Positions 1-64,000 of a stretch of DNA of 64,000 bases are shown piece by piece. The stretch lies in contig NZ_NFUR01000003.1 of assembly GCF_002127225.1 (NCBI RefSeq), positions 372,001 to 436,000 of the forward strand. Reading direction: 5' to 3'. A program made the translations under genes and the position numbers. The DNA comes from Sphingomonas sp. IBVSS2. GTDB taxonomy: Bacteria > Pseudomonadota > Alphaproteobacteria > Sphingomonadales > Sphingomonadaceae. Numbering within the stretch: the stretch's first letter is position 1; every line of letters begins with the position of its first letter. The notes under the pieces were generated by a model, which did no database searches, was not told the origin of the DNA, and saw only the letters and a program-made list of their open reading frames with translations.

Positions 1-1
1 T

Positions 2-259
2 GCTGTTCCCGCTTATGCGTCGGGATCATCGATGCCGTGGGAAGCGCCCCTTCAATCCATCCTCCAATCGATCGAGGGGCCGGTCGCAAAGATTATCGCG
101 GTCATCATCATCATCGTGACCGGCCTGACCCTCGCGTTCGGCGACACATCGGGCGGCTTCCGGCGGCTGATCCAGATCGTGTTCGGCCTGTCGATCGCCT
201 TCGCCGCGTCGAGCTTCTTCCTGTCGTTCTTCAGCTTCGGCGGCGGGGCGCTCGTCTGA
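2..259 (+). CDS. trbC: TrbC/VirB2-family conjugative pilin (5' end outside window)
   Basis: This is the pilin subunit of the conjugative type IV secretion system; it would be processed and assembled into the mating pilus. The reading frame is open from base 2 and reads AVPAYA before the first in-window Met at 32, which looks like the end of a signal peptide, so the true start lies left of the window. The visible part has two hydrophobic segments (around IIAVIIIIVTGLTLAF and IVFGLSIAFAASSFF), as in TrbC/VirB2. Its stop shares one base with the trbD start (TGATG), so the two are translationally coupled. It opens the trb operon seen here; trbB would be expected to the left. Confidence 0.85.
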   Translation, partial: AVPAYASGSSMPWEAPLQSILQSIEGPVAKIIAVIIIIVTGLTLAFGDTSGGFRRLIQIVFGLSIAFAASSFFLSFFSFGGGALV

Positions 260-528
260 TGGAAGCGAGCGAGCCGATCGCGGGCTTCTCCGCTCCCGTC
301 CACCGGGCGCTGACCGAGCCGATATTGCTCGGCGGCGCACCGCGGGCGCTCGCCATCGTCAACGGGACGCTGGCGGGCGCGATCGGTCTCGGCCTGCGTC
401 TCTGGATCGCGGGCCTCGTCATCTGGGCGATCGGCCATGCGCTCTCGGTCTGGGCTGCGCGCCGCGACCCGCAGTTCGTGGACGTCGCCCGCCGCCACCT
501 CCGTTACCCGACATGGATGCAGCCATGA
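259..528 (+). CDS. trbD: Conjugal transfer protein TrbD (VirB3 family)
   Basis: An 89-residue inner-membrane protein of the mating-pair-formation complex, expected to work beside the TrbE ATPase as VirB3 does beside VirB4. The N-terminal segment PVHRALTEPILLGGAPR followed by a hydrophobic stretch (about residues 33 to 62) is typical of TrbD/VirB3. The ATG at 259 overlaps the trbC stop by one base, and the stop at 526-528 overlaps the trbE start region. The start was chosen for this coupling; the longer open frame upstream runs through trbC. Confidence 0.85.
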   Translation: MEASEPIAGFSAPVHRALTEPILLGGAPRALAIVNGTLAGAIGLGLRLWIAGLVIWAIGHALSVWAARRDPQFVDVARRHLRYPTWMQP

Positions 529-2975
529 TGAGCCTTCGCGAATACCGTGGGCATGCGGCCCATCTCGCCGACTTCCTGCCTTGGGCCGCACTGGTCGGCG
601 CGGGCGTTGTTCTGAACAAGGACGGCAGCTTTCAGCGCACAGCCCGTTTCCGCGGCCCCGATCTCGACAGCGCCACGCCGGCCGAGCTGGTCGCCACGAC
701 CGCACGACTGAACAGCGCGCTGCGCCGGCTCGGATCAGGCTGGGCGATCTTCGTCGAAGCCCAGCGCACACCCGCGCTCGACTACCCGGAGTCGGAATTT
801 CCCGATCCCGTCTCAGCGCTGGTCGATCTGGAGCGGCGCGAACAGTTCAGCGAGGAGGGCGCACACTTCGAGAGCCTCTATTTCCTGACGTTGCTGTGGA
901 TGCCGCCGGCCGAGGAAAGGGCACGCGCCGAAGGCTGGCTCTATGAAGGGAAGTCCACCAACGGCGTCGATCCGTGGGAGCTGCTCAAGGGCTTCACCGA
1001 TCGCAGCGACCGTGTGCTGAATCTGGTCGAGGGCTTCGTGCCCGAAGTCCGCTGGCTCGATGACGCCGAGACGCTGACCTACCTGCACAGCACCATTTCT
1101 ACCCGACGCCAGCGTGTGCGTGTTCCCGAAACGCCCATGCACCTCGACGCGCTGCTCGCCGACGAGCCGCTGACGGGCGGGCTGGAGCCGCGCCTGGGCG
1201 ACCATCACCTCCGCACACTCACCATCGTCGGATTCCCGAGCGTCACATTCCCCGGTCTGCTCGACGAACTGAACCGGCTCGCCTTCGAGTATCGCTGGTC
1301 CACCCGCGCGGTCATGCTCGACAAGACCGATGCGACCAGGCTGCTGACCAAGATCCGGCGGCAATGGTTCGCCAAGCGCAAGTCGGTCGCCGCCATATTG
1401 AAAGAGGTGATGACCAACGAGGCATCGACGCTGCTCGACAGCGACGCCTCTAACAAGGCGGCCGATGCCGACATCGCTCTGCAGGAGCTGGGCGCCGACT
1501 ATGCCGGCATGGCTTATGTCACCGCGACGGTGACGGTGTGGGACCGCGATCCCGCCATTGCCGCCGAAAAGCTGCGGCTCGCCGAGAAGGTCATCCAGGG
1601 CCGCGACTTCACGGTCATCCCCGAGGGCATGAACGCGATCGAGGCGTGGCTGGGAAGCCTCCCCGGTCACACTTACGCCAACGTCCGCCAGCCCCCGATC
1701 TCCACTATCAATCTCGCCCACCTGATCCCCCTGTCAGCAGTATGGGCGGGGCCGGAACGGGACGAGCATTTTGGTGCTCCCCCCTTGCTCTATGGCAAGA
1801 CCGAAGGCTCGACCCCGTTCCGGTTTTCCCTTCACGTCGGCGACGTCGGCCACATGCTGATCGTCGGTCCGACCGGCGCGGGCAAATCCGTGCTGCTTGC
1901 GCTGATGGCGATGCAGTTCCGCCGCTATGGGCGTGCGCAGGTCTTCGCCTTCGACTTCGGCGGTTCGATCCGCGCCGCCGCGCTCGGCATGGGCGGCGAC
2001 TGGCAGGATTTGGGCGGGACGCTCGCCGACGAGGCCGGCGACGGCGTGCAGCTCCAGCCGCTCGCCCATATCGACGCGCCTGCCGAGCGGGCATGGGCGG
2101 CCGAATGGCTGGCGGCGATCTTCGCGTCCGAGGGCGTCGCGGTCGATCCGCAGGCCAAGGAGCATATCTGGTCGGCGCTTGGTTCGCTGGCGTCGGCGCC
2201 GATCGGCGAACGCACGCTCACGGGTCTTGCTGTCCTGCTACAATCGCAGCAGCTCAAGCAAGCGCTCGCCTCCTACTGCATCGGCGGGCCGTGGGGCCGG
2301 CTGCTCGACGCCGAAGCTGAACGGCTCGGCGAAGCCTCGGTGCAGGCGTTCGAGACCGAGGGCCTGGTCGGCGCCGGCTCGGCCGCAGCCGTCCTGTCCT
2401 ACCTGTTCCACCGGATCGAAGGCCGGCTCGACGGCTCGCCAACGCTCATCATCATCGACGAAGGCTGGCTGGTACTCGACAGCCCGGACTTCGCCGCCCA
2501 GCTCCGCGAATGGCTGAAGACGCTCAGGAAGAAGAACGCCAGCGTCATCTTCGCCACCCAGAGCCTCGCTGACATCGAAACGTCGAGCATCGCCCCGGCC
2601 ATCATCGAAAGCTGCCCGACGCGTATCTTCCTGCCCAACGAACGCGCGGCCGAGCCGCAGATCGCGGCCATCTATGAGCGCTTCGGCCTCAATGTCCGCC
2701 AGATCGAAATCCTCAGTCGGGCGACGCCGAAGCGCGACTATTACTGCCAGTCACGGCGGGGAAATCGCCTGTTCGAGCTGGGCTTGGGCGAGGTCGCGCT
2801 GGCCTTCGCCGCCGCGTCCTCGAAAACCGACCAGCTCCGCATCGCCGAATTGATCGAAACCCACGGGCAATCCGCTTTCGCGGCCGAATGGCTGCGCCAT
2901 CGCGGCTCTGCCTGGGCCGTCGAGCTTCTTCCCCCCGATCCTCGGCATCAACCTCAGCAGGAGTTACCGCTATGA
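525..2975 (+). CDS. trbE: Conjugal transfer ATPase TrbE (VirB4 family)
   Basis: The large ATPase that powers pilus assembly and substrate transfer. Counting from the ATG at 525, the product is 816 residues, the usual TrbE size. Walker A GPTGAGKS is at residues 448-455 and a Walker B-like stretch LIIIDEGW has its Asp at about residue 645. The N-terminal MMSLREYR and FLPWAALV region resembles TrbE of alphaproteobacterial elements. Starts at 513, 525 and 528 are all possible; 525/528 are preferred because they overlap the trbD stop. The stop overlaps the trbJ ATG (ATGA at 2972). No frameshift or missing motif is seen, so the transfer ATPase appears intact. Confidence 0.93.
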   Translation: MMSLREYRGHAAHLADFLPWAALVGAGVVLNKDGSFQRTARFRGPDLDSATPAELVATTARLNSALRRLGSGWAIFVEAQRTPALDYPESEFPDPVSALVDLERREQFSEEGAHFESLYFLTLLWMPPAEERARAEGWLYEGKSTNGVDPWELLKGFTDRSDRVLNLVEGFVPEVRWLDDAETLTYLHSTISTRRQRVRVPETPMHLDALLADEPLTGGLEPRLGDHHLRTLTIVGFPSVTFPGLLDELNRLAFEYRWSTRAVMLDKTDATRLLTKIRRQWFAKRKSVAAILKEVMTNEASTLLDSDASNKAADADIALQELGADYAGMAYVTATVTVWDRDPAIAAEKLRLAEKVIQGRDFTVIPEGMNAIEAWLGSLPGHTYANVRQPPISTINLAHLIPLSAVWAGPERDEHFGAPPLLYGKTEGSTPFRFSLHVGDVGHMLIVGPTGAGKSVLLALMAMQFRRYGRAQVFAFDFGGSIRAAALGMGGDWQDLGGTLADEAGDGVQLQPLAHIDAPAERAWAAEWLAAIFASEGVAVDPQAKEHIWSALGSLASAPIGERTLTGLAVLLQSQQLKQALASYCIGGPWGRLLDAEAERLGEASVQAFETEGLVGAGSAAAVLSYLFHRIEGRLDGSPTLIIIDEGWLVLDSPDFAAQLREWLKTLRKKNASVIFATQSLADIETSSIAPAIIESCPTRIFLPNERAAEPQIAAIYERFGLNVRQIEILSRATPKRDYYCQSRRGNRLFELGLGEVALAFAAASSKTDQLRIAELIETHGQSAFAAEWLRHRGSAWAVELLPPDPRHQPQQELPL

Positions 2976-3694
2976 CCAGAATGAATCTTCGCCCCGCCGT
3001 CCTGGCCGGCGTGCTCGCTGCCACGGCCATCGCGCCGGTGGCCGCTCCGATGCCGGCTTACGCGCAGTTCGGTTTTGGTGGGATCGTCTATGACCCGACC
3101 AATTATGCGCAGAACGTGCTGACGGCGGCTCGCTCGCTCCAACAGATCAACAACCAGATCCAGCAAATCCAGCAGCAGGCGACGAGCCTCATCAACGAGG
3201 CGAAGAACCTTGCCTCGCTGCCGTTCAGCCAGCTCCAGCAGTTGCAGCAGCAGGTTCAGCGTACCCAGCAGTTTCTCGGCCAGGCGCAGCGCATCGCCTA
3301 TGATGTGCAGAACATCCAGCAGGCGTTCACCAGCCGCTACACCGGCTCGGCGCTGACCGGCACGCAGGCGCAGATGGTCGCCAACGCGAATGCGCGTTGG
3401 CAGGATAGTGTCGGCGCGTTCGAGGACTCGCTGAAGGTACAGGCGGGTGTCGTCGGCAACATCGACGGCGCGCGCACGACGATGACCGGCCTGGTCTCGG
3501 CCAGTCAGTCGGCGACCGGCGCGCTTCAGGCCGCGCAGGCTGGCAATCAGCTTCTCGCGCTGCAATCGCAGCAGCTCGCCGACCTGACCGCCGCCGTCGC
3601 GGCGCAGGGCCGCGCGCAAGCGCTCGAATCCGCGCGGCATACGGCCGAGGAGGCGGAGGGCCGCGAACGGTTCCGCCGCTTCATGGGCAACTGA
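2972..3694 (+). CDS. trbJ: P-type conjugative transfer protein TrbJ (VirB5-like)
   Basis: A 240-residue exported protein, a minor pilus or adhesion component by analogy with VirB5. A signal peptide (about residues 1-31, ending in PAYAQ) is followed by GFGGIVYDPTNYAQN, a TrbJ hallmark, and a long Gln-rich coiled-coil stretch (QQINNQIQQIQQQ, then QLQQLQQQVQRTQQ). The ATG at 2972 overlaps the trbE stop and removes 28 residues of an open but unlikely extension. The last residues, AEGRERFRRFMGN, closely resemble the end of the small minus-strand protein at 8473-8781. Confidence 0.9.
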   Translation: MTRMNLRPAVLAGVLAATAIAPVAAPMPAYAQFGFGGIVYDPTNYAQNVLTAARSLQQINNQIQQIQQQATSLINEAKNLASLPFSQLQQLQQQVQRTQQFLGQAQRIAYDVQNIQQAFTSRYTGSALTGTQAQMVANANARWQDSVGAFEDSLKVQAGVVGNIDGARTTMTGLVSASQSATGALQAAQAGNQLLALQSQQLADLTAAVAAQGRAQALESARHTAEEAEGRERFRRFMGN

Positions 3695-3706
3695 GGATCG
3701 CGTCCG

Positions 3707-4024
3707 ATGCTGCACGCATCCTCGCGCACGGCCAAGATCGCGGGCGTCGCCGCGCTGGCGGGCTTGATGATGGCGGTGGCGATCGTCGCCGCCGTCCACA
3801 AGCCTGAACCCGCACAAGCCCCGCCCGTCGCCGTGCGCGGGGAGGCGCGCCAGGACCGGCTCGCCCGCGAACTCGAACGCTGCGCGACGCTCACCATGCC
3901 AGACTCGGGCTGCGAAGCGGCCTGGGCCGAGAACCGCCGCCGCTTCTTCCGTCAAGATGCTCCCACGCCCGCGGTGGATGCCAGCAAACCCGCAGCTCCC
4001 GCAACCGAGACCCCCGCGCCATGA
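3707..4024 (+). CDS. Putative entry-exclusion protein, TrbK-like (TrbK-alt type)
   Basis: A 105-residue single-pass protein lying where trbK-like genes lie in these operons, between trbJ and trbL. It has an N-terminal membrane anchor (about residues 10-30), a short region with two cysteines (RCATLTMPDSGCEAAW) and a Pro/Ala-rich tail. The C..(M/T)PD..C.AAW pattern is typical of the TrbK-alt family, thought to block redundant transfer into cells already carrying the element. That function is inferred from position and family, not shown by the sequence. Its end overlaps the trbL start by 4 bases. Confidence 0.75.
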   Translation: MLHASSRTAKIAGVAALAGLMMAVAIVAAVHKPEPAQAPPVAVRGEARQDRLARELERCATLTMPDSGCEAAWAENRRRFFRQDAPTPAVDASKPAAPATETPAP

Positions 4025-5328
4025 ACGACACCAGCGTCATCGACACGTTCCTCAATGTCTTCACCCGCTACATCGACAGCGGGTTCGGCCTGCTCGGCGG
4101 CGAGGTCAGCTTCCTCTCGACCACATTGATCGCCATCGACGTGACGCTCGCCGGGCTGTTCTGGGCCTGGGGCGCCGACGAGGACGTGCTTCAGCGCCTC
4201 GTCAAGAAGACGCTCTACATCGGCGTCTTCGCGTTCATCATCGGCAATTTCTCCAACCTCGCCAACATCGTGTTCCAGTCCTTCGCCGGCCTCGGCCTCA
4301 AGGCGAGCGGCGGGGCGATGTCGCTGGGCGATTTCATGAAACCCGGCACGATCGCGGCGACAGGGTTGCAAGCCGCCAAGCCGCTGATGGATGCGGCAGG
4401 GCAATTCTCGAACCTGTGGGCGGTGTTCTCGAACCTCGCTTTGATCCTCGTGCTGTTGCTCGCCTGGGTCATTGTGGTGCTCGCCTTCTTCATCATCGCG
4501 GTGCAGGTCTTCATCACGCTGATCGAGTTCAAGCTGGTGACGCTGGCCGGCTTCGTGCTGCTGCCCTTCGCCTTCTTCAACAAGACCGCCTTCATGGCCG
4601 AACGTGTGCTCGGCCATATCGTCTCCACGGGCATCAAGGTGCTGGTGCTCGCGGTCATCACCGGCATCGGCACGACGCTGTTCAGCCAGTTCACTAGCGC
4701 AAACCTCGGCACGGCGCCCGACATCAATCAGGTCATGGCGATCGCGCTCGCTGCCCTGTCGCTGTTCGGCCTCGCCATCTTCGGCCCCGGTATCGCCAAC
4801 GGCATCGTCTCGGGTGGTCCCGCACTTGGCGCGGGCGCCGCGGCCGGAACCGCGCTTGCCGCCGGCGGGGCGCTCGTCGGTGGCGCAGCCGCCGCCCGTC
4901 TTGGGGTCGGGGCGGCTGCCGGCGTGATCGGCGGCGCTGCCAGAGGTGGTGCGTTCGCATCGGGTGCGGCGAGCAGCGCCTATGCGCTCGGCTCAGCTGG
5001 CAAGACCGGCGGAGCGGCGGTTGCGGGCGGTGCGGCGGGCGTTGGCCGAGCGACCGCAGGCGCGGCCATGTCGCCGCTTCGCAAGGCCGCAGCATCCCTA
5101 AAAGATAGCTATCGCTCGGGCGGCCGCGCGGCCGTGACCGCAACGGGCGGCACGATCTCGGGGGGCACGTCGTCGCCCGCGCCGTCGGCTGATGGGCCGC
5201 CCACCTGGGCAGCGAACATGAAACGCCGCCAGACCATGACCCACGGCGCCACCGTCGCCGCCCACACGCTGCGCTCCGGCGACGGTGGCGGCAGCGGTGC
5301 GTCCGTCGACCTCAGCCAGAAGGACTAA
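4021..5328 (+). CDS. trbL: P-type conjugative transfer protein TrbL (VirB6-like)
   Basis: A 435-residue polytopic inner-membrane protein forming the core of the transfer channel. Several hydrophobic segments occupy residues 30 to about 265, including LALILVLLLAWVIVVLAFFIIAV cut by no charged residues. The C-terminal third is a low-complexity Ala/Gly/Ser-rich tail, as is usual in TrbL. The start overlaps the preceding TrbK-like gene. Only 6 bases separate its stop from trbF, consistent with a single operon transcript. Confidence 0.92.
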   Translation: MNDTSVIDTFLNVFTRYIDSGFGLLGGEVSFLSTTLIAIDVTLAGLFWAWGADEDVLQRLVKKTLYIGVFAFIIGNFSNLANIVFQSFAGLGLKASGGAMSLGDFMKPGTIAATGLQAAKPLMDAAGQFSNLWAVFSNLALILVLLLAWVIVVLAFFIIAVQVFITLIEFKLVTLAGFVLLPFAFFNKTAFMAERVLGHIVSTGIKVLVLAVITGIGTTLFSQFTSANLGTAPDINQVMAIALAALSLFGLAIFGPGIANGIVSGGPALGAGAAAGTALAAGGALVGGAAAARLGVGAAAGVIGGAARGGAFASGAASSAYALGSAGKTGGAAVAGGAAGVGRATAGAAMSPLRKAAASLKDSYRSGGRAAVTATGGTISGGTSSPAPSADGPPTWAANMKRRQTMTHGATVAAHTLRSGDGGGSGASVDLSQKD

Positions 5329-5334
5329 CCGCCC

Positions 5335-6018
5335 ATGTTCCGACGCCCAACCATCCGCTATGGCCAGACCCCCGAGCCGATCACACCCTATCAGCGCGCC
5401 GCCCAAGCCTGGGACGACAGGATCGGCTCGGCCCGCGTGCAGGCGAAGAACTGGCGGCTCGCCTTCTTCGGCGCGTTGGCGCTCTCGGGCGGACTTGCAG
5501 GGGGCCTCGTCTGGCAATCCGCGCGAGGCCATATCGTGCCGTGGGTCGTGCAGGTCGACAAGCTCGGCGAGGCACAAGCCGTCGCGCCTGCAGAGGCCGA
5601 CTATCGTCCGACCGATCCGCAGATCGCGTTTCATCTCGCGCGCTTCATCGAGCAGGTGCGCAGCATCCCTGCCGATCCGATCATCGTCCGCCAGAATTGG
5701 CTTCGCGCCTACGACTTCACCACCGACAAAGGCGCGCTGTTCCTCAACGACTATGCACGGGCGAACGACCCCTTCGCTCAGATCGGCAAGGTCCAGGTCG
5801 CGGTGGACGTGTCGAGCGTGATCCGTGCTTCGCCCGACAGCTTCCGGGTGGCCTGGACCGAACGGCGCTATCAGGACGGCAGCCTTGCCGCCACCGAGCG
5901 CTGGTCGGCCATCCTCACCGTTGTTTTCGTGGCCCCGCGCACGCCCGACGCCCTGCGCAAGAACCCGCTCGGGGTCTTCGTCAACGCCCTCAACTGGTCA
6001 AAGGAGCTGTCGCAATGA
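5335..6018 (+). CDS. trbF: Conjugal transfer protein TrbF (VirB8-like)
   Basis: A 227-residue bitopic inner-membrane protein. The cytoplasmic N-terminus reads FRRPTIRYGQTPEPITPYQRAAQ in part, as is typical of TrbF. One membrane segment lies at about residues 43-63, followed by a periplasmic VirB8-type domain ending LGVFVNALNWSKELSQ. VirB8 proteins nucleate assembly of the secretion channel and contact the VirB9/VirB10 homologues encoded next. The stop overlaps the trbG ATG (ATGA at 6015). Confidence 0.92.
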   Translation: MFRRPTIRYGQTPEPITPYQRAAQAWDDRIGSARVQAKNWRLAFFGALALSGGLAGGLVWQSARGHIVPWVVQVDKLGEAQAVAPAEADYRPTDPQIAFHLARFIEQVRSIPADPIIVRQNWLRAYDFTTDKGALFLNDYARANDPFAQIGKVQVAVDVSSVIRASPDSFRVAWTERRYQDGSLAATERWSAILTVVFVAPRTPDALRKNPLGVFVNALNWSKELSQ

Positions 6019-7031
6019 GACGCCCAATGCTTCGTCGCGCCGCCTCGGCGGTCCTGCTCGCCACAACCTCCGTGCTCGCCGCTTGCGCCACCACGTCAGC
6101 CAAGCCGCCGGCCATAGCCTATGACAATCCGCCGCCGGCCGAGATCGCGGCCACTCCGGCGCCCGAGCCGCCCAAGCCGGTCGAGGTGGTGGCGATCCCC
6201 GAGCCGCTGCCGCTTCCCGGCCAGTTGAAGCCAGTCGGCGAAAGCCCGCGTCCGCCGGAATCCGCCGATCCGCGCAACCGTGTCGGCGCGGCTAACGCGG
6301 CTGCCCGCATGCAGCCGGTGCGCGACGGCTTCCTCAATGCGATCCAGCAATATCCGTGGACGGACGGTGCGCTCTATCAGGTCTATGCCGCGCCCGGCCA
6401 GGTGACGGACATCGCGCTTCAGGAAGGCGAGCAGCTCGTCGGGGCCGGGCCGGTTGCGGCGGGCGATACCGTGCGCTGGATCATCGGCGATACGACCAGC
6501 GGCGCGGGCGCGACAGCTCGGGTGCATATCCTCGTTAAACCAACCCGGCCCGACCTTTCGACCAACCTCGTCATCAACACCGACCGGCGCACCTATCATT
6601 TGGAACTGCGCGCGGGTGCAGCAACCTACATGGCGTCGGTGAGCTGGACCTATCCGCGAGATGCGCTGATCGCCTTGCAGGGCCGCAACGCTGCTGCCGC
6701 AGCCACCGTGCCGGTCGCGGCTGGCGTGGACCTGACAGCGCTCAATTTCCACTATCGGATCGATGGCGATCGTGCGCCGTGGCGGCCGGCCCGTGCGTTC
6801 GATGATGGTCGGCAGGTGTTTATCGAATTTCCGGCGGGGATCTCGCAGGGCGAGATGCCGCCGCTGTTCGTGACCGGTGCGGCCGGCGACGCCGAACTGG
6901 TCAATTACCGCGTGCAGGGCCGTTACATGGTTGTCGATCGCCTGTTCGCCGCCGCCGAGCTGCGCCTGGGCGACAAGCGCAGCGAGCAGCGCGTGCGGAT
7001 CGTGCGCGACGATGGCCGGGAGCGGCGCTGA
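6015..7031 (+). CDS. trbG: Conjugal transfer protein TrbG (VirB9-like lipoprotein)
   Basis: A 338-residue periplasmic/outer-membrane component of the core complex. A lipoprotein signal ends in LAAC at about residue 25, followed by a Pro-rich linker. The VirB9 domain includes GALYQVYAAPGQVTDIALQ and a C-terminal AELRLGDKRSEQRVRI region. The ATG at 6015 overlaps the trbF stop and gives a clean lipobox; a longer open frame upstream in the same phase only shadows trbF. The stop shares a base with the trbI ATG at 7031. Confidence 0.92.
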   Translation: MRRPMLRRAASAVLLATTSVLAACATTSAKPPAIAYDNPPPAEIAATPAPEPPKPVEVVAIPEPLPLPGQLKPVGESPRPPESADPRNRVGAANAAARMQPVRDGFLNAIQQYPWTDGALYQVYAAPGQVTDIALQEGEQLVGAGPVAAGDTVRWIIGDTTSGAGATARVHILVKPTRPDLSTNLVINTDRRTYHLELRAGAATYMASVSWTYPRDALIALQGRNAAAAATVPVAAGVDLTALNFHYRIDGDRAPWRPARAFDDGRQVFIEFPAGISQGEMPPLFVTGAAGDAELVNYRVQGRYMVVDRLFAAAELRLGDKRSEQRVRIVRDDGRERR

Positions 7032-8242
7032 TGAGCGATCCTTCCGACATTCCCGCCGCCGAAGCGGTCGCGGCTCCGGCCGACCGCCAGGCCTTCCAGC
7101 TCCGGGGCGATCCGCCGCGCGTCATGCGGCTTTCGCGAAAGGCGCTGGCTATGGTGGGCATCGCCGCCGGTCTCGGCATCGGCGGCTCGCTGATCTATGC
7201 CTTGCGGTCAGTCGGTCCGCACGAAGCGAAGGAACTCTACAACACCGACAGTCGCGCGGGCGAGGCGATCACATCCGGTCCCAAGGATTACGGCCAGGCT
7301 CCAAAGCTCGGGCCGCCGCTCCCGGGTGATCTCGGTCGTCCGATTGTGTCCGCGCAGCAGCGCGGGGAGGCTGTTCCCGTGCCGCCGATCGGCGCGCAAG
7401 CCGGTCAGCCCGATGCCGCCGCCCGAGCCGAGGAAGCAGCGCGCCAGCGCATCAGCCAAGAGCGTGACGCAGCGCGGACCAGTTCGGTCTTCCTGGGCGG
7501 CCGCACGGCCACCGTAGCCGGAGCGGCAGCGCAGCCCATCGCCGCCGTGCCATCGGACGCGCCGGCCCCCGCACAGCAGGCCGCCAGCCAGGGCGACCAG
7601 GCCGCAAAGCGGGCCTTCATGGCGCAGGCGTCCAACCAGCGCACGGTCAGCGTCGAGCGGCTGACCGCTCCGGCATCACCCAACATCGTCCAGGCTGGCA
7701 GTATCATCCCGGCCGCGCTCATCACCGGCATCCGGTCGGACCTTCCCGGCCAGATCACCGCTCAGGTGACGCAGAACGTCTATGACAGCATCACCGGCCG
7801 AATCCTGCTCATCCCGCAAGGCGCACGGCTGATCGGCGAATATGATAGTCAGATCACCGCCGGGCAGACCCGCGTGCTGCTCGCCTGGGATCGGCTGATC
7901 CTGCCGGATGGCCGCTCGATCGTTCTCGAACGCCAGCCAAGCGCTGATGCCGCCGGATATGCAGGCTTGCAGGATCGCGTCGACCAGCATTGGGGCAACA
8001 TGCTCAAGGCCGCCGCGATCTCCACCCTGCTCGGCATCGGGGCCGAGATGACGACGAACAACAACAACTCGCTGGTGCAGGCGCTTCGCTACGGGACGCA
8101 GGATACCGTCAATCAGACAGGGCAGCAGATCGTGCGCCGCCAACTCGGCGTGCCGCCGACGCTCACCATCCGGCCGGGCTATCCCCTTCGCATTGTCATC
8201 ACCCGCGATCTTGTCCTCGAACCCATCGGAGGAACGCGATGA
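7031..8242 (+). CDS. trbI: Conjugal transfer protein TrbI (VirB10-like)
   Basis: A 403-residue VirB10 homologue spanning both membranes and gating the channel. It has one inner-membrane segment (about residues 40-60), a Pro/Ala-rich periplasmic linker and a C-terminal beta-barrel-like domain. That domain contains LIPQGARLIGEYDSQI and the closing PGYPLRIVITRDLVLEP, both strong TrbI signatures. Length is normal. Its end overlaps the ATG of the small DUF2274 gene, so the operon continues. Confidence 0.93.
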   Translation: MSDPSDIPAAEAVAAPADRQAFQLRGDPPRVMRLSRKALAMVGIAAGLGIGGSLIYALRSVGPHEAKELYNTDSRAGEAITSGPKDYGQAPKLGPPLPGDLGRPIVSAQQRGEAVPVPPIGAQAGQPDAAARAEEAARQRISQERDAARTSSVFLGGRTATVAGAAAQPIAAVPSDAPAPAQQAASQGDQAAKRAFMAQASNQRTVSVERLTAPASPNIVQAGSIIPAALITGIRSDLPGQITAQVTQNVYDSITGRILLIPQGARLIGEYDSQITAGQTRVLLAWDRLILPDGRSIVLERQPSADAAGYAGLQDRVDQHWGNMLKAAAISTLLGIGAEMTTNNNNSLVQALRYGTQDTVNQTGQQIVRRQLGVPPTLTIRPGYPLRIVITRDLVLEPIGGTR

Positions 8243-8460
8243 CCAAGTTGAAGCTGGGGCCGCTGGCCGACGACAGGCCGATCAAGCTCACGATAGAGTT
8301 GCCGGCTGCCGTGCATCGTGACTTGCAAGCCTATGCCGCGGCGCTGGCGGCCGAGACAGGCGGCTCGCCTGCCGCACCCGAAAAGCTGATCGGGCCGATG
8401 GTCACGCGGTTCATGGACACAGATCGCGGTTTTCGGCGGCGGCGCGCAAAAAGCGATTGA
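8239..8460 (+). CDS. DUF2274 family small protein, last gene of the trb operon
   Basis: A 73-residue protein beginning MTKLKLGPLADDRPIKLTIE, the recognisable start of the DUF2274 family. These proteins sit directly after trbI in many alphaproteobacterial conjugative elements. The LTIELPAAVHRDLQAYAAAL segment looks like a ribbon-helix-helix fold, so it may be a small DNA-binding regulator of the operon; that role is inferred. The ATG at 8239 is preceded by GGAGGAAC, a good ribosome site, and overlaps the trbI stop. It converges with a minus-strand gene 12 bases downstream. Confidence 0.85.
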   Translation: MTKLKLGPLADDRPIKLTIELPAAVHRDLQAYAAALAAETGGSPAAPEKLIGPMVTRFMDTDRGFRRRRAKSD

Positions 8461-8472
8461 AGCTTGCGGGCC

Positions 8473-8781
8473 TCAGTGGCCCATGAATTTCTTGAAGCGA
8501 TCCCGACCCTCGGCTTCCGTCACCGCCTGCTGGGCGTTGGCGCATTCGTCGCCGCGCACCGAGCCGTCTCGGCATCCGGCGACCACGCGCCGCGCTTCAT
8601 CGAGGTTGGCGGTGAAATACTGCATCCCACGCGCCGCCCCTGGTTCGGCGATCACGGGGGCAGGACTGACGGCCATCGCCGACGTGGCAGGCGGCATGAT
8701 GATCGGACGCAGCACGAATCCCGCGCCAAATCCGATGGCGAGCATGGCGAGAGCGACGATGAATATCTTTCCTTGCATCAT
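8473..8781 (-). CDS. Small membrane-anchored protein, EexN/TrbK-like entry-exclusion candidate
   Basis: A 102-residue protein with one N-terminal membrane anchor (about residues 5-28) and a short exported part. That part holds two cysteines in the pattern GCRDG...RGDECANAQ, reminiscent of EexN-type exclusion lipoproteins. It lacks a convincing lipobox. The C-terminus AEGRDRFKKFMGH closely resembles the TrbJ C-terminus AEGRERFRRFMGN. A ribosome site GGGAG stands 9-10 bases before the ATG pair at 8781/8778. It lies 23 bases downstream of the LysR gene on the same strand, so co-transcription is likely. Function is unproven. Confidence 0.6.
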   Translation of the reverse strand: MMQGKIFIVALAMLAIGFGAGFVLRPIIMPPATSAMAVSPAPVIAEPGAARGMQYFTANLDEARRVVAGCRDGSVRGDECANAQQAVTEAEGRDRFKKFMGH

Positions 8782-8804
8782 GATGTTTAGCTCCCAAGCG
8801 AATA

Positions 8805-9731
8805 TTATTCCGCCGGATTCTCCGAGATGTTGAAGGATAGCGCGTAGCGGGTCTTTATGAAATGGAGGAAGCGCCGAAGTGCGGGATTACTATTGTCGTC
8901 GTGCCAGTATCCCGAATATCCGATCAGCATCGGCCCTTGCTCGGCATGAACGGGCCGATAAACCACGTCGGGATAGCGCGCCCCGGTGCTACCTTCGCAG
9001 ACAATGGTGAGGCCAAGTCCATCGCCTAGCAGGTTCAAGATTGTCTCGCGGCTGCATTGGTGCATTCTGACGTTTGCTTGCATTCCTAAGACGGACAAGC
9101 GGCCGAGTAGCATGTGGCGGATTTCCGGGCCGGGGTCCGTTGCGGGGAGAAGAAAACGCTCACCGCGCAGATCGGTCCAATGCACTGTCTCGCGTTCGGC
9201 CAAGGGATGGCTGGCAGGTAATGCGACCAGTACGCGCTCGCTCCAGAACGGCTCACGTCGATAGCCGTCGTGGTCCGCTTCCCCCGCCAGAATGGCGATA
9301 TCTATCTCCCCAATATCAAGGCCAGCAAGCAGGACGGCTCGTTCTGCTTCTACTCCATCCAAGTCGACGTCTGGATGAGCACCGCGCCAGCCAATCACAG
9401 TGGCCCGCAGATTACCGGCCGACAATGAACAATAATGTCCGATCATCAACCCGCCAGCGCGACCCTGACCAGCGGCGCGCGTCACGGCGATCAGTTTATC
9501 TGCACCAGCGACCATCGGCCTGGCGCCCCGAATAAAGTCTTTTCCTGCGATGGTTGCGCTAACTCCCGAGCGAGACCGCTCAAAAATCTGGACTCCGATT
9601 ACTCGCTCTAACCTGGCGACGTTTCGACTCAGCGTGGATTGTTCCACGCCCAATGCCCGCGCTGCTTTGTAGAAGCTACCATGATCGGCGGCGGCGATGG
9701 CATGGCGGAGCAGGCGGATATCGAAGGGCAT
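8805..9731 (-). CDS. LysR-family transcriptional regulator of the conjugative element
   Basis: A 308-residue regulator with an N-terminal winged helix-turn-helix (about residues 1-65; GSFYKAARALGVEQSTLSRN is the recognition region). An effector-binding type 2 periplasmic fold follows (about residues 92-290). LysR genes of this type commonly follow trb operons in alphaproteobacterial elements, so the trb genes or the neighbouring exclusion gene are plausible targets. No palindromic T-N11-A operator was identified with confidence in the 187 bases upstream. Confidence 0.9.
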   Translation of the reverse strand: MPFDIRLLRHAIAAADHGSFYKAARALGVEQSTLSRNVARLERVIGVQIFERSRSGVSATIAGKDFIRGARPMVAGADKLIAVTRAAGQGRAGGLMIGHYCSLSAGNLRATVIGWRGAHPDVDLDGVEAERAVLLAGLDIGEIDIAILAGEADHDGYRREPFWSERVLVALPASHPLAERETVHWTDLRGERFLLPATDPGPEIRHMLLGRLSVLGMQANVRMHQCSRETILNLLGDGLGLTIVCEGSTGARYPDVVYRPVHAEQGPMLIGYSGYWHDDNSNPALRRFLHFIKTRYALSFNISENPAE

Positions 9732-9918
9732 TCATTTGCTGCCAGATTCGATAATATTGGGGCGAGGACATATCTCCAGATATCTCCCCGCCCCGCTCGC
9801 CAGCGGTTTGTTCTTATTGCTAGCGAGCCCTGACCGTCCAGCTTTCCTCTGGGGGCGAGGAGATGGCAATAGGCGGTCGGTCAATGTTTCGATGTGGTTT
9901 AGACGATCAGCGCGCATT

Positions 9919-10887
9919 TCAGTGCTTTCGTAGCTCATCAATGCTTTTATGAGTGTCCGGCGTGGGGGCAGCCATTTTGCGTTTCCCGCGCAGCACATCG
10001 ATTTCATCCTGCCGGCGTCGCAGATAATATTCGCGCGCTGTGACATAGGGTTGTGCCTGTGCTCGTTGCTCGCGAAGATCTGCGTCAAACCGGATGCGCC
10101 GGTCGAGCGCCCGCGGCACACCGGTCCCTGCGCTGTAGGCCAATCGGTTAAACGGAACGCCGATGGCGGTGGGCAGCACCATGCGATCCATCAGGCCGCC
10201 AATCAGGTCCCGGACTGTCGTCGGCCCAACCACTGGCAAAAACAGAAATGCTCCGGGCTTCACGCCATAGAATCCGAAGCTATCGGCGAACCCATTGGGA
10301 CGATGCGGGAGGCGGAACGGTTTTCGCTTGGCAATATCGAATAGGCCCGCCGCGCCAAGCGTCGTGTTGACCGCGAAGCGGCCGACGGTCTCGGCGGCCT
10401 TGCCGACCTTGTGCTGGATCAGGAAATTCAAAAAAACGACAGGTTCGTCGAGATTGGCGAACGCGTTGTGCAGGCCATCACGTATTGGTCCAGGGACGAT
10501 ATGCCGATAGCCCATGGCCACTGGCGCCACCACGGCATGATCGACAGACTGCGTGATTTCAAACGACTTGAGGTTGGCTGGTTCCAGCGGGTCGACGTGG
10601 GCTGAGCGCGACGAGGCTGTGACGACAATTGTGTCTTTTGCGTCCGCTGTACCATTCTGGCTTGATGCGTCCTGGCTTGCTGGGCCTTCTTGCTCAACGG
10701 GAGACTGTGGGGCCGATGGCGCCAGTTCGAACGCCGGTGGCGTGATGGCGGGCCGTGTCGCGTCTGATGCGGGGCGCGCTACGGCCGAATTTGGCTGCGC
10801 CGGCACCGACGCGACTTGATCTGGTCCGAGAAATGGCGGCGGTGAAGAAACTTCGCTCGCGACCGAGGCAAGGAGCAAGCACAGCAT
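9919..10887 (-). CDS. mlaA: MlaA (VacJ)-like lipoprotein with long Pro-rich N-terminal extension
   Basis: MlaA sits in the outer membrane and passes mislocalised phospholipids to the Mla retrograde pathway. The C-terminal two thirds match the family: DPLEPANLKSFEITQSVDHAV, NFLIQHKVGKAAETVGRFAVNTTLG and GVKPGAFLFLPVVGPTTVRD in separate blocks. The N-terminal 90 residues are a Pro/Ala/Ser-rich linker with a TonB-box-like stretch DTIVVTASSR. The lipobox is weak (MLCLLLASVA). The ATG lies one base beyond the stop of the upstream TolC gene, so it is the last gene of the metal-efflux operon, an unusual place for mlaA. No other mla gene is nearby. Confidence 0.82.
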   Translation of the reverse strand: MLCLLLASVASEVSSPPPFLGPDQVASVPAQPNSAVARPASDATRPAITPPAFELAPSAPQSPVEQEGPASQDASSQNGTADAKDTIVVTASSRSAHVDPLEPANLKSFEITQSVDHAVVAPVAMGYRHIVPGPIRDGLHNAFANLDEPVVFLNFLIQHKVGKAAETVGRFAVNTTLGAAGLFDIAKRKPFRLPHRPNGFADSFGFYGVKPGAFLFLPVVGPTTVRDLIGGLMDRMVLPTAIGVPFNRLAYSAGTGVPRALDRRIRFDADLREQRAQAQPYVTAREYYLRRRQDEIDVLRGKRKMAAPTPDTHKSIDELRKH

Positions 10888-10888
10888 C

Positions 10889-12127
10889 TTATCTTTTCTC
10901 CTCGTCCGGCGCCCAGATGCTGTGTGAATCGATCTGAAGCTTCAGGAGCGCCCGGTCGGCTTCCGACCGGGCATCAATTTCCAGGCGGTGCGCCTCCTGC
11001 GCCTGCCGCCGGACATAAAGAAGATCGGTCAGATCGATCTGGCCGAGTTGATATCCTCGCGCCATCTTGGCGGCCGCGTCGGCGGCGCTGTGCATCGATA
11101 GATCGGCGTTGCGCCAGGCATCGTAGCGGGTGCGGGCGTTGGAAAGGTCCGCATTGGCGATGGCCTGGATATTGCGTTGTATCGCCGCCAATTCCATGCG
11201 CGCGGCGTTGGCCTCGGCTGAGGCTTGATCGGCCGCCGCCCGGCGATAGCCACCGCCGAGGGGGATCGAGGCGACGATACCCGCGCCCTTTTCCATTCCG
11301 CCGCGCTCGCTGAACAAACGGACTCCGAACGATGGATCAGCGATACGATCCGCCCGAACCCGCTGAGCCGTGACGCCGAGGCGCTGCGCTTCCTTGTCCG
11401 CTGCACGAATCTCGTGGCTGCGCTCGATCACGAGATCGCGCATCGTCTCCAGCCCCACATCGGGAAGCGTCGGGGACGCAAGTTCCGGGGGCTCGGATGG
11501 CAAGGGAATGTCGGGGAAGGCCGCGGCGAGGGTGACACGCGCCTGCTCGCGGATAGAGAGGGACGATGCCGCCTGTGCGCGGGCCTGAGCGAGCGCTGCT
11601 TGCGCCTGGTCAAGATCGAGCTGGGCGGCGTCACGCAGCGCGACTCGCCGTTTCACCGCCGCGATCGATTCTTCCAGCCCCCTGACCGTGTCCATATCGT
11701 TTCGATAATGAGTCCCGGCAGTCAGCCAGTCGTGCCAGAGGCTCGACAGGATCAGCGCCGTCTGGTGACGGACATTCTCCATCTGGTTCTCGGCCACCTC
11801 GATCCCCAGGGCGCCAGCCTTGCGGTCCAGCGCGGCCTTGCCCGGCAGGCGGAAAGGGCGGCTGATCGTCGTGTCGAACTCGTCGAAACCGCCCTCGCGA
11901 TCCACCGTGCGGCGGATGTAGCTACCGCTCACCGTCACTTCATGCGGGCCTTTGCGAAGCATGTCGCCGCGCGCTCGCGCAGCCTCGATACGGGCAAGCG
12001 CGGCGGCAACGCTGGGATGACTGTCCAGCGCCTCGTTGACCTTCTCTGCCGGCGGCAGGTCGGCGCGCTGGGCGAGCGCAGGCGTTGCGCCAAATGCAAG
12101 GCAACAGGCAAAGGCGACGACCCGCAT
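10889..12127 (-). CDS. TolC-family outer-membrane channel of a heavy-metal RND efflux system (CzcC/CusC-like)
   Basis: A 412-residue outer-membrane efflux protein. A signal peptide (MRVVAFACCLAFGATPALAQ) precedes the repeated long helices of the family. The first repeat begins EKVNEALDSHPSVAAALARIEAARARG (in two halves) and the second contains RRAAADQASAEANAARMELA. The ATG at 12127 overlaps the upstream DUF3240 stop (ATGA) and gives a clean signal peptide; an in-frame start 14 codons upstream is less likely. Together with the adaptor and pump encoded upstream it completes a tripartite exporter across both membranes. Confidence 0.88.
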   Translation of the reverse strand: MRVVAFACCLAFGATPALAQRADLPPAEKVNEALDSHPSVAAALARIEAARARGDMLRKGPHEVTVSGSYIRRTVDREGGFDEFDTTISRPFRLPGKAALDRKAGALGIEVAENQMENVRHQTALILSSLWHDWLTAGTHYRNDMDTVRGLEESIAAVKRRVALRDAAQLDLDQAQAALAQARAQAASSLSIREQARVTLAAAFPDIPLPSEPPELASPTLPDVGLETMRDLVIERSHEIRAADKEAQRLGVTAQRVRADRIADPSFGVRLFSERGGMEKGAGIVASIPLGGGYRRAAADQASAEANAARMELAAIQRNIQAIANADLSNARTRYDAWRNADLSMHSAADAAAKMARGYQLGQIDLTDLLYVRRQAQEAHRLEIDARSEADRALLKLQIDSHSIWAPDEEKR

Positions 12128-12426
12128 CAGGCGATCCTTCCCTGATCGACGAGCGGAACGGTTCGCCAACGCACTGGCAGATCGTGCCGTGCTTCTTTCA
12201 CTGCGCGAAGCAAATCCGGCACCATGTCCTCACCGACGATCAGTTCGATAGTCGTGCGCTTGAGTTCGCCGGAGACCCGCTCTGCTGTCCCGGCATCGTC
12301 GAAGTCACGACCACGCACATTCTCCGCCCGGATATGAATCGGCGCCCGGGAGATCGCGCGGATGGAGTCGATTAGCCCTTCGGCGTCCGGGACAGCGCAA
12401 TGCAGGGTGAACAGGAGATCAGGCAT
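12127..12426 (-). CDS. DUF3240 family protein of a metal-efflux operon
   Basis: A 99-residue soluble protein. It resembles small ferredoxin-like or PII-like proteins (HCAVPDAEGLIDSIRA; RTTIELIVGEDMVPDLLRAV). DUF3240 members often lie between CzcA-type pump genes and the outer-membrane channel gene, as here. A role in metal sensing or pump tuning is suggested by that context only. The start overlaps the pump stop by 8 bases and the stop overlaps the TolC start, so translation is coupled. Confidence 0.75.
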   Translation of the reverse strand: MPDLLFTLHCAVPDAEGLIDSIRAISRAPIHIRAENVRGRDFDDAGTAERVSGELKRTTIELIVGEDMVPDLLRAVKEARHDLPVRWRTVPLVDQGRIA

Positions 12427-15400
12427 TTTCGGGTTCTCCCGCGCTTTCGCCGAAGCGCTCGAACAGGATCGGCAGCAGGATCAGCGTCAGCAGGGTGGAA
12501 GTGATGAGGCCGCCGATGACGACGATGGCGAGCGGACGCTGGATCTCCGATCCAGGCCCGCTGGCGAACAAGAGCGGCACCAGGCCGAAGGCGGTGATGC
12601 TGGCGGTCATCAGCACGGGCCGCAGTCGCCGCTGCGCGCCGAGCCGTACCGCCTCGGCCATGCCTAGCCCTTCCGTGCGGAGCTGCCGGAAATAGGCGAC
12701 GAGCACCAGCCCGTTGAGCACCGCGATGCCGAGTAGGGCGATGAATCCGACCGAAGCAGGCACGGAGAGATATTCGCCCGACACCCAGAGCGAGACCAGA
12801 CCACCGACCATGGCGAAGGGGATATTGGCGAGGATCAGCAGCGACGCGCGGAGCGAGCGCAGTGTCGCCAACAGCACGAGGAAGATCAGTCCCAGCGCGA
12901 TCGGGATCACCGTCATCAGCCGTGCCGAGGCGCGCTGCTGATTTTCGAACTGGCCGCCCCAGACGATGCTGTACCCTGCCGGAAGCCGTACCTTCGTCGC
13001 CACCGCAGCCTTCGCCTCATCGACATAGCCGACCAGATCGCGCCCGGAGACGAATGCCTGCACCAAGGCGAAGCGTGAACCATTCTCATGGTCGAGCTTG
13101 ACCGGCCCCTGCGTGCGCGCGACCCGCGCCATGTCGCTGACGCGCGCGAGCGTGCCATCAGGCGTGCGCAATTGCAGATCGGCGAAGCGCGCGGCGTCTT
13201 TCCGAAGGCTCTCATCGCCTCGGATGACGATCGGCGTCCGCTTCTGCCCTTCCGCCACGACACCCGCGCGCATCCCCTCGACCTGAGCGCGCAAGGCATC
13301 CTGCATTTGGTCGACCGGCATTCCGAACCGCCCGGCCGCTGCGCGGTCGATGTCGAGTTGAAGATAGTCCACGCTGTCGTTGGCGACCGTCAGCACTTCC
13401 GAGGCACCGCGAACGCCCGACAGCGTGTGCTGGATCTGGCCGGCGAGATCGGCAAGCGTATTGAGGTCGGGGCCGAAGATCTTGACCGCGAGATCGCCGC
13501 GCGCACCGGTCAGCATCTCTGAGACGCGCATCTCGATCGGCTGGGTGTAGCTGGGAGTGATGCCGGGAAGCCCCTCCAGCGCCTTGCGGATTTCCTCGAT
13601 CACAAAATCCTTGTTGCCGCGCCATTCGGAGCGTGGCTTCAATCGGACGAAGCTGTCGGTCTCGTTGAGGCCCATCGGATCGAGGCCGATTTCGTCCGAA
13701 CCGACGCGGGCGATCACGTCCTCGACCTCGGGCACGGCCCGGAGCGCGCGTTGCACGGCCAGATCACCGGCAACCGACTGGTCGAGGTTGATCGAAGGCA
13801 GCTTGGTGAGTTGGACGATGACCGAGCCCTCGTCCATCGTCGGCATGAAGGTCTTGCCAACCGCGCCATAGGCTATGCCAGCCAGCACCAGTCCCAGAGC
13901 AGAGAGGCCATAGACCAGCCTTTTGCGCGCGAACGCGCCGTCCAGCAGCACGCGGTAGCGCGGGCCAAGCTGGCGCATGATCCACGGCTCGCCATGGTGG
14001 CCGCTTTTGAGGCCGAAGGAGGACAGTACCGGCACCAGCGTCAGCGCCAGCAGGAGAGAGCCTGCGAGCGCGAAGACGATGGTGAGCGCGACAGGGGCGA
14101 ACAATTTGCCCTCCAACCCTTGCAATGAGAGCAACGGCAGGAACACCAGCGCGATGATGAGGATGCCGGCCGAGACCGGGACGATCACTTCGCTGGTCGC
14201 ACGAAACACATGGTTGAGCCGGGGCGTATCTCCATCGTGATCGCGGCCGAGCCGTTCGACCACATTCTCGACCACCACCACCGCGCCATCGACCAGCATC
14301 CCGATCGCGATCGCAAGCCCGCCAAGGCTCATCAGATTGGCGGAGAGGCCCATGCCGCGCATGAAGAGGAAGGTGATGAGCGCCGCCATCGGCAAGGTCG
14401 CGGCGACGATCGCAGCAGCGCGCCAGTCGCCCAGGAACAGGATCAGCAGCACGACGACGAGGACGGTCGCCTCGATCAGCGCTTCTTCGACCGTGCCCAC
14501 CGCCCGTTCGATCAGGTCGGAGCGATCGTAGAACACATTGATACGCGTGCCAGCGGGCAAGCCGCGCTCGACCTCGGCGAGGCGCGTGCGAACGCCGTCC
14601 ACCACCTGCCGGGCGTCCGCCCCGCGCAGCGCGATCACCAGCCCTTCGACCGCTTCGGCGTTGCCGTTCTTCGTCACCGCGCCATAGCGAGTGAGGCTGC
14701 CGCTGCCGACCGAGGCGACATCGCCCAGCCGTACGATGCGCCCATCACGGCTGGCGATGACGAGCGATTGCAGGTCTTCGGCATTGCGGATCGCGCCAAC
14801 CGCGCGGACGATCAGCGCTTCCTCGCCATTGGCGAGGCGTCCCGCGCCATCGTTGCGATTGCCGCTTTCGATTGCCGCACGCAGATCGGCAATCGAAAGC
14901 TTCGCGGAGGCCAACGCCACCGGATCGGGCCTCACTTCGAAGGTGCGGACATAGCCGCCGAGCGCGTTGACGTCCGCGACGCCGGGCACGGTGCGCAGCG
15001 CCGGGCGGATCGTCCAGTCGAGTAGCTCACGCTTCTGCTGGAGCGATAGCGGCCCTTCGATCGTAAACATGTAAACGTCGGAAAGCGGCGTGGAGATCGG
15101 CGCCAGACCGCCCGTCACCGATGCGGGTAGATCGCCCATTACGCCCGACAACCGCTCGGCGACCTGTTGGCGCGCCCAATAGATGTCGGTGCCATCGGTG
15201 AAATCGATGGTGATGTCGGCGATGGCGTATTTGGCCGCTGAGCGCAGGATCGCCTGATTGGGGATGCCCAGCATCTCCTGTTCGATCGGCGTGATAACGC
15301 GGCTTTCTACCTCCTCCGGCGTCATGCCGGGGGCTTTCAGGATTAGCTTCACCTGTGTCTGGGCGATGTTTGGATAGGCGTCGACCGGCAAGTTGACGAA

Positions 15401-15490
15401 GGCCCATATCCCTAGCCCTGCCGTCACAGCGGCGAGCAGCAGGACGAGCAGGCGATAGGAGAGCGCTGTGGCGACGAGCGAACGCAGCAT
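12419..15490 (-). CDS. Heavy-metal efflux RND pump, CzcA/CusA family
   Basis: A 1023-residue inner-membrane proton/metal antiporter with the usual 12 membrane segments and two large periplasmic loops. The N-terminus (LLAAVTAGLGIWAFVNLPV, DAYPNI) and DPMGLNETDSFVRLKP in the second loop place it in the HME branch. In the proton-relay helix the motif is AIGMLVDGAVVVVEN: D401 and E408 are kept, but the first Asp of the classical CzcA DFG motif is Ala395. This makes it differ from Zn/Co/Cd-type CzcA and resemble other HME classes, so the metal cannot be assigned. It is the second gene of an operon (adaptor, pump, DUF3240, TolC, MlaA). Confidence 0.93.
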   Translation of the reverse strand: MLRSLVATALSYRLLVLLLAAVTAGLGIWAFVNLPVDAYPNIAQTQVKLILKAPGMTPEEVESRVITPIEQEMLGIPNQAILRSAAKYAIADITIDFTDGTDIYWARQQVAERLSGVMGDLPASVTGGLAPISTPLSDVYMFTIEGPLSLQQKRELLDWTIRPALRTVPGVADVNALGGYVRTFEVRPDPVALASAKLSIADLRAAIESGNRNDGAGRLANGEEALIVRAVGAIRNAEDLQSLVIASRDGRIVRLGDVASVGSGSLTRYGAVTKNGNAEAVEGLVIALRGADARQVVDGVRTRLAEVERGLPAGTRINVFYDRSDLIERAVGTVEEALIEATVLVVVLLILFLGDWRAAAIVAATLPMAALITFLFMRGMGLSANLMSLGGLAIAIGMLVDGAVVVVENVVERLGRDHDGDTPRLNHVFRATSEVIVPVSAGILIIALVFLPLLSLQGLEGKLFAPVALTIVFALAGSLLLALTLVPVLSSFGLKSGHHGEPWIMRQLGPRYRVLLDGAFARKRLVYGLSALGLVLAGIAYGAVGKTFMPTMDEGSVIVQLTKLPSINLDQSVAGDLAVQRALRAVPEVEDVIARVGSDEIGLDPMGLNETDSFVRLKPRSEWRGNKDFVIEEIRKALEGLPGITPSYTQPIEMRVSEMLTGARGDLAVKIFGPDLNTLADLAGQIQHTLSGVRGASEVLTVANDSVDYLQLDIDRAAAGRFGMPVDQMQDALRAQVEGMRAGVVAEGQKRTPIVIRGDESLRKDAARFADLQLRTPDGTLARVSDMARVARTQGPVKLDHENGSRFALVQAFVSGRDLVGYVDEAKAAVATKVRLPAGYSIVWGGQFENQQRASARLMTVIPIALGLIFLVLLATLRSLRASLLILANIPFAMVGGLVSLWVSGEYLSVPASVGFIALLGIAVLNGLVLVAYFRQLRTEGLGMAEAVRLGAQRRLRPVLMTASITAFGLVPLLFASGPGSEIQRPLAIVVIGGLITSTLLTLILLPILFERFGESAGEPENA

Positions 15491-15499
15491 CGGCCGGGC

Positions 15500-16609
15500 C
15501 TAGCGCGCCGCGGCGAGCGCCTTGAGCGCGCTCGTGCCGGAGGTCACCACCTGTTCACCGGGCTTTACGCCTGAGAGCAGAACGATCCGGCCGTTGCTGG
15601 CCGTTCCGCTCGTCACGGGGCGAACCGCGTAACCGCCCTGCGCTGCCACGAACACGGCCGACCTGCCGTCGATCATTGTGACGGCGGTCTCCGGCACGCT
15701 GACCGCGCCCGCCGGTGCGGGACCGGAAATCACGATGCTGGTCGCCCGGCCCGCGACGACGCCTGGCCCTGCCGGGATTTCCGCCTTGAGGCTGGCCGAG
15801 CGCGTTGCGGGATCGATCGTCGAACCGACGGCGATAATCCGGCCGGAAATGTCAGGTGGCAGATGCACGGTCATACCAAGCCGCACCTGACCGACCAGCC
15901 GTTCGGGCAGTTGCCCGATGACTTCATAGCGGTTTGCGGCATCGATCACATAAGGCGCGGTGGTGCCGTCGACCGGATTGCCTGTCTGGATGGCCGCGCT
16001 GGTCACGCGGCCCGCGATCGGCGCGGTCAGCGTATAGGAGCCGCTGCCGCCATGGCCGCCCACCATGCGCAGGATACGCGCCTTTTCCGATACGTCCGCA
16101 TTGCTCTCGGCGGCGATGGCGCGCGCCTCGTCCGCGCGGGCTGGAGCGATGATGCCCTCCCGGCTGAGCTGCGACAGGCGCGCCGCATTGGACTGCGCAA
16201 CGCCCGCACGCGCATGGGCGCGGGTGAGGTCCGAGCCGAGCGTCAGCACTTCGCGACTGGCGACGGTTGCAAGCGCCTGTCCCTGCCGCACGCTGTCGCC
16301 TTCCACCACATACGTCCGGGTGACGACACCGGGGAAGGTCGCGGCCACCGCCACGCGGGCGTTGGCTGGAGGCTGGATCACCGCTGGAATAGTGACGAGC
16401 GGGGCTTCCTCGGCAACGGTCGCGGCGGTTAGACGAATGCCCATTTGCGCCGCGCGCTTTGCATCAACGACCAACACCCCCGCGGCAGTCTGCGCTTTAT
16501 CGGCAGGCGCTTTCGCGGCGGTGGGTTCGGAATGCGGCGCAAGCCACCAAAAGGCCGCCAAAGCGAGCGGAACGGCCACGCCTGCAATCGGATAATATCG
16601 TCTGGACAT
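15500..16609 (-). CDS. RND efflux periplasmic adaptor subunit (CzcB/CusB-like)
   Basis: A 369-residue membrane-fusion protein. It has an N-terminal anchor or signal (about residues 6-25), a split biotinyl-lipoyl domain (FPGVVTRTYVVEGDSVRQGQ and LTAPIAGRVTSAAIQTGNPV), a helical hairpin between them and a beta-barrel domain. It bridges the pump and the TolC channel. There is no His-rich metal-binding extension. It is the first gene of the operon: the 64-base gap upstream contains a 17-bp CGTCAG direct-repeat box at 16632-16648, with the response regulator and kinase genes directly behind. Confidence 0.88.
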   Translation of the reverse strand: MSRRYYPIAGVAVPLALAAFWWLAPHSEPTAAKAPADKAQTAAGVLVVDAKRAAQMGIRLTAATVAEEAPLVTIPAVIQPPANARVAVAATFPGVVTRTYVVEGDSVRQGQALATVASREVLTLGSDLTRAHARAGVAQSNAARLSQLSREGIIAPARADEARAIAAESNADVSEKARILRMVGGHGGSGSYTLTAPIAGRVTSAAIQTGNPVDGTTAPYVIDAANRYEVIGQLPERLVGQVRLGMTVHLPPDISGRIIAVGSTIDPATRSASLKAEIPAGPGVVAGRATSIVISGPAPAGAVSVPETAVTMIDGRSAVFVAAQGGYAVRPVTSGTASNGRIVLLSGVKPGEQVVTSGTSALKALAAAR

Positions 16610-16631
16610 GCCATCCGGCTAGGCGGCGAGT

Positions 16632-16648
16632 CTGACGGAACCCTGACG
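16632..16648 (-). promoter_or_regulatory. Direct-repeat box, probable response-regulator site, before the RND operon
   Basis: On the minus strand the site reads CGTCAGGGTTCCGTCAG, two GTCAG half-sites 11 bp apart, the spacing typical of tandem OmpR/PhoB-family operators. It lies 22 bases before the adaptor ATG, in the only gap available for the operon promoter. The same box occurs at 19168, 19936 and 23977. Confidence 0.7.
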
Positions 16649-16673
16649 AGACAGGCGACAGGTCAATCGGCAG

Positions 16674-17690
16674 TCAGGGTTCGGGGAAGCGCAGTATCAA
16701 ATCATGGCGATCGGGATCGGTCTCGAGCGTGCCTTCGTGCGCGGCCATGATCCGCTCGACGATGGCGAGGCCAAGCCCAGCGCCGTCCTTGCTGGCATGA
16801 TCGGCGCGGCGATGGCGTTGCACGAGATTGCGTAGCCGGTCTGGCGGCAGGCCAGGCCCTTCGTCACGCACGCTGATGCTTGCACCCGGACCAACAAGCA
16901 CCTGGATGGCGCCGCCGGCCGGAGTCACCCGCACGGCGTTCTCGATGAGGTTGCGCAGCGCCGCCGAAATCGCCTCGCGCCGACCCCGCGTGACGGGCGC
17001 GTGAATGCCAGTCACGAGTTCAATGGTCTTGCCTCCGGCAATGATGGCCGGCGCGGCCGCCCCGACGACATCGCTTGCCACATCGCTCAGCGATATCTGC
17101 GCCAGCGGGATCTGGGCGACTGCATCGGCATCGATCTGCGCCAGCAGCATGAGCTGATCGATCAGCCGACGCATTGCCGCGACATCCTTTTTGAGCCGCT
17201 CCGCATCGTCATGCTCCAACCGATCGAGTTCGAGGGACAGCAAGGCGAGCGGTGTGCGCAGTTCGTGCGCGACATCGGCGGCGAAGGCTTCCTGGCGCTT
17301 CGCCGCTTCGTCGAGGCGCGCGAGCAGGTCGTTGACGGCGCTAGTGAAAGGCAGCGCTTCGGTAGGCATCTGCGAATTGTCGATACGGAAGCCGCGCTCA
17401 TGGCCTTGCACCGCCTCGATCTCCGCCGCTACCTCTTCGAGCGGTCGGAATGCCTGGCGGATCACGCGAAGCACAAGCACGGTAACGGGGATCATCAGAA
17501 TCGCCACCGGCAGCGCAACATGCTCAAGCATTTCGCGGCTGGCGCGCGCCATCGCCGCTTGCGCATCGAGATGGGCGAAGGTGAAACTGTAGAAGAAGAC
17601 GACAGCAGCCAGCAGCAGGAAGGTGCCGACCAGACCGATCAGGCCCAGGCCGCGTTTGAGGCGTCGCGATACGGATCGGCGATCGGTCAC
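16674..17690 (-). CDS. Two-component sensor histidine kinase
   Basis: A 338-residue membrane kinase partnered with the response regulator it overlaps (GTGA; GTG start at 17690). Two membrane helices (about residues 14-38 and 57-77) enclose a periplasmic loop of only some 20 residues, so it has no room for a folded sensor domain. A HAMP-like linker precedes the dimerisation H-box AHELRTPLALL with His142. The ATPase part carries NLIENAVRVTP, DEGPGLPP and GAGLGLAIV, all intact. Location suggests sensing of metal or envelope stress; the very short loop suggests that sensing occurs in or at the membrane. Confidence 0.92.
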   Translation of the reverse strand: MTDRRSVSRRLKRGLGLIGLVGTFLLLAAVVFFYSFTFAHLDAQAAMARASREMLEHVALPVAILMIPVTVLVLRVIRQAFRPLEEVAAEIEAVQGHERGFRIDNSQMPTEALPFTSAVNDLLARLDEAAKRQEAFAADVAHELRTPLALLSLELDRLEHDDAERLKKDVAAMRRLIDQLMLLAQIDADAVAQIPLAQISLSDVASDVVGAAAPAIIAGGKTIELVTGIHAPVTRGRREAISAALRNLIENAVRVTPAGGAIQVLVGPGASISVRDEGPGLPPDRLRNLVQRHRRADHASKDGAGLGLAIVERIMAAHEGTLETDPDRHDLILRFPEP

Positions 17691-18364
17691 GCGCCATTGT
17701 CCTTCAGCATATAGCCAACGCCTCGAACGGTATGGAGCGCGCCGGTGACGTGAGCATCCTCCAGCTTGCGCCGCACCCGCGAGATCGTGGCCTCGATAGC
17801 ATTGGGCGTCACAGGATCGCTGAAACTATAAAGGGCATTCTCAATCACGGCGCGATGCACGACCGTTCCCGCGTGCCGCATCAACAATTCCAGCAGATCG
17901 GCTTCGCGGCGCGACAGATCGATCTCCTGATCGCCAGCGCGGGCGGTGCGGTTGGCGACGTCGAAATATAGTCGTCCTACCTCGATCACCGGCTGTATCC
18001 GCACGCCGGGGCGACGTAGCAGCGCGCGGATGCGCGCTGCAAGTTCATCGATCTCGACCGGCTTCACGAGATAGTCATCCGCTCCGGCATCGAGGCCCGT
18101 GATGCGATCCTCCAATGCCCCGCGCGCGGTCAGCATGATCGCGGGCGGCATCTCGTGATATTTTCGGCGGCTCGTAAGCCAGTCGGTTCCGTCGCCATCG
18201 GGTAGCCCAAGGTCGAGCACGATCGCGTCATAGGTTGCGCCGCCCATCGCATCCTCGGCCGCTGCAAGGCTATGGGCGACATCACACACGAAGTTCCGGC
18301 GCTGGAGGCCGTCTGCGACCAGCGCTGCCATTCGCGCATTATCTTCGATGACGAGAAGACGCAT
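17687..18364 (-). CDS. OmpR-family response regulator
   Basis: A 225-residue regulator. The receiver domain has the acidic pair ED at residues 7-8, the phospho-acceptor Asp51 (VLDLGLPDGDG) and LVKPVEIDELAARI. A C-terminal winged helix follows, with EATISRVRRKLEDA and VRGVGYML. It is the best candidate to bind the four 17-bp GTCAG direct repeats found in this cargo block, because that arrangement fits OmpR-family tandem binding and one copy lies before the neighbouring RND operon. No full box lies directly before this gene, although a single CCGTCAG occurs in its upstream gap at about 18427. Confidence 0.93.
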   Translation of the reverse strand: MRLLVIEDNARMAALVADGLQRRNFVCDVAHSLAAAEDAMGGATYDAIVLDLGLPDGDGTDWLTSRRKYHEMPPAIMLTARGALEDRITGLDAGADDYLVKPVEIDELAARIRALLRRPGVRIQPVIEVGRLYFDVANRTARAGDQEIDLSRREADLLELLMRHAGTVVHRAVIENALYSFSDPVTPNAIEATISRVRRKLEDAHVTGALHTVRGVGYMLKDNGA

Positions 18365-18438
18365 GAATCACTGGAACCTTCGAGGGAGATGATGATCGCT
18401 GGCCATGATCCGTTCTAGCAGGGGGCCGTCAGAAGTCT

Positions 18439-19128
18439 TCAATCCTTGTCCTCGTGATGTTCATGGGCGCCATCGCGCATATGCGGTGTGAACGCGGTCG
18501 GCTCGCTCCGAAGGATCAGGATCACCGCCAGGATGATGGTGGCGCTGCCGACCAGCAGCGCAAGTGCTCCGGGCGCCCGCGCGTCACGAGTATCAGGATG
18601 AAGACCGGCTCTCTTGCGGCCGGTGACCATCGCGCGAACCAGATTTTCACGAGTGAGAAACGACATCAGGACAACGGCGCCGACATGGAGGGCGACGAGC
18701 GCCAGCAAGCCATAGGCAAGCGTTTCGTGGAAATCCTTGTCGAGCTTGTGCGCCGCGACGCTAACACCGCTCCAAAGGACGATTCCGGTCAGGCCAAGCA
18801 GGGCGAGGACGGCGATCGCTCCGAGCGGATTGTGTCCGACGGAGCGTTCCGGACGGCCGGCGAACAGCTCGCGCACATGCGAGCCGATCGCCGTCGGTTT
18901 GATGAAACGCGCAAAGCGGGCATGTTCGCCGCCGACCAGGCCCCAGACCAAGCGAAACGCCAGCAGCACAGCGGCGCACCATCCTGCCACCATATGCCAA
19001 CTGGCGATCGGGCTGTCGTCTTCGGACGATAGAAAAGCCACCAGAATGGCCAGAACGAGCAGCCAATGGAACAATCGCAGCGGCGCGTCCCAGACCTTCA
19101 ACGTGTCCGCCTGAGCGAGATTTGTCAT
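18439..19128 (-). CDS. b561-type di-heme cytochrome (cytochrome b/b6 domain, Ni/Fe-hydrogenase type)
   Basis: A 229-residue inner-membrane cytochrome with four main membrane helices. Candidate heme ligands include the His in RLFHWLLV (helix 1), SWHMVAGW (helix 2), and the histidines around KDFHETLAYGLLALVALHVG. Such proteins pass electrons from quinol to periplasmic partners or protect against oxidative stress. The C-terminus is His-rich (HMRDGAHEHHEDKD), which could bind metal. It has its own GTCAG box 39 bases upstream. Its ribosome site lies in a hairpin with a TTCG loop. Confidence 0.85.
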   Translation of the reverse strand: MTNLAQADTLKVWDAPLRLFHWLLVLAILVAFLSSEDDSPIASWHMVAGWCAAVLLAFRLVWGLVGGEHARFARFIKPTAIGSHVRELFAGRPERSVGHNPLGAIAVLALLGLTGIVLWSGVSVAAHKLDKDFHETLAYGLLALVALHVGAVVLMSFLTRENLVRAMVTGRKRAGLHPDTRDARAPGALALLVGSATIILAVILILRSEPTAFTPHMRDGAHEHHEDKD

Positions 19129-19138
19129 ACAATTCTTC

Positions 19139-19154
19139 CTTCCCGAAGGAAGGG
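19139..19154 (-). promoter_or_regulatory. UUCG-loop hairpin covering the cytochrome b561 ribosome site
   Basis: The minus strand reads CCTTCC-TTCG-GGAAGG, a perfect 6-bp stem closed by C-G around a UUCG tetraloop, one of the most stable RNA loops. The 3' arm is the purine-rich ribosome-binding stretch GGAAGGAAG, which ends 6 bases before the ATG at 19128. The geometry could throttle translation. This is a sequence-based structural inference only. Confidence 0.5.
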
Positions 19155-19167
19155 CTAGGCAGATTGT

Positions 19168-19184
19168 CTGACCGAATCCTGACG
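19168..19184 (-). promoter_or_regulatory. Direct-repeat box before the cytochrome b561 gene
   Basis: The minus strand reads CGTCAGGATTCGGTCAG, differing from the RND-operon copy at two positions inside the spacer region but keeping both GTCAG half-sites. It starts 39 bases before the cytochrome ATG. A further CTAGCC stretch downstream is shared with the RND-operon copy at the same offset. Confidence 0.68.
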
Positions 19185-19195
19185 AGAACGAGGGG

Positions 19196-19897
19196 CTATA
19201 CGACCGTCCCGAACAGCCGCCCGATCCCTGCTGTTGCCGCCATGGCGAGCGCCCCCCAGAATGTCACCCGCAAGACCGAGCGCACCGGCTGCGCGCCACC
19301 GGCCCATGCGCCGAGCGTACCGAGCAGTATGAGGAACAGCAATGTCGCGGCGATCTCGATCGGCACGAGACTGGCGCGCGGCGCGACAGCGACCAGTGCC
19401 AGCGGCATGAGCGCGCCTGTACTGAAGGTCGCCGCGGAGGTGAGCGCCGCCTGGAGTGGACGGGCGGTCACGACTTCGGAAATGCCAAGTTCATCGCGCG
19501 CATGGGCGCCCAGCGCGTCGCTGGCCATAAGCTGATCAGCGACGCGAAGCGCCAAGTCCTTGTCGAGCCCGCGCGCCACGTAAATCTCGGCCAGTTCATT
19601 GCGCTCAAGGTCTGGTTGACCGGCCAACTCGCCGCCTTCTCGGGCGAGATCGGCTTTCTCCGTATCGGCCTGCGAACTCACCGACACATATTCCCCGGCG
19701 GCCATGGACATCGCGCCTGCGACCAGCGCTGCTGCGCCAGCCACCAATATCCCCGACTTTTCGGCGCCTGAAGCGGCAACGCCGACGATCAGGCTGGCCG
19801 TCGACACGATCCCGTCGTTGGCGCCGAGTACAGCGGCACGCAACCAACCGATGCGTGACACCGCATGACGCTCAGGATGGGTTCGCAATCTGCTCAT
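19196..19897 (-). CDS. VIT1/CCC1-family iron/manganese transporter
   Basis: A 233-residue membrane protein. RAAVLGANDGIVSTASLIVGVAASG (in part) is the signature first helix of VIT/CCC1 proteins, which move Fe2+ or Mn2+ out of the cytosol. AAGEYVSVSSQADTEKADL follows, then an amphipathic region and three C-terminal helices. The ATG at 19897 is chosen because it matches the family start, MSRLRTHPERHA, and has GAGG 7 bases upstream; a longer in-frame start at 19960 would run through the regulatory box. The GTCAG box lies 38 bases upstream. Confidence 0.88.
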   Translation of the reverse strand: MSRLRTHPERHAVSRIGWLRAAVLGANDGIVSTASLIVGVAASGAEKSGILVAGAAALVAGAMSMAAGEYVSVSSQADTEKADLAREGGELAGQPDLERNELAEIYVARGLDKDLALRVADQLMASDALGAHARDELGISEVVTARPLQAALTSAATFSTGALMPLALVAVAPRASLVPIEIAATLLFLILLGTLGAWAGGAQPVRSVLRVTFWGALAMAATAGIGRLFGTVV

Positions 19898-19935
19898 AAT
19901 GTCCTCGCAAAGCATAGGGTGGTTGTCAGCCTTTT

Positions 19936-19952
19936 CTGACGAAACCCTGACG
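19936..19952 (-). promoter_or_regulatory. Direct-repeat box before the VIT transporter gene
   Basis: The minus strand reads CGTCAGGGTTTCGTCAG, one base different from the copies at 16632 and 23977. It lies 38 bases before the VIT start. The stretch from box to start codon is partly duplicated at 23938-23993 with identical spacing. Confidence 0.7.
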
Positions 19953-20095
19953 GCCGGCATCGCGCACTGGCATGGATGATATAGACCGCCGGCGCGGCAG
20001 CCCTGGCCGCCATCTCACCGGGGCCGCGGCTCTCGTTTGACTGGCGCTGGGAAGTGCGCGCGCATGGACCAACCCCTCCGACGTGGTGCATTGTG

Positions 20096-21331
20096 TCAGC
20101 CAACAAAGACCGTCAGCCATGCCGCGCCGATGATCAGTAACTGGGCTGGAATGACACGGGCGGCAAAGGCGCGCGTTCCCACCGTTGCGGAAAAGAAAAT
20201 CTTGGCGAGGGTACTGGTGGTGCAGGCGGTCAGGATAGGAAGGATGGCTTGCGGCGCGGCCATCGTGCCGTCGGCGACCTGTGCCGCTAATGAAATCACC
20301 GCGGCATGAACGTCCAGCACCCCGCCGATCGCGGCTACGGCGATAAGCCCAGCATCCCCGAACCAGGCTCTGAGGGCCGCTGCGGACATCAGCATGATCG
20401 CCACCGTGGCGGCAAAGGTCAGTGCCATCAGCAGATTGAAGGACCTGCTCATTCTCGGCGGTTCAGCCGTAACCTCGCGCCAGGCCGCGAGGGTCAACCA
20501 TCCGCCCGACAAAAGTGCGGCCAGTCCGGCTGCGCCCACCGGCAGGATGGTAGCAAGAAAGGTACGATGGTCCGTTGCCTCGATCACCACGGCCATCTGC
20601 GCATAATTGGCGACGGTCGATAGAACCGCCGCTGCCGCACCCGCCGCGGCGGAGGCGGGATTGGCGCGAACCCAGGCACCCATGGCCCCGATAGTTGCCG
20701 AGCTGGAAACGAGCCCCGAGATGAGGCCTAGTGCGGGCACCCCCAGGCGCGCACCCAATAGCCGCGTCGCCACCTGGCCCAGCGCGTTGATCCCGAGGAT
20801 CATGACAACGACCATCCAGATCGAATGCGGATTGAGCGCGTCGAATGGCCCCATCTGCCGGTCCGGCAACATCGGCAGCACGATCAGGGTGGCGCCGGCG
20901 ATCAGCAGGATATCCGCAATCTCGTCCGCGCTGATCGTCTGTCCGACGAAGCGATGGAGCGGATCGCGGGCTGCCAGCACGATCGCGATCAGCACCGCAA
21001 GAGCCCCCGCCAGCAACGGCGCAGTTACGGCAAGCGCCCCAAGCAGCGTAGTGGCGACGAGGCTAACTTCCGTGGTGATGCCGGGGTCGGTTGTATTGCG
21101 CCTGCGCCAACTGCTCAGCAGGGCCAGCGCGGTCATGCACAGCATCACGATCGCGATCATCCACTGCTGCGGCATCAGAGCTGCACCACAGCCCAGTAAG
21201 GCAGCGATCGTGAAGGTGCGCAGCCCCGCTGCGGCCGGACGGTGGACCTTGCGCCGCTCGCGCTCCGCTCCGATCAACAGGCCGATGCCCAGCGCAACCG
21301 GGAGGTGGTGAATGAGGCCGACGTCGTCCAT
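20096..21331 (-). CDS. MgtC/SapB-type DUF4010 membrane protein
   Basis: A 411-residue polytopic membrane protein. The N-terminal part, GIGLLIGAERERRK then AAAGLRTFTIAALLGCGAAL, is the MgtC/SapB signature including the conserved GAERE. The rest, with GLISGLVSSSATIGAMGAW and a multi-helix C-terminus, is DUF4010. Function is unknown; MgtC relatives are tied to Mg2+ limitation and membrane potential. It lies 234 bases upstream of the VIT gene start and in the same direction. No GTCAG box precedes it. The 178-base gap before it, down from katG, holds nothing I can interpret. Confidence 0.85.
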   Translation of the reverse strand: MDDVGLIHHLPVALGIGLLIGAERERRKVHRPAAAGLRTFTIAALLGCGAALMPQQWMIAIVMLCMTALALLSSWRRRNTTDPGITTEVSLVATTLLGALAVTAPLLAGALAVLIAIVLAARDPLHRFVGQTISADEIADILLIAGATLIVLPMLPDRQMGPFDALNPHSIWMVVVMILGINALGQVATRLLGARLGVPALGLISGLVSSSATIGAMGAWVRANPASAAAGAAAAVLSTVANYAQMAVVIEATDHRTFLATILPVGAAGLAALLSGGWLTLAAWREVTAEPPRMSRSFNLLMALTFAATVAIMLMSAAALRAWFGDAGLIAVAAIGGVLDVHAAVISLAAQVADGTMAAPQAILPILTACTTSTLAKIFFSATVGTRAFAARVIPAQLLIIGAAWLTVFVG

Positions 21332-21510
21332 GGACAGGGTTCTGTGCTCCTACGCGCCGAGCTAGAGGCAAGCACTTCAAAACCCCTCGCCACGATGCAC
21401 TGACAATCAACTCGGACCACTCGGTGGCGGCTGGCCACGGGAGGATCGGGAGCGGCGGCGCCAGGGGGCAACGCCGCCGCTCCACGTCCAACCAATAGCT
21501 AGAAGGTCGC

Positions 21511-23712
21511 CTAACTACGGTCGGCGTTCATGACCTTGGTCCAGGCCCGCACGAAGTCGTCCACAAACTTCTGCTTCGCATCGTCCGAGGCATAGACTTC
21601 GGACACCGCGCGCAGCTCTGAATTGGAGCCGAACACGAGATCCACCGGGGTGGCCGTCCACTTCGCGGCGCCGGACGCGCGGTCCTTGCCTTCGTAGAGC
21701 CCCGGCGAGCCGACCGACTTCACCCAGACCGTGTTCATCGACAGCAGGTTGACAAAGAAGTCGTTGGACAGGTTGCCGGGGCGAGCGGTGAAGACACCAT
21801 GTCGAGTGTTTCCGGCATTGGCGCCGAGCGAGCGCATACCACCGACGAGCACCGTCATTTCGGCGACCGTCAGGCCAAGGCTATCGGCCTTGTCGACCAG
21901 CGATTCAGCCGGGCCGAGATCGGCCCTAGCCGAATAGTAGTTGCGGAATCCATCGGCCTTCGGTTCGAGGAAGGCGAAGGAGGCAACGTCGGTCTGTGTC
22001 TGCAATGCATCGACCCGGCCCGGCGTGAAGGGGACCGAAACCCGCTGTCCTGCCCGATCCGCCGCCTGCTCGACAGCGGTGTTCCCGCCCAGCACGATGA
22101 GATCAGCCAGCGACACTTGCTTACCGTCCTTGCGGCCCTTGATGAAGTCCGCCTGGATGCGCGTGTAAGCCGCCAGCACCTTCTTCAGCTCTGCCGGATC
22201 GTTGACCACCCAATTGCGTTGCGGGTCGAGGCCGACGCGAGCGCCATTGGCGCCACCGCGGCCATCTGTGTCCCGGTAGGTCGAGGCCGAGGCCCAAGCC
22301 GCACGCACCAGTTCGCCGGTGGAGAGGCCGGAAGCGACGATCTTGGCCTTGAGCTGCGCGACGTCGTTGTTGTCGATCATCGCATAGTCAGCCTTGGGCA
22401 GCGGGTCTTGCCAGACGAAGGTCTGGTTCGGGACGTCCTTTCCGAGATAGCGGGTCTGCGGCCCGACGTCGCGGTGGGTCAGCTTGAACCAGGCGCGAGC
22501 GAAGGCGACGGCGAATTCTTCCGGATGCTCGCGCCAGCGCGAGGTGATCTTCCGGAAGCCCGGATCTTCCCGCATCGCGATGTCGGTGGTGAACATGATC
22601 GGCGCGTGCGTTTTGCCCGCGACATGGGCGTCGGGCACCAGGGCCGTCGCTGCCGGGTCGCTGGGCACCCACTGCACCGCGCCGGCGGGGCTCTTGGTCT
22701 TCACCCAGGTGAAGCCGTAGAGGTTGTCGAGATACTGCGTGGTGAAGGTGATCGGATTGGCCGACCATGCGCCTTCCAGGCCGCTGGAGACCGTATCTTC
22801 CGCATTGCCCTTACCGCATTTGTTGGCCCAGCCGAGGCCCTGCTGTTCGATCGGCGCGACGCCGGGATCGCCGCCGACGCAATCATCGGGTTTATGCGCG
22901 CCATGCGCTTTGCCGAAGGTATGGCCACCAGCGATCAGCGCGGCGGTTTCCTCGTCGCTCATTGCCATGGCTCCGAAGGCACGGCGAATATCAGCCGCCG
23001 CCGCCAACGGATCGGGATTACCGCTCGGACCTTCGGGATTGACGTAGATAAGACCCATCTGTGTCGCTGCCAGCGGTCCGCGAAGATTACCCTTCTCGTC
23101 CCGCCGTTCGTCCATCATCATCTTGGTTTCCGGTCCCCAGAAGACGAGGTCCGGCTGCCAGGCATCGACGCGGCCGCCCGCGAAGCCGATGGTCTTGAAG
23201 CCCATATCCTCTAGGGCGACGTTGCCGGTCAGAACCATCAGGTCGCCCCAGGAGAGCTTGCGGCCATATTTCTGCTTGATCGGCCAGATTAGCCGGCGCG
23301 CCTTGTCGAGGCTCACATTGTCGGGCCAGCTATTCAGCGGCTCGAAACGCTGCTCGCCACCACCGGCGCCGCCGCGGCCGTCCCCGGTGCGATAGGTGCC
23401 CGCACCATGCCAGGCCATGCGGATGAAGAAGGGGCCATAATGCCCATAATCCGCAGGCCACCACGGCTGCGAAGTGGTCAAAACCTTGCGGATGTCGGCT
23501 TTGACCGCATCGAGATCAAGCGAGGCGAATTCCTTCGCATAGTCATAGTCCGCACCATAGGGATTGGATTGCGCTTCGTGCTGACGCAACGACCTCAGAT
23601 CGAGGCTTTTGGGATACCATTCCTTGGCCGTCGGTGCCGCGCTTTGGGCGAAGGCGGCCGGCGAGATCGCCATGACGGCTATCGCCAATAAAGATATTGT
23701 TGTCCTACGCAT
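21511..23712 (-). CDS. katG: Exported catalase-peroxidase KatG
   Basis: A 733-residue bifunctional heme enzyme that removes hydrogen peroxide. Starting at the ATG at 23712 it has a clear signal peptide ([17 protein letters not shown]), so it should act in the periplasm, unlike the usual cytosolic KatG. Distal-site residues Arg98, Trp101 and His102 (RMAWHGAG), the Tyr of [10 protein letters not shown] and proximal His264 ([11 protein letters not shown]) are all present, as is the duplicated C-terminal domain. An open extension upstream is low-complexity and rejected; GGAGGACAT directly precedes the chosen start. A GTCAG box lies 264 bases upstream, beyond a short leader frame. Confidence 0.95.
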
Positions 23713-23938
23713 TATGTCCTCCTGTTGTGGTTGAAGAAGTGGGAGTCCCGTGGACGGTTGGGCCGCCCGTGCCGCCCGTGCCGCCCGTGCCGCACGACAG
23801 CAGGCGCCGCCATACAAAATCGGAATTAGGGGAGGGGATGACGCGACCGTTCATTGGGCCGGGGATTTCAGGTAGGCGGTCAGCGCCGCGCGATCGGCGG
23901 GTTTCGACGGACCTATGATGGGATCGCAGTTTGCTCAT
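23705..23938 (-). CDS. Possible leader ORF or VIT-gene remnant upstream of katG
   Basis: A 77-codon frame that ends 7 bases inside katG. Its first codons, [10 protein letters not shown], resemble the start of the VIT transporter (MSRLRTHPER). The preceding 56 bases, including the ribosome site GAGGACAT and a GTCAG box, match the VIT promoter region closely. The rest is unlike VIT and ends in a Gly-Thr repeat coded by tandem CCGTGCCGC-type units (about 23767-23791). It may be a translated leader coupled to katG, or a scar left when a VIT-type promoter was joined to katG. Low confidence as a functional protein. Confidence 0.35.
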
Positions 23939-23976
23939 CATGTCCTCACAAGGCGGCATGGGGATTCCAAACTTTC

Positions 23977-23993
23977 CTGACGGAACCCTGACG
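23977..23993 (-). promoter_or_regulatory. Direct-repeat box upstream of katG
   Basis: The minus strand reads CGTCAGGGTTCCGTCAG, identical to the RND-operon copy. It lies 38 bases before the leader frame at 23938, the same distance as in front of the VIT gene, and about 264 bases before katG. The 386 bases between katG and the next plus-strand gene contain only this box, the leader frame and a short tandem repeat. Confidence 0.65.
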
Positions 23994-24098
23994 AGCCGTA
24001 TCGTTCAATCATGTGGGCAACATTCGGGATGTAAGCCGACTTCTTGTCGGTCAGCATCGGAGCTTGAATTGGCGGGGATTGCCAATTCTAGCCGGATC

Positions 24099-24542
24099 AT
24101 GACTTCCTTCCTCCTCTTGTTCCTGATCGTTTTGGGCATCAACCTCCTGCCTGCCTTCGGACCACCCACCTGGTCGATCATCGTCTTCTATGGTCTAAAC
24201 AGTGATCTGCCGATCGCATCGATCGTCATCGTTAGCGCGCTTGCCGCCGCCTTGGGGCGGCTGTTGCTCGCCCATAGCTTCCGGTTTCTCGGCGGCCGCC
24301 TACCGGAAAAACAGAAGCGCAATCTCGGCGCTGCGCGCGAAGCGCTAGAAGCGCGGCCGCGCAATATGATCCTCGGGCTTGGTTTGTTTGCTCTGTCGCC
24401 CTTGCCATCAGCGCAATTGTTTGCCGCGGCGGGACTGGCAAAGGTACGCCTTCTTCACTTCACTGCCGCGTTTTTCGCAGGCCGCCTCGTCTCCTATTCG
24501 ATCTACGCGGCGACCGCTAAGGGGCGCGTGCCATCGGACTAG
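24099..24542 (+). pseudogene. Multi-pass membrane protein, 3'-truncated (VTT/DedA-like)
   Basis: A 147-residue frame starting MTSFLLLFLIVLGINLLPAF. It carries GPPTWSIIVFYGL, LFALSPLPSAQLFAAAGLA and [18 protein letters not shown], blocks I associate with small SNARE-associated/VTT-type membrane proteins of unknown function. Relatives continue for several more helices after YSIYA.TAKG, whereas this one stops eight residues later, exactly where YeeE-like sequence begins in another frame. It therefore looks truncated by a deletion junction at about 24515-24542. The start at 24099 is chosen over an upstream in-frame ATG that reads through the katG regulatory region. Confidence 0.55.
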
Positions 24543-24838
24543 CCGACAACGGCGCGCCGCGTGGAATCGCGACCGCGTTCATCCTCGGCCTGCCGCTCGG
24601 CGCGCTGATCGTTTCGCTGCGGGGGGCTATCGACGCCAGCTTTCCCGGACCCAGCCTGCTCGTGGTCGCTGGTCTTCTGGTCGGCTTCGGCACGCGTCTC
24701 GGTTCGGGTTGCACCAGCGGTCACGGCGTCTGCGGGGTCTCGCGCCTGTCGCTGCGCTCTGTGCTTGCGACTGCTCTTTTCATGGCCAGCGGCTTTGCCA
24801 CGGTCGCCATCATGCGTTTGGCCGGTTGGGTCGCATGA
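24521..24838 (+). pseudogene. YeeE/YedE-type transporter gene, 5'-truncated
   Basis: In frame 2 from just after an in-frame stop at 24518 the translation runs [18 protein letters not shown] and later [17 protein letters not shown], the unmistakable YeeE/YedE core with its conserved cysteines. It ends normally at 24836-24838. There is no usable start codon before the conserved part, and the N-terminal membrane helices are missing. These proteins take up thiosulfate or related sulfur species. The tail overlaps the next gene start (ATGA at 24835), the native arrangement of yeeE-yedE pairs, so only the head has been lost. Confidence 0.75.
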
Positions 24839-25251
24839 AGGCGATCCTGGCCTTGATCTCGGGCATGCTGTTCGGTGCCGGGCTTGCCATCTCAGGTATG
24901 GCCGATCCGGCGCGCGTTCATAGCTTCCTAGACCTGTTCGGACGCTGGGACCCGACGCTGGCATTCGTCATGGGTGGCGCGATCATTCCGATGGCGATCG
25001 CATGGATAATCCAGCGACGTCTGGAACGCCCTTTGGCCGACGCTGCCTTCAATCTGCCCGAGACGCGCGAGTTGAACGGAAAGCTTGCGCTTGGAGCGAT
25101 CCTGTTCGGCATGGGCTGGGGCGTGGGCGGGCTATGTCCTGGCCCCGCATCCTTAAGCGCCGCCGCGGCATCCACCTTGCCATCGTGGAGCCGAGCGCGG
25201 ACCACTACTATCAGCCGGGCTGGACGATGGTGGGCGCAAGGGGAGCGGTGA
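24835..25251 (+). pseudogene. YedE-like DUF6691 membrane protein, 3'-truncated
   Basis: The native start [20 protein letters not shown] is followed by MADPARVHSFLDLFGRWDP, AFVMGGAIIPM and finally LFGMGWGVGGLCPGPA. After that conserved block the frame loses all similarity (SLSAAAASTLPSWSRAR) and stops at 25251. About 105 of the roughly 140 residues of the family remain. The break at about 25145-25155 coincides with the start of a sulfide:quinone oxidoreductase fragment in a different frame, so this is another deletion junction. Confidence 0.72.
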
Positions 25252-26138
25252 TCCCGCTCTATCCCAAGGGTAGCATTCCGGCGCTGGGCGTGCCCGAAGC
25301 TCGGGACACGCAACCGGACGGCGAAACGCTGATCTATGATGTCAGCGAACCAGCATTGGAACTGTTCCGGCCAGCGCCGGGGCAGGCGAACGGCACTGCC
25401 GTCATCGTCGCGCCAGGGGGCGGATTCGTGGCGCTGGGCTATACGCGCGGCGGAACGGAAATAGCGCAAGCGCTGGCCCGTCACGGCTTCACCGCGTTCG
25501 TTCTCAAATACCGGACGATCCGGAGCGGCGACGGCCCGATGCGGATGCCCGATGCCCATATGCGCGAGATGGACATGGTCATGGCGCGGGCGAAAGGCGG
25601 CGAGCCCGTCGAGATGCCGGCGTTCGCAGGCGAACCCCATGCGATCGAAGACGGCGCGCGCGGGGTAGCCATCGTGCGCCAACGCGCCGCCGAATGGGGC
25701 ATCGATCCGCACAAGGTCGGCGTGATCGGTTTCTCGGCGGGGGCCTATCTCGCGGCCGATCTAGCGATCGGCGCGAAGCCGTCGCGCCCTGACTTCGTCG
25801 GGCTGATCTATGGCGGTTTGCGCACCCCTGTCCCAGCAGATGCGCCCCCGGCGTTCATCGCCGGCGCTGCCGACGATGAGTATCAGCCGAACGATCCCAT
25901 ATTGCTCTATTCGGCTTGGCGACGAGCCGGAGCAGCCGCAGAGCTGCATCTGTACGAGCGCGGCGGGCACGGGTTCGATCTGCGTCCTCAGGGCACGACA
26001 AGCGACCACTGGTTCGATGAACTGATCTGGTGGTTGCAGGCACGCGGCCTCGTGACGCCGACGGGTAGCCCGGCTGACGCTCTTCGCACTACTATCGGCG
26101 GCGCACGGCGACACGCTGCATCAGCTGACGTGGAGTGA
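25134..26138 (+). CDS. Alpha/beta hydrolase (BD-FAE/acetylesterase type) lacking its native N-terminus
   Basis: From about 25236 the frame encodes an esterase of the BD-FAE/AXE type. It has AVIVAPGGGFVALGYTRGG (oxyanion region), nucleophile motif GFSAG, acid region DDEYQ and the His of GGHGFDLR, so the catalytic triad is complete. The normal signal peptide is absent; instead the frame continues upstream through the SQR fragment. Possible starts are 25134 and 25227, both inside foreign sequence. The core could still fold but would be cytosolic. The gene marks the right side of the deletion scar and may be native chromosomal sequence. It is followed by a strong terminator. Confidence 0.6.
   Translation: MSWPRILKRRRGIHLAIVEPSADHYYQPGWTMVGARGAVIPLYPKGSIPALGVPEARDTQPDGETLIYDVSEPALELFRPAPGQANGTAVIVAPGGGFVALGYTRGGTEIAQALARHGFTAFVLKYRTIRSGDGPMRMPDAHMREMDMVMARAKGGEPVEMPAFAGEPHAIEDGARGVAIVRQRAAEWGIDPHKVGVIGFSAGAYLAADLAIGAKPSRPDFVGLIYGGLRTPVPADAPPAFIAGAADDEYQPNDPILLYSAWRRAGAAAELHLYERGGHGFDLRPQGTTSDHWFDELIWWLQARGLVTPTGSPADALRTTIGGARRHAASADVE
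25155..25238 (+). pseudogene. Sulfide:quinone oxidoreductase (FAD-dependent) gene fragment
   Basis: In frame 3 the translation reads LKRRRGIHLAIVEPSADH then YYQPGWTMVGA. This matches the segment near residues 20-50 of sulfide:quinone oxidoreductases, where VEP is followed by YYQPGWT.VG. Only about 28 codons remain; both the FAD-binding start and the entire rest of the enzyme are missing. SQR genes often accompany yeeE/yedE pairs, so all three fragments probably derive from one sulfide/thiosulfate operon. Confidence 0.65.
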
Positions 26139-26202
26139 CGGCGCTATAGTAGGGCAAACGGCGAGATATATTCGTTATGTTTATCCGGTGCGGGGCGCCA
26201 TT

Positions 26203-26239
26203 AAAAACCCCGCTAGGCCAATGGCTTAGCGGGGTTTTT
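26203..26239. terminator. Strong bidirectional intrinsic terminator
   Basis: AAAAACCCCGCTA and its exact complement TAGCGGGGTTTTT flank a short loop with an extra GCC/GGC pair. The run of A on one side and T on the other allows termination in both directions. It lies between the hydrolase stop (26138) and the barstar-like start (26297), the tail-to-head border between the scar region and the following chromosomal genes. Confidence 0.9.
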
Positions 26240-26296
26240 ATGTTTTGGTGCTCGGGGGCGCTTGGTGCTCCGGCCGGGCCCTGCGATGTAGGCATC

Positions 26297-26584
26297 ATGC
26301 GGACCATCCACATCGATTGCACGGGGGTGACGTCGCCGGGAGCGTTCTGGCAACGTTATCTCGACGCCATCGCCCCCGCGCAGACGGAATCGTTCGGACG
26401 CAATCTGGACGCCTTCTGGGACGCCGTGGAAGCCGGAGGGCCGGGATGGCCCGGCGAGGCAAGGCTGGTCTTCACGCATTCGGACGCGCTGCGGCCGCTG
26501 CAATGCGAGGACGGCACGTCCTTCCTGGATGCGCTGCGCCGAATCGCGGACGAGGCGACCGCGACGCGGATCGAACTCACCTGA
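26297..26584 (+). CDS. Barstar-family protein (ribonuclease inhibitor-like)
   Basis: A 95-residue protein whose pattern (IHIDCTGV..., FWQRYLDAIAP, FGRNLDAFWDAVEAGGPGWPG) is that of barstar, the inhibitor of barnase-type ribonucleases. No barnase or other toxin gene lies nearby, so it is an orphan. It may be an immunity remnant or a regulator of a distant nuclease. The ATG at 26297 fits the family start; a longer in-frame start upstream would include the terminator loop and is rejected. It converges with the sensor kinase gene, 5 bases apart. Confidence 0.75.
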   Translation: MRTIHIDCTGVTSPGAFWQRYLDAIAPAQTESFGRNLDAFWDAVEAGGPGWPGEARLVFTHSDALRPLQCEDGTSFLDALRRIADEATATRIELT

Positions 26585-26589
26585 GCGAA

Positions 26590-27891
26590 TCAGGCCGTGG
26601 GCGGATTGCCCGGCAGGATCACCGTCACGCGCAGGCCGCCGATCGGCGACCGGCTCGCCTCGATCCGCCCGTGATGCGCCTCCACGATCGCCCGCGCGGT
26701 CGCCAGGCCCAGGCCCGAGGCCGCCGATTCGTCGGCGCGGTCCGAACTGCGGTAGAAAGGCTCGAACAGGCGCTGGGCGAGCATCACGTCGACGCCGGGG
26801 GCATTGTCGTCGATGATCAGTCGCCAGGCGTCGCGCGAACTCTCCAGGCCCAGCACGATGCGGCCGTTGCGCGGCGTGTAGCGCAGCGAATTGTCGATCA
26901 GCGCGCCGAACAGCTGCTCGATGCGCGCGCCGTCCCATTTCACGATCACCGTATATTCGGGGAGCGTGCTGGTCTCCAGCCGCACGCCCTGCGCCTCGGC
27001 GCGCTTGCGATCGGCATAGATGGCGTTGTGGATCAGCGCGCGCGGGTCGACCGAGGCGAAGGTGACGGGGAGCCGGCCGAGATCGGCGAGCGCCACCGCG
27101 TTCAGATCCTCGGCCATGTGGATCAGCCGGCGGGTATCTTCCTCGATCGCGCCGATCAGCGCGGGCGGAAGCGGCGGCTGCACTTCGCACAGCTTGATGA
27201 AATGCTCGCCCATATTCTCGGTCGGGCCCTTGAGCTCGCCCGAGATCGAGACCAGCCAGGTGCGGCGCGCGGTTTCAAGACGGCTGAACTGGCTGGCGAT
27301 GCGGCGCAGGTTGCGCATCGTCGCCACCACTTCGGCCGGTCCTTCCTCGTCGAAATAAAGGTCGAGGTCGCCGTTCACCACGTCGCGGCTCATCCGGTAG
27401 AGCTGGAGCTGCGGCCGCGACCAGCGCCGCGCGAAGACATAGGCCATCACCAGCAGCAGCACGAACAGCACCACCACGATGGCGGCCACGCCGATATACT
27501 GGGTGGCGAGCACGCGCCGGTCCTGGTCGGAAAGCTCGGGCGGGCGGACCACCCGCGCCGTCGCCACCGTACGGCCATCGACCTGCACGGGGCGCTCGGC
27601 GCGCGCGGCCAGCGAGGTGGTGGGGCCGGCGATCGCATGGCCCTGCGGATCCACGAGCAGGACGCGGCCGGCAAGCGGCCCGGGCAGGTTCGCGACCTGA
27701 TCGAGCGGGCGCCCGGCGCGGGCCGCTTCGGCAACCGTCTGGACAAAGGCGTCGAGCCGCTCGCGATCGCGCTGGGCCAGCTCGGCCTGCTGGCTCTCGT
27801 GCATCACGAATACCATGAGGCCGCCCGGCACGATCGCCGCGAGCAGCGCCTGTGCCGCCAAAGAGGAAAAAATGCCTCGAAACAAACGCAC
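26590..27891 (-). CDS. BaeS-like sensor kinase lacking the phospho-acceptor histidine
   Basis: A 433-residue protein with two membrane helices (about 10-30 and 132-154), a roughly 100-residue periplasmic domain, a HAMP segment and a kinase core. The ATPase motifs are good: LIDNSLRYTPRNG, DDNAPGV and SGLGLATARAIVEAHHG. The H-box, which should read like SHELRTPL, reads SGELKGPT: residue 218 is Gly instead of His, and Arg-Thr is Lys-Gly. It therefore cannot autophosphorylate in the normal way. No response regulator is adjacent. It could be a pseudokinase or heterodimer partner; a decaying gene is less likely given the intact length. Confidence 0.82.
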   Translation of the reverse strand: MRLFRGIFSSLAAQALLAAIVPGGLMVFVMHESQQAELAQRDRERLDAFVQTVAEAARAGRPLDQVANLPGPLAGRVLLVDPQGHAIAGPTTSLAARAERPVQVDGRTVATARVVRPPELSDQDRRVLATQYIGVAAIVVVLFVLLLVMAYVFARRWSRPQLQLYRMSRDVVNGDLDLYFDEEGPAEVVATMRNLRRIASQFSRLETARRTWLVSISGELKGPTENMGEHFIKLCEVQPPLPPALIGAIEEDTRRLIHMAEDLNAVALADLGRLPVTFASVDPRALIHNAIYADRKRAEAQGVRLETSTLPEYTVIVKWDGARIEQLFGALIDNSLRYTPRNGRIVLGLESSRDAWRLIIDDNAPGVDVMLAQRLFEPFYRSSDRADESAASGLGLATARAIVEAHHGRIEASRSPIGGLRVTVILPGNPPTA

Positions 27892-27961
27892 GCGCTCAGA
27901 ACCTCCCCACAGGCCAGCTCGCCGGCCCTAGCCCCCGACTATTACAGACGCAATTCCCCGC

Positions 27962-28174
27962 TCAATCCGGAACATCGAAGCTGTCCAGTATCTTGGCGCC
28001 CGCCATGAATACAGCAATCGGGCACAACGCGAAGAGCATCCAGCCACCCCAGCCCGGAAACTTCCCCAGATAATGGACGCCGCGTTCGGTCGCCCCACAA
28101 GCAAGACCATAGATGACCAGAAAGGCCTCGAACTTGGTCTTGATCGTGAACAGGCGACGGATGCGATAGAGCAT
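27962..28174 (-). CDS. Small conserved two-helix membrane protein
   Basis: A 70-residue protein beginning MLYRIRRLFTIKTKFEAFLV with two hydrophobic stretches (about 17-30 and 44-60) and a short polar end. Similar small proteins appear to be conserved among sphingomonads; no function is known to me. It lies 70 bases upstream of the histidine-less kinase gene on the same strand and might be transcribed with it. A second in-frame-independent ORF starting at 28202 covers the same DNA but in another frame and is rejected. Confidence 0.6.
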   Translation of the reverse strand: MLYRIRRLFTIKTKFEAFLVIYGLACGATERGVHYLGKFPGWGGWMLFALCPIAVFMAGAKILDSFDVPD

Positions 28175-28240
28175 GGGAAAGGTTAAGCAAGCGCCGGGCC
28201 AAGCGCCAAAATACGTAGTTTCGCGTTAAATTAGATAGTT

Positions 28241-28263
28241 AACTGTCAATTATCCCGACAGTT
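28241..28263. promoter_or_regulatory. Perfect 7-bp inverted repeat in an AT-rich gap after astB
   Basis: AACTGTC and its exact complement GACAGTT are separated by 9 bases in the 104-base gap between the small membrane gene (start 28174) and the astB stop (28279). The gap is far more AT-rich than its surroundings. It may be an operator or promoter element of the small gene, or a weak terminator for astB; there is no clean T run. Confidence 0.4.
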
Positions 28264-28278
28264 CGGCCGCTGGTGGCG

Positions 28279-29520
28279 TTAGAGAAGCTCGGGGATCTCC
28301 AAGGCCTCCAGCAGCGCCCGGCGCGCGACCTCGATCCGGGCTATCAGTGCGGGATCGGCAATCGAATCGAACGGGATCGCCTCGGGCCAATGCGCCTCGA
28401 TCACCCTGGCGATACGATCGAGCTTGCCGTCATCGACCAGGAAGCGCGGGTCGACCGTCGCGGGATCGCAGGCCACGCGCAGGCGCAGGCAGGCAGGCCC
28501 GCCGCCATTGGCCATGGACTGGCGAACATCGACCACCTCGAGCCGCCGGATCGGGCCGTTGCCCGCGACATGCTCCTGCAGCCAGCGCCATACCGAGGGC
28601 GTGTCGCGTGCCTCGCCGGGCAGCACCAGCGCCATTTCGCCCGAGGGCAGGGTGACCAGCTGGGCATTGAACAGATAGGATTTGATCGCATCGGCGAGGC
28701 TCACCTGCGCCGCGGGCACCTCGACGATCTCGACCTGAGGCAGCATCGCGCGCAGATCGGCGTAGAAGCGATCCTTTCCGGCAAAGGCCAGCTCGTGCGC
28801 GAACAGCACGGGGCCGTTCGCCACCGCGACCACGTCGTTGTGAAAGGCGCCCGCCGCGATCGCTTCCTCGGATTGCTGGACGAACAGCACGCGCTCGAGC
28901 CGATGCTTCCGCGCCACCGCCGCGCTCGCATCGGGGTGCTGGCGCGCGGGGAAGGGGCCGCCCGAGATGCCGTAGACGAATATCTCCACGCCCGGCGCTT
29001 CATGGCTGGCGGCGAGCCGCATGTGATTGGCCGCGCCCTCGTCGCCGAACGGCGCCGGCACGGGAGCGTGCACCGCAAAGGCGGGATCGGCGAAGGCGAG
29101 GCGGAGCTGCGCCAGCGTCTCGGGCCATTCATGGCTGCGATGGGGCATCGTCACCAGATTGGCGACGCTGAGATGGCATTTCCCGTCCGCGGTGTCGGGC
29201 GCAGGCGAGACGGTGGCGGCATTGGCCGCCCACATCGGCGAGGCGGACAGCGCCTGGGCCTGGGTGTGCGGCGGCGCATCCTCGAAACGCGTGCCGAGGC
29301 TGGCGAGCCAGCGATGGTCGGGCCGGGCATGGGGGAGGAGAATGCCCTGGGTGAGCCCGAGCGCGAGATTGGCGCGCATTTTGGCGACCCCCTGCAGCGC
29401 CGCGGCGCGCGGAAAGGAAGTCTCGCCCCGATTTCGCGTCGCGGCGAGGTTGCCGTGGCTGAGCCCGGCATAATTGTGGCTCGGGCCGATGATCCCGTCG
29501 AAGTTGATCTCGATCAGCAT
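28279..29520 (-). CDS. astB: N-succinylarginine dihydrolase
   Basis: AstB converts N2-succinylarginine to succinylornithine, ammonia and CO2, the second step of the arginine succinyltransferase pathway. The product has 413 residues, the usual size, and opens MLIEINFDGIIGPSHNYAGL, diagnostic of AstB. Other family blocks include SHGNLAATRNRG, QGILLPHARPDHRWL and SMANGGGPACLRLR. ATG at 29520 overlaps the astA stop by one base; a GTG one codon earlier is also possible. It is the last gene of a three-gene operon; astC and astD are not in the window. Confidence 0.95.
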   Translation of the reverse strand: MLIEINFDGIIGPSHNYAGLSHGNLAATRNRGETSFPRAAALQGVAKMRANLALGLTQGILLPHARPDHRWLASLGTRFEDAPPHTQAQALSASPMWAANAATVSPAPDTADGKCHLSVANLVTMPHRSHEWPETLAQLRLAFADPAFAVHAPVPAPFGDEGAANHMRLAASHEAPGVEIFVYGISGGPFPARQHPDASAAVARKHRLERVLFVQQSEEAIAAGAFHNDVVAVANGPVLFAHELAFAGKDRFYADLRAMLPQVEIVEVPAAQVSLADAIKSYLFNAQLVTLPSGEMALVLPGEARDTPSVWRWLQEHVAGNGPIRRLEVVDVRQSMANGGGPACLRLRVACDPATVDPRFLVDDGKLDRIARVIEAHWPEAIPFDSIADPALIARIEVARRALLEALEIPELL

Positions 29521-30530
29521 CACCGCCCCACATGCATGACTTCGCCGCCCGTGCCGACGCCGAGCAGCTCGGCGGTACGCGAGTCGATCGCCACGCCCCC
29601 TTCGCGCTCGGCCACGCGGCCCTGGGTCACGCGGAACTGCTGGAGCCTGCCCGTGGCGACCAGCGCCGCCTCGCCGCCGGCTTCGATCGCCACCACCTTC
29701 GCCGTTTTCGCGTCACGCACCGTCTTCACCTGATCGGTGCGCGCGGTCATCGTTGGGCCGCCGTCGAAGATGTCGACATAGCGTTCCCAGGCGAAGCCTT
29801 CGCTCTCCAGCATGCGCATCGCGGCGCGGCCGGAGGGGTGGGGCAGGCCGATCACGCTGCGTGCGCTCTCCTGCAGCATCGCGGTATAGATCGGGTGCTT
29901 GGGCATCAGATCGGCGATGAACTGGTTGCCATGGATGGCGTTGAAGCTGTCCGCCTCCTGGAAGTTCATCCCGAAGAACCGCCCCGCGACGCCGTCCCAG
30001 AAGGGCGACCCGCCGGCTTCGTCGATCACGCCGCGCAGCTCGGCCAGGATCCGCTCGGCGAAACGCTGGCGGTGGCGGGCGATGAAGAGGTAGCGGCTGC
30101 GCGCCAGCAGCATGCCGAGGCCGCCGGCCCGCTCGCCCGGGTGCAGGAACAGCCCGCCGACCTCGCTGGCCCCTTCCAGGTCGTTGACCAGGCTGAGCGT
30201 CTCGGCGCGGAAGGTGCGGCCCAGTTCCTCGCTGTGCTTGGTCTCGGTGGCGAGGCGATAGGAATAGAAGGGCCAGCGCTGCCCCACCGCGGTGAAGATC
30301 TGGCAGGTGCCGCGCACTTCGCCCGTATCCATGTTCTCGAGCACGAGCACGAACACGTCGTCGCCGCTCTCGTCCTCGCCGCGCTCGAAGGCGGCATGGC
30401 TGCGCGCGAGCTTGGCGCGGAGCACTTCCTTCTCGGGCTGGAGATTGGTGAAGCCGCCGCCGGTCAGCTTCGCCATCTCGTAGAGCGCCTGCAGATCCTC
30501 GTCGCGGGCGGCACGGATCACGAAACTCAT
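29520..30530 (-). CDS. astA: Arginine N-succinyltransferase
   Basis: AstA transfers succinate from succinyl-CoA to arginine, starting the pathway completed by AstB. The 336-residue product starts MSFVIRAARDEDLQALYEMA, a GNAT-like N-terminus. It continues with TGGGFTNLQPEK, EVGGLFLHPGERAGGLGMLLARS (in part) and FNAIHGNQFIADLMPKHPIY, all AstA signatures. The start at 30530 overlaps the stop of the M20 hydrolase gene; the longer open frame upstream shadows that gene. It is a single-subunit enzyme, not the split AruF/AruG type. Confidence 0.95.
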   Translation of the reverse strand: MSFVIRAARDEDLQALYEMAKLTGGGFTNLQPEKEVLRAKLARSHAAFERGEDESGDDVFVLVLENMDTGEVRGTCQIFTAVGQRWPFYSYRLATETKHSEELGRTFRAETLSLVNDLEGASEVGGLFLHPGERAGGLGMLLARSRYLFIARHRQRFAERILAELRGVIDEAGGSPFWDGVAGRFFGMNFQEADSFNAIHGNQFIADLMPKHPIYTAMLQESARSVIGLPHPSGRAAMRMLESEGFAWERYVDIFDGGPTMTARTDQVKTVRDAKTAKVVAIEAGGEAALVATGRLQQFRVTQGRVAEREGGVAIDSRTAELLGVGTGGEVMHVGR

Positions 30531-31735
30531 ATTTTCCCCTTCTCGGCGATACGCAACATGGTGACGGCGGAGAGGGCGGCGCGCTCGGCCAGGCTCTCCG
30601 GGATCAGGAATTCTTCGGCGCTGTGGATGAAGCCGCCGCGCGCGCCCATGGTGTCGACCACCGGCACGCCCGCCGCGGCGATGTTGTTGCCGTCGCACAC
30701 GCCGCCGGAGAATTTCCATGCGACGGGGATGCCGAGATCGACACCGGAGGCTTTCACCAGTTCGAACAGCTTCTCCGCGCCGGAGTCGAGCGGCTTGGGC
30801 GGGCGGTTGAAGCTGCCATGGACATGGATGCGCACGTCATGCTTGACCGACACGATCGCGACGGCCTGGTCGATCGCGATCCGCGCCAAGGTGATCGCCT
30901 CGCTGTCCCTGGGGCGGAAATTGACTCGCAGGATCGCGAGATCGGGGACGACATTATTGGGTCCGCCGCCGTCGATCTTCGCGGGGTTGACGGCCAGGCC
31001 GGGAGCCTTGGCGTCATTCAGCCGCATCGCCAGGTCGGCCGCGGCGACGAGCGCGTTGCGTCCCTCGTCCGGATTGCGCCCGGCATGGGCCGACTTGCCA
31101 TGGACGAGGATCGAGAAATTGCCGGTGCCGCCGCGCGCGCCGGCCAGCGTGCCGTCGGGCAAGGCAGGCTCATAGGTGAGTGCCGCGATCTTGCCCTTCG
31201 CGGCGCCGGCGATCAGCCCGGCGGAAGAGAAGGAGCCGGTCTCCTCGTCCGAATTGATCAGCACCTCATACCCAAGCCGCACCGCGAGCGGGCTGTCCTC
31301 AATCGCCTCCAGCGCGGCGAGCATCAGCGCGAGCCCACCCTTCATGTCGGCGGCGCCCGGCGCGTTGAGGTTGCCGTCCGGCAGCCAGCGGTTCGCCTGG
31401 AAGGGATGATCGGCGCCGTAGACGGTGTCCATATGGCCGGTGAGCAGGATCTGCACCGGCGCTTCCGGCCGCACGGCGAGATGGAGGTGGCGGCCATGCC
31501 CCAGCGCCTCCACCCGTCCGTCGGCGGTCACGCTTTCGGCGGGCTCGGGGTCCAGCAGCGCCAGATGGCCGGGCAGAGCCGAAAAGGCATCGGCCAGCAC
31601 GTCGGCCATGCGGCCCAGCCCCGCCAGGTTGCGGGTGCCGCTGTTGATCGCAGTCCAGGCCTCGGTGCGCGCCAGCATGGGCGACGCCGCGGCTCTCTCC
31701 ACTGCCGCGCATTCTGTCTTGGAAAGCTCGGTCAT
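30527..31735 (-). CDS. M20-family metallopeptidase/hydrolase of the ast operon
   Basis: A roughly 402-residue zinc hydrolase of the carboxypeptidase G2/ArgE type. Metal ligands are visible in order: TGHMDTVYG (His, Asp), APGAADMKGGLA (bridging Asp), NSDEETGS (catalytic Glu-Glu) and the closing FIHSAEEF (His). Substrate is not known; position before astA suggests it releases arginine or an acyl group from an arginine derivative for the succinyl pathway. The ATG at 31735 (MTELSKTE) is preferred to the one at 31744. It shares an ATGA overlap with astA. Confidence 0.85.
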   Translation of the reverse strand: MTELSKTECAAVERAAASPMLARTEAWTAINSGTRNLAGLGRMADVLADAFSALPGHLALLDPEPAESVTADGRVEALGHGRHLHLAVRPEAPVQILLTGHMDTVYGADHPFQANRWLPDGNLNAPGAADMKGGLALMLAALEAIEDSPLAVRLGYEVLINSDEETGSFSSAGLIAGAAKGKIAALTYEPALPDGTLAGARGGTGNFSILVHGKSAHAGRNPDEGRNALVAAADLAMRLNDAKAPGLAVNPAKIDGGGPNNVVPDLAILRVNFRPRDSEAITLARIAIDQAVAIVSVKHDVRIHVHGSFNRPPKPLDSGAEKLFELVKASGVDLGIPVAWKFSGGVCDGNNIAAAGVPVVDTMGARGGFIHSAEEFLIPESLAERAALSAVTMLRIAEKGKI

Positions 31736-31855
31736 CCCGAGCACCTAGCGCGTAAAACCATCTTCGTCATCCCGCCGAACGCTGGGATCTCATGCAATCA
31801 GGGCATGATCTTCGGAGTTCGGGTCGGCGCCTTTGCCGAAAGGACGGCCGCCCGG

Positions 31856-32770
31856 TCAGAAATCGACGACAAGGGCCGCGCGGCTGGTCGTGTCGGTGGT
31901 CTTGCGCCCGAGCGGCGGCGTGCTTTCATATTGGAGCGAGTAGCTGAACTGCGCCGACAGCGGCCCGATCAGCCGCGTCAGCAGCGCGGATTTGGACGAC
32001 ACGGTGCTGTTCGCATCCTGCATATAGGCCGAGGCGACCTGCGTCACCGAGATGCCCTTGGTGATCTTCCAGCCGAAATCGATGCTGCCGCGCGCCGCGG
32101 CGTTCTTTTCGGCGGTATCGTTGATAAAGCGCGTGTAGCGGAAGGCGGGACCGACCTCGAGATCGAGCTTCACCGCCGGTGACTTGATCGCGCTGTAGCC
32201 GATGCCGCTCGACAGCGAGACGCGATCGGTGAAGCCCGAGAAGCGATCGCTCTCATATTGCGCGGCGCCATAGAGATAGGCGCGATCGTCGAACTTCCAG
32301 TTGGGCTCGTAGGCGACGAGATAGCGTTCCCGCGTCGTGATGCCCAGGCTTTCCTGGTAATCGGCCTGCACTCGCAGCTTGTGGCGCCATTGCAGCGCCT
32401 CGCGCTTGAGCTCCAGCGCCGCGGTGATGCCGATATTCTCGGTATTGCCGGTGGTCACATAGCCGCCCAGTTCGGCGTGCCCCTTCACCAGGGCGAAGAA
32501 ATCGGCGCTGCGGATCTTGGCCTGCGCCTTCTTGGTCCGCTCGTTGCGCCAGTCCGCGGCGATCTTCACCACCTGGTCGGCCGTCGCGGGCGAGGCGGTG
32601 CGGGCATATTTGACGATGACGGCGACATCGCTCTCGCTGCCGGATTCCATTGCGGCGTCGAGCATGGCCCGGATCGTCGCCGGGATGGCCGTGGGATCGG
32701 CCGCGGCGGCAGGATCATCGTCCGGCGCGTTGGCAAGCAGCAGCGGCAGGGCAAGGAGCAGGGCGCGCAT
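31856..32770 (-). CDS. DUF481 family outer-membrane protein
   Basis: A 304-residue exported protein. A short signal peptide (MRALLLALPLLLANA) is followed by a helical region of about 85 residues and then a beta-rich DUF481 domain. The domain opens GHAELGGYVTTGNTENIG and ends SRAALVVDF, with the aromatic last residue typical of outer-membrane barrels. DUF481 proteins are salt- or pH-induced in other bacteria; function is unknown. Alternating patterns such as YLYGAAQYESDRFSGF are consistent with barrel strands. Confidence 0.85.
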   Translation of the reverse strand: MRALLLALPLLLANAPDDDPAAAADPTAIPATIRAMLDAAMESGSESDVAVIVKYARTASPATADQVVKIAADWRNERTKKAQAKIRSADFFALVKGHAELGGYVTTGNTENIGITAALELKREALQWRHKLRVQADYQESLGITTRERYLVAYEPNWKFDDRAYLYGAAQYESDRFSGFTDRVSLSSGIGYSAIKSPAVKLDLEVGPAFRYTRFINDTAEKNAAARGSIDFGWKITKGISVTQVASAYMQDANSTVSSKSALLTRLIGPLSAQFSYSLQYESTPPLGRKTTDTTSRAALVVDF

Positions 32771-32814
32771 GAACGGGTCCGTATCTCCGTTATGGGAGCG
32801 AAACTAGGGCAGGA

Positions 32815-33294
32815 TCAGACGAGATGTTGTCCAAAGACGGTCAACAGTTCCTTATAGAGCACACGCTTGAACGGTACGATGATGTCGGGAAGGTCCTGCG
32901 GGGCGGCCCAGCGCCAGGCCCGGAATTCGGGTTCGGCGGTCCGGATGTTGACGTCGGCGTCCTCGCCCAGGAAGCGAAACAGGAACCAGCGCTGGCGCTG
33001 CCCGCGCCATTTGCCCTTCCACACCTTGCCGACCAGATCCTCGGGCAGGTCGTAATAGAGTTCCTCGGGCGCCTCGGCGATCAGCTCGGCCAGGTCGCGG
33101 CGCACCCCGGTCTCCTCCCACAGCTCGCGCCAGGCGGCCTCGATCGGCGCCTCGCCGGGATCGATCCCGCCCTGCGGCATCTGCCACGCCTCGAGCACCG
33201 AATCGAGCCGCTGGCCCACGAACACCTGGCCGGCACGGTTGAGGAGCATCACGCCCGCGCAGGGGCGATAGGGAAGGGAAGCGATGTCGGTCAT
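32815..33294 (-). CDS. rppH: RNA pyrophosphohydrolase (Nudix, RppH/NudH)
   Basis: A 159-residue Nudix hydrolase that removes pyrophosphate from the 5' end of RNA and so starts mRNA decay. The Nudix box is complete (GGIDPGEAPIEAAWRELWEE continuing TG). YRPCAGVMLLNRAGQVFVGQR at the start and GKWRGQRQRWFLFRF in the middle are typical of RppH rather than other Nudix enzymes. It runs divergently from the deacetylase gene; the gap between them holds an inverted-repeat pair. Confidence 0.92.
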   Translation of the reverse strand: MTDIASLPYRPCAGVMLLNRAGQVFVGQRLDSVLEAWQMPQGGIDPGEAPIEAAWRELWEETGVRRDLAELIAEAPEELYYDLPEDLVGKVWKGKWRGQRQRWFLFRFLGEDADVNIRTAEPEFRAWRWAAPQDLPDIIVPFKRVLYKELLTVFGQHLV

Positions 33295-33306
33295 GCTCTT
33301 CTCACT

Positions 33307-33427
33307 CCCCTCCCTGGAAGGAAGGGGCCAGGGGTGGGTCGGGACCTGGCGGTACGGCCCAGCCGGGGTCGGCGGCGCAGTATCGCGGTCATCGATCCAC
33401 CCCTAGCCCCTCCCTTCCACGGAGGGG
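33307..33427. repeat. Imperfect inverted-repeat pair (REP-like) between rppH and the HDAC-like gene
   Basis: Two 34-base arms, 33307-33340 and 33394-33427, are reverse complements with four mismatches, separated by 53 bases. Each arm also contains a short internal hairpin (CCCTCC...GGAAGG) and the GGGGTGGG core. Similar C/G-rich arms recur in sphingomonad intergenic regions in my experience, so this is probably a dispersed repeat rather than a gene-specific operator, although it occupies the divergent promoter space. Confidence 0.75.
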
Positions 33428-33436
33428 AATAGCTAA

Positions 33437-34354
33437 ATGGGATCGGTGATCCACCTCGTCCATCATCCCGACTATGTCGCGCCCGCCCCGGCCCGCAGCC
33501 AGTATCAGTGGAACAAGAACGGCCTGGTCCGCGACCTGCTGCGCGCGGAAGGGCCCGTCTTCGTGTGGCACGAGCCCGAGCCGATGCCGCGCGCCTGGCT
33601 CGAGGCGGTGCACGATCCGGACTATGTCGAGGAAGTGCTGCGCGCCGCCGTCCCGCCCGAGAAGGAGCGCCGCATCGGCTTCCCGGTCACTCCCGAAGTC
33701 GCGCGCCGGTCCCAGGCCGTACCCGGCGGCACCTATCTGGCGGCCCGGCTCGCGCTGGAACACGGTTTCGCGGCCAACACCGCGGGCGGCAGCCACCATG
33801 CGCTGGCCAATACCGGCGCGGGCTTCTGCGTGTTCAACGATCTCGCCGTCGCCGCCGTCCGGCTGGTGGAGGAGGGGCACCGCGTCCTGATCGTGGACTG
33901 CGACGTGCACCAGGGCGACGGCACCGCCGCGCTGACCGCGGGCCGGCCCGAGATCGCCACCTATTCGATCCATGCGGAGAAGAACTTCCCCGTCCGCAAG
34001 GCGCGCTCGACGCTCGACGTGCCGTTGCCCGACGGGGTGGGCGATACTGAGTATCTCGAAACGCTGGAGCGCACGCTTCTGCCGCTGCTCCATGGCTTCG
34101 CTCCCGATCTCGTCCTCTACCAGGCCGGAGTCGACCCGCTCGCCGGCGACCGGCTCGGCCGCCTGTCGCTGAGCTACCGAGGGCTGATCGCCCGCGACCG
34201 CTGGATCGCCGGCCTCATGACGTCACGCGGCATCCCCTTCGCCAGCGCGCTGGGCGGTGGCTATGGCGAGGATGCGCTCGAGGTCTCGCGGCGCCATGTC
34301 GCCTCCGTCCTCGCCCTGGGAGGCATGGCCGCAAAGGAGCCTTTGCAGGGCTGA
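33437..34354 (+). CDS. HDAC-family deacetylase (acetylpolyamine/acetoin-utilisation type)
   Basis: A 305-residue class II histone-deacetylase-like zinc hydrolase. The active-site His pair is in AGGSHHALANTGAGFCVFND, zinc ligands are in DCDVHQGDGT and the distal Asp in YQAGVDPLAGDRLG; GGGYG is also present. Bacterial members remove acetyl groups from polyamines or other small amines rather than histones. No partner gene pins down the substrate. The ATG at 33437 follows the inverted-repeat element directly. Confidence 0.88.
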   Translation: MGSVIHLVHHPDYVAPAPARSQYQWNKNGLVRDLLRAEGPVFVWHEPEPMPRAWLEAVHDPDYVEEVLRAAVPPEKERRIGFPVTPEVARRSQAVPGGTYLAARLALEHGFAANTAGGSHHALANTGAGFCVFNDLAVAAVRLVEEGHRVLIVDCDVHQGDGTAALTAGRPEIATYSIHAEKNFPVRKARSTLDVPLPDGVGDTEYLETLERTLLPLLHGFAPDLVLYQAGVDPLAGDRLGRLSLSYRGLIARDRWIAGLMTSRGIPFASALGGGYGEDALEVSRRHVASVLALGGMAAKEPLQG

Positions 34355-34432
34355 GGGCATTTTCTACTTTGGGTTGGGAGAAATTGGGGCGTACACACCC
34401 TTGTAACGATAAAGAACCGCAGGATACCGGCC

Positions 34433-36376
34433 ATGGCGACTGCCGCGCACACGCTCACGCCCCAGGAGGCGTCGGCGCATCCCGCACCCGAAGCGATCGT
34501 GGTTCGCTTCGCCGGCGATTCCGGCGACGGCATGCAGCTCACCGGCGGCCAGTTCACGCTGTCCACGGCACTGGCCGGCAACGATCTCGCCACCTTCCCG
34601 GATTTCCCCGCCGAGATCCGCGCGCCGCAGGGCACCTTGTTCGGCGTCTCCGCCTTCCAGATCAATTTCGGCTCGGCGCAGATCGACACCGCGGGCGATC
34701 AGCCCGACGTGCTCGTCGCGATGAACCCGGCGGCGCTCAAGACCAATGTCGATGCGCTCAAGCCCGGCGGGCTGATCATCGCCGACGAGGGCGAGTTCGG
34801 CCAGCGCAACCTCGACAAGGCGAAATATGCCGCCAATCCGCTCGAGGACGGCAGCCTGGCTAAGTGGCAGCTGCTCAAGCTCAACATCTCGCAGCTCACG
34901 CTCGACGCCGTGAAGCCCTTCGGCCTTGGCAACAAGGAGGCGCTGCGCTGCAAGAACATGTGGACGCTGGGCCTGGCGCTCTGGATGTTCGACCGCGATC
35001 GCCAGCCCCTGGTCGACTGGCTGAAGGCCAAGTTCGCCAAGGCGCCCGAGCTGGCCGAGGCGAACATCGCCGCCCTCAACGCCGGCCATGCCTATGGCGA
35101 GACGGCGGAACTGGGCGCCATGGGCATCAGCCAGCGCCAGGTCGCCGCCGCGCCCGCCGAGCCGGGGCTCTACCGCACCGTCACCGGCGCCGAGGCGATC
35201 TCGCTCGGCCTGGTCGCGGGCGCGCAGCTGGCGAGCCTGCCGATGTTCTTCGGCGGCTATCCGATCACTCCGGCCAGCGCCATCCTGCACACGCTGTCGC
35301 GCTACAAGGAATATGACGTCACCACCTTCCAGGCGGAGGACGAGATCGCCGCGGTCGCCTCGGCGCTCGGCAGCGCCTATGCCGGCAGCCTTGGCGTCAC
35401 TTGCTCCTCCGGGCCGGGCATCGCGCTGAAGACCGAGGCGATCGGCCTGGCGATCATGACCGAGCTGCCGCTGGTAATAGTCAACGCCCAGCGCGGCGGC
35501 CCCTCCACCGGGCTTCCCACGAAAACTGAGCAATCGGATCTATATCAAGCGGTTTATGGCAGGAATGGAGATGCGCCGGTGCCGGTGATCGCCGCGCGCT
35601 CGGCCGCCGACTGTTTCGATGTCGCGATCGAGGCGGTGCGCATCGCCACGCAATATATGACCCCGGTGATGCTGCTGACCGACGGCTATCTCCAGAATGC
35701 CGCCGAGCCCTGGAAGGTGCCGGACATGTCGGCCTACCAACCCTTTCCGGTGCGCTTCCACACCGAAATTCCGCCCGAGGGCGAGAAGTTCGAGCCCTAT
35801 GGCCGCGACGAGAAGCTCAAGCGCCCCTGGGTGAAGCCGGGCACGCCGGGCCTGCTCCACCGCATCGGCGGCATCGAGAAGGCGCAGGGCAGCGGCAATA
35901 TCGACTATTCCCCCGCCAATCACCAGGCGATGACCAACATCCGGCGCGACAAGGTGATGGGCATCCAGGTGCCCGACCAGGTCGTCGAGCAGGGCCAGGC
36001 GGGCGGCAAGCTCGTGGTGGTCGGCTGGGGCTCCACCTATGGCCCGATCGCCCAGGCGGTGCGAAGGGCGCGGGGCAGGGGGCATGACGTCAGCCATGTC
36101 CATATCCGCCACATCTGGCCGCTCCCGAGGAATCTTGGCGATCTTCTAAAGAGTTACGAGCATGTTCTCGTACCGGAAATGAACACGGGCCAGCTCAAGA
36201 CCTTGCTGCGCGACCAGTATCTCGTCGATGCCCGGTCGCTCACCAAGGTCTCGGGCCAGCCCTTCCGCATCGCCGAGATCGAAGCCGCGATCGCCCAGCA
36301 TATCGGCGCGGACTTCGACCAGGAAGTGCCGCCCGACGACCGCCAGCTTCCCAGCCCGGAGGCGGTGAATCCGTGA
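34433..36376 (+). CDS. korA: 2-oxoacid:ferredoxin oxidoreductase alpha subunit (KorA-like)
   Basis: A 647-residue fusion of the gamma and alpha modules of 2-oxoglutarate:ferredoxin oxidoreductase. The gamma domain starts FAGDSGDGMQLTGGQF, and the alpha domain has GGYPITPASAILH and QAEDEIAAVASALGSAYAG. GPSTGLPTKTEQSDLYQA is the classical family motif. With the KorB subunit it oxidises 2-oxoglutarate to succinyl-CoA and reduces ferredoxin. The gene is followed with a GTGA overlap by a small secreted-protein gene and then korB, an uncommon interruption. Confidence 0.93.
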   Translation: MATAAHTLTPQEASAHPAPEAIVVRFAGDSGDGMQLTGGQFTLSTALAGNDLATFPDFPAEIRAPQGTLFGVSAFQINFGSAQIDTAGDQPDVLVAMNPAALKTNVDALKPGGLIIADEGEFGQRNLDKAKYAANPLEDGSLAKWQLLKLNISQLTLDAVKPFGLGNKEALRCKNMWTLGLALWMFDRDRQPLVDWLKAKFAKAPELAEANIAALNAGHAYGETAELGAMGISQRQVAAAPAEPGLYRTVTGAEAISLGLVAGAQLASLPMFFGGYPITPASAILHTLSRYKEYDVTTFQAEDEIAAVASALGSAYAGSLGVTCSSGPGIALKTEAIGLAIMTELPLVIVNAQRGGPSTGLPTKTEQSDLYQAVYGRNGDAPVPVIAARSAADCFDVAIEAVRIATQYMTPVMLLTDGYLQNAAEPWKVPDMSAYQPFPVRFHTEIPPEGEKFEPYGRDEKLKRPWVKPGTPGLLHRIGGIEKAQGSGNIDYSPANHQAMTNIRRDKVMGIQVPDQVVEQGQAGGKLVVVGWGSTYGPIAQAVRRARGRGHDVSHVHIRHIWPLPRNLGDLLKSYEHVLVPEMNTGQLKTLLRDQYLVDARSLTKVSGQPFRIAEIEAAIAQHIGADFDQEVPPDDRQLPSPEAVNP

Positions 36377-36915
36377 TCCGCGGTTCCGCAATGCTGCTCG
36401 CGCTTCTGCCGGCGGCGCCAGCCGCGATGGCGCAGAGGGCCGAGATGTCGCCCGCGGTTGCCGCCAGGCTTACGGCGTTGCCAAACATGCTCGCCGGGCT
36501 GACCCGCGATGACGGCGACACCAGCGGCTATCGCGGCCCGATGGTCGCCTATCGCGGTCGGGACGCCGCGGGGCCGGTGATCGCCGTCGTCCTCGCCGAT
36601 GCGCGCTTGCGGATGAACTGGCCCGACATGGCCGAGAATGGTCGCGCCGGCGCCCGCCGGGCCGGGCTGGTCGACACGCTGTTCGAGGGCAAGTTCAGCC
36701 TCGACGGGCATCCGCTCGGTCGCCACTTCTTCGGCGACTATTTGACGCTGCGGGGCATCAAGCAGAGCTGGATCGCCGAGATCGACGGCGTCCGCATCAC
36801 CATATTCGCCACCATCTACCGTGCCGAGGACCGCCGCCGCGTCTTCGACGCCATCCGCCGGGACCTGCTCGGCGGCATCACCATGGAGAGAGTCTCCACC
36901 GCGGAAGCGAATTGA
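36373..36915 (+). CDS. Uncharacterised exported protein inserted between korA and korB
   Basis: A 180-residue protein I do not recognise. GTG at 36373 overlaps the korA stop (GTGA). A signal peptide is likely (MLLALLPAAPAAMAQ), so the product is periplasmic. It contains RGPMVAYRGRDAAGPVIAVV, WPDMAENGRAGARRAG and WIAEIDGVRITIFATIYR. There are no cysteines in the mature part and no catalytic motif I can name. Its stop is 10 bases before the korB ATG. Coupling of a secreted protein to a cytosolic ferredoxin oxidoreductase is odd. Confidence 0.7.
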   Translation: MIRGSAMLLALLPAAPAAMAQRAEMSPAVAARLTALPNMLAGLTRDDGDTSGYRGPMVAYRGRDAAGPVIAVVLADARLRMNWPDMAENGRAGARRAGLVDTLFEGKFSLDGHPLGRHFFGDYLTLRGIKQSWIAEIDGVRITIFATIYRAEDRRRVFDAIRRDLLGGITMERVSTAEAN

Positions 36916-36925
36916 GAGAGATCGC

Positions 36926-37960
36926 ATGAACGAGATCACCACCATCCGCCCGAGCACCCCCAAGGACTGGGAGACCGACCAGGAGGTCCGCTGGTGCCCC
37001 GGCTGCGGCGATTATGCGATCCTCAAGGCCGTGCAGCGCACGATGCCCGAGCTGGGCGTCGCGCCGGAGAATACCGTGTTCGTCAGCGGCATCGGCTGCT
37101 CGTCGCGCTTTCCCTATTACATGGAGACCTATGGCTTCCACACCATCCACGGCCGCGCGCCGGCGGTGGCGACGGGAGTGAAGCTCGCCAATCCGGAGCT
37201 CGACGTGTGGATCATCACCGGCGACGGCGACGCGCTGTCTATCGGCGGCAACCACACCATGCACCTGCTCCGGCGGAACCTGGACTGCCAGTTCCTGCTG
37301 TTCAACAACGAGATCTACGGCCTCACCAAGGGCCAATATTCGCCGACCAGCCGTGAAGGCACGCGCTCGCCTTCCACGCCCTTCGGCTCGGTCGACCATC
37401 CCGCCAAGCCCTGCGCCTTCGCGCTGGGCGCAGGCGCCCGCTTCGTCGCGCGCGGGATCGACGTGCACAAGAACCTGCCGAGCGTCCTCAAGGCCGCCCA
37501 TGCCCATCGGGGCGCCGCGTTCGTCGAGATCTTCCAGAACTGCATCGTCTATAACGACGAGGTCTTCGAGCCCTTCACCGCCAAGCCCAATGCGGCGCTG
37601 GGCCAGCTCTGGGTCGAGCACGGCCAGCCGATGCTGTTCGCCGGCGGGGCCAAGGGCATCGCGCTCGACCGGGAACGGCTCACTCTCAAGGTCGTCGACG
37701 TGGCCGATGGCGATTGGCAGGGGGCGGGGGTGATCGTCCACAACGTCACCAACCGCGCCATCGCGCACATGCTGGTCGAAATGCCCTTCGGCCCGTTCCC
37801 GATGGCGCTGGGCGTACTTTACGACGACCCCGCGCCCACGTTCGAAAGCGCGGTTGCCGACCAGAACCGGGCCGCGAGCGAGGGCAAGACCGCCGATCTC
37901 CAGAAGCTCGTTTCCAAGGGCCAGACCTGGATGGTCGACAAGGAGCCGCACAAGCTCTGA
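36926..37960 (+). CDS. korB: 2-oxoacid:ferredoxin oxidoreductase beta subunit (KorB-like)
   Basis: A 344-residue thiamine-diphosphate-binding subunit. RWCPGCGDYAILKAVQ and SGIGCSSRFPYY hold cluster-ligand cysteines, and GDGDALSIGGNHTMHLLRRN is the ThDP/Mg site. NNEIYGLTKGQYSPTS and FQNCIVYND are also typical. The ATG at 36926 has GAGAGAG upstream; an in-frame extension shadows the preceding gene. It pairs with KorA upstream to form a two-subunit enzyme, an oxygen-tolerant alternative or addition to 2-oxoglutarate dehydrogenase. Confidence 0.94.
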   Translation: MNEITTIRPSTPKDWETDQEVRWCPGCGDYAILKAVQRTMPELGVAPENTVFVSGIGCSSRFPYYMETYGFHTIHGRAPAVATGVKLANPELDVWIITGDGDALSIGGNHTMHLLRRNLDCQFLLFNNEIYGLTKGQYSPTSREGTRSPSTPFGSVDHPAKPCAFALGAGARFVARGIDVHKNLPSVLKAAHAHRGAAFVEIFQNCIVYNDEVFEPFTAKPNAALGQLWVEHGQPMLFAGGAKGIALDRERLTLKVVDVADGDWQGAGVIVHNVTNRAIAHMLVEMPFGPFPMALGVLYDDPAPTFESAVADQNRAASEGKTADLQKLVSKGQTWMVDKEPHKL

Positions 37961-38098
37961 GAACCGCATAAACACGGACTGTTATCGCTATCGGCTTGCA
38001 TTGAGCGCAGGCGAGCCTATCGCACCGTTCATGTTGATCCGTGCCAGCGCCGGCCTCATCCCGCATGCATTTGCGCCGCTCCGGCGCGTCCTGCGGCG

Positions 38099-39259
38099 AT
38101 GACTCTCGGCAACGGCGCCTCCAGCGTGTTCCGCGCGCCCGAGGAGCGGGCCCGGCGCCATGATCTCGATGCCTTGCGGGCAGTGTTCCTGCTGTTCGGC
38201 ATCCCCTACCACGCCGCGCTCACCGTCCGCCCCGGGCCGTGGATCGCCAATATGCACGAGCGGTCGCGCGACTTCATCCAGCTCGCCGACTATCTCCACC
38301 TGTTCCGGATGCCGGGCTTCTACATGATCGCCGGCTATTTCGCCGCGATGCTGCTCCAGCGCCGTCCGGTGGCGAGCTATCTGCCGTCACGCCTCCACCG
38401 GCTCGTCCCGCCCTTCCTCGCGGGGACGCTGCTGCTGGTGCCCGCGATGCATTTCCTGCTCCTGCTCGAAACCGGCCATCCACGGCCCCTGGCGCGCTGG
38501 TGGGAGATCATGACCTGGGCCGAGCGCAATCCCTTCGAACATCTCTGGTTCGTGCAGGTGCTGCTTTACTACACTACCGGGCTTGCCGGCCTGGTCTGGC
38601 TGTTCCCCCGGCTCGCCCATGCCGGGCTCGAAGGAGAGCGGCCAGGGCTCGTCCGCTGGTTCGTCCCGCTCACCCTCGCTACCGGCATCGTCCTCGGCCT
38701 GTGCGGCCTTGGCGCGCTGCAGCTCGAGCGCTACCGCTATCTGGGCAATTTCGCGATCAACTTCCTCTCCGCCCGCTACGCGCTCGACTATCTGCCCTGG
38801 TTCGCCCTTGGTGCGATACTCCAGCGCATCCCGGCGCTCGACCGGCGCTTCGCCCGCTTCTCCTGGATCCTGTTCCTCGCCGGCCTCGCCGCGAGCATCG
38901 TCCTGGTCTTCGCCGCGCGGTCGATCCCGCTGGTCTGGCGCCCCGTGTTGACCGGCGTCGCCGCGATCTGCCTCACCCAGGCCTCGCTCGGCGCGCTTGC
39001 CTATTTCATCGATGGCGAGCGCCGCTGGGTGAAGGCGCTCGTCTCGGCTTCCTTCGTCATCTATCTGTTCCACGAGCCGCTGATCGTGCTGGCGACGCCC
39101 TGGATCGACCTGGCCCCGCTTCCGATCTGGCCCAAATTCATTCTGCTCTGCCTGACGGCCTTTCTCGGCTCCTACGGGATCTGGAAGCTGATCAGGCTGA
39201 GCCCGACACTGCGCTACCTGTTCAATGGCGAGCGCATGAAACGCCGCATCGAACATTAG
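38099..39259 (+). CDS. Acyltransferase 3 family membrane protein (OpgC-like)
   Basis: A 386-residue protein with about ten membrane helices. The first block, RRHDLDALRAVFLLFGIPYHAAL, has the RxxxLDxLRA and downstream H pattern of acyltransferase 3 enzymes, and HLFRMPGFYMIAGYF follows. VSASFVIYLFHEPLIVL is the late conserved helix. Family members acylate glucans, lipids or exopolysaccharides; OpgC succinylates periplasmic glucans. The substrate is unknown. The 138 bases upstream hold no feature I can identify. Confidence 0.85.
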   Translation: MTLGNGASSVFRAPEERARRHDLDALRAVFLLFGIPYHAALTVRPGPWIANMHERSRDFIQLADYLHLFRMPGFYMIAGYFAAMLLQRRPVASYLPSRLHRLVPPFLAGTLLLVPAMHFLLLLETGHPRPLARWWEIMTWAERNPFEHLWFVQVLLYYTTGLAGLVWLFPRLAHAGLEGERPGLVRWFVPLTLATGIVLGLCGLGALQLERYRYLGNFAINFLSARYALDYLPWFALGAILQRIPALDRRFARFSWILFLAGLAASIVLVFAARSIPLVWRPVLTGVAAICLTQASLGALAYFIDGERRWVKALVSASFVIYLFHEPLIVLATPWIDLAPLPIWPKFILLCLTAFLGSYGIWKLIRLSPTLRYLFNGERMKRRIEH

Positions 39260-39311
39260 CGCCGAGCTTGGGCTTGCCCGACTCGGTGGCGCGTGCATTG
39301 TGCGCTCCGCA

Positions 39312-40553
39312 ATGCACGCGCCGCTGAGCCAGCCCACATCGAACGCCCCCGCGCCGCGAAGGGGAGGCTGGCTCTCGCGGGCATTCGCCCCCTTCTTCCG
39401 CCGACAGCTCGACAGGATCGACGCCGGCATCGCCCGGGGCAGCCTGTCGCTCAACCTGCCCGGCGGAACCGCGCGATTGCTCGGTGGCCGGGAGGAGGGG
39501 CCCGACGCGATCGTCGACCTGCGCAGCTGGCGCGCGTTGCTCCGGCTCGCGCTGGACGGCTCGATCGGCTGGTACCGGGCCTGGACCCTTGGCGAATGGG
39601 CGAGCCCGGATCCGGTGGCGCTCTTTGCGCTGTTCGGCTGCAATCGCGCGGAACTCGCCCGCCAGGCCCGTGCCACCGGCCCATCGCTTCGCATCAAGCG
39701 CCTGATCCATGCGATGCGGCGCAACGATCGCCACGGCTCGCGGCGGAACATCCATTTCCACTATGATCTGGGCAACGACTTCTATCGGCTCTGGCTCGAT
39801 CCCGGCATGACCTATTCGAGCGCTCTGTTCACTGCGCCCGGCCAGTCGCTCGAGCAAGCCCAGCGGGAGAAGCTCGCCGCGATCCTCGCCCGGACGGGCA
39901 CGCGGCCAGGCGACGAGATCCTCGAGATCGGTTGCGGCTGGGGCAGCTTCGCCGAACTGGCGGTGCGGGAGGGGCGCAGGGTCCACGGCATCACGCTCTC
40001 GACCGAGCAAAAGGCCTGGGCCGAAGCCCGCGTCCCACATGGCGCGCGCTTCACCCTCACCGATTATCGCGATGTCCGCGGAAGCTATGACGCGGTCGCC
40101 AGCATCGAGATGGCCGAAGCGGTGGGGCGGGAATATTGGCCGGCCTATCTGGACGCGATCGCCGGAGCGCTGAAGCCGGGCGGGCGCGCGGCGCTGCAGA
40201 TCATCACCTTCGACGATGCGTTCTTCGAGGATTATGCTGCAAACGTCGATTTCATCCAGGCCTATGTCTTCCCCGGCGGGATGCTGCTCTCGGAAGCCCG
40301 CCTGCGTGCGCTTGCCGAGGCGCGGGGCCTGTCCTGGCGCGATCGCACCAGCTTCGGCGCCGACTATGCCGAGACGCTGCGGCGCTGGCGCGAAACATTC
40401 GATGCGGCGGCTGAAGCGGGCGAGCTACCTAGAAAATTCGATAACAAGTTCATTAACTTGTGGCGCTATTATCTCATGTATTGCGAAGGTGGGTTCAGAG
40501 GCGGCGGGATCGATGTCGTCCAGCTCACCTTGGTGAAGGAGGAGGGGATATGA
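39312..40553 (+). CDS. cfa: Cyclopropane-fatty-acyl-phospholipid synthase family methyltransferase
   Basis: A roughly 413-residue SAM-dependent enzyme that adds a methylene bridge to unsaturated membrane lipids. NIHFHYDLGNDFYRLWLDPG and MTYSSALF mark the lipid site, and LEIGCGWGSFAELAVREG is the SAM-binding loop. YVFPGGMLLSE and KFDNKFINLWRYYLMYCEGGF complete the CFA pattern. ATG at 39312 is preferred; a GTG at 39300 would add four residues. Its stop overlaps the start of the serine hydrolase gene (ATGA at 40550). Confidence 0.9.
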   Translation: MHAPLSQPTSNAPAPRRGGWLSRAFAPFFRRQLDRIDAGIARGSLSLNLPGGTARLLGGREEGPDAIVDLRSWRALLRLALDGSIGWYRAWTLGEWASPDPVALFALFGCNRAELARQARATGPSLRIKRLIHAMRRNDRHGSRRNIHFHYDLGNDFYRLWLDPGMTYSSALFTAPGQSLEQAQREKLAAILARTGTRPGDEILEIGCGWGSFAELAVREGRRVHGITLSTEQKAWAEARVPHGARFTLTDYRDVRGSYDAVASIEMAEAVGREYWPAYLDAIAGALKPGGRAALQIITFDDAFFEDYAANVDFIQAYVFPGGMLLSEARLRALAEARGLSWRDRTSFGADYAETLRRWRETFDAAAEAGELPRKFDNKFINLWRYYLMYCEGGFRGGGIDVVQLTLVKEEGI

Positions 40554-41731
40554 AGAACTGGCTTCTGGTGGGCGCGTTGGCGCTCGGGGCGTTCGCGGGG
40601 CAGGGGGCAATGGCGCAGGCGGTCGCGTCGCCCGAGGTGCGGATGCAGCCGGGCGACAATTCCGGGCTGCGCAAGGTCGGCGCCGAAGTGCTGTTCTGGA
40701 GCCAGGCCCAGCGCGACCAGAATTTCCCGCACATGGAGAAGCTCTTCCCCGGTCATGTCGTCCGGGCCGGCGGCAAGGTCCATCCGCTGCCCGCCGGCAA
40801 GCCGCTGGCCTTTCCCGATGCGGATCTCGACGCCTTCATCGCCCAGCAGAACATCGCCGGGCTGATCGTCCTCAAGGACGGCAAGATCGTGCTCGAACGC
40901 TATGCCCGCGGCTATTCGCAACGGGGGCGCTGGACCAGCTTCTCGGTCGCCAAGTCCTTCACTTCGTCGCTGGTCGGCGCTGCGATCAGGGACGGCTTCA
41001 TCAAGTCGGTCGGCGAGCCGGTGACCAGATATATCCCCGAGCTGGCTGGCAGCGGCTATGACGGGGTTACGATCGCCCAGCTCCTCACCATGACCTCCGG
41101 CGTCAAGTGGAACGAGGACTATACGGACGCGAAGTCCGATGTGGCCCGCATGTTCCTCGAGCCGGTGCCGGCGGGGGAGGATCCCACCGTCTACTATATG
41201 AAAAAGCTCCCGCGCGAGTTCGCCCCGGGCAGCAAATGGGTCTACAAGACCGGTGAGACCAACCTGATCGGCGTGCTGGTGATGCGCGCCACCGGGAAGC
41301 CGCTCGCCACCTATCTCAGCGAGAAGATCTGGAAGCCCTACGGCATGGAGCAGGACGCGTTCTGGATGGTCGACCCGTCCGGCCACGAGGTCAGCGGCTG
41401 CTGCCTTTCGGTGTCGTTGCGCGACTATGCCCGGATGGGCCAGTTCGTGCTCGAAGGCGGGAAGGGCGCCGTGCCTGTCGACTGGTATCGCCAGTCGACC
41501 ACGGCCCATGCCGATATCGGCGTGCCGGGCCGTGGCTATGGCTATCAATGGTGGACCTATCCGGAGGGCCGCTTCGGCGCCCAGGGCATTTTCGGCCAGA
41601 CGATCCGCATCGATCCGAAGTCGAAGGTGGTGATCGCGGTCTCGGCCGCCGCGCCCAAGGCCTCGGACGACGCCTATGGCCAGGCGCGCACGGCGTTCCT
41701 CAATCGCCTGTTCGAGGCGGCGGCGAAATAG
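40550..41731 (+). CDS. Serine hydrolase of the beta-lactamase/penicillin-binding-protein fold
   Basis: A 393-residue exported enzyme with signal peptide MKNWLLVGALALGAFAGQG and a cleavage region near AMAQA. The nucleophile motif is SVAK in WTSFSVAKSFTSSLVG; the second-motif Tyr is probably in WVYKTGETNLIG. PELAGSGYDGVTIAQLLTMTSG is a class C-like element. Such proteins act as esterases, D-aminopeptidases or, more rarely, beta-lactamases; the substrate is not readable. ATG at 40550 overlaps the cfa stop and is preceded by GGAGGAGGGG. Confidence 0.88.
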   Translation: MKNWLLVGALALGAFAGQGAMAQAVASPEVRMQPGDNSGLRKVGAEVLFWSQAQRDQNFPHMEKLFPGHVVRAGGKVHPLPAGKPLAFPDADLDAFIAQQNIAGLIVLKDGKIVLERYARGYSQRGRWTSFSVAKSFTSSLVGAAIRDGFIKSVGEPVTRYIPELAGSGYDGVTIAQLLTMTSGVKWNEDYTDAKSDVARMFLEPVPAGEDPTVYYMKKLPREFAPGSKWVYKTGETNLIGVLVMRATGKPLATYLSEKIWKPYGMEQDAFWMVDPSGHEVSGCCLSVSLRDYARMGQFVLEGGKGAVPVDWYRQSTTAHADIGVPGRGYGYQWWTYPEGRFGAQGIFGQTIRIDPKSKVVIAVSAAAPKASDDAYGQARTAFLNRLFEAAAK

Positions 41732-41790
41732 GCGTTGCGGGCGGCCTCGGGCAGGATCATATTCGGATCGAATTTAGTCGAGGTCATGCC

Positions 41791-42063
41791 ATGCGCCTGG
41801 AACGGATCAAGCCGATCAGCTATTTCAAGGCCAATGCCGCGGAGGTCATCAACGATCTGCGCGAGACCGGCGAGCCGATGGTGATCACCCAGAATGGCGA
41901 AGCCACCGCAGTGATCCAGGACGTCGCATCGTACGAGAAGGATCAGGAGACGCTCGCGCTGCTCAAGATCCTGGCGCTCGGGCGGCGCGATATCGAGGCC
42001 GGCCGGACAAAGCCCTTTGACGAGGTGATCGCACGGCTGCGGAACAAGGCGAAACCGGATTGA
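41791..42063 (+). CDS. Antitoxin of the Phd/YefM family
   Basis: A 90-residue antitoxin. PISYFKANAAEVINDLRETG and PMVITQNGEATAVIQDVASY are the characteristic Phd/YefM DNA-binding and dimerisation blocks. The C-terminus (KPFDEVIARLRNK) would wrap around the toxin. It is paired with the ParE-like gene that starts at its stop (TTGA overlap), the standard antitoxin-first order, and should repress the pair's own promoter. Confidence 0.9.
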   Translation: MRLERIKPISYFKANAAEVINDLRETGEPMVITQNGEATAVIQDVASYEKDQETLALLKILALGRRDIEAGRTKPFDEVIARLRNKAKPD

Positions 42064-42398
42064 GCGACGAACGCCGCTACCGCATCGAGTTTACCGATGC
42101 CTCGGAGGCCGATCTCGAAGCGATTCATGACTATCTGGTGGCGCACGATCCCCATGCTGCCGATTTGCTGCTGGACCGGCTCGTGGAAAAGGCCGTCAGC
42201 CTGGCAAGCTTTCCCGATCGCGGCAGCATTCCCGATGATCTCGCCGCCATGGGAGTCCACGACCATCGCCAGCTGCTGCTGTCACCGTACAGGATGATCT
42301 ACCATGTCGGGCCGGAAATAGTGGCGATCGTGCTCATCGCCGACGGACGCCGGGACATGCGCGCGCTGCTCCGCTACCGCCTGCTTACCGCGCGCTAG
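42060..42398 (+). CDS. RelE/ParE-family toxin
   Basis: A 112-residue toxin. YRIEFTDASEADLEAIHDYL, PDRGSIPDDL, LLLSPYRMIYHVGPEIVAIV and DGRRDMRALL follow the RelE/ParE fold; the order is strongly ParE-like (gyrase poison) but a ribosome-dependent RelE role cannot be excluded. It starts with TTG inside the antitoxin stop. Its stop TAG overlaps the stop of the convergent SDR gene within one CTAG. It looks intact. Confidence 0.88.
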   Translation: MSDERRYRIEFTDASEADLEAIHDYLVAHDPHAADLLLDRLVEKAVSLASFPDRGSIPDDLAAMGVHDHRQLLLSPYRMIYHVGPEIVAIVLIADGRRDMRALLRYRLLTAR

Positions 42399-43108
42399 CC
42401 CGCGACCCGCTCGAAATGCCCGGTCTCGAAGCCGGCCACCGCCAGCGCCGCGATCCGCGCGGCCACGACCTCCGGTGCCTTCACCGTCGCCGGATCCTCG
42501 CCGGGGAAGGCGCGGGCGCGCATCTTGGTGCGGGTGGCCCCCGGATCGATGATGCCGACGCGCACCTTGCTGATATGCGCGACTTCCTCGCCATAGGTGA
42601 GCAGCAGGTTCTCGAACGCCGCCTTGGACGCGCCATAGACGCCCCAATAGGCCCGTGCCGCGCGGCCCACGCCGGAAGTCACGCCGATCACCCGCGCGCC
42701 GTCCGATGCCTTGAGCATCGGGTCGAACGCCGCGAGCATCGCCGCCTGGGCGGTGACGTTGAGCGTCAGCACCTTGGCGAATTCCTTGAAGTCGATCGCC
42801 GGCACCGCGCTCAGCGTGCCGAGCGTCGCGGCGTTGAGCACGAGTATGTCCAACGCCGCCCAGCGCCCGGAGATCGCCTCGGCGAGGCGGGAGATCCCGT
42901 CATTCTCGGCCAGGTCCAGCGGCGCGATCGTCGCCGATCCGCCCGCCGCGAAGATCGCCTCCTCGACTTCCTCAAGCCCGCCCGCGGTGCGCGCGGTGAG
43001 GATCACATGCGCGCCTTGCCTGGCCAGCTCCAGTGCCGTTGCCGCACCGATGCCGCGGCTCGCGCCGGTGACGAGCGCCGTGCGCCCGGAAAGCAGTCCC
43101 TCGCTCAT
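42395..43108 (-). CDS. Short-chain dehydrogenase/reductase
   Basis: A 237-residue SDR. The NAD(P) site is TGASRGIGAATAL, the structural motif is NAATLG, and the catalytic Ser, Tyr and Lys lie in GVTSGVG and YGASKAAF. The substrate is unknown. It starts 7 bases after purF and in the same direction, so the two are probably co-transcribed; this is recurrent next to purF in sphingomonads as far as I recall. Its stop overlaps that of the convergent toxin gene. Confidence 0.88.
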   Translation of the reverse strand: MSEGLLSGRTALVTGASRGIGAATALELARQGAHVILTARTAGGLEEVEEAIFAAGGSATIAPLDLAENDGISRLAEAISGRWAALDILVLNAATLGTLSAVPAIDFKEFAKVLTLNVTAQAAMLAAFDPMLKASDGARVIGVTSGVGRAARAYWGVYGASKAAFENLLLTYGEEVAHISKVRVGIIDPGATRTKMRARAFPGEDPATVKAPEVVAARIAALAVAGFETGHFERVAG

Positions 43109-43115
43109 GCCTGGA

Positions 43116-44576
43116 TCAGCCCACCCGCTCGTGGAGCAGCGCGAACTGGTCGTCCGGCGGGCCGTTCTCGTCCTGGTCGGTCAGCGTGGTCGGATATTCG
43201 CCGGTGAAGCAGGCGTCGCAATATTTCGGATGGATGTCCGCCCGGTGCGCCTCGCCCAGTGCCTTGTACAGGCCGTCGATCGAGATGAAGGCCAGGCTGT
43301 CGGCGTGGATGAAGTCGGTCATCCCGCCCACGTCGAGCTTGGCCGCCAGCAGCTTGGCGCGCTCGGGGGTGTCGACGCCGTAGAAGCAGGAGTGCCGGGT
43401 CGGCGGCGAGGCGATGCGCATGTGCACCTCGGCCGCGCCAGCCTCGCGCATCATCTGCACGATCTTCAACGACGTGGTGCCGCGCACGATCGAGTCGTCG
43501 ATCAGCACCACGCGCTTGCCCTTGATCAGCTCGCGATTGGCATTGTGCTTCAGCTTCACGCCCAAGTGGCGGACCTTGTCGCCCGGCTGGATGAAGGTGC
43601 GGCCCACATAGTGCGAGCGGATGATGCCCAGCTCGAACGGGATGCCGCTCTGCTGGGCATAGCCGATCGCCGCCGGCACGCCCGAATCGGGCACCGGCAC
43701 GACCAGGTCGGCCTCGACCGGCATCTCGATCGCCAGCTGCGCGCCGATCGCCTTGCGCACCGAATAGACCGAGCGATCGTTGCTGATCGAATCCGGGCGC
43801 GAGAAATAGACATATTCGAAGATGCAGGGCCGCGGCCCCACCGGCGCGAAGGGCTTGTGCGAGCTGATCTCGCCGCCCTTCACGATCACCAGCTCGCCCG
43901 GCTCCACGTCGCGGACATAGTCGGCGCCGACCACGTCGAGCGCCACCGTCTCCGATGCGAACACGATCGTGTCGTCGAGCTTGCCCATAACCAGCGGGCG
44001 GATGCCCAGCGGATCGCGGCAGGCGATCATGCCCTCGGGCGTCATCACGATCAGCGAATAGGCGCCCTCGACCTGCTTCAGCGCATCGATGAACCGGTCG
44101 ATCAGCGTGCGGAACTGCGAAGTGGCGACGAGGTGGATGATCACCTCGGTGTCCGACGTCGACTGGAAGATCGCGCCGCGGCGGATCAGGTCGCGGCGCA
44201 GGCGCATCGCGTTCGAGATGTTGCCGTTATGGGCGATCGCGAAGCCGCCGCTCGCCAGCTCGGCATAAAGCGGCTGCACGTTGCGCAGCGCCGTCTCGCC
44301 CGTGGTCGAGTAGCGCACATGGCCGCAGGCGACATTGCCGTGCAGTGCGCGGATCACTTCGTCGCGATCGAAATTGCCCGCCACATGCCCCATCGCGCGG
44401 TGCGTGTGGAACTGGTGGCCATCGAAGCTGGTGATGCCCGCTGCCTCCTGGCCGCGGTGCTGCAGCGCGTGCAGGCCGAGCGCGACCGCGGCGGCGGCGC
44501 CGTCCATGCCGGATACGCCGAAAATGCCGCACTCTTCGCGCAGCTTGTCGTCATCGAACGGGTTCGTGGTAAGCAT
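43116..44576 (-). CDS. purF: Amidophosphoribosyltransferase
   Basis: PurF makes phosphoribosylamine from PRPP and glutamine, the first committed step of purine synthesis. The product has 486 residues with a short propeptide before the catalytic Cys of EECGIFGVSG. The PRPP loop is VVLIDDSIVRGTTS. The C-terminal YCDACFTGEYP suggests the iron-sulfur type found in Bacillus. The start at 44576 (MLTTNPFDDD) fits the family; the frame stays open for 183 more codons upstream, which are not conserved and are rejected. Confidence 0.96.
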   Translation of the reverse strand: MLTTNPFDDDKLREECGIFGVSGMDGAAAAVALGLHALQHRGQEAAGITSFDGHQFHTHRAMGHVAGNFDRDEVIRALHGNVACGHVRYSTTGETALRNVQPLYAELASGGFAIAHNGNISNAMRLRRDLIRRGAIFQSTSDTEVIIHLVATSQFRTLIDRFIDALKQVEGAYSLIVMTPEGMIACRDPLGIRPLVMGKLDDTIVFASETVALDVVGADYVRDVEPGELVIVKGGEISSHKPFAPVGPRPCIFEYVYFSRPDSISNDRSVYSVRKAIGAQLAIEMPVEADLVVPVPDSGVPAAIGYAQQSGIPFELGIIRSHYVGRTFIQPGDKVRHLGVKLKHNANRELIKGKRVVLIDDSIVRGTTSLKIVQMMREAGAAEVHMRIASPPTRHSCFYGVDTPERAKLLAAKLDVGGMTDFIHADSLAFISIDGLYKALGEAHRADIHPKYCDACFTGEYPTTLTDQDENGPPDDQFALLHERVG

Positions 44577-44707
44577 CAGCCCTCGAGGGGGTTGGGAACT
44601 GTCGAGCGGGCATATAGGCGCTTCGGCGCGGTTTGTCGCCGGTCTGTCACAAAGAAATGAACTTGCTGGCTTTTTCGGTGGTTTTTCAGGGCAGAAGGAG
44701 ACGATCC

Positions 44708-44959
44708 ATGCCCGGGCACGACCACGGACCGCAGATAAAGAACGGCGAACTCTACGAGAAACTCCGCGACGAAGGCGCCTCGAAGGAAAAGGCGGCGCGA
44801 ATCGCCAACGCCCAGGCGGCGGGCACGCTCGACCATCCCGGCGGCACGCTGGAAAGTCGCTCGAGAGAGCAACTCTACGACGAGGCGAGGAAGATCGGCA
44901 TCGCAGGCCGCTCGGGGATGGACAAGGAAGCGCTGGCAAAGGCGATCCGGGATCATTGA
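44708..44959 (+). CDS. Small soluble protein with Rho-N/SAP-like C-terminus
   Basis: An 83-residue charged protein starting MPGHDHGPQIKNGELYEKLR. The first half (ASKEKAARIANAQAAG) and the second half (SREQLYDEARKIGIAGRSGM, then DKEALAKAIRDH) suggest a Rho-N/SAP-like nucleic-acid-binding hairpin at the C-terminus. Similar small proteins are found in many soil alphaproteobacteria without known function. A good ribosome site (GAAGGAGA) stands 7 bases before ATG at 44708. It diverges from purF, sharing a 131-base promoter gap. Confidence 0.7.
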   Translation: MPGHDHGPQIKNGELYEKLRDEGASKEKAARIANAQAAGTLDHPGGTLESRSREQLYDEARKIGIAGRSGMDKEALAKAIRDH

Positions 44960-44990
44960 ACCTCCAGGCGACACATCGCCCATGATCGGC

Positions 44991-45095
44991 ACCCCGGCCT
45001 TGCGCCGGGGTCCACCGGGCGGCTTGGTGTCGCCTTTGAGGCTCTTGCTTCCCGCTCCCGGCGCAGGGGCCCCCGGGCACAAGGCCGGGGTGACG
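44991..45095. repeat. Palindromic intergenic repeat before hisI
   Basis: A perfect hairpin, ACCCCGGC-CTTGC-GCCGGGGT at 44991-45011, is followed at about 45068-45095 by an inverted partial copy (CACAAGGCCGGGGTGACGGG). The arrangement of two facing GC-rich palindromes is typical of dispersed REP-like elements and may end transcription of the small gene upstream. Confidence 0.55.
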
Positions 45096-45124
45096 GGAAG
45101 AGGGTTGGGCGTTAACATCCCCCA

Positions 45125-45481
45125 ATGGGAAGTGAACGCGAAACGGGCAGCTTGCTCGACCCGAAATATGACGCTGCCGGCCTGATCACCGCCGTCTGCA
45201 CCGCGCCCGACGGCATGGTGCTGATGGTCGCGCACATGAACGCCGAGGCGCTCCAGGCGACGCTCGACACCGGCGAGGCGACCTTCTGGTCGCGCAGCCG
45301 GGGCAAGCTCTGGAAGAAGGGCGAGACCTCGGGCCATGTCCTCAAGGTCGTCGAGGCCCGCATCGATTGCGACCAGGATTGCGTCTGGCTCAAGGTCGAG
45401 CCGCACGGCCCCGCCTGCCACACCGGTGCGCCCAGCTGCTTCTACCGCGTGATCGAAGGCGGAAGGCTGGTCCGGGAGTGA
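45125..45481 (+). CDS. hisI: Phosphoribosyl-AMP cyclohydrolase
   Basis: A 118-residue HisI, the zinc enzyme that opens the ring of phosphoribosyl-AMP in histidine synthesis. [38 protein letters not shown] and the zinc-ligand region [20 protein letters not shown] are all conserved. It is the stand-alone form, without a fused HisE domain. Its stop overlaps a GTG start of a lipoprotein gene. No other his genes are present in the window. Confidence 0.95.
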
Positions 45482-45984
45482 AGCGGACCGGGCTGTTCCT
45501 CGCGCTGCTCCTGGCGGCCTGCTCGGGCGGCACCAAGCAGGCCGACAAGCCCCAGCCTCCCCAGGACCTGGAAAAGGCCGCGATCGAGCGCGGCCTGATC
45601 CGCAACCCCGCCGATAGCGATATCGCCGGCCTCTATGCCCGCGACACCGATCGCATCTGCATCGTGCCCGACGAGCAGCTCGGCTACCGGATCGGTGCGT
45701 TCGTCGACTATGGTGATCGCATCACCTGCAGTGGCTCCGGCCGGGCAAGCCGGGTAGGGGAGTCGCTCCATGTCGAGCTCGGCGAGGACGGCAGCTGCTC
45801 GTTCGACGCGAAATATGATGGCGACAAGATCGCCTTTCCAGGCGCGCTGCCCGACGGCTGCAACCGCTATTGCGCCAGGCGCGCCTCCTATGCCGGCCTC
45901 GAGGTCGTGCGGCTCAGCGAATCGGCCGCCGAGGCTTCGGCGATGCGCGACGCCAATGGGCGCAGGCTCTGCGGGGGCGGCTAG
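45478..45984 (+). CDS. Hypothetical lipoprotein downstream of hisI
   Basis: A 168-residue protein with a lipobox LLLAAC at about residue 15 after a short signal, so it is probably anchored in the outer membrane. The mature part has several cysteines ([29 protein letters not shown]), likely forming disulfides in the periplasm. I do not recognise a family. GTG at 45478 overlaps the hisI stop (GTGA). Confidence 0.7.
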
Positions 45985-46192
45985 AGCAGGGACTCGCACC
46001 CGGTGCCGGCGGCGTTTCCCCACCGCTTCCAATGTTGGGTTTCCCCTGAAACACTCGCGTCATGTCGATGCGCGAACATGAGCCATGCCACGTCCCCTGC
46101 GGGCGCCGCACCCTCGCATGCGCCGAACGGGGAGCGGAGGGAGCCGCGCGCGATGGGGTCGGGCCTTTCGCGACTTTTCGGCACCCAAATAG

Positions 46193-46208
46193 TTGACGTT
46201 CACGTAAA
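46193..46208. promoter_or_regulatory. Palindromic operator candidate before the MerR regulator
   Basis: TTGACGTTCACGTAAA is a near-perfect palindrome (TTTACGT-GA-ACGTCAA on the other strand, one mismatch) 15 bases before the MerR ATG at 46224. It resembles the operator I associate with LiuR-type MerR regulators of branched-chain and fatty acyl-CoA catabolism. The rest of the 239-base gap (45985-46223) shows no gene. Confidence 0.55.
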
Positions 46209-46223
46209 GGGAAGGTAGTTTCC

Positions 46224-46649
46224 ATGCCCATGAACGCACCAGCCTTTCCGCTCGAGGCCCTGGCGCCGATCGAATCGCGTCCGGATCGCGACGCCTTCAC
46301 CATTTCCGACCTGTGCGCCGAATTTTCGGTCACGCCGCGGGCGCTGCGCTTCTACGAGGACGAGGGCCTGATCGCGCCCGAGCGCCGCGGCACCACCCGG
46401 ATCTATTCGCACCGTGACCGCGCCCGGCTCGCCTGGATCCTGCGCGGCAAGCGCGTCGGCTTCAGCCTGGCCGAGATCCGCGAGATGATCGATCTCTACG
46501 ATGTCGGCGACGGGCGCAGCACCCAGAAGCAAGTCACGCTCGAGCGCTGCCTCGAGCGGATCGGCCTGCTCGAGAACCAGAAGCGCGACATCGACGCGCA
46601 CATCGCCGAGCTCCAGCAATTCGTCGAGCTGCTCAAAAGCAGCGACTAG
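46224..46649 (+). CDS. MerR-family transcriptional regulator
   Basis: A 141-residue regulator with an N-terminal MerR winged helix (FTISDLCAEFSVTPRALRFY, EDEGLIAPERRG) and a C-terminal coiled coil (QKRDIDAHIAELQQFVELLK). It lacks the cysteines of metal-sensing MerR proteins, which fits LiuR-like members that respond to acyl-CoA status. It lies 16 bases before an acyl-CoA dehydrogenase gene and probably controls the pair through the palindrome just upstream. Confidence 0.9.
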   Translation: MPMNAPAFPLEALAPIESRPDRDAFTISDLCAEFSVTPRALRFYEDEGLIAPERRGTTRIYSHRDRARLAWILRGKRVGFSLAEIREMIDLYDVGDGRSTQKQVTLERCLERIGLLENQKRDIDAHIAELQQFVELLKSSD

Positions 46650-46665
46650 CCCCGAGGAACCTGAA

Positions 46666-48468
46666 ATGCCCCAATATACTCCGCCGGTGCGCGACACGCG
46701 CTTCATCCTCGAGCAGGTGATCGGCCTCGATCGCTACGCCAATCTTCCGGGCTTCGAGAATGCGACGCCGGAGACGGTCGACGCAGTGCTCGAGCAGGGC
46801 GGCCAGTTCGTCGCCGAAGTGCTGTTCCCGCTCAACCATTCGGGCGACCAGCAGGGCTGCACCCGCCATGACGACGGCAGCGTCACCACGCCGGACGGCT
46901 ACAAGCAGGCCTATGCCCAGTTTGTCGAGAGCGGCTGGGGCACGCTCAGCTTTCCCGAGGCGGTCGGCGGGCAGGGGATGCCGCACGTCATCTCCACGGC
47001 CTTCCAGGAGTTCATGATTTCCTCGAACATGGCGTTCGCCATGTATCCGGGCCTCACCCACGGTGCCGTCGCGGCGCTGCTGGTCAAGGGTTCGCCCGAG
47101 CAGCAGGAGAAATACGTCCCCAGGATGGTTGCGGGCGAGTGGGGCGGCACGATGAACCTCACCGAGCCGCAGTGCGGCACCGATCTCGGCCTGATCAAGA
47201 CCAAGGCCGAGCCCCAGGCCGACGGCTCGTTCAGCATCACCGGCACCAAGATCTTCATCTCGTCGGGCGAGCACGACCTGACCGAGAACATCATCCACCT
47301 CGTCCTCGCCAAGACGCCCGGCGCACCGGAGAGCAGCAAGGGCATCTCGCTGTTCGTGGTGCCCAAGTTCCTGGTCAACGACGACGGCTCGCTCGGCGCG
47401 CGCAACGCCGTTTCGTGCGGCTCGATCGAGCACAAGATGGGCATCCACGCCAATTCGACCTGCGTGATGAACTATGACGGCGCCACGGGCTGGCTGGTCG
47501 GCGAGGAGATGAAGGGCCTCGCCGCCATGTTCATCATGATGAACGCGGCGCGCCTGGGCGTCGGCCTCCAGGGCCTGGGCGTGGGCGAGGTCGCCCTCCA
47601 GAACGCCGTCCAGTACGCGCATGACCGCCGCCAGGGCCGCGCACTCACCGGCCCGCAGGAACCGAACGAGAAGGCCGACACGCTGTTCGTCCACCCGGAC
47701 GTGCGCCGCATGCTGATGGAGGCCAAGGCGCAGACCGAGGCGCTGCGCGCGCTCTGCCTGTGGGGCGCGCTCCAGGTCGATCTGGAACATGCCGCCGGCA
47801 CCGAGGAGGAGCGCCAGCTCGCCGCCGATCTGGTCGGCCTGCTCACGCCGGTGATCAAGGGCGTCGGCACCGATATCGGCTACAAGGTCGCGACCGACAG
47901 CCAGCAGGTCTATGGCGGCCATGGCTACATCGCCGAATGGGGCATGGAGCAATATGTCCGCGATGCCCGCATCTCGATGATCTATGAGGGCACCAACGGC
48001 GTGCAGGCGATGGACCTGGTCGGCCGCAAGCTCGCCATGAACGGCGGCCGCGCGGTCCAGGCCTTCTTCAAGCTGGTCGCCGAGGAAGCCGCCGCCGCCA
48101 AGGGCGACGCCCGGTTCGCCGCGCTGGCGGAGGGCCTGGAAAAGGCGCTGGGCCATCTCCAGGGCGCGACGATGTGGCTCGCCCAGAACGGCTTCAAGAA
48201 TCCCAACGACGTCGGTGCCGGCGCTTATCCGTACATGCAGCTCACCGGCACGGTGGCGCTGGGCCTGATGTGGCTGCGCATGGCCCGGGCCGCCGCGGCA
48301 GCGCTGGCCGCCGGTGGTGGTGACACCGGCTTCTACGAGGCCAAGCTGGTTACCGCGCGCTTCTACGCGGAGCGCTTCCTTCCGGATGCGAGCGGCCTGC
48401 GCCGCAAGATCGAGGCGGGCAGCGAAACGGTGATGGCGCTCGATCCGGAACTGTTCCGCGCCGCGTGA
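46666..48468 (+). CDS. Acyl-CoA dehydrogenase with extended C-terminal domain
   Basis: A 600-residue flavoenzyme of the large ACAD class (DmdC/AidB-like architecture with the acyl-CoA dehydrogenase C-terminal domain). MNLTEPQCGTDLGLIKTKA and TGTKIFISSGEHDL form the FAD/substrate centre. GGHGYIAEWGMEQYVRDARI and MIYEGTNGVQAMDL carry the catalytic glutamate region. The natural substrate cannot be read; long-chain acyl-CoA and methylmercaptopropionyl-CoA are family options. It is co-transcribed with the MerR gene and followed by a hairpin at 48482-48507. Confidence 0.92.
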   Translation: MPQYTPPVRDTRFILEQVIGLDRYANLPGFENATPETVDAVLEQGGQFVAEVLFPLNHSGDQQGCTRHDDGSVTTPDGYKQAYAQFVESGWGTLSFPEAVGGQGMPHVISTAFQEFMISSNMAFAMYPGLTHGAVAALLVKGSPEQQEKYVPRMVAGEWGGTMNLTEPQCGTDLGLIKTKAEPQADGSFSITGTKIFISSGEHDLTENIIHLVLAKTPGAPESSKGISLFVVPKFLVNDDGSLGARNAVSCGSIEHKMGIHANSTCVMNYDGATGWLVGEEMKGLAAMFIMMNAARLGVGLQGLGVGEVALQNAVQYAHDRRQGRALTGPQEPNEKADTLFVHPDVRRMLMEAKAQTEALRALCLWGALQVDLEHAAGTEEERQLAADLVGLLTPVIKGVGTDIGYKVATDSQQVYGGHGYIAEWGMEQYVRDARISMIYEGTNGVQAMDLVGRKLAMNGGRAVQAFFKLVAEEAAAAKGDARFAALAEGLEKALGHLQGATMWLAQNGFKNPNDVGAGAYPYMQLTGTVALGLMWLRMARAAAAALAAGGGDTGFYEAKLVTARFYAERFLPDASGLRRKIEAGSETVMALDPELFRAA

Positions 48469-48481
48469 CCGCACTTCGCCA

Positions 48482-48507
48482 CGGTCCCCGGCTTTGGCCG
48501 GGGACCG
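48482..48507. terminator. GC-rich hairpin after the acyl-CoA dehydrogenase gene
   Basis: A perfect 11-bp stem, CGGTCCCCGGC and its complement, encloses TTTG 13 bases after the stop at 48468. There is no T run, so it may act as a Rho-assisted terminator or transcript-end stabiliser rather than a classical intrinsic terminator. Confidence 0.6.
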
Positions 48508-48562
48508 GACGGCCGAGGGAAGATGTGCGAGGGGACATGGCATCGCATCCCCGAAGCTGCTT

Positions 48563-48598
48563 CGATTTTACATAATGTATATTATCGATCTTGGCAGG
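48563..48598 (+). promoter_or_regulatory. AT-rich promoter candidate upstream of the ECF sigma gene
   Basis: In the 304-base gap between the dehydrogenase and the sigma-factor gene, one short stretch (TTTTACATAATGTATATTAT) is strongly AT-rich in otherwise GC-rich DNA and contains the palindrome ATAATGTATATTAT at 48572-48585. It could provide a -10 region or an operator for the sigma/VWA/TPR operon. Nothing else is recognisable in the gap apart from the terminal hairpin. Confidence 0.4.
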
Positions 48599-48772
48599 TT
48601 CTCAAACCCGGCCGCGTTCGGGACCAGGCCGGCCCTCCCTTCCGCATGATGCCCGATGGCATCGCAGCCGGGATTGAGGCAGATAGCGCAACATGTCGGG
48701 GGAAAAGGCGCCGCACAGTTCCGGGAATCGATGCGACCCCGCTGTTCCGCCGCGGTTCGGCCCGTTCGGCCC

Positions 48773-49318
48773 ATGAAGATGCACCCTGCCGATCCGGATG
48801 CGGACCTCCTGGCGGGCGCCGTCGCCGGCGAACGCGAGGCGTTCCGGCTGCTCGTCGAGCGCCACTATGACCGGATACATGGCCTGGCCTGGCAGTTGAC
48901 CGGGTCGCGGGCCGATGCCGAAGACGTCGCCCAGGACGTGTGCTGCACGTTGGTCGAACGGATCGGCAGCTTTCGCGGCGAAGCGAAATTCTCCACCTGG
49001 CTGTGCGGAATCGTGTTCAATGCCTGCCGCGACGTGCACCGCCGCCGCCGGTCGTTCGGAGGCGTCGCCCAGCGGCTTGCGGTGCTGGCCGGGCTGGCGC
49101 AAGGACCGGACGGGCGTGACCTGCACGACGCGCTCTGGGTGAAGAGCGCGATCGCCCGCCTGCCCCCGGCCTATCGCGACACCGCGATCCTCGTCGCCGG
49201 GCAGCAACTGACTCATGCCGAGGCCGGCGCGATCCTCGGCGTGGCGGAGGCGACGGTCTCGTGGCGCATGCACGAGGTCCGGCGGATGGTCGCCGGGAAG
49301 CCGGGCGCGGACGACTGA
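48773..49318 (+). CDS. ECF-type RNA polymerase sigma factor
   Basis: A 181-residue sigma-70 family factor. Region 2 runs FRLLVERHYDRIHGLAWQL and ADAEDVAQDVCCTLVE; region 4 contains LPPAYRDTAILVAGQQLTHA, then AGAILGVAEATVSWRMHEVR. The start at 48773 (MKMHPADPD) fits ECF length, but no ribosome site is clear and an in-frame ATG at 48656 exists. A VWA-domain protein and a membrane TPR protein follow in the same direction, a recurring sigma-linked gene set; the target regulon is unknown. Confidence 0.85.
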   Translation: MKMHPADPDADLLAGAVAGEREAFRLLVERHYDRIHGLAWQLTGSRADAEDVAQDVCCTLVERIGSFRGEAKFSTWLCGIVFNACRDVHRRRRSFGGVAQRLAVLAGLAQGPDGRDLHDALWVKSAIARLPPAYRDTAILVAGQQLTHAEAGAILGVAEATVSWRMHEVRRMVAGKPGADD

Positions 49319-49423
49319 CCCGTCCGGGCGAAAGAATTTCGATCTCTGCCCAAGGATCCCCCGGAACCGCGCGTCCAAGGGGAATGCGGACGATCTCGCC
49401 CGCTGTAACCAAGGGAGAAAGAC

Positions 49424-51157
49424 ATGCCCCGTTTGTCCCAGGCGCTCGCCACCGGGTTCATGCTGGCGCTGGTCGCAGGCTGCACCGATTCCGACAGGCA
49501 CGTCGCCGCGATTCCCGATCCGGCCGCCGCCGCGCCGGCCCCCGAGGCGAAGGCCGCGCAGGAAGCGCAAGACATCGTCGTGACCAGCTCGCGGGTGGCG
49601 GGCAGACGGGACTCCGCGACGCCGGTCACCGCCCAGGCGTCCACTGCGTTCGCCTTCGCGCCTGCAGCCCGCACTCGCGGCCCTGTCGGACGGTCCGAAC
49701 CGGTGCCGCCCTATTATCGCGACATCGGTCGCGACAAGTTCACCGCCACGCAGCAGAACGCCTTCAAGATCGTCCGCGAAGAGCCCGTCTCCACCTTCTC
49801 GCTCGACGTCGATACCGCCTCCTATTCGTTCGTACGCGCGTCGCTGAACCAGAATGTCCTGCCGCAGCCGGTAGCGGTGCGGACCGAGGAGATGGTCAAC
49901 TACTTCCCCTATGACTATGCGCCCGCGCGCACCGCGGACCAGCCGTTCAGCACCAATGTCGCCGTGTTCCCCAGCCCCTGGTCACCCGGGCGCAAGCTCG
50001 TCAGGATCGGGGTGAAGGGATACGAGATCCAGCGGGCGTCCCGTCCGCGTGCCAATCTCGTCTTCCTGATCGACACTTCGGGCTCGATGAACGCGCCCAA
50101 CAAGCTTCCCCTGGTCAAACAGTCGCTGGCGATGCTGCTCGACCAGCTGGACGGCAAGGACAGCGTGGCGATCGTCACCTATGCCGGCAGCGCGGGCAGG
50201 GCGCTCGAGCCGACTCCGGCGAGCAACAAGGCCAAGATACTGGCCGTGATCGACGGGCTGGGCGCGGGCGGCAGCACCGCGGGCGCCGAAGGCATCCGCC
50301 AGGCCTATGCGCTCGCCGAGCAGAACCTGGATCCCAAGGGCGTCAACCGCGTGATCCTGGCGACCGACGGCGACTTCAATGTCGGCATCACCAACGACAA
50401 TGAGCTGAAGGGCTATGTCGAGCGCGAGCGCGGCAAGGGCGTGTTCCTCTCGGTGCTGGGCTTCGGCATGGGCAATTACAATGATGCGCTGATGCAGACG
50501 CTCGCCCAGAACGGCAATGGCGCGGCCGCCTATATCGACACGATCGGCGAGGCCCGGAAGACGCTCGTCGACGAAGCGACCTCGACGCTGTTCCCGATCG
50601 CGAAGGACGTGAAGATCCAGGTCGAGTTCAACCCCCGGGCCGTCTCCGAATATCGGCTGATCGGCTATGAGACGCGGATGCTGAACCGCGACGACTTCGA
50701 CAATGACAAGGTCGATGCCGGCGATGTCGGATCCGGCCAGACCGTAACGGCCATCTATGAAGTGACTCCCGTCGGCGGCCCGCGCGCCATCGGCGACCTG
50801 CGCTACGCGGAGCAGGCGCCTGCCGCGGCGAGTGCCCGGAGCGACGAGCTGGGCTTCGTCAAGATCCGCTACAAGCTGCCCAAGTCCGACACCAGCCGCC
50901 TCCTCACCACGCCGATCGACCGCGGCGCCACCTTCGCCCGGTTCGAGGACGCGCCCCGGGACGCGCGCTTCGCCGCCGCGGTGGCGGGATTCGCCGAGCT
51001 GTTGCGCGGCGGGCGCTACAATGGCCAGCTCGGCTTCGATGAGGTCCTGGGCATGGCGAGCGCGGCGCGGGGAGAAGATGGTTTCGGCTATCGCTCGGAA
51101 TTCATCCAGCTCGTCCGCGCGGCCAAGACCGCCCACGCGATGGCCGCACTCCAATGA
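49424..51157 (+). CDS. von Willebrand factor type A domain lipoprotein (YfbK-like, DUF3520)
   Basis: A 577-residue exported protein with lipobox LVAGC at about residue 20. A linker contains a TonB-box-like stretch (DIVVTSSRVAGRRDSATPVT). The YfbK-type N-terminal domain (NAFKIVREEPVSTFSLDVDT) is followed by a VWA domain with a complete MIDAS motif (LIDTSGSMNAPN, then ATDGDFNVG). A C-terminal DUF3520 region (RGEDGFGYRSEFIQLVRAAK) completes it. The role is unknown; metal-dependent protein binding at the outer membrane is plausible. AAGGGAGAAAG provides a ribosome site. It follows the sigma gene by 105 bases. Confidence 0.9.
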   Translation: MPRLSQALATGFMLALVAGCTDSDRHVAAIPDPAAAAPAPEAKAAQEAQDIVVTSSRVAGRRDSATPVTAQASTAFAFAPAARTRGPVGRSEPVPPYYRDIGRDKFTATQQNAFKIVREEPVSTFSLDVDTASYSFVRASLNQNVLPQPVAVRTEEMVNYFPYDYAPARTADQPFSTNVAVFPSPWSPGRKLVRIGVKGYEIQRASRPRANLVFLIDTSGSMNAPNKLPLVKQSLAMLLDQLDGKDSVAIVTYAGSAGRALEPTPASNKAKILAVIDGLGAGGSTAGAEGIRQAYALAEQNLDPKGVNRVILATDGDFNVGITNDNELKGYVERERGKGVFLSVLGFGMGNYNDALMQTLAQNGNGAAAYIDTIGEARKTLVDEATSTLFPIAKDVKIQVEFNPRAVSEYRLIGYETRMLNRDDFDNDKVDAGDVGSGQTVTAIYEVTPVGGPRAIGDLRYAEQAPAAASARSDELGFVKIRYKLPKSDTSRLLTTPIDRGATFARFEDAPRDARFAAAVAGFAELLRGGRYNGQLGFDEVLGMASAARGEDGFGYRSEFIQLVRAAKTAHAMAALQ

Positions 51158-51329
51158 CGCCCCGATGGGTGCCGCCGCAGGGCGGCGGCACCTTCACGAG
51201 GCCAGGGCCGTGCGCGATCATGCCTTCGACCTGGCCGATATTGCCGCTATAGATCGCCCAATGCCCGTACCCAGCCTCCACTCCACTCCCGGCTTCGGCG
51301 ATTGCCGCCCCGGCGGCATGGAGGCCTGA

Positions 51330-52478
51330 ATGGATCGCGACGACGATATCGCCCGGCTGCTGCCCGAGCCGCCACCGCCACGCCCTGCCGGGCGCAGTGC
51401 GGCAATCGCACGTGCCATGCGCAGGTTCGATGGCGATGAGGAACCGGCTGCAGCCGCCCCGCCCGGCCTGGCGGCGGCACCTGTCCGCCGATGGCGCCAG
51501 CGGACGCAGATCGGCGCCTTCGCATCCATCCTGCTCGTCGCGGTGATTGCAATTCCCCTCGCCCTGCAACGACAGGCAGAGACGCCGCCAGCTCCCAGCC
51601 GGCCTGTGCCGGCAGTCGAACGGACGGTGGCGACCGAGCCGGCACCGCCCCAGGCCCAGGCACCCGATCGCTCCGCCCCGATCCGGCAGGCCCCTCCGCA
51701 CTTGTCTCCCACGCCTCCTCCAGCAGCCGCAAAGCCGGCGCCGGCGCCCCAGGCTGAAGCGCAAGCCGAACCTCGACAAGCCGCTCCCACGACGGCTTCC
51801 ACCGCATTTGCGAGCCAGGACCTGGCCGCATCCTCCCAGCGGAGTGCGCTGGCCGCCCCGGCGCCACAGGCCAGGATGGCCGAGGCCCGGCCTGCACCGC
51901 CATCGAGCGCGCCGATCGTCGTCACCGGCGGAAGGCTCGCCGCGCCCTCCAAGGCCGCAGCCACGCCCGTTACGGTGGCCGATGAAGCCGAAGCCGGTGC
52001 GAGCGAGATCATCGTAACCACCGCACGCAAGTCGCGCGCCCGCAAGGCAGCCCGGCGCGGCGATTGGAATGCCTGCACGGTCCGTGATCCCGAGCAGAGC
52101 CTGCGCGGTTGCAAGCGGCTGGTCGATCCCGGCGCCAAGGGAGATGCCGGCGTCGCGGCGGCACGGGTGGCGGACGGGCTGACGCGGGCATGGCAAGGCG
52201 ATTGGGAGGGCGCGATCGGCGCGCTGGACCAGGCCATCGCGGTGCGGCCCGAACTCGCCTTCGCCTATCTCAACCGGGGCCTGGCCCATAGCCAGGAAGG
52301 CGATCTCGCCCGCGCGGAGGCGGATCTCGATCTCGCCGTGCGCTATGCGCCACATGCAGCGCGCAGCTATTACAATCGGGGTCTGATCCGCCGCATGCGC
52401 GGTGACGAACGCGGCGCGGACGCCGATATGGCGCGCGCCCGGGAACTCGATTCACGGTATGAGGCGCTGGGGGATTGA
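51330..52478 (+). CDS. Membrane-anchored Pro/Ala-rich TPR protein, possible anti-sigma partner
   Basis: A 382-residue protein: cytosolic N-terminus of about 60 residues (MDRDDDIARLLPEPPPPRP...), one membrane helix (about 62-80) and a long Pro/Ala/Gln-rich periplasmic linker. Two IVVT-type stretches follow (APIVVTGGRLAA and SEIIVTTARKS), then a C-terminal TPR domain (GDWEGAIGALDQAIAVRPEL and AYLNRGLAHSQEGDLARAEA). The single-pass layout with a short cytosolic head resembles anti-sigma factors, so it may control the sigma factor two genes upstream; this is inference. GGAGG precedes the ATG at 51330. Confidence 0.75.
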   Translation: MDRDDDIARLLPEPPPPRPAGRSAAIARAMRRFDGDEEPAAAAPPGLAAAPVRRWRQRTQIGAFASILLVAVIAIPLALQRQAETPPAPSRPVPAVERTVATEPAPPQAQAPDRSAPIRQAPPHLSPTPPPAAAKPAPAPQAEAQAEPRQAAPTTASTAFASQDLAASSQRSALAAPAPQARMAEARPAPPSSAPIVVTGGRLAAPSKAAATPVTVADEAEAGASEIIVTTARKSRARKAARRGDWNACTVRDPEQSLRGCKRLVDPGAKGDAGVAAARVADGLTRAWQGDWEGAIGALDQAIAVRPELAFAYLNRGLAHSQEGDLARAEADLDLAVRYAPHAARSYYNRGLIRRMRGDERGADADMARARELDSRYEALGD

Positions 52479-52536
52479 ACCGGCGCGGTGGCCGGGGCGC
52501 GGAATTGGCGCGCCCCGGAGCCGTGCCGGCCGGCCC

Positions 52537-53661
52537 TCAGCCTCTCGTCGGGTCGATCAGGAACTTCTCGCCCGTCGCCTTGCGCTCATAGCTCCGTAGA
52601 ACCTCCGGATCGAGCGCCTCGGCGAGGCCGATGACCCGCGTGTAATGGCTGGCGAAAGTCGTCGTCAGCTCGTCCGCCACGCGCCTGCGCATCCGGTCCG
52701 CCACTTCCGCACCCGCCTTGCGCAGGAACGGGAAGAGCAGCCAGCCGGAAACGCTCCACTGGAAGCCGAAGGCCAGACGGTTGAGCGTGGTCGGCGACAG
52801 GTCGAGCGCGCCATAGATGTAGAGTTGCTTGAAGACCTCCGATCCATAGCGATTATATTCGCTCATGCGCCGGATGGCCGCACGCTCCATGGCCTGGACG
52901 ATCTCGCTGCCGAGCGTGCCGCCGCCGATCGCGTCAAAGGCGATGGTGGCGCCGGTTTCGGCCACCGCATCGGTGAGCCGGGCCGGGAAATCGGCATCCT
53001 TGCTGTTGAGGACATAGGTCGCCCCGATCGCCCGCAATATGTCGGCCTGCGCGTCGGATCGGACGATGTTGATGAGCGGAACGCCATCGGCGAGGCAGAT
53101 CTTCTGGAGCATCTGGCCGAGATTCGAGGCGGCGGCGGTATGGACGATCGCCGCATGCCCCTCGCGCCGCGCGGTCTCGACGAAGCCCAGGGCAGTCAGC
53201 GGGTTCACGAACATCGAGGCGCCGTCGGCGGAAGTCGCGCCTTCCGGCAGCGGCATCACGTCCCGCGCCTTGATCCGGCGATAGTCGGCATACATCGCGC
53301 CACCGACCATCCCGACGCGCTTGCCTTCGAGCGCCACCGCGTTCTTGCCGGCGGCGACGACGATGCCGGCGCCTTCATTGCCGACCGGCATCGACTGCCC
53401 CACCCTTCCCCGCACGCTCCCCAGCCGCGCGCCGGGCACGGTGAGGGTGAGGCCGGGGCGATCGCCGCCGGTTTCCCGCAACGTCGCCAGATCGGCGGGG
53501 CCGAGCAGCAGCCCCAGGTCGCTGGGGTTGATCGGCGTCGCCTCGATGCGGACGATGATCTCGTCGTCGGCCGGCTCGCCGATCTCGACGTCGAGCAGCG
53601 ACAGGGAGAGCGTGCCGTCCTCGGCGATTTTCGAATGCAGCTCGCGCCCGGCAAATGTCAT
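52537..53661 (-). CDS. Zinc-binding-dehydrogenase-like MDR oxidoreductase
   Basis: A 374-residue medium-chain dehydrogenase/reductase of the quinone-oxidoreductase branch. ATPINPSDLGLLLGPADL is the typical substrate-domain start, GNEGAGIVVAAGKNA the core, and HTAAASNLGQMLQKI with the following Asp-rich turn the cofactor region. No structural zinc cysteines are visible, so the zinc in the family name probably does not apply. The start at 53661 (MTFAGREL) excludes a non-conserved extension. The substrate is unknown; the gene stands alone. Confidence 0.85.
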   Translation of the reverse strand: MTFAGRELHSKIAEDGTLSLSLLDVEIGEPADDEIIVRIEATPINPSDLGLLLGPADLATLRETGGDRPGLTLTVPGARLGSVRGRVGQSMPVGNEGAGIVVAAGKNAVALEGKRVGMVGGAMYADYRRIKARDVMPLPEGATSADGASMFVNPLTALGFVETARREGHAAIVHTAAASNLGQMLQKICLADGVPLINIVRSDAQADILRAIGATYVLNSKDADFPARLTDAVAETGATIAFDAIGGGTLGSEIVQAMERAAIRRMSEYNRYGSEVFKQLYIYGALDLSPTTLNRLAFGFQWSVSGWLLFPFLRKAGAEVADRMRRRVADELTTTFASHYTRVIGLAEALDPEVLRSYERKATGEKFLIDPTRG

Positions 53662-53881
53662 GTCTCTCTCCGCCTGGATTGGTGAAGCGAAAGAGATGGT
53701 GCGGAGCCCGGCGACTGCAAGAAGGATGGAAACAGCGCCACGCGCCGCTCGGCAAGGCGTGAATGTCCTTTTGCGTCCAGCCGCCCCCAAACGGCACGGA
53801 TCGGCCGCGACTAGGGGTTTCTACGGAATGGGACATGCCCCCCGATCGCTTACTTCCGAACAGGTTGGAGCCGGAGAGGTT

Positions 53882-54049
53882 ATGACCGACAGCAAATATT
53901 TCGCGCAGCGCGCCGATGAGGAGCGTGATGCAGCGATGAAAGCCAAGGGAATGGCCAGCTTTCGCGCGCATATGGGCATGGCGCAGGAATATGAGCGCCG
54001 CGCGCGTGGCTTCAAACCCCGCCACGCCGACAAGGTCGTGCTCGACTGA
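53882..54049 (+). CDS. Small conserved charged protein
   Basis: A 55-residue soluble protein starting MTDSKYFAQRADEERDAAMK, helix-rich and very charged, ending PRHADKVVLD. It has a good ribosome site (GGAGAGG) 4 to 10 bases before ATG at 53882. Proteins of this kind recur in sphingomonads in my recollection, with no known function. Coding potential is supported by the ribosome site and amphipathic pattern. Confidence 0.6.
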   Translation: MTDSKYFAQRADEERDAAMKAKGMASFRAHMGMAQEYERRARGFKPRHADKVVLD

Positions 54050-54197
54050 GCGTTCTCGGCAGCCGCATCGCGCGGCTTCCCCCTTCCAGGATCGGGCCGA
54101 TGCCCCTTCCCGCCCCCCCGGGCCTTCGCCGATCCGCGCCTTTGTTCGATCGGCGAAGACCCGCCCCGGCGCGTGCCGGGGCGGAGGTTCTCGCCCG

Positions 54198-57191
54198 TCA
54201 GAACTCGGCGCTGACGCCAAGGGTGAAGGTGCGGCCGCTGGTGGTGTAGACCACCCGGCGCGCGATCGGGCCGCCGGCAAACTGCTCGATCGGCTCGTTG
54301 GTGAGGTTGATCCCCTCGGCGATCAGGCGGACGCCCTTCATCAGGTTCACATGCGCCTGGAAATCGATGTTGTGCGTGGCGGCGATATAGTCGCCGACAT
54401 TCCCCACCGTGCCCAGGCCGGTATAGTATTTGCTGCGATAGGCGTCCGACACGCGCACGCCCCAGTCCTTGTCTTCATAATAGAGCGTCGCGTTCGCCGC
54501 CCATTTCGACAGGCTGAACAGCGGCAGGCGGACGAAGCTGTTGCCCACCTTGCCCTGCTGGTGCCCGTCGAACCAGGTGCCGTTGACGACCATGCCGAGA
54601 TGCTTGAGCGGCCCCGGCAGGAAAGTGAAGTCGTGCTGGAACGCGACTTCGACGCCCTTGATGTCCGCGCCCGGGCCGTTGATGGGCTGGCTCACGTCAT
54701 AGGGGGTGCTGGCATCCTGGCCCTGGATCAGCAGCGACAGCGGCAGGCCGGTCTGGCCATAGGGGATGGTTACCGTGGACGGCGAGATGAAGCTGTCCAT
54801 GTTCTTGTAGAAGAAGCCGACCGAGGCGAAGCCGGTGCGGTCCATATACCATTCGATCGAGCCCTCGACCGAGGTGGCCTTGTAGGGCTTGAGGAACGGG
54901 TTGCCGAGGCTGAGGCTGCCGCCGTTCGGGCGCGTGGTGATCGAGCCGGCCGCAGCCAGGTCGCCCAGGCCCGGACGGTTGACGTTGCGGCTGGCGCTGA
55001 CGCGCATCACCAGGTTCCTGGTCACGTCGAGCGCGACATTCGCGGCGGGCAGCCAGCCATTGCTGTTGTTCTCGATCGAGACCGGCACGAAGCCGCCGCT
55101 GGAGGCAAGATGCCCCGACGAGGTCAGATCGGTGGAGAAGTAACGCAGGCCCGCATTGGCGCGCAGGCGCATGTCGCCGATATGGGTATCCAGGTCGAAC
55201 TGGGCGAACCCGTTCCAGGTCTTCTCGTCGACCCGGTAGTCGCTGCCCGCCTGCAGATTGGCGGCGCTCAGGTCGCGCTTGTCGCCGACATAGGCATAGA
55301 CCGCATCGACATTGCCGACGATGTACTGAAGCAGCGTGTCGGGCCCGACGAGCTGTTTCATGCCGTTCGGCACCGGGATGTTCGCCGGCACGTTGTGGAA
55401 CACCTTGTTGGCCCAGGTATAGCCCGTGTTGGTGAACTTCTTGTAGGCGCCGCCGGCCTTGAAGGTCAGGCCGCCGCCCAGGTCATAGGCGGCATCGAGC
55501 TTGCCGTTGAGATAGCGGTTGGTGATCGCATTCTCCTGCACGTCCAGGCGCTGGACGGTCCAGAGATCGGGGTTCCTCAGGTCGATGCCATAGGTGTTGG
55601 CCGGGATGCGCGGACGGGTGTCGTAGCTGAACGGCGTCTGCTTCGCCTCCATGAACACCTTGTCGAACACCGGCTGGGCGAAGTCCGACTGCTCATAGCC
55701 GCCCAGCGCGTGGATGGTCAGCCGATCGCCGATCTTCCAGCTCAGATTCGCGACGCCCTGATAGAAATCGGTGTGGTTCTTGACGATGTGGTGCTCGGAA
55801 CGCAGGTCGATGCCCGTATAGCTCGCCGCGCGCAGCGTGTTGGTATCATCGATCACGGCGCTGCGGATCACCTGCGTGCCGCCGACGCTGGAGCCGGTCA
55901 GCGGGTTGCTGCCCGCGGTGGCCAGCGCATAATCGTCGCGATAGTCCCACAGGCGGCCATAGAGGAAATCGACGTCGAGCTTGAAATCGTCGCCCGGATG
56001 ATACTGGACCGACGAGGTGATGCCGAGCCGGCGGCGATCGGTATACCAGGTCGAGGGCGACTGGGCAGTCGGCTGGTACACGCCGGCGAGCAGCTTGGCA
56101 CGGGTCGCCGCGTCGATCTCGGGGCCGATATTGGCGGCACCATATTTGGTCAGGCCCCAGCCCCAGTTGCGATAGCCATATTCGTTGCTCTTGATCTGGC
56201 TGTAGGCGACCGAGACCAGCGCACCGAAATCGCCGGAACGAGTCGAAGCCAGGCCGACGACGCGCGGAGTGACGCCGCTGGTGTTGGTGTTGGTCTGGCC
56301 CTTGGCCGAGACGACGAACTTCGAACCGTCATAATCGAACGGCTTGGCGCTGTAGAGCTGCACGGTGCCGGCAATGCCGCCCTCGTCCTGCTCCGCCGCG
56401 AACGACTTCTGCACCGCGACACGGTTGAACAGCTCGGACGCGAACAGGCTGTAGTCGAACGAGCGCGAACGGCTGACCGCGCCGCGATTGTCCATGCCCG
56501 AGGCGGTGTTGCCCATCACTTCCATGCCGTTCAGCTGGGTGCGGGTGAAATCCGCGCCCAGGCCGCGCAGCGCGATCTGCCGGCCCTCGCCGGTGTCGCG
56601 GGTGATGGTGATGCCGGGGATGCGCTGCAGCGCCTCGGCGAGGTTCAGGTCGGGAAAGGCGGCGATATCGGAAGCGACGATATTGTCCTCGGCGCCGACT
56701 GCCTTGCGCTTCAGCTGCTGCGCCGCGGTAAGACTCTCGCGATAGCCGGAAACGACGATCTCGGACTCTTCCTGGACGCGTGGCGCCTCGGGCTCGGCCT
56801 GCGCAGCGGCTTGCGCGACCGGCTTGGCGGCACCGGCATGAACGGCGCGGCGCGGCGCGGCCACGGCCCGCGCGGACGTAAGCACCACGACGCCGCCGCG
56901 CATCGAGGCGGTCAGATTGGTGCCGCGCAGCAGCTGGTCGAGCGCCGCACGCACGGTGAGCGCCCCCCGCACCCCGCCGGTGCGGCGGCCGGCGACCAGG
57001 TTCGGCGCGACCACCACCTGCACGCCGGTGGCCTGCGAGAACTGCGAAATGGCGCTGCGCAGGTCCGATGCGCCGATGTCGAAGCGCATCTGCACATGCA
57101 TCGAGACTTCGGCACCGCGCGCCTGGGCCATGGCCGGCATGGCGAGCATGATTGCCACTGCCATGAGTGAAATTCCCCTAGTGCGATCCAT
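54198..57191 (-). CDS. TonB-dependent receptor with N-terminal STN signalling domain
   Basis: A 997-residue outer-membrane receptor. After the signal peptide an STN domain (about residues 35-95; FDIGASDLRSAISQFSQATG, LDQLLRGTNLTASMRGG) is available to contact the FecR protein encoded next. The TonB box is EIVVSGYRES. The plug (DLNLAEALQRIPGITITRDT, IALRGLGADFTRTQLNG) and barrel end in TFTLGVSAEF. The plug and early barrel resemble the large sphingomonad/xanthomonad receptor group often linked to complex carbohydrates rather than siderophores. The ligand is not readable. It is last in a sigma/anti-sigma/receptor module on the minus strand. Confidence 0.93.
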   Translation of the reverse strand: MDRTRGISLMAVAIMLAMPAMAQARGAEVSMHVQMRFDIGASDLRSAISQFSQATGVQVVVAPNLVAGRRTGGVRGALTVRAALDQLLRGTNLTASMRGGVVVLTSARAVAAPRRAVHAGAAKPVAQAAAQAEPEAPRVQEESEIVVSGYRESLTAAQQLKRKAVGAEDNIVASDIAAFPDLNLAEALQRIPGITITRDTGEGRQIALRGLGADFTRTQLNGMEVMGNTASGMDNRGAVSRSRSFDYSLFASELFNRVAVQKSFAAEQDEGGIAGTVQLYSAKPFDYDGSKFVVSAKGQTNTNTSGVTPRVVGLASTRSGDFGALVSVAYSQIKSNEYGYRNWGWGLTKYGAANIGPEIDAATRAKLLAGVYQPTAQSPSTWYTDRRRLGITSSVQYHPGDDFKLDVDFLYGRLWDYRDDYALATAGSNPLTGSSVGGTQVIRSAVIDDTNTLRAASYTGIDLRSEHHIVKNHTDFYQGVANLSWKIGDRLTIHALGGYEQSDFAQPVFDKVFMEAKQTPFSYDTRPRIPANTYGIDLRNPDLWTVQRLDVQENAITNRYLNGKLDAAYDLGGGLTFKAGGAYKKFTNTGYTWANKVFHNVPANIPVPNGMKQLVGPDTLLQYIVGNVDAVYAYVGDKRDLSAANLQAGSDYRVDEKTWNGFAQFDLDTHIGDMRLRANAGLRYFSTDLTSSGHLASSGGFVPVSIENNSNGWLPAANVALDVTRNLVMRVSASRNVNRPGLGDLAAAGSITTRPNGGSLSLGNPFLKPYKATSVEGSIEWYMDRTGFASVGFFYKNMDSFISPSTVTIPYGQTGLPLSLLIQGQDASTPYDVSQPINGPGADIKGVEVAFQHDFTFLPGPLKHLGMVVNGTWFDGHQQGKVGNSFVRLPLFSLSKWAANATLYYEDKDWGVRVSDAYRSKYYTGLGTVGNVGDYIAATHNIDFQAHVNLMKGVRLIAEGINLTNEPIEQFAGGPIARRVVYTTSGRTFTLGVSAEF

Positions 57192-57284
57192 TATGTTCCT
57201 CCGCTCGGGCGCGAGGTGCGCCTCCGGGGAGGAAGACGGGGGTCGATCAGCTTCCGGACAAAAGAATTTTATTGCAGCGCAATG

Positions 57285-58232
57285 TCATCGATCTGACGGC
57301 TGGGTGACACCTTCCCGGGTCGGGATCAGATGCAGCTCGTCTCCCTTGCGAACGACCTGGAAATCATAGGCAGCGCCCATCGCGCCAAGCAATTGCCGCG
57401 GATTATCAAGGCGGAACCGCCCTGCAACCGCGATCGCTGCCAGCGGCTTGGGCGGCGGAGCGATGAACGAGCCACCGCGGCGATTGAGCGCATCGACCAG
57501 GTCGCCGAGCCGCATATTGTCGATGTCGAGCCAGCCCTGGCGCCAATCCTGTTGCGTCGCATCGAAGCGCGTCGGCGCGCGCGCCTGGCCGCCGGCGAAG
57601 CGGCTGCGCCACCCGGCTTCGACGATCACCGCTTGTTTGTCGGCTCCGTCCCCACCGAAGCGCACCTTGCCGCGATAGACTGCGATGCGAACACCGCTGC
57701 TCGCGATATCGATGTCGAACGCAGTGCCGAGCACCCGTGTCGCCGATCCCTCGGCATGCACGGTGAAGGGCCGGTCGGGCCGATGGGCGATGTCGAAATA
57801 GGCCTCGCCGCGCTGCATCGTCACCGTCCGACGATCCGTACCCAATGTCACGTCGAGACTGGTCGCGCCGTTGAGGTGGAGTTTCGAGCCATCGGCAAGC
57901 GCAACGTCGAGCTGCTGGCCCCGCGCGGTCTCGTAATGGATCGGCGCGGGCGCGGCGGCGCGGTACCAGCCTGCCTGCCAGCTGCCGATGCCGATCGCGG
58001 CGACCAGCGCCAGCGCGCCGCCGGTACCGATCGCGCGGCGGCGATTGGCGCGCATAGCCTGGACGTCTCCGTCCGACAGGCGTGGAAGCTGGCCCATCGC
58101 ATCGGCGAGCGCCGGATCGTCGAGCATCGCCTGGATATCGGCCGCCCCGGCGGGTGGCGCCTCGCCGAGCACTGCCTCGTCCTCGCGCATCGCCCAGTGG
58201 GCGGCATCCCGCAGCACCGCGCGCCGGCTCAT
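57285..58232 (-). CDS. FecR-family anti-sigma factor/sensor
   Basis: A 315-residue single-pass protein. The cytosolic head (RDAAHWAMREDEAVLGEAPP) would bind the sigma factor, and one membrane helix lies at about residues 65-84. The periplasmic FecR domain (ARGQQLDVALADGSKLHLNG, GEAYFDIAHRPDRPFTVHAE) precedes a C-terminal STN-like part. ATG at 58232 overlaps the sigma stop (ATGA), supporting this start over one 23 codons upstream. It relays ligand binding by the receptor to the sigma factor. Confidence 0.92.
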   Translation of the reverse strand: MSRRAVLRDAAHWAMREDEAVLGEAPPAGAADIQAMLDDPALADAMGQLPRLSDGDVQAMRANRRRAIGTGGALALVAAIGIGSWQAGWYRAAAPAPIHYETARGQQLDVALADGSKLHLNGATSLDVTLGTDRRTVTMQRGEAYFDIAHRPDRPFTVHAEGSATRVLGTAFDIDIASSGVRIAVYRGKVRFGGDGADKQAVIVEAGWRSRFAGGQARAPTRFDATQQDWRQGWLDIDNMRLGDLVDALNRRGGSFIAPPPKPLAAIAVAGRFRLDNPRQLLGAMGAAYDFQVVRKGDELHLIPTREGVTQPSDR

Positions 58233-58765
58233 CGGGCCGCCCCCGCCGGCAAGCCGCGCCGTTCGAGCGCCGCGCGCAGATCGGCGGCCGCGCGGGTGCA
58301 ATGCTTCTCCACCGCGGCGAGGCTCATCTCGAGGTCGGCGGCGATGATGGCGCAGGCCACGCCGTCGAGCCGGCGGCGCAGGAACACTTCGCGGCGCAGC
58401 GGCGGCATCACCTTGAGTGCCGCGACCAGGATGTCCACGCGCTGGCGATAATCCAGGATTTCCTCGGCCCGCGGCAGGGGGCAGGCGATGTCCTCCGCCA
58501 GCTCGGCGGCCTCCGGCATCGCGCTGCGGCGCCGGAAATGATCGAAGACCAGGTTGCGTGCCACCGCGAAGCAGAAGGCGCCGACATCGGCGACTCCGCG
58601 CGTGCGGCGATAGTCATAGAGGCGGACATAGGTTTCCTGGACGATGTCCTCGCCCTCGTCCCGATCGCGCAGCCGGCCCTCGACGAAGCGCTGGAGCGCG
58701 GCACGCAGCGCCACTTCCTCGGCCGCCGCATGGCGGCGCGCGACGATGGCGGTCAGTTCGTTCAT
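58229..58765 (-). CDS. FecI-like ECF sigma factor
   Basis: A 178-residue sigma factor with region 2 (LQRFVEGRLRDRDEGEDIVQ, ETYVRLYDYRRT) and region 4 (MPPLRREVFLRRRLDGVACA, then LEMSLAAVEKHCTRAAADLR). The EDIVQETYVR and VEKH motifs are typical of the FecI group. It is the first gene of the sigma/FecR/TonB-receptor unit and should drive the receptor gene when the cognate ligand is bound. Confidence 0.92.
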   Translation of the reverse strand: MNELTAIVARRHAAAEEVALRAALQRFVEGRLRDRDEGEDIVQETYVRLYDYRRTRGVADVGAFCFAVARNLVFDHFRRRSAMPEAAELAEDIACPLPRAEEILDYRQRVDILVAALKVMPPLRREVFLRRRLDGVACAIIAADLEMSLAAVEKHCTRAAADLRAALERRGLPAGAAR

Positions 58766-58952
58766 CGCGCCACCTCCTCGCCAGGCCCTGCCTGCCCCGT
58801 CATGCCGCTCCTCCCCCGGGGAATCACCCTGCCCCTGCGAGGGCTAGGCCCGCTCCATGAAGCGCGCATGACAGCCGGGCCCGCTCCGGCTGCTTAAAAC
58901 TGCAACCTGGCGCGCCTAAGCCACCGCGAATCGAGCTGGAGGGAAGGAAGCG

Positions 58953-59834
58953 ATGCGGTGGACGGTCATGCTGGCGCTGGCGGCACTTGGCGCAGCGCCC
59001 GCGCCACAAGCGGAGAAGCCGGCCTTCAGCATCGGTGCGATCGCGGACGCGCAATATGCCGATGCTCCCGACAATGGCCAGCGCATGTACCATACGACGC
59101 CGGGCAAGCTCGCGGCCGCGGTGGAGGATTTCAATCGCCAGCGGCTCGCCTTCGTCGTCCATCTCGGCGATTTCATCGACAAGGACTGGGCCAGCTATGA
59201 TGCGATGCTGCCGATCACGCGGCGGCTGCGGCATCCGGTGCATTTCGTGCTGGGCAATCACGAGTTCTCGATCGACGATGCCCACAAGCCCCAGGTGCCG
59301 GCCAAGCTCGGCATGCCCCGGCGCTATTACAGCTTCGAACGGCAGGGCTGGCTGTTCCTGGTGACCGACGGCAACGACCTGAGCAGCTATGCCTGGCCGG
59401 CCGGCAGTCCCGAGCACAAGAGGAGCATGGCCGCGCATGCCGCCCTCTATCCCGACAAGCCGCTATGGGACGGCGGCATCGGCGGCGAGCAGCTGGCCTG
59501 GATCGACAGCGAGCTGACGCGGGCGGACAGGCGCAAGCTCAAGGTCATGCTGTTCAGCCACTTCCCCGTCTGGCCGGAAAATCCCCATAATCTGTGGAAC
59601 GCTCCGGCGGTGACGGCCCTGCTCGAGCGCCACCCCTCCGCCAAGATCTGGCTCGACGGGCACAACCATGACGGCAATTATGGCGAACGGGGCGGCATCC
59701 ATTATGTGAACATGAAGGCGATGCTCGACACGACCGAGACGAGCTATGCCCGGCTCGACTTCTTCGCCGATCGCGTCGAACTGCGCGGCACCGGGCGGCA
59801 AGGCGACCTGGTGCTCAGGCTTCGTCCCGACTGA
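58953..59834 (+). CDS. Exported metallophosphoesterase, ADP-ribose pyrophosphatase (Mn)-like
   Basis: A 293-residue calcineurin-fold phosphoesterase with a signal peptide (MRWTVMLALAALGAAPAPQA). Metal ligands follow the canonical order: IGAIADAQYAD, HLGDFID, LGNHEF, FSHFPVW and DGHNHDGNYG. The unusual AD-QYAD first motif and GNHEF match Mn-dependent ADP-ribose/CDP-alcohol diphosphatases better than CpdA cAMP phosphodiesterases. The export signal suggests scavenging of nucleotide derivatives in the periplasm. It stands alone, divergent from the sigma gene with a 187-base gap. Confidence 0.85.
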   Translation: MRWTVMLALAALGAAPAPQAEKPAFSIGAIADAQYADAPDNGQRMYHTTPGKLAAAVEDFNRQRLAFVVHLGDFIDKDWASYDAMLPITRRLRHPVHFVLGNHEFSIDDAHKPQVPAKLGMPRRYYSFERQGWLFLVTDGNDLSSYAWPAGSPEHKRSMAAHAALYPDKPLWDGGIGGEQLAWIDSELTRADRRKLKVMLFSHFPVWPENPHNLWNAPAVTALLERHPSAKIWLDGHNHDGNYGERGGIHYVNMKAMLDTTETSYARLDFFADRVELRGTGRQGDLVLRLRPD

Positions 59835-59930
59835 CCTTGCGGCATCCGGCGCGTATCGGCAGGTGCACAAGGCTTTCCTTCATATGGACGGCTTCCTAGG
59901 GTCGCCGCCGCATCCTCCGGAGTCCCAGCC

Positions 59931-60692
59931 TTGACCGTACCCGCCACTGCCATCGACCGTCTCGTCGCCATCATGGCACGGCTGCGCGACCCCGTAAGCG
60001 GTTGCGAATGGGATACCGTGCAGACCTTTGCGACGATCGCCCCCTATACGATCGAAGAAGCCTATGAAGTTGCCGACGCGATCGAGCGCCGCGACATGGC
60101 CGACCTCAAGGACGAGCTCGGCGACTTGCTGCTCCAGGTGATCTTCCACAGCCGCATGGCCGAGGAAGCCGGCGATTTCGCGCTGGTCGACGTCGCCAAT
60201 GCGATCAGCGACAAGATGGAGCGCCGCCACCCGCACATCTTCCTGGGCGCCGCCGAGGGGGGCCATCACCTCTGGGAGCAGATCAAGGCGTCGGAGCGCG
60301 ATGCGAAGGGGCATGCGAGCGCACTCGACGGCGTGGCGATCGGCCTCCCCGCTTTGCTGCGGGCGGAGAAGCTGCAGAAACGCGCCGCCCGCACCGGGTT
60401 CGACTGGCCCGATCCCAGCGGCGCCCGCGCCAAGATCGACGAGGAACTGGCCGAGGTCGAGGCTGCGGAAACGCCGGCCGAAATCGAGGAGGAAATCGGC
60501 GACCTGCTGTTCGCGATGGTGAACTGGGCGCGCAAGCTGGGTGTGGACCCCGAGGCCGCGCTGCGCGGCGCGAATGGAAAATTCGAAAAGCGTTTCAAGG
60601 CGATGGAAGCGGAAGCTGGCGATGCCTTCGAGGATCTCGACCTCGATGCCAAGGAAGAACTCTGGGTAAAGGCCAAGCGCGAGGAAGCCTGA
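59931..60692 (+). CDS. mazG: Nucleoside triphosphate pyrophosphohydrolase MazG
   Basis: A 253-residue house-cleaning NTP pyrophosphatase with two MazG domains. The first has EEAYEVADAIERRDMADLKD and ELGDLLLQVIFH; the second has EELAEVEAAETPAEIEEEIG and DLLFAMVNWARK. CEWDTVQTFATIAPYTIEEA is close to the usual CPWDREQTF.S..PYT.EEA, so one cofactor-loop Pro is replaced by Glu. TTG at 59931 is the start with CCGGAG upstream. It overlaps the next ATG by one base. Confidence 0.93.
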   Translation: MTVPATAIDRLVAIMARLRDPVSGCEWDTVQTFATIAPYTIEEAYEVADAIERRDMADLKDELGDLLLQVIFHSRMAEEAGDFALVDVANAISDKMERRHPHIFLGAAEGGHHLWEQIKASERDAKGHASALDGVAIGLPALLRAEKLQKRAARTGFDWPDPSGARAKIDEELAEVEAAETPAEIEEEIGDLLFAMVNWARKLGVDPEAALRGANGKFEKRFKAMEAEAGDAFEDLDLDAKEELWVKAKREEA

Positions 60693-60988
60693 TGCGCGAC
60701 TATATCCTGCTCATGCACAATGACGTTTGCGAGGCGCCGACGCCCGAAATGTGGCAGTCCTATCTCGAGCAACTCAGGATCGGCGGCCGCTTCGATGGGG
60801 GGAGCGCGATCGCGGCTGGCGAAAGCCTCCGCAAGGACGGCACGCCGGCACCGCTTTCCGAACGCCTCGGCGGCTATCTTCGCGTTCGGGCAGAAGATCT
60901 CGAAGAGGCCAAGGCCTTCCTCGCCGGCAATCCTGTCTATGAGTGCGGCGGCACTATCGAGGTGCGCGAACTGCCGCGGGAGCGTTGA
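60692..60988 (+). CDS. YCII-related (YciI/DGPF domain) protein
   Basis: A 98-residue ferredoxin-like protein. It starts MRDYILLMHNDVCEAP and includes SYLEQLRIGGRFDGGSAIAA, ESLRKDGTP and the ending YECGGTIEVRELP, the layout of YCII/DGPF-domain proteins. The family includes dehydrochlorinase-like enzymes and many proteins without known function. It is coupled to mazG by a one-base overlap (TGATG) and converges with hflX, 4 bases apart. Confidence 0.8.
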   Translation: MRDYILLMHNDVCEAPTPEMWQSYLEQLRIGGRFDGGSAIAAGESLRKDGTPAPLSERLGGYLRVRAEDLEEAKAFLAGNPVYECGGTIEVRELPRER

Positions 60989-60992
60989 TCGC

Positions 60993-62282
60993 TCAACCCC
61001 GCGTCAAGAACCGCTCATAGTCCCGCGGCGCCATCCGCACCTCATAGACCGCCCGTTCCCCGTCCATGCCCTGCTCGAGCACTTCGCCATGCTGGTGGAG
61101 CCAGGCAGCAGCCGCGCCATCGGCGGGATCCAGGTGGATGGTGTAGCGGCGATGCCCTTCGGTGAGGCGCGCAGCGACGGCGGTGATGAGGGCTTCCACC
61201 CCCTCCCCGCTCACGGCCGAAACCGGCATCACATCCTCGCGCTTCGCCGCCTCGGCGAGCAAGTCGTCACGGGCTTCGCCGTCGAGCAGGTCGATCTTGT
61301 TCCAGGCCTCGAAGCGTGGCGTGGTCTCGGCAACGCCGATATCCGCCAGCACCTGCTCGACATCGTCCTTCTGCGCCTCGCTGTCCGGATGCGCGATGTC
61401 GCGGACATGGATCAGCAGGTCGGCGGAGACGACCTCTTCCAGCGTCGCCTTGAACGCCGCGACGAGTTGGGTCGGCAGCTCGGATACGAAACCGACCGTG
61501 TCCGATAGGATCGCCTTGTCGATGCCCGGCAGCGAGATCTGGCGGAGCGTGGGATCGAGCGTGGCGAAGAGCAAATTCTCCGCCATGACGTCACTTCCGG
61601 TCAACCGGTTGAAAAGCGTCGACTTTCCAGCATTGGTATATCCCACCAGCGCGATGATCGGCCAGGGCGCGCGCTGGCGGCGATCGCGGTGGAGCGTGCG
61701 GGTACGGCTGACCGAATCCAGCTCGCGGCGCAGGCGCGCCATGCGGTCGCGGATCAGCCGGCGGTCCGCCTCGATCTGCGTTTCGCCCGGGCCGCCGAGA
61801 AAGCCGAAGCCGCCGCGCTGCCGCTCGAGGTGCGTCCAGCTGCGCACCAGGCGGCCGGCCTGATAGTCCAGATGCGCCAACTCGACCTGAAGCCGGCCCT
61901 CGGCGGTGCGCGCGCGCTCGCCGAAGATCTCAAGGATGAGGCCGGTGCGGTCGATCACCTTGCAGCCCAGCCCCGTCTCGAGGTTGCGCTGCTGCACCGG
62001 CGTGAGGCTGGCATCGAACACGGCCAGCGTGAGCTCCCTGTCGCGCACGGTCTCGGCCAGCGCCTCGACCTGGCCCGAGCCGATCAGCGTGCCCGGCTTG
62101 GGCGCGCGGATGCGCAGGGGCACGCGCTCGATCACGTCGACGCCGATCGCCGCGGCCAGGCCGGCGGTCTCCTCCAGGCGCGCCTCCGCATCGCGCGAGC
62201 TGCCGCCAAGGTCCGGATAGACCACGACCGCCCGCGCGCCCCGGGTGAATTCGTCGGGGTCGCGCTCGAAACCGGTAGTCAT
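60993..62282 (-). CDS. hflX: GTPase HflX
   Basis: A 429-residue GTPase that binds the ribosome and rescues or splits stalled particles after stress. The N-terminal domain (RVPLRIRAPKPGTLIGSGQV, EALAETVRDREL) and GGFGFLGGPGETQIEADRRL precede the G domain. That domain has Walker A VGYTNAGKST, switch II DTVGFVSELP and NKIDLLD. Its start lies 12 bases downstream of the hfq stop in the same direction, the widespread hfq-hflX arrangement. Confidence 0.96.
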   Translation of the reverse strand: MTTGFERDPDEFTRGARAVVVYPDLGGSSRDAEARLEETAGLAAAIGVDVIERVPLRIRAPKPGTLIGSGQVEALAETVRDRELTLAVFDASLTPVQQRNLETGLGCKVIDRTGLILEIFGERARTAEGRLQVELAHLDYQAGRLVRSWTHLERQRGGFGFLGGPGETQIEADRRLIRDRMARLRRELDSVSRTRTLHRDRRQRAPWPIIALVGYTNAGKSTLFNRLTGSDVMAENLLFATLDPTLRQISLPGIDKAILSDTVGFVSELPTQLVAAFKATLEEVVSADLLIHVRDIAHPDSEAQKDDVEQVLADIGVAETTPRFEAWNKIDLLDGEARDDLLAEAAKREDVMPVSAVSGEGVEALITAVAARLTEGHRRYTIHLDPADGAAAAWLHQHGEVLEQGMDGERAVYEVRMAPRDYERFLTRG

Positions 62283-62294
62283 GCTGGGCGCGCC

Positions 62295-62780
62295 TCAGTC
62301 GTCGCTATTCTGTTCCTCGGCGAGGTTCAGCGGGTGCGCCGGCTGGATCGTCGAGACGGCATGCTTGTAGACCAGCTGGGCCATGCCCTCGCGCTGGAGC
62401 AGCATGCAGAACAGGTCAAAGGCCGCGATCTGGCCCTGGAGCATCACGCCATTGACCAGGAACATCGTGACATTTTCCTGCTGGCGGCGAACCGCGTTGA
62501 GGAAAATCTCCTGCAATACCGGGTTCTTGGACTGAAATTCTCCCACCGCTTCGAGAAGCGGGGCAAGGTCCACCGGGCCCGACGGCATGATCGTGGAGAT
62601 CGCGTGCTTGTAGATGAGCTGCGACTGGCCGTCGCGGCGGAGCAGCACCGAAAAATTGTCGAACCAGGTGACGATCCCCTGGAGCTTGACGCCCTTGACG
62701 AGGAACATCGTGACCGGCGTCTTCGACCGGCGCAGCGAGTTGAGGAAGAGATCCTGAAGCGAGGTCTGCTTTTCGGCCAT
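62295..62780 (-). CDS. hfq: RNA chaperone Hfq with two fused Sm-like domains
   Basis: Hfq pairs small RNAs with mRNAs. This product is 161 residues and contains two complete Hfq units: residues about 9-64 ([20 protein letters not shown] through YKHAIST) and about 89-145 ([20 protein letters not shown] through YKHAVST). Normal Hfq is a hexamer of single units, so this would make a ring of three double-domain chains. The two units differ ([20 protein letters not shown] against [20 protein letters not shown]), suggesting specialised faces. hflX follows 12 bases downstream. The tandem form is known to me from related sphingomonads. Confidence 0.94.
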
Positions 62781-63044
62781 CGGTCGTGACTCTCATTCTT
62801 GGCGGGAGTTTCCCGCATGGCGCCGTTCTCTGGCGTCGGAGCGCGCGCCCGTCCGGCGCGCAGCGGCGCCCTTTTATGCTCTGAGGGCCGGATCGTCCAG
62901 CGAAGTTGCGGGCATCCCTCGCCGAAGTCGACCGAGGCCGATCCTGGAGCGGCGGCGCGATATCCCGCATTGCAAGCGGCCCGCCGCGTCCCTAGATGTC
63001 CGGCGCGAGGCAACGTCCTCCCCCTCCCTTGCGAGGGCAGAAGT

Positions 63045-63058
63045 CCGGGACGGCCCGG
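63045..63058 (+). promoter_or_regulatory. ACGG-loop hairpin upstream of the SugE/Gdx gene
   Basis: CCGGG-ACGG-CCCGG forms a perfect 5-bp stem with an ACGG loop 24 bases before the transporter ATG. Guanidine-II (mini-ykkC) riboswitches consist of two hairpins with ACGR loops and commonly precede sugE/gdx. Only one such hairpin is obvious here; the nearest upstream candidate (GAGG...CCTC near 63007-63020) has AACGT in the loop instead. Evidence is therefore partial. Confidence 0.3.
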
Positions 63059-63082
63059 CCCTTTTCCGAAAGGAGGGGCCGT

Positions 63083-63400
63083 ATGCCCTGGATATTGTTG
63101 CTCTTCGCCGGCCTGCTCGAAATCGTCTGGGCCTTCGCCATGAAACAGTCGCAGGGCTTCACGCGCCTGGTCCCCACGCTGACCATGACCGGCGCGATGC
63201 TGGGCAGCTTCGGCCTGCTCGCGATCGCGATGCGCAGCCTGCCGCTGGGCACTGCCTATATGGTGTGGACCGGCATCGGCGCGGTCGGCGCCTTCGCGGT
63301 CGGCGTGCTGGTGCTCGGCGAGAGTGCGGGCGCGCTGCGGCTCGCGGCCGCGGCGATGATCCTGGGCGGGCTGGTGCTGATGAAGCTCGCCTCGTCCTGA
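63083..63400 (+). CDS. sugE: Small multidrug resistance family transporter, SugE/Gdx type
   Basis: A 105-residue four-helix membrane protein. Glu13 in LLFAGLLEIVWAFAMKQSQG, the WAF.MK.S.GF signature and GTAYMVWTGIGAVGAF place it in the Gdx/SugE branch. That branch exports guanidinium and some quaternary ammonium compounds by proton exchange. The ATG at 63083 has AAGGAGGGG upstream; an in-frame extension is rejected. It is a plus-strand insertion between the ntrX-like and hfq genes, which are usually adjacent. Confidence 0.9.
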   Translation: MPWILLLFAGLLEIVWAFAMKQSQGFTRLVPTLTMTGAMLGSFGLLAIAMRSLPLGTAYMVWTGIGAVGAFAVGVLVLGESAGALRLAAAAMILGGLVLMKLASS

Positions 63401-63404
63401 GCCG

Positions 63405-64000
63405 TTATTCCTCCCGGCTGTCGGTGATCCCCAGCAGCTTCAGCTTGCGGTGGAGCGCCGAGCGCTCCATGCCGATGAAGCTGGCGGTGCGCGAGATGTT
63501 GCCCGAGAAGCGACGGATCTGGACGCGGAGATATTCGCGCTCGAAGCTCTCGCGCGCCTCCTTGAGCGGAGCGCCCATGATCGCGTTGGTGCCCATCGCG
63601 CCGCCATTGTCGGCCGGGCGGCCCAGCACTTCCGGAGGCAGCAGGTCGAGGTCGATCCGGCCGATCCGGTCCCCCGGCGCCAGGATCACCGTGCGCTCCA
63701 CCACGTTGCGCAGCTGGCGGACATTGCCGGGCCATTCATAGCTCTGCAGCGCCACCATCGCATCGGGCGCGATCTCCGGCGTCGGCACGCGGCGCTCATT
63801 GGCATAATGCGCGACGAAATGCTCGACCAGGACGGGAATGTCCTCGCGCCGCTCGGTAAGCGGCGGGATCGACACCGGCACCACATTGAGGCGGTAATAG
63901 AGGTCCTCGCGGAAGCGGCCCTCCGCGATCTCGTTCATCAGGTCGCGCGCCGTGGCCGAGACGACGCGGACATCGACCTTGACCACACGGGTGCCGCCGA
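63405..64000 (-). CDS. ntrX: Sigma-54-dependent response regulator, NtrX-like (5' part outside window)
   Basis: The C-terminal part of an NtrC-family activator. The end of the AAA+ domain is visible (FREDLYYRLNVVPVSIPPL, then YEWPGNVRQLRNVVERTVIL), followed by a Fis-type helix-turn-helix (NISRTASFIGMERSALHRKL, KLLGI). The ALHRKLK.LGI ending and the position near hfq and hflX fit NtrX, the regulator of nitrogen metabolism and envelope functions in alphaproteobacteria. The frame is open to base 64000, so the receiver domain and most of the ATPase lie beyond the window. It converges with the sugE gene. Confidence 0.88.
   Translation of the reverse strand, partial: GGTRVVKVDVRVVSATARDLMNEIAEGRFREDLYYRLNVVPVSIPPLTERREDIPVLVEHFVAHYANERRVPTPEIAPDAMVALQSYEWPGNVRQLRNVVERTVILAPGDRIGRIDLDLLPPEVLGRPADNGGAMGTNAIMGAPLKEARESFEREYLRVQIRRFSGNISRTASFIGMERSALHRKLKLLGITDSREE

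Follow-up and report, generated by a model that had tools for sequence, protein, structure and literature searches.

A GTCAG-N6-GTCAG box as the probable operator of a two-component system that may link metal efflux and oxidant defence on a mobile sphingomonad block

Introduction

Published work on BqsRS (CarRS) of Pseudomonas aeruginosa describes an OmpR-family activator with the operator TTAAG(N)6TTAAG, the most downstream pentamer of which overlaps the −35 region in a dissected promoter (PMC4682146), and a kinase that senses Fe2+ and has the motif RExxE in its periplasmic part (PMC12666569). The BqsR study counts 432 operators with up to two changes (PMC4682146), a number not comparable like for like with the four exact sites reported below. 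UzcRS of Caulobacter crescentus is presented as a metal-responsive system with efflux pumps and TonB receptors among its targets; its site is CATTAC-N6-TTAA, and its regulator binds extensively across the genome (PMC8963506).

We analyzed a 64,000-nt stretch of the genome of Sphingomonas sp. IBVSS2 (the window), which contains a block of minus-strand genes (Table 1) with four copies of a box composed of two GTCAG pentamers and a 6-bp spacer. This arrangement resembles BqsRS in its two pentamers and the spacer length, and differs from it in the pentamer itself, GTCAG replacing TTAAG, so that the box is not the described BqsR operator; the window kinase has REMLEH, a possible counterpart of RExxE. 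With UzcRS it shares the probable character of a metal-linked alphaproteobacterial two-component system with efflux-pump targets; the site differs, and so does the extensive genomic binding of UzcR.

Among solved structures, PmrA of PmrAB (BasRS) is the closest match to the regulator (E 2.9e-46), and the PmrA model also scores best among the NCBIfam models. Nevertheless, the regulator is not PmrA, since it reaches 190.2 bits against a cut-off of 330 (NF007928); its recognition-helix region also differs (NAIEATISRVRRKL against NTLEVHIHNLREKI), and the targets here are metal and oxidant genes. Pho boxes of PhoB promoters have an 11-bp period and a GTCA core, and the operator replaces the −35 element about 10 bp before the −10 element. 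The box studied here is similar in period, core and predicted −35 replacement, but membership in this group was rejected: the regulator scores 138.1 bits against the PhoB cut-off of 296.2, and the targets are unrelated to phosphate. A CusA/CzcA pump adjoins the genes, as in CzcRS, SilRS and CopRS, whereas the regulator (172 bits; cut-off 279.2, TIGR01387) and the kinase (146.6; cut-off 292.55) fall short of these families. By analogy, the system probably works like PmrAB or BqsRS but with a different half-site. The written-out box strings had no match in the open-licence literature, and no description of this system was among the matches listed in wider searches of that literature.

Results and Discussion

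Box copies in the window and in the host genome

The 17-mer CGTCAGGGTTCCGTCAG, with up to three mismatches allowed, matched the window at exactly four places, all on the minus strand (chance mean 0.12; four copies were reached in 0 of 100 shuffles). This agrees with the original prediction, which had listed these four copies with 0 to 2 changes and no full copy elsewhere in the window. Its gene families were correct by Pfam and NCBIfam domain matches, and the OmpR-family regulator and kinase that it placed inside the block were found there. It had also set three boxes 38 or 39 bases before a start codon; the distances hold (39, 38 and 38 bp), but the start used for box 4 (23938) is not that of katG. 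Box 2 heads the b561-regulator-kinase operon, so autoregulation is predicted as likely; the original prediction did not mention that box 2 leads into the regulator and kinase as well. The longer listed ORF of the VIT gene, to 19960, would run over box 3.

Table 1. Features of the block in window coordinates
Feature	Position	Strand	Basis or remark
MlaA lipoprotein	9919..10887	-	PF04333
TolC-type outer membrane channel	10889..12169	-	PF02321
DUF3240 protein, pump operon	12127..12426	-	PF11582
CusA/CzcA-family RND metal pump	12419..15490	-	TIGR00914, 983.7 bits (cut-off 701.45)
RND periplasmic adaptor (MFP)	15500..16609	-	HlyD_D23; NCBIfam TIGR01730 above cut-off
Predicted −10 of pump promoter, TAGCCG	16616..16621	-	TA at 16620-16621 matches the conserved YA; six bases before ATG
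Box 1	16632..16648	-	0 changes; before RND pump operon MFP-RND-DUF3240-TolC-MlaA; ATG 16609 at 22 bp
Sensor histidine kinase	16674..17690	-	HisKA and HATPase_c; motif REMLEH by alignment; overlaps regulator end
OmpR-family response regulator, predicted box-binding protein	17687..18364	-	Response_reg (PF00072) and Trans_reg_C (PF00486) above cut-off; best solved relative PmrA/BasR
Cytochrome b561	18439..19128	-	PF01292
Predicted −10 of b561-regulator-kinase promoter, TAGCCC	19152..19157	-	YA at 19156-19157
Box 2	19168..19184	-	2 changes, neither in pentamers; before b561-regulator-kinase; ATG 19128 at 39 bp
VIT-family transporter, Fe/Mn by family	19196..19897	-	PF01988; relatives' alignments begin at this start
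Box 3	19936..19952	-	1 change, in spacer; before VIT gene; ATG 19897 at 38 bp
Catalase-peroxidase KatG	21511..23712	-	TIGR00198, 1046.9 bits; apparent signal peptide, N-terminus judged by eye
84-aa ORF	23705..23959	-	begins in copied VIT leader, ends over katG start
Copy of VIT promoter and about first seven VIT codons	23917..24007	-	includes box 4; local alignment to VIT promoters
Box 4	23977..23993	-	0 changes; upstream of exported katG; ATG 23938 at 38 bp, katG ATG at 264 bp

Exact GTCAG-N6-GTCAG has four sites in the host genome (4.29 Mb, 9 contigs), every one inside this block. The reversed-pattern control gave three sites, so the genome-wide count is no better than chance for a 10-base pattern; a genome scan, proposed with the original prediction, thus confirmed the confinement of exact boxes to the block but lent no weight to their number. 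What is non-random is that all four lie inside 7.4 kb with near-identical spacers. A longer promoter pattern with one mismatch found two extra places in this genome (matching control, five), and the spacer signature was absent from both.

Conservation in related genomes

An unbiased ranking covered all pentamer repeats with spacers of 0–15 in the distinct upstream regions of each gene family. GTCAG-N6 ranked first, occurring before 31/34 MFP, 19/25 b561, 12/26 VIT and 7/41 response regulator genes, with no occurrence before the control genes (HK, RND, DUF3240 and TolC; Fisher test, p 5.7e-10, ignoring shared ancestry). The exact box was not found within 150 bp upstream of 14/26 VIT, 6/25 b561 and 3/34 MFP genes. 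Conserved coding DNA also yields high repeat counts, as for GCGCT with spacer 4 in 22/34 regions before RND.

Across 249 genomes, the presence of the box tracks this regulator. The strict pattern was present in 19/24 regulator-bearing versus 37/225 regulator-lacking genomes (shared ancestry uncorrected), and in each of the 19 at least one match lay no farther than about 2.1 kb from the regulator. Among the remaining five, four carry the box without the strict flanks; a box lies beside the regulator in 23/24 genomes, the sole exception being a regulator gene with an internal stop. The linkage of box and gene also survived rearrangement: in L102 three genes are inserted between the kinase and the pump and the box remains with the pump, and in L045, L046 and L050 b561 is missing and the box still precedes the regulator. 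Conservation before the same genes, co-occurrence and proximity to the regulator, this persistent linkage and the fixed −10 position described below support the original proposal that the local two-component system acts through the four boxes as its operators, to which we assign a probability of roughly 85%.

If the boxes were instead operators of another regulator elsewhere in the genome, with the local system merely linked to them, candidates might be sought at seven other places in the host genome where the DNA partly matches the regulator gene and which may encode other OmpR-type regulators. Genome G114, one of the 37 regulator-negative strict-pattern genomes, would also fit: its regulator gene breaks off after 27 residues, yet two boxes are kept, so a box alone is no proof of an acting regulator. 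However, G114 matches L033 at 99.99% identity as far as the break, and the loss therefore looks recent. This, the tracking of the regulator by the box, the absence of the box only where the regulator gene has an internal stop, and the spread of the module between genera and onto plasmids together with its boxes make another regulator improbable and argue for the local one.

Some strict-pattern matches in other regulator-negative genomes may be genuine sites for different regulators. Separately, the sites in L006-L008, L010-L012, L016 and L021 have no homologue of these proteins nearby.

Roseobacter relatives (45–47% identity) had no GTCAG-N6-GTCAG box, nor any other 6-spaced pentamer repeat within 250 bp upstream of the regulator. 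In the regulator tree, which has long branches, box-bearing regulators were clustered without forming one clean branch (3 changes; 0/500 shuffles as low), and a single origin of them is likely. As judged by eye, the membrane stretches of the window kinase are separated by a very short loop. The motif Exx(E/D)H, its loop position likewise judged by eye, was present in 29/31 distinct kinase N-termini from loci with at least 57% regulator identity, and missing from 5/5 lineage 2 kinases.

Promoter layout

The dinucleotide YA (TA or CA) lies 10 bp 3′ of the box in 43/49 distinct promoters and in 74/90 of a wider set, in which neither of the two katG promoters had it. It probably marks the −10 element, as would be expected if an activator occupied −35, and the promoters, judged by their sequence, fit the class II type, in which the operator replaces the −35 element at a fixed distance from the −10 element. 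Tandem pentamers about 11 bp apart at the target promoters are consistent with the OmpR-family regulator originally suggested from the half-site period. Among relatives' boxes the spacer is variable and the pentamers, which were fixed in the search, are constant; in the sets used for the spacing and YA counts their invariance thus arises by construction. Antisense GTCAG-N6-GTCAG matches found in relatives where RND meets DUF3240 (9 distinct contexts) were rejected, as they overlap the DUF3240 start and seem to be a coding coincidence; they were left out of the wider-set counts, and similar ones out of the 49 promoters.

The position of the pump −10 element predicts a leaderless or nearly leaderless pump transcript. 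The predicted lack of a leader, together with the shortness of the kinase-pump gap, could be taken to mean that box 1 lies in this gap by chance and that the pump is expressed solely by read-through from b561-regulator-kinase. This is highly improbable given the box-to-start offset before the pump adaptor, 22 or 23 bp in 28/29 distinct contexts, and the retention of the box with the pump in L102, both of which favour box 1 as a promoter operator.

Box 4 and the katG promoter

Box 4 belongs to a copy of the VIT promoter and leader. Alignment of the sequence after the box scored above the 300-shuffle maximum for L032 (64 vs 27), the VIT promoter of the window (46 vs 24) and L033 (30 vs 27), and below it for L038 (22 vs 33). 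The ATG at 23938 is the copied VIT start, whereas the true katG ATG is at 23712. The layout that had linked a box to katG is thus real, but it arose by VIT promoter copying, and the katG promoters are without the consensus −10 element.

Box 4 may be a relic carried by this rearrangement, with katG driven by its own promoter. The 264 bp between box and katG start and the missing consensus YA would fit this, as would the katG loci of plasmid pIBU218 (86% nucleotide identity) and S. parapaucimobilis (74%), which had no exact box in the stretches examined and led us to reject the box as general to katG relatives. On the other hand, box 4, its spacing and the leader are identical in L029-L032; in L032 the ORF from the copied VIT leader continues in frame through katG (809 aa); and in G128 (L143) a box stands 82 bp before an exported KatG that adjoins its own regulator-kinase pair. 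We consider a relic unlikely, if a serious contender, and prefer the capture of a functional promoter.

Proposed regulon and its mobility

In the proposed mechanism, the kinase would detect a metal-related signal at the membrane and phosphorylate the regulator, a dimer of which would bind the pair of GTCAG pentamers, which lie on the same helix face at an 11-bp step in the −35 region, and recruit RNA polymerase to the −10 element 10 bp downstream. This would switch on (i) the RND metal pump, presumably translated from a leaderless or near-leaderless transcript, (ii) the VIT transporter, (iii) the b561-regulator-kinase operon itself, in positive feedback, and (iv) the exported catalase-peroxidase, via the captured VIT promoter copy. 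A unit that combines removal of peroxide from the periplasm with metal efflux, a b-type cytochrome and Fe/Mn transport points to a concerted envelope defence against metal-driven oxidative damage.

Conjugation genes at 513-8242 of the window support the mobile character of the block, also part of the original prediction, as does the occurrence of near-identical blocks in more than one species. Together with its boxes, the module has crossed between genera and reached plasmids; between sphingomonads it would travel on conjugative elements.

Taken as a whole, we tentatively propose, at a little under even odds, that the GTCAG-N6-GTCAG operator and its regulator are an undescribed pair of sphingomonads, running a compact metal-and-oxidant defence of the periplasm in which the code is fixed and the sensor and outputs change. 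In this joint reading, one box serves two lineages of the regulator whose kinases differ (short-loop Exx(E/D)H, or large, about 450 aa); KatG, di-haem cytochrome c peroxidase and exported rubrerythrin fill one slot, once by capture of a ready-made promoter; pump transcripts are leaderless; and the entire regulon, with its boxes, moves on conjugative elements. A DNA code would thereby be assigned to an uncharacterised regulator of metal stress that many Sphingomonadaceae carry, with the result that its regulon becomes predictable from sequence and its sensing testable in one strain with four promoters. The copying of promoter, operator and first codons before katG would be a readable case of a mobile regulon gaining a gene.

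The operator reading is further favoured by L156, which has three pentamers at 11-bp steps, and by L161, a same-genus relative outside the box-defining set, which has two boxes. The MlaA homologue at the operon end was seen, among the relatives' loci compared, only in L029-L031.

Boxes and gene organization of the block

The genes from KatG to MlaA all lie on the minus strand, and four copies of the direct repeat GTCAG-N6-GTCAG (the box) lie among them (see table). Their positions are as originally given; boxes 1 to 4 carry 0, 2, 1 and 0 changes, respectively, from the 17-mer, and a fifth was absent from the window even at up to 3 mismatches. By chance a mean of 0.12 would be expected in the window, and none of 100 shuffles reached four.

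Features of the block and its flank (window coordinates)
Feature	Position	Strand	Remark
Box 4	23977-23993	minus	upstream of katG
KatG	21511-23712	minus	
DUF4010/MgtC membrane protein	20096-21331	minus	without box
Box 3	19936-19952	minus	upstream of VIT
VIT	start 19897	minus	
Box 2	19168-19184	minus	upstream of b561
b561	18439-19128	minus	
Regulator (OmpR family)	17687-18364	minus	
Kinase (sensor histidine kinase)	16674-17690	minus	
Box 1	16632-16648	minus	upstream of adaptor
Adaptor, CusA/CzcA pump, DUF3240, TolC, MlaA (in this order)		minus	after the kinase
TraG-like, TrbL/VirB6, CagX/VirB9 and TrbI/VirB10 (conjugation-type) genes	513-8242		adjoin the block

A genome-wide pattern search revealed four exact boxes in the host genome, all within this block, against three occurrences of the reversed control pattern. 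The genome-wide number alone is thus near chance; what goes beyond chance is the clustering of the boxes within 7.4 kb and their like spacers. A longer promoter pattern, allowing one mismatch, gave two more places in the host genome, both unconvincing (the control gives five).

Three boxes had been placed 38 or 39 bases before a start codon. These distances hold (b561, 39 bp; VIT, 38 bp; box 4, 38 bp), but the ATG behind box 4, at 23938, is not that of katG, whose start is 264 bp from the box. For the adaptor the distance is 22 bp. Since box 2 heads the b561-regulator-kinase genes, the two-component system probably controls its own operon.

Conservation of the box

Comparison of related loci (L-numbers; G-numbers denote genomes) lends good support to the view that regulator and box form a real system, of which the signal, the binding and the katG output are only predicted. 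With the regulator as query, a pattern-based search of the collected species genomes gave 71 loci, all of which were scanned for the exact box. It was present in all 35 loci with a regulator identity of at least 59% (L029-L063) and in 0 of the 36 remaining ones (L064-L099). In the relatives the box lies 22-25 bp from the matched adaptor start in most cases (up to 32 bp where the alignment starts late), 35-43 bp from b561, 38-44 bp from VIT and, where no b561 intervenes, 37-144 bp from the regulator. A same-genus relative found separately (L161) has two boxes.

The spacer varies by lineage (GGTTCC, GATTCG, CGCGCC, GCTGCC, GGAGCG and others) and the pentamers are constant, as the scan fixes them. 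We therefore ranked every pentamer repeat, at spacings of 0-15 bp, in the distinct 150-bp upstream regions of each gene from 58 loci. GTCAG with a spacing of 6 ranked first before (i) the adaptor (31/34 distinct regions), (ii) b561 (19/25), (iii) VIT (12/26) and (iv) the regulator (7/41), and was absent upstream of the kinase (0/40), pump (0/34), DUF3240 (0/25) and TolC (0/31). Conserved coding DNA upstream also yields high repeat counts, such as GCGCT with a spacing of 4 before the pump (22/34).

The box also accompanied its genes through rearrangement. On plasmid pDB-2, where three other genes separate kinase and adaptor, it is still 22 bp before the adaptor; in L045 and L046 b561 was not found, yet its box persists before the regulator. 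L042-L046, L063 and plasmids pMI2 and pDB-2 have an additional box, upstream of a ferric-reductase-like gene (Pfam assignment made on the L042 copy), which on the two plasmids is followed by genes for a hypothetical protein, a TonB receptor and a TonB protein.

Two contigs labelled Candidatus Marinimicrobia (L060, L061), perhaps mis-binned, carry a sphingomonad-like module in which a box stands upstream of a guanylate-cyclase-domain gene. In three genomes of one other genus (G133, G061 and G230; L006-L008) a conserved CGTCAGGATTTCGTCAG site was observed, with no homologue of the block genes nearby.

Co-occurrence of box and regulator

Within the family, 24 of 249 genomes were regulator-positive (E <= 1e-60). 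The strict pattern CGTCAG-N6-GTCAG-N10-YA occurred in 56 genomes, 19/24 with the regulator and 37/225 without it (Fisher p 5.7e-10, ignoring relatedness), and all 19 genomes with both had at least one match no more than about 2.1 kb from the regulator. Four of the remaining five regulator genomes have an exact box that adjoins the regulator but lacks the strict flanks (L139, L140, L142, L143); in the fetched regulator neighbourhood of the fifth (L141) no exact box was found, and the regulator gene has an internal TAG.

In one of these 37 regulator-negative genomes (G114, locus L164), VIT and b561 each keep their own box; the regulator gene ends after 27 residues, and the 19.5 kb fetched contain no more of the module. 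Before the break this module matches L033 at 99.99% identity, and it reads as a recent copy of the L033 type, cut inside the regulator gene.

Predicted promoter geometry

YA (T or C, then A) is found exactly 10 bp past the box in 43 of 49 distinct promoters of a first set, and at the other offsets tried (5-25) in at most 14. In a wider set, from which nine junction contexts had been removed, the count was 74/90 (adaptor 27/29, b561 20/20, VIT 10/13, regulator 5/7, katG 0/2, unassigned 12/19). With YA read as the start of a predicted −10 hexamer, the box would take the place of the −35. In all but one of 29 contexts (28) the distance from the box to the adaptor start codon is 22 or 23 bp, which would put transcription start at or next to the ATG; a leaderless or nearly leaderless pump mRNA is thus predicted. 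In L156 three pentamers in 11-bp steps precede the adaptor.

Origin of box 4

The stretch 23917-24007 aligns to the VIT promoter and the first VIT codons, with the L032 allele of VIT as the best match. Beyond the box, the alignment score was 64 for L032 (maximum of 300 shuffles, 27), 46 for the window VIT (24) and 30 for L033 (27); for L038 it was 22, below the shuffle maximum of 33. On these scores the simplest reading of box 4 would be a VIT promoter copied together with about seven VIT codons. The ORF that opens at the copied VIT start runs in frame into KatG in L032 (809 aa); in the window it stops over the katG start. The frame of the 23705-23959 ORF relative to katG differs between window and L032. 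The interval from box 4 to katG in the window contains a tract of short repeats rich in G+C (CGGCACGGG-like).

For katG of plasmid pIBU218 (86% nucleotide identity) and of S. parapaucimobilis (74%), the stretches fetched hold no exact box. In genome G128 (L143) a box lies 82 bp before an exported KatG, adjoining its own regulator-kinase pair; if both boxes work, katG would have entered the regulon at least twice.

Signal, outputs and known regulators

In the window kinase, two membrane stretches are joined by a short loop (assigned by eye) that ends in REMLEH. The motif Exx(E/D)H was present in 29 of 31 distinct kinase N-termini of lineage 1, the regulators like that of the window; the exceptions are L046 (EMLKH) and L057 (frame start not recovered). 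BqsS of P. aeruginosa is reported to use a periplasmic RExxE motif to sense Fe2+ (PMC12666569), and its partner to bind TTAAG(N)6TTAAG, the most downstream pentamer lying over the −35 in one dissected promoter (PMC4682146). Given this resemblance in loop motif and box layout, the first candidate signal is a divalent metal, perhaps Fe2+.

To judge from lineage 2, the sensor can differ. These more distant regulators (L143, L149-L152; 49-52% identity) have the same box, and the short-loop motif is absent from all five of their kinases (441-455 aa). Genes behind lineage 2 boxes include those for a PepSY protein, an exported rubrerythrin, VIT and KatG (Pfam for the L149 PepSY and L143 rubrerythrin copies; the others by likeness or tblastn), and in L144, of lineage 1, a box precedes a di-haem cytochrome c peroxidase. 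Despite differing enzymes, a theme of periplasmic peroxide removal, b-type cytochrome and metal transport appears to recur. The boxes before the apparently exported rubrerythrin (L143, 11085, plus; L149, 8658, minus; L150, 8519, minus) each point away from a second box, which lies towards PepSY/b561.

The 41 box-bearing rows group together in a 54-regulator tree (3 changes; 0/500 shuffles as low); no single clean box-bearing branch was recovered, and several branches are long.

Assignment of the regulator as PmrA, CzcR/CopR-type or PhoB was ruled out by NCBIfam cut-offs. The site described for UzcR of Caulobacter, CATTAC-N6-TTAA (PMC8963506), differs from the present box. The written-out box string was found in none of the papers of an open-licence library, and no description of the regulator-box system appeared among the listings of wider searches there. 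A Sphingobium nickel RNA-seq study reports an induced OmpR/CopS pair (PMC5557971).

Mobility of the block

The adjoining conjugation-type genes would fit an integrated conjugative element. Between about 26250 and 7690, the end of the fetched loci, the block is 99.87-99.98% identical to L029-L031, and at 26590-28613 the identity to L031 is 90%; the sharp edge at about 26250 is likely a transfer boundary. L033 is 99.6-99.99% identical to L034-L037, from four other species, across 18.9-20.7 kb, and two more copies of the module lie on plasmids typed as conjugative.
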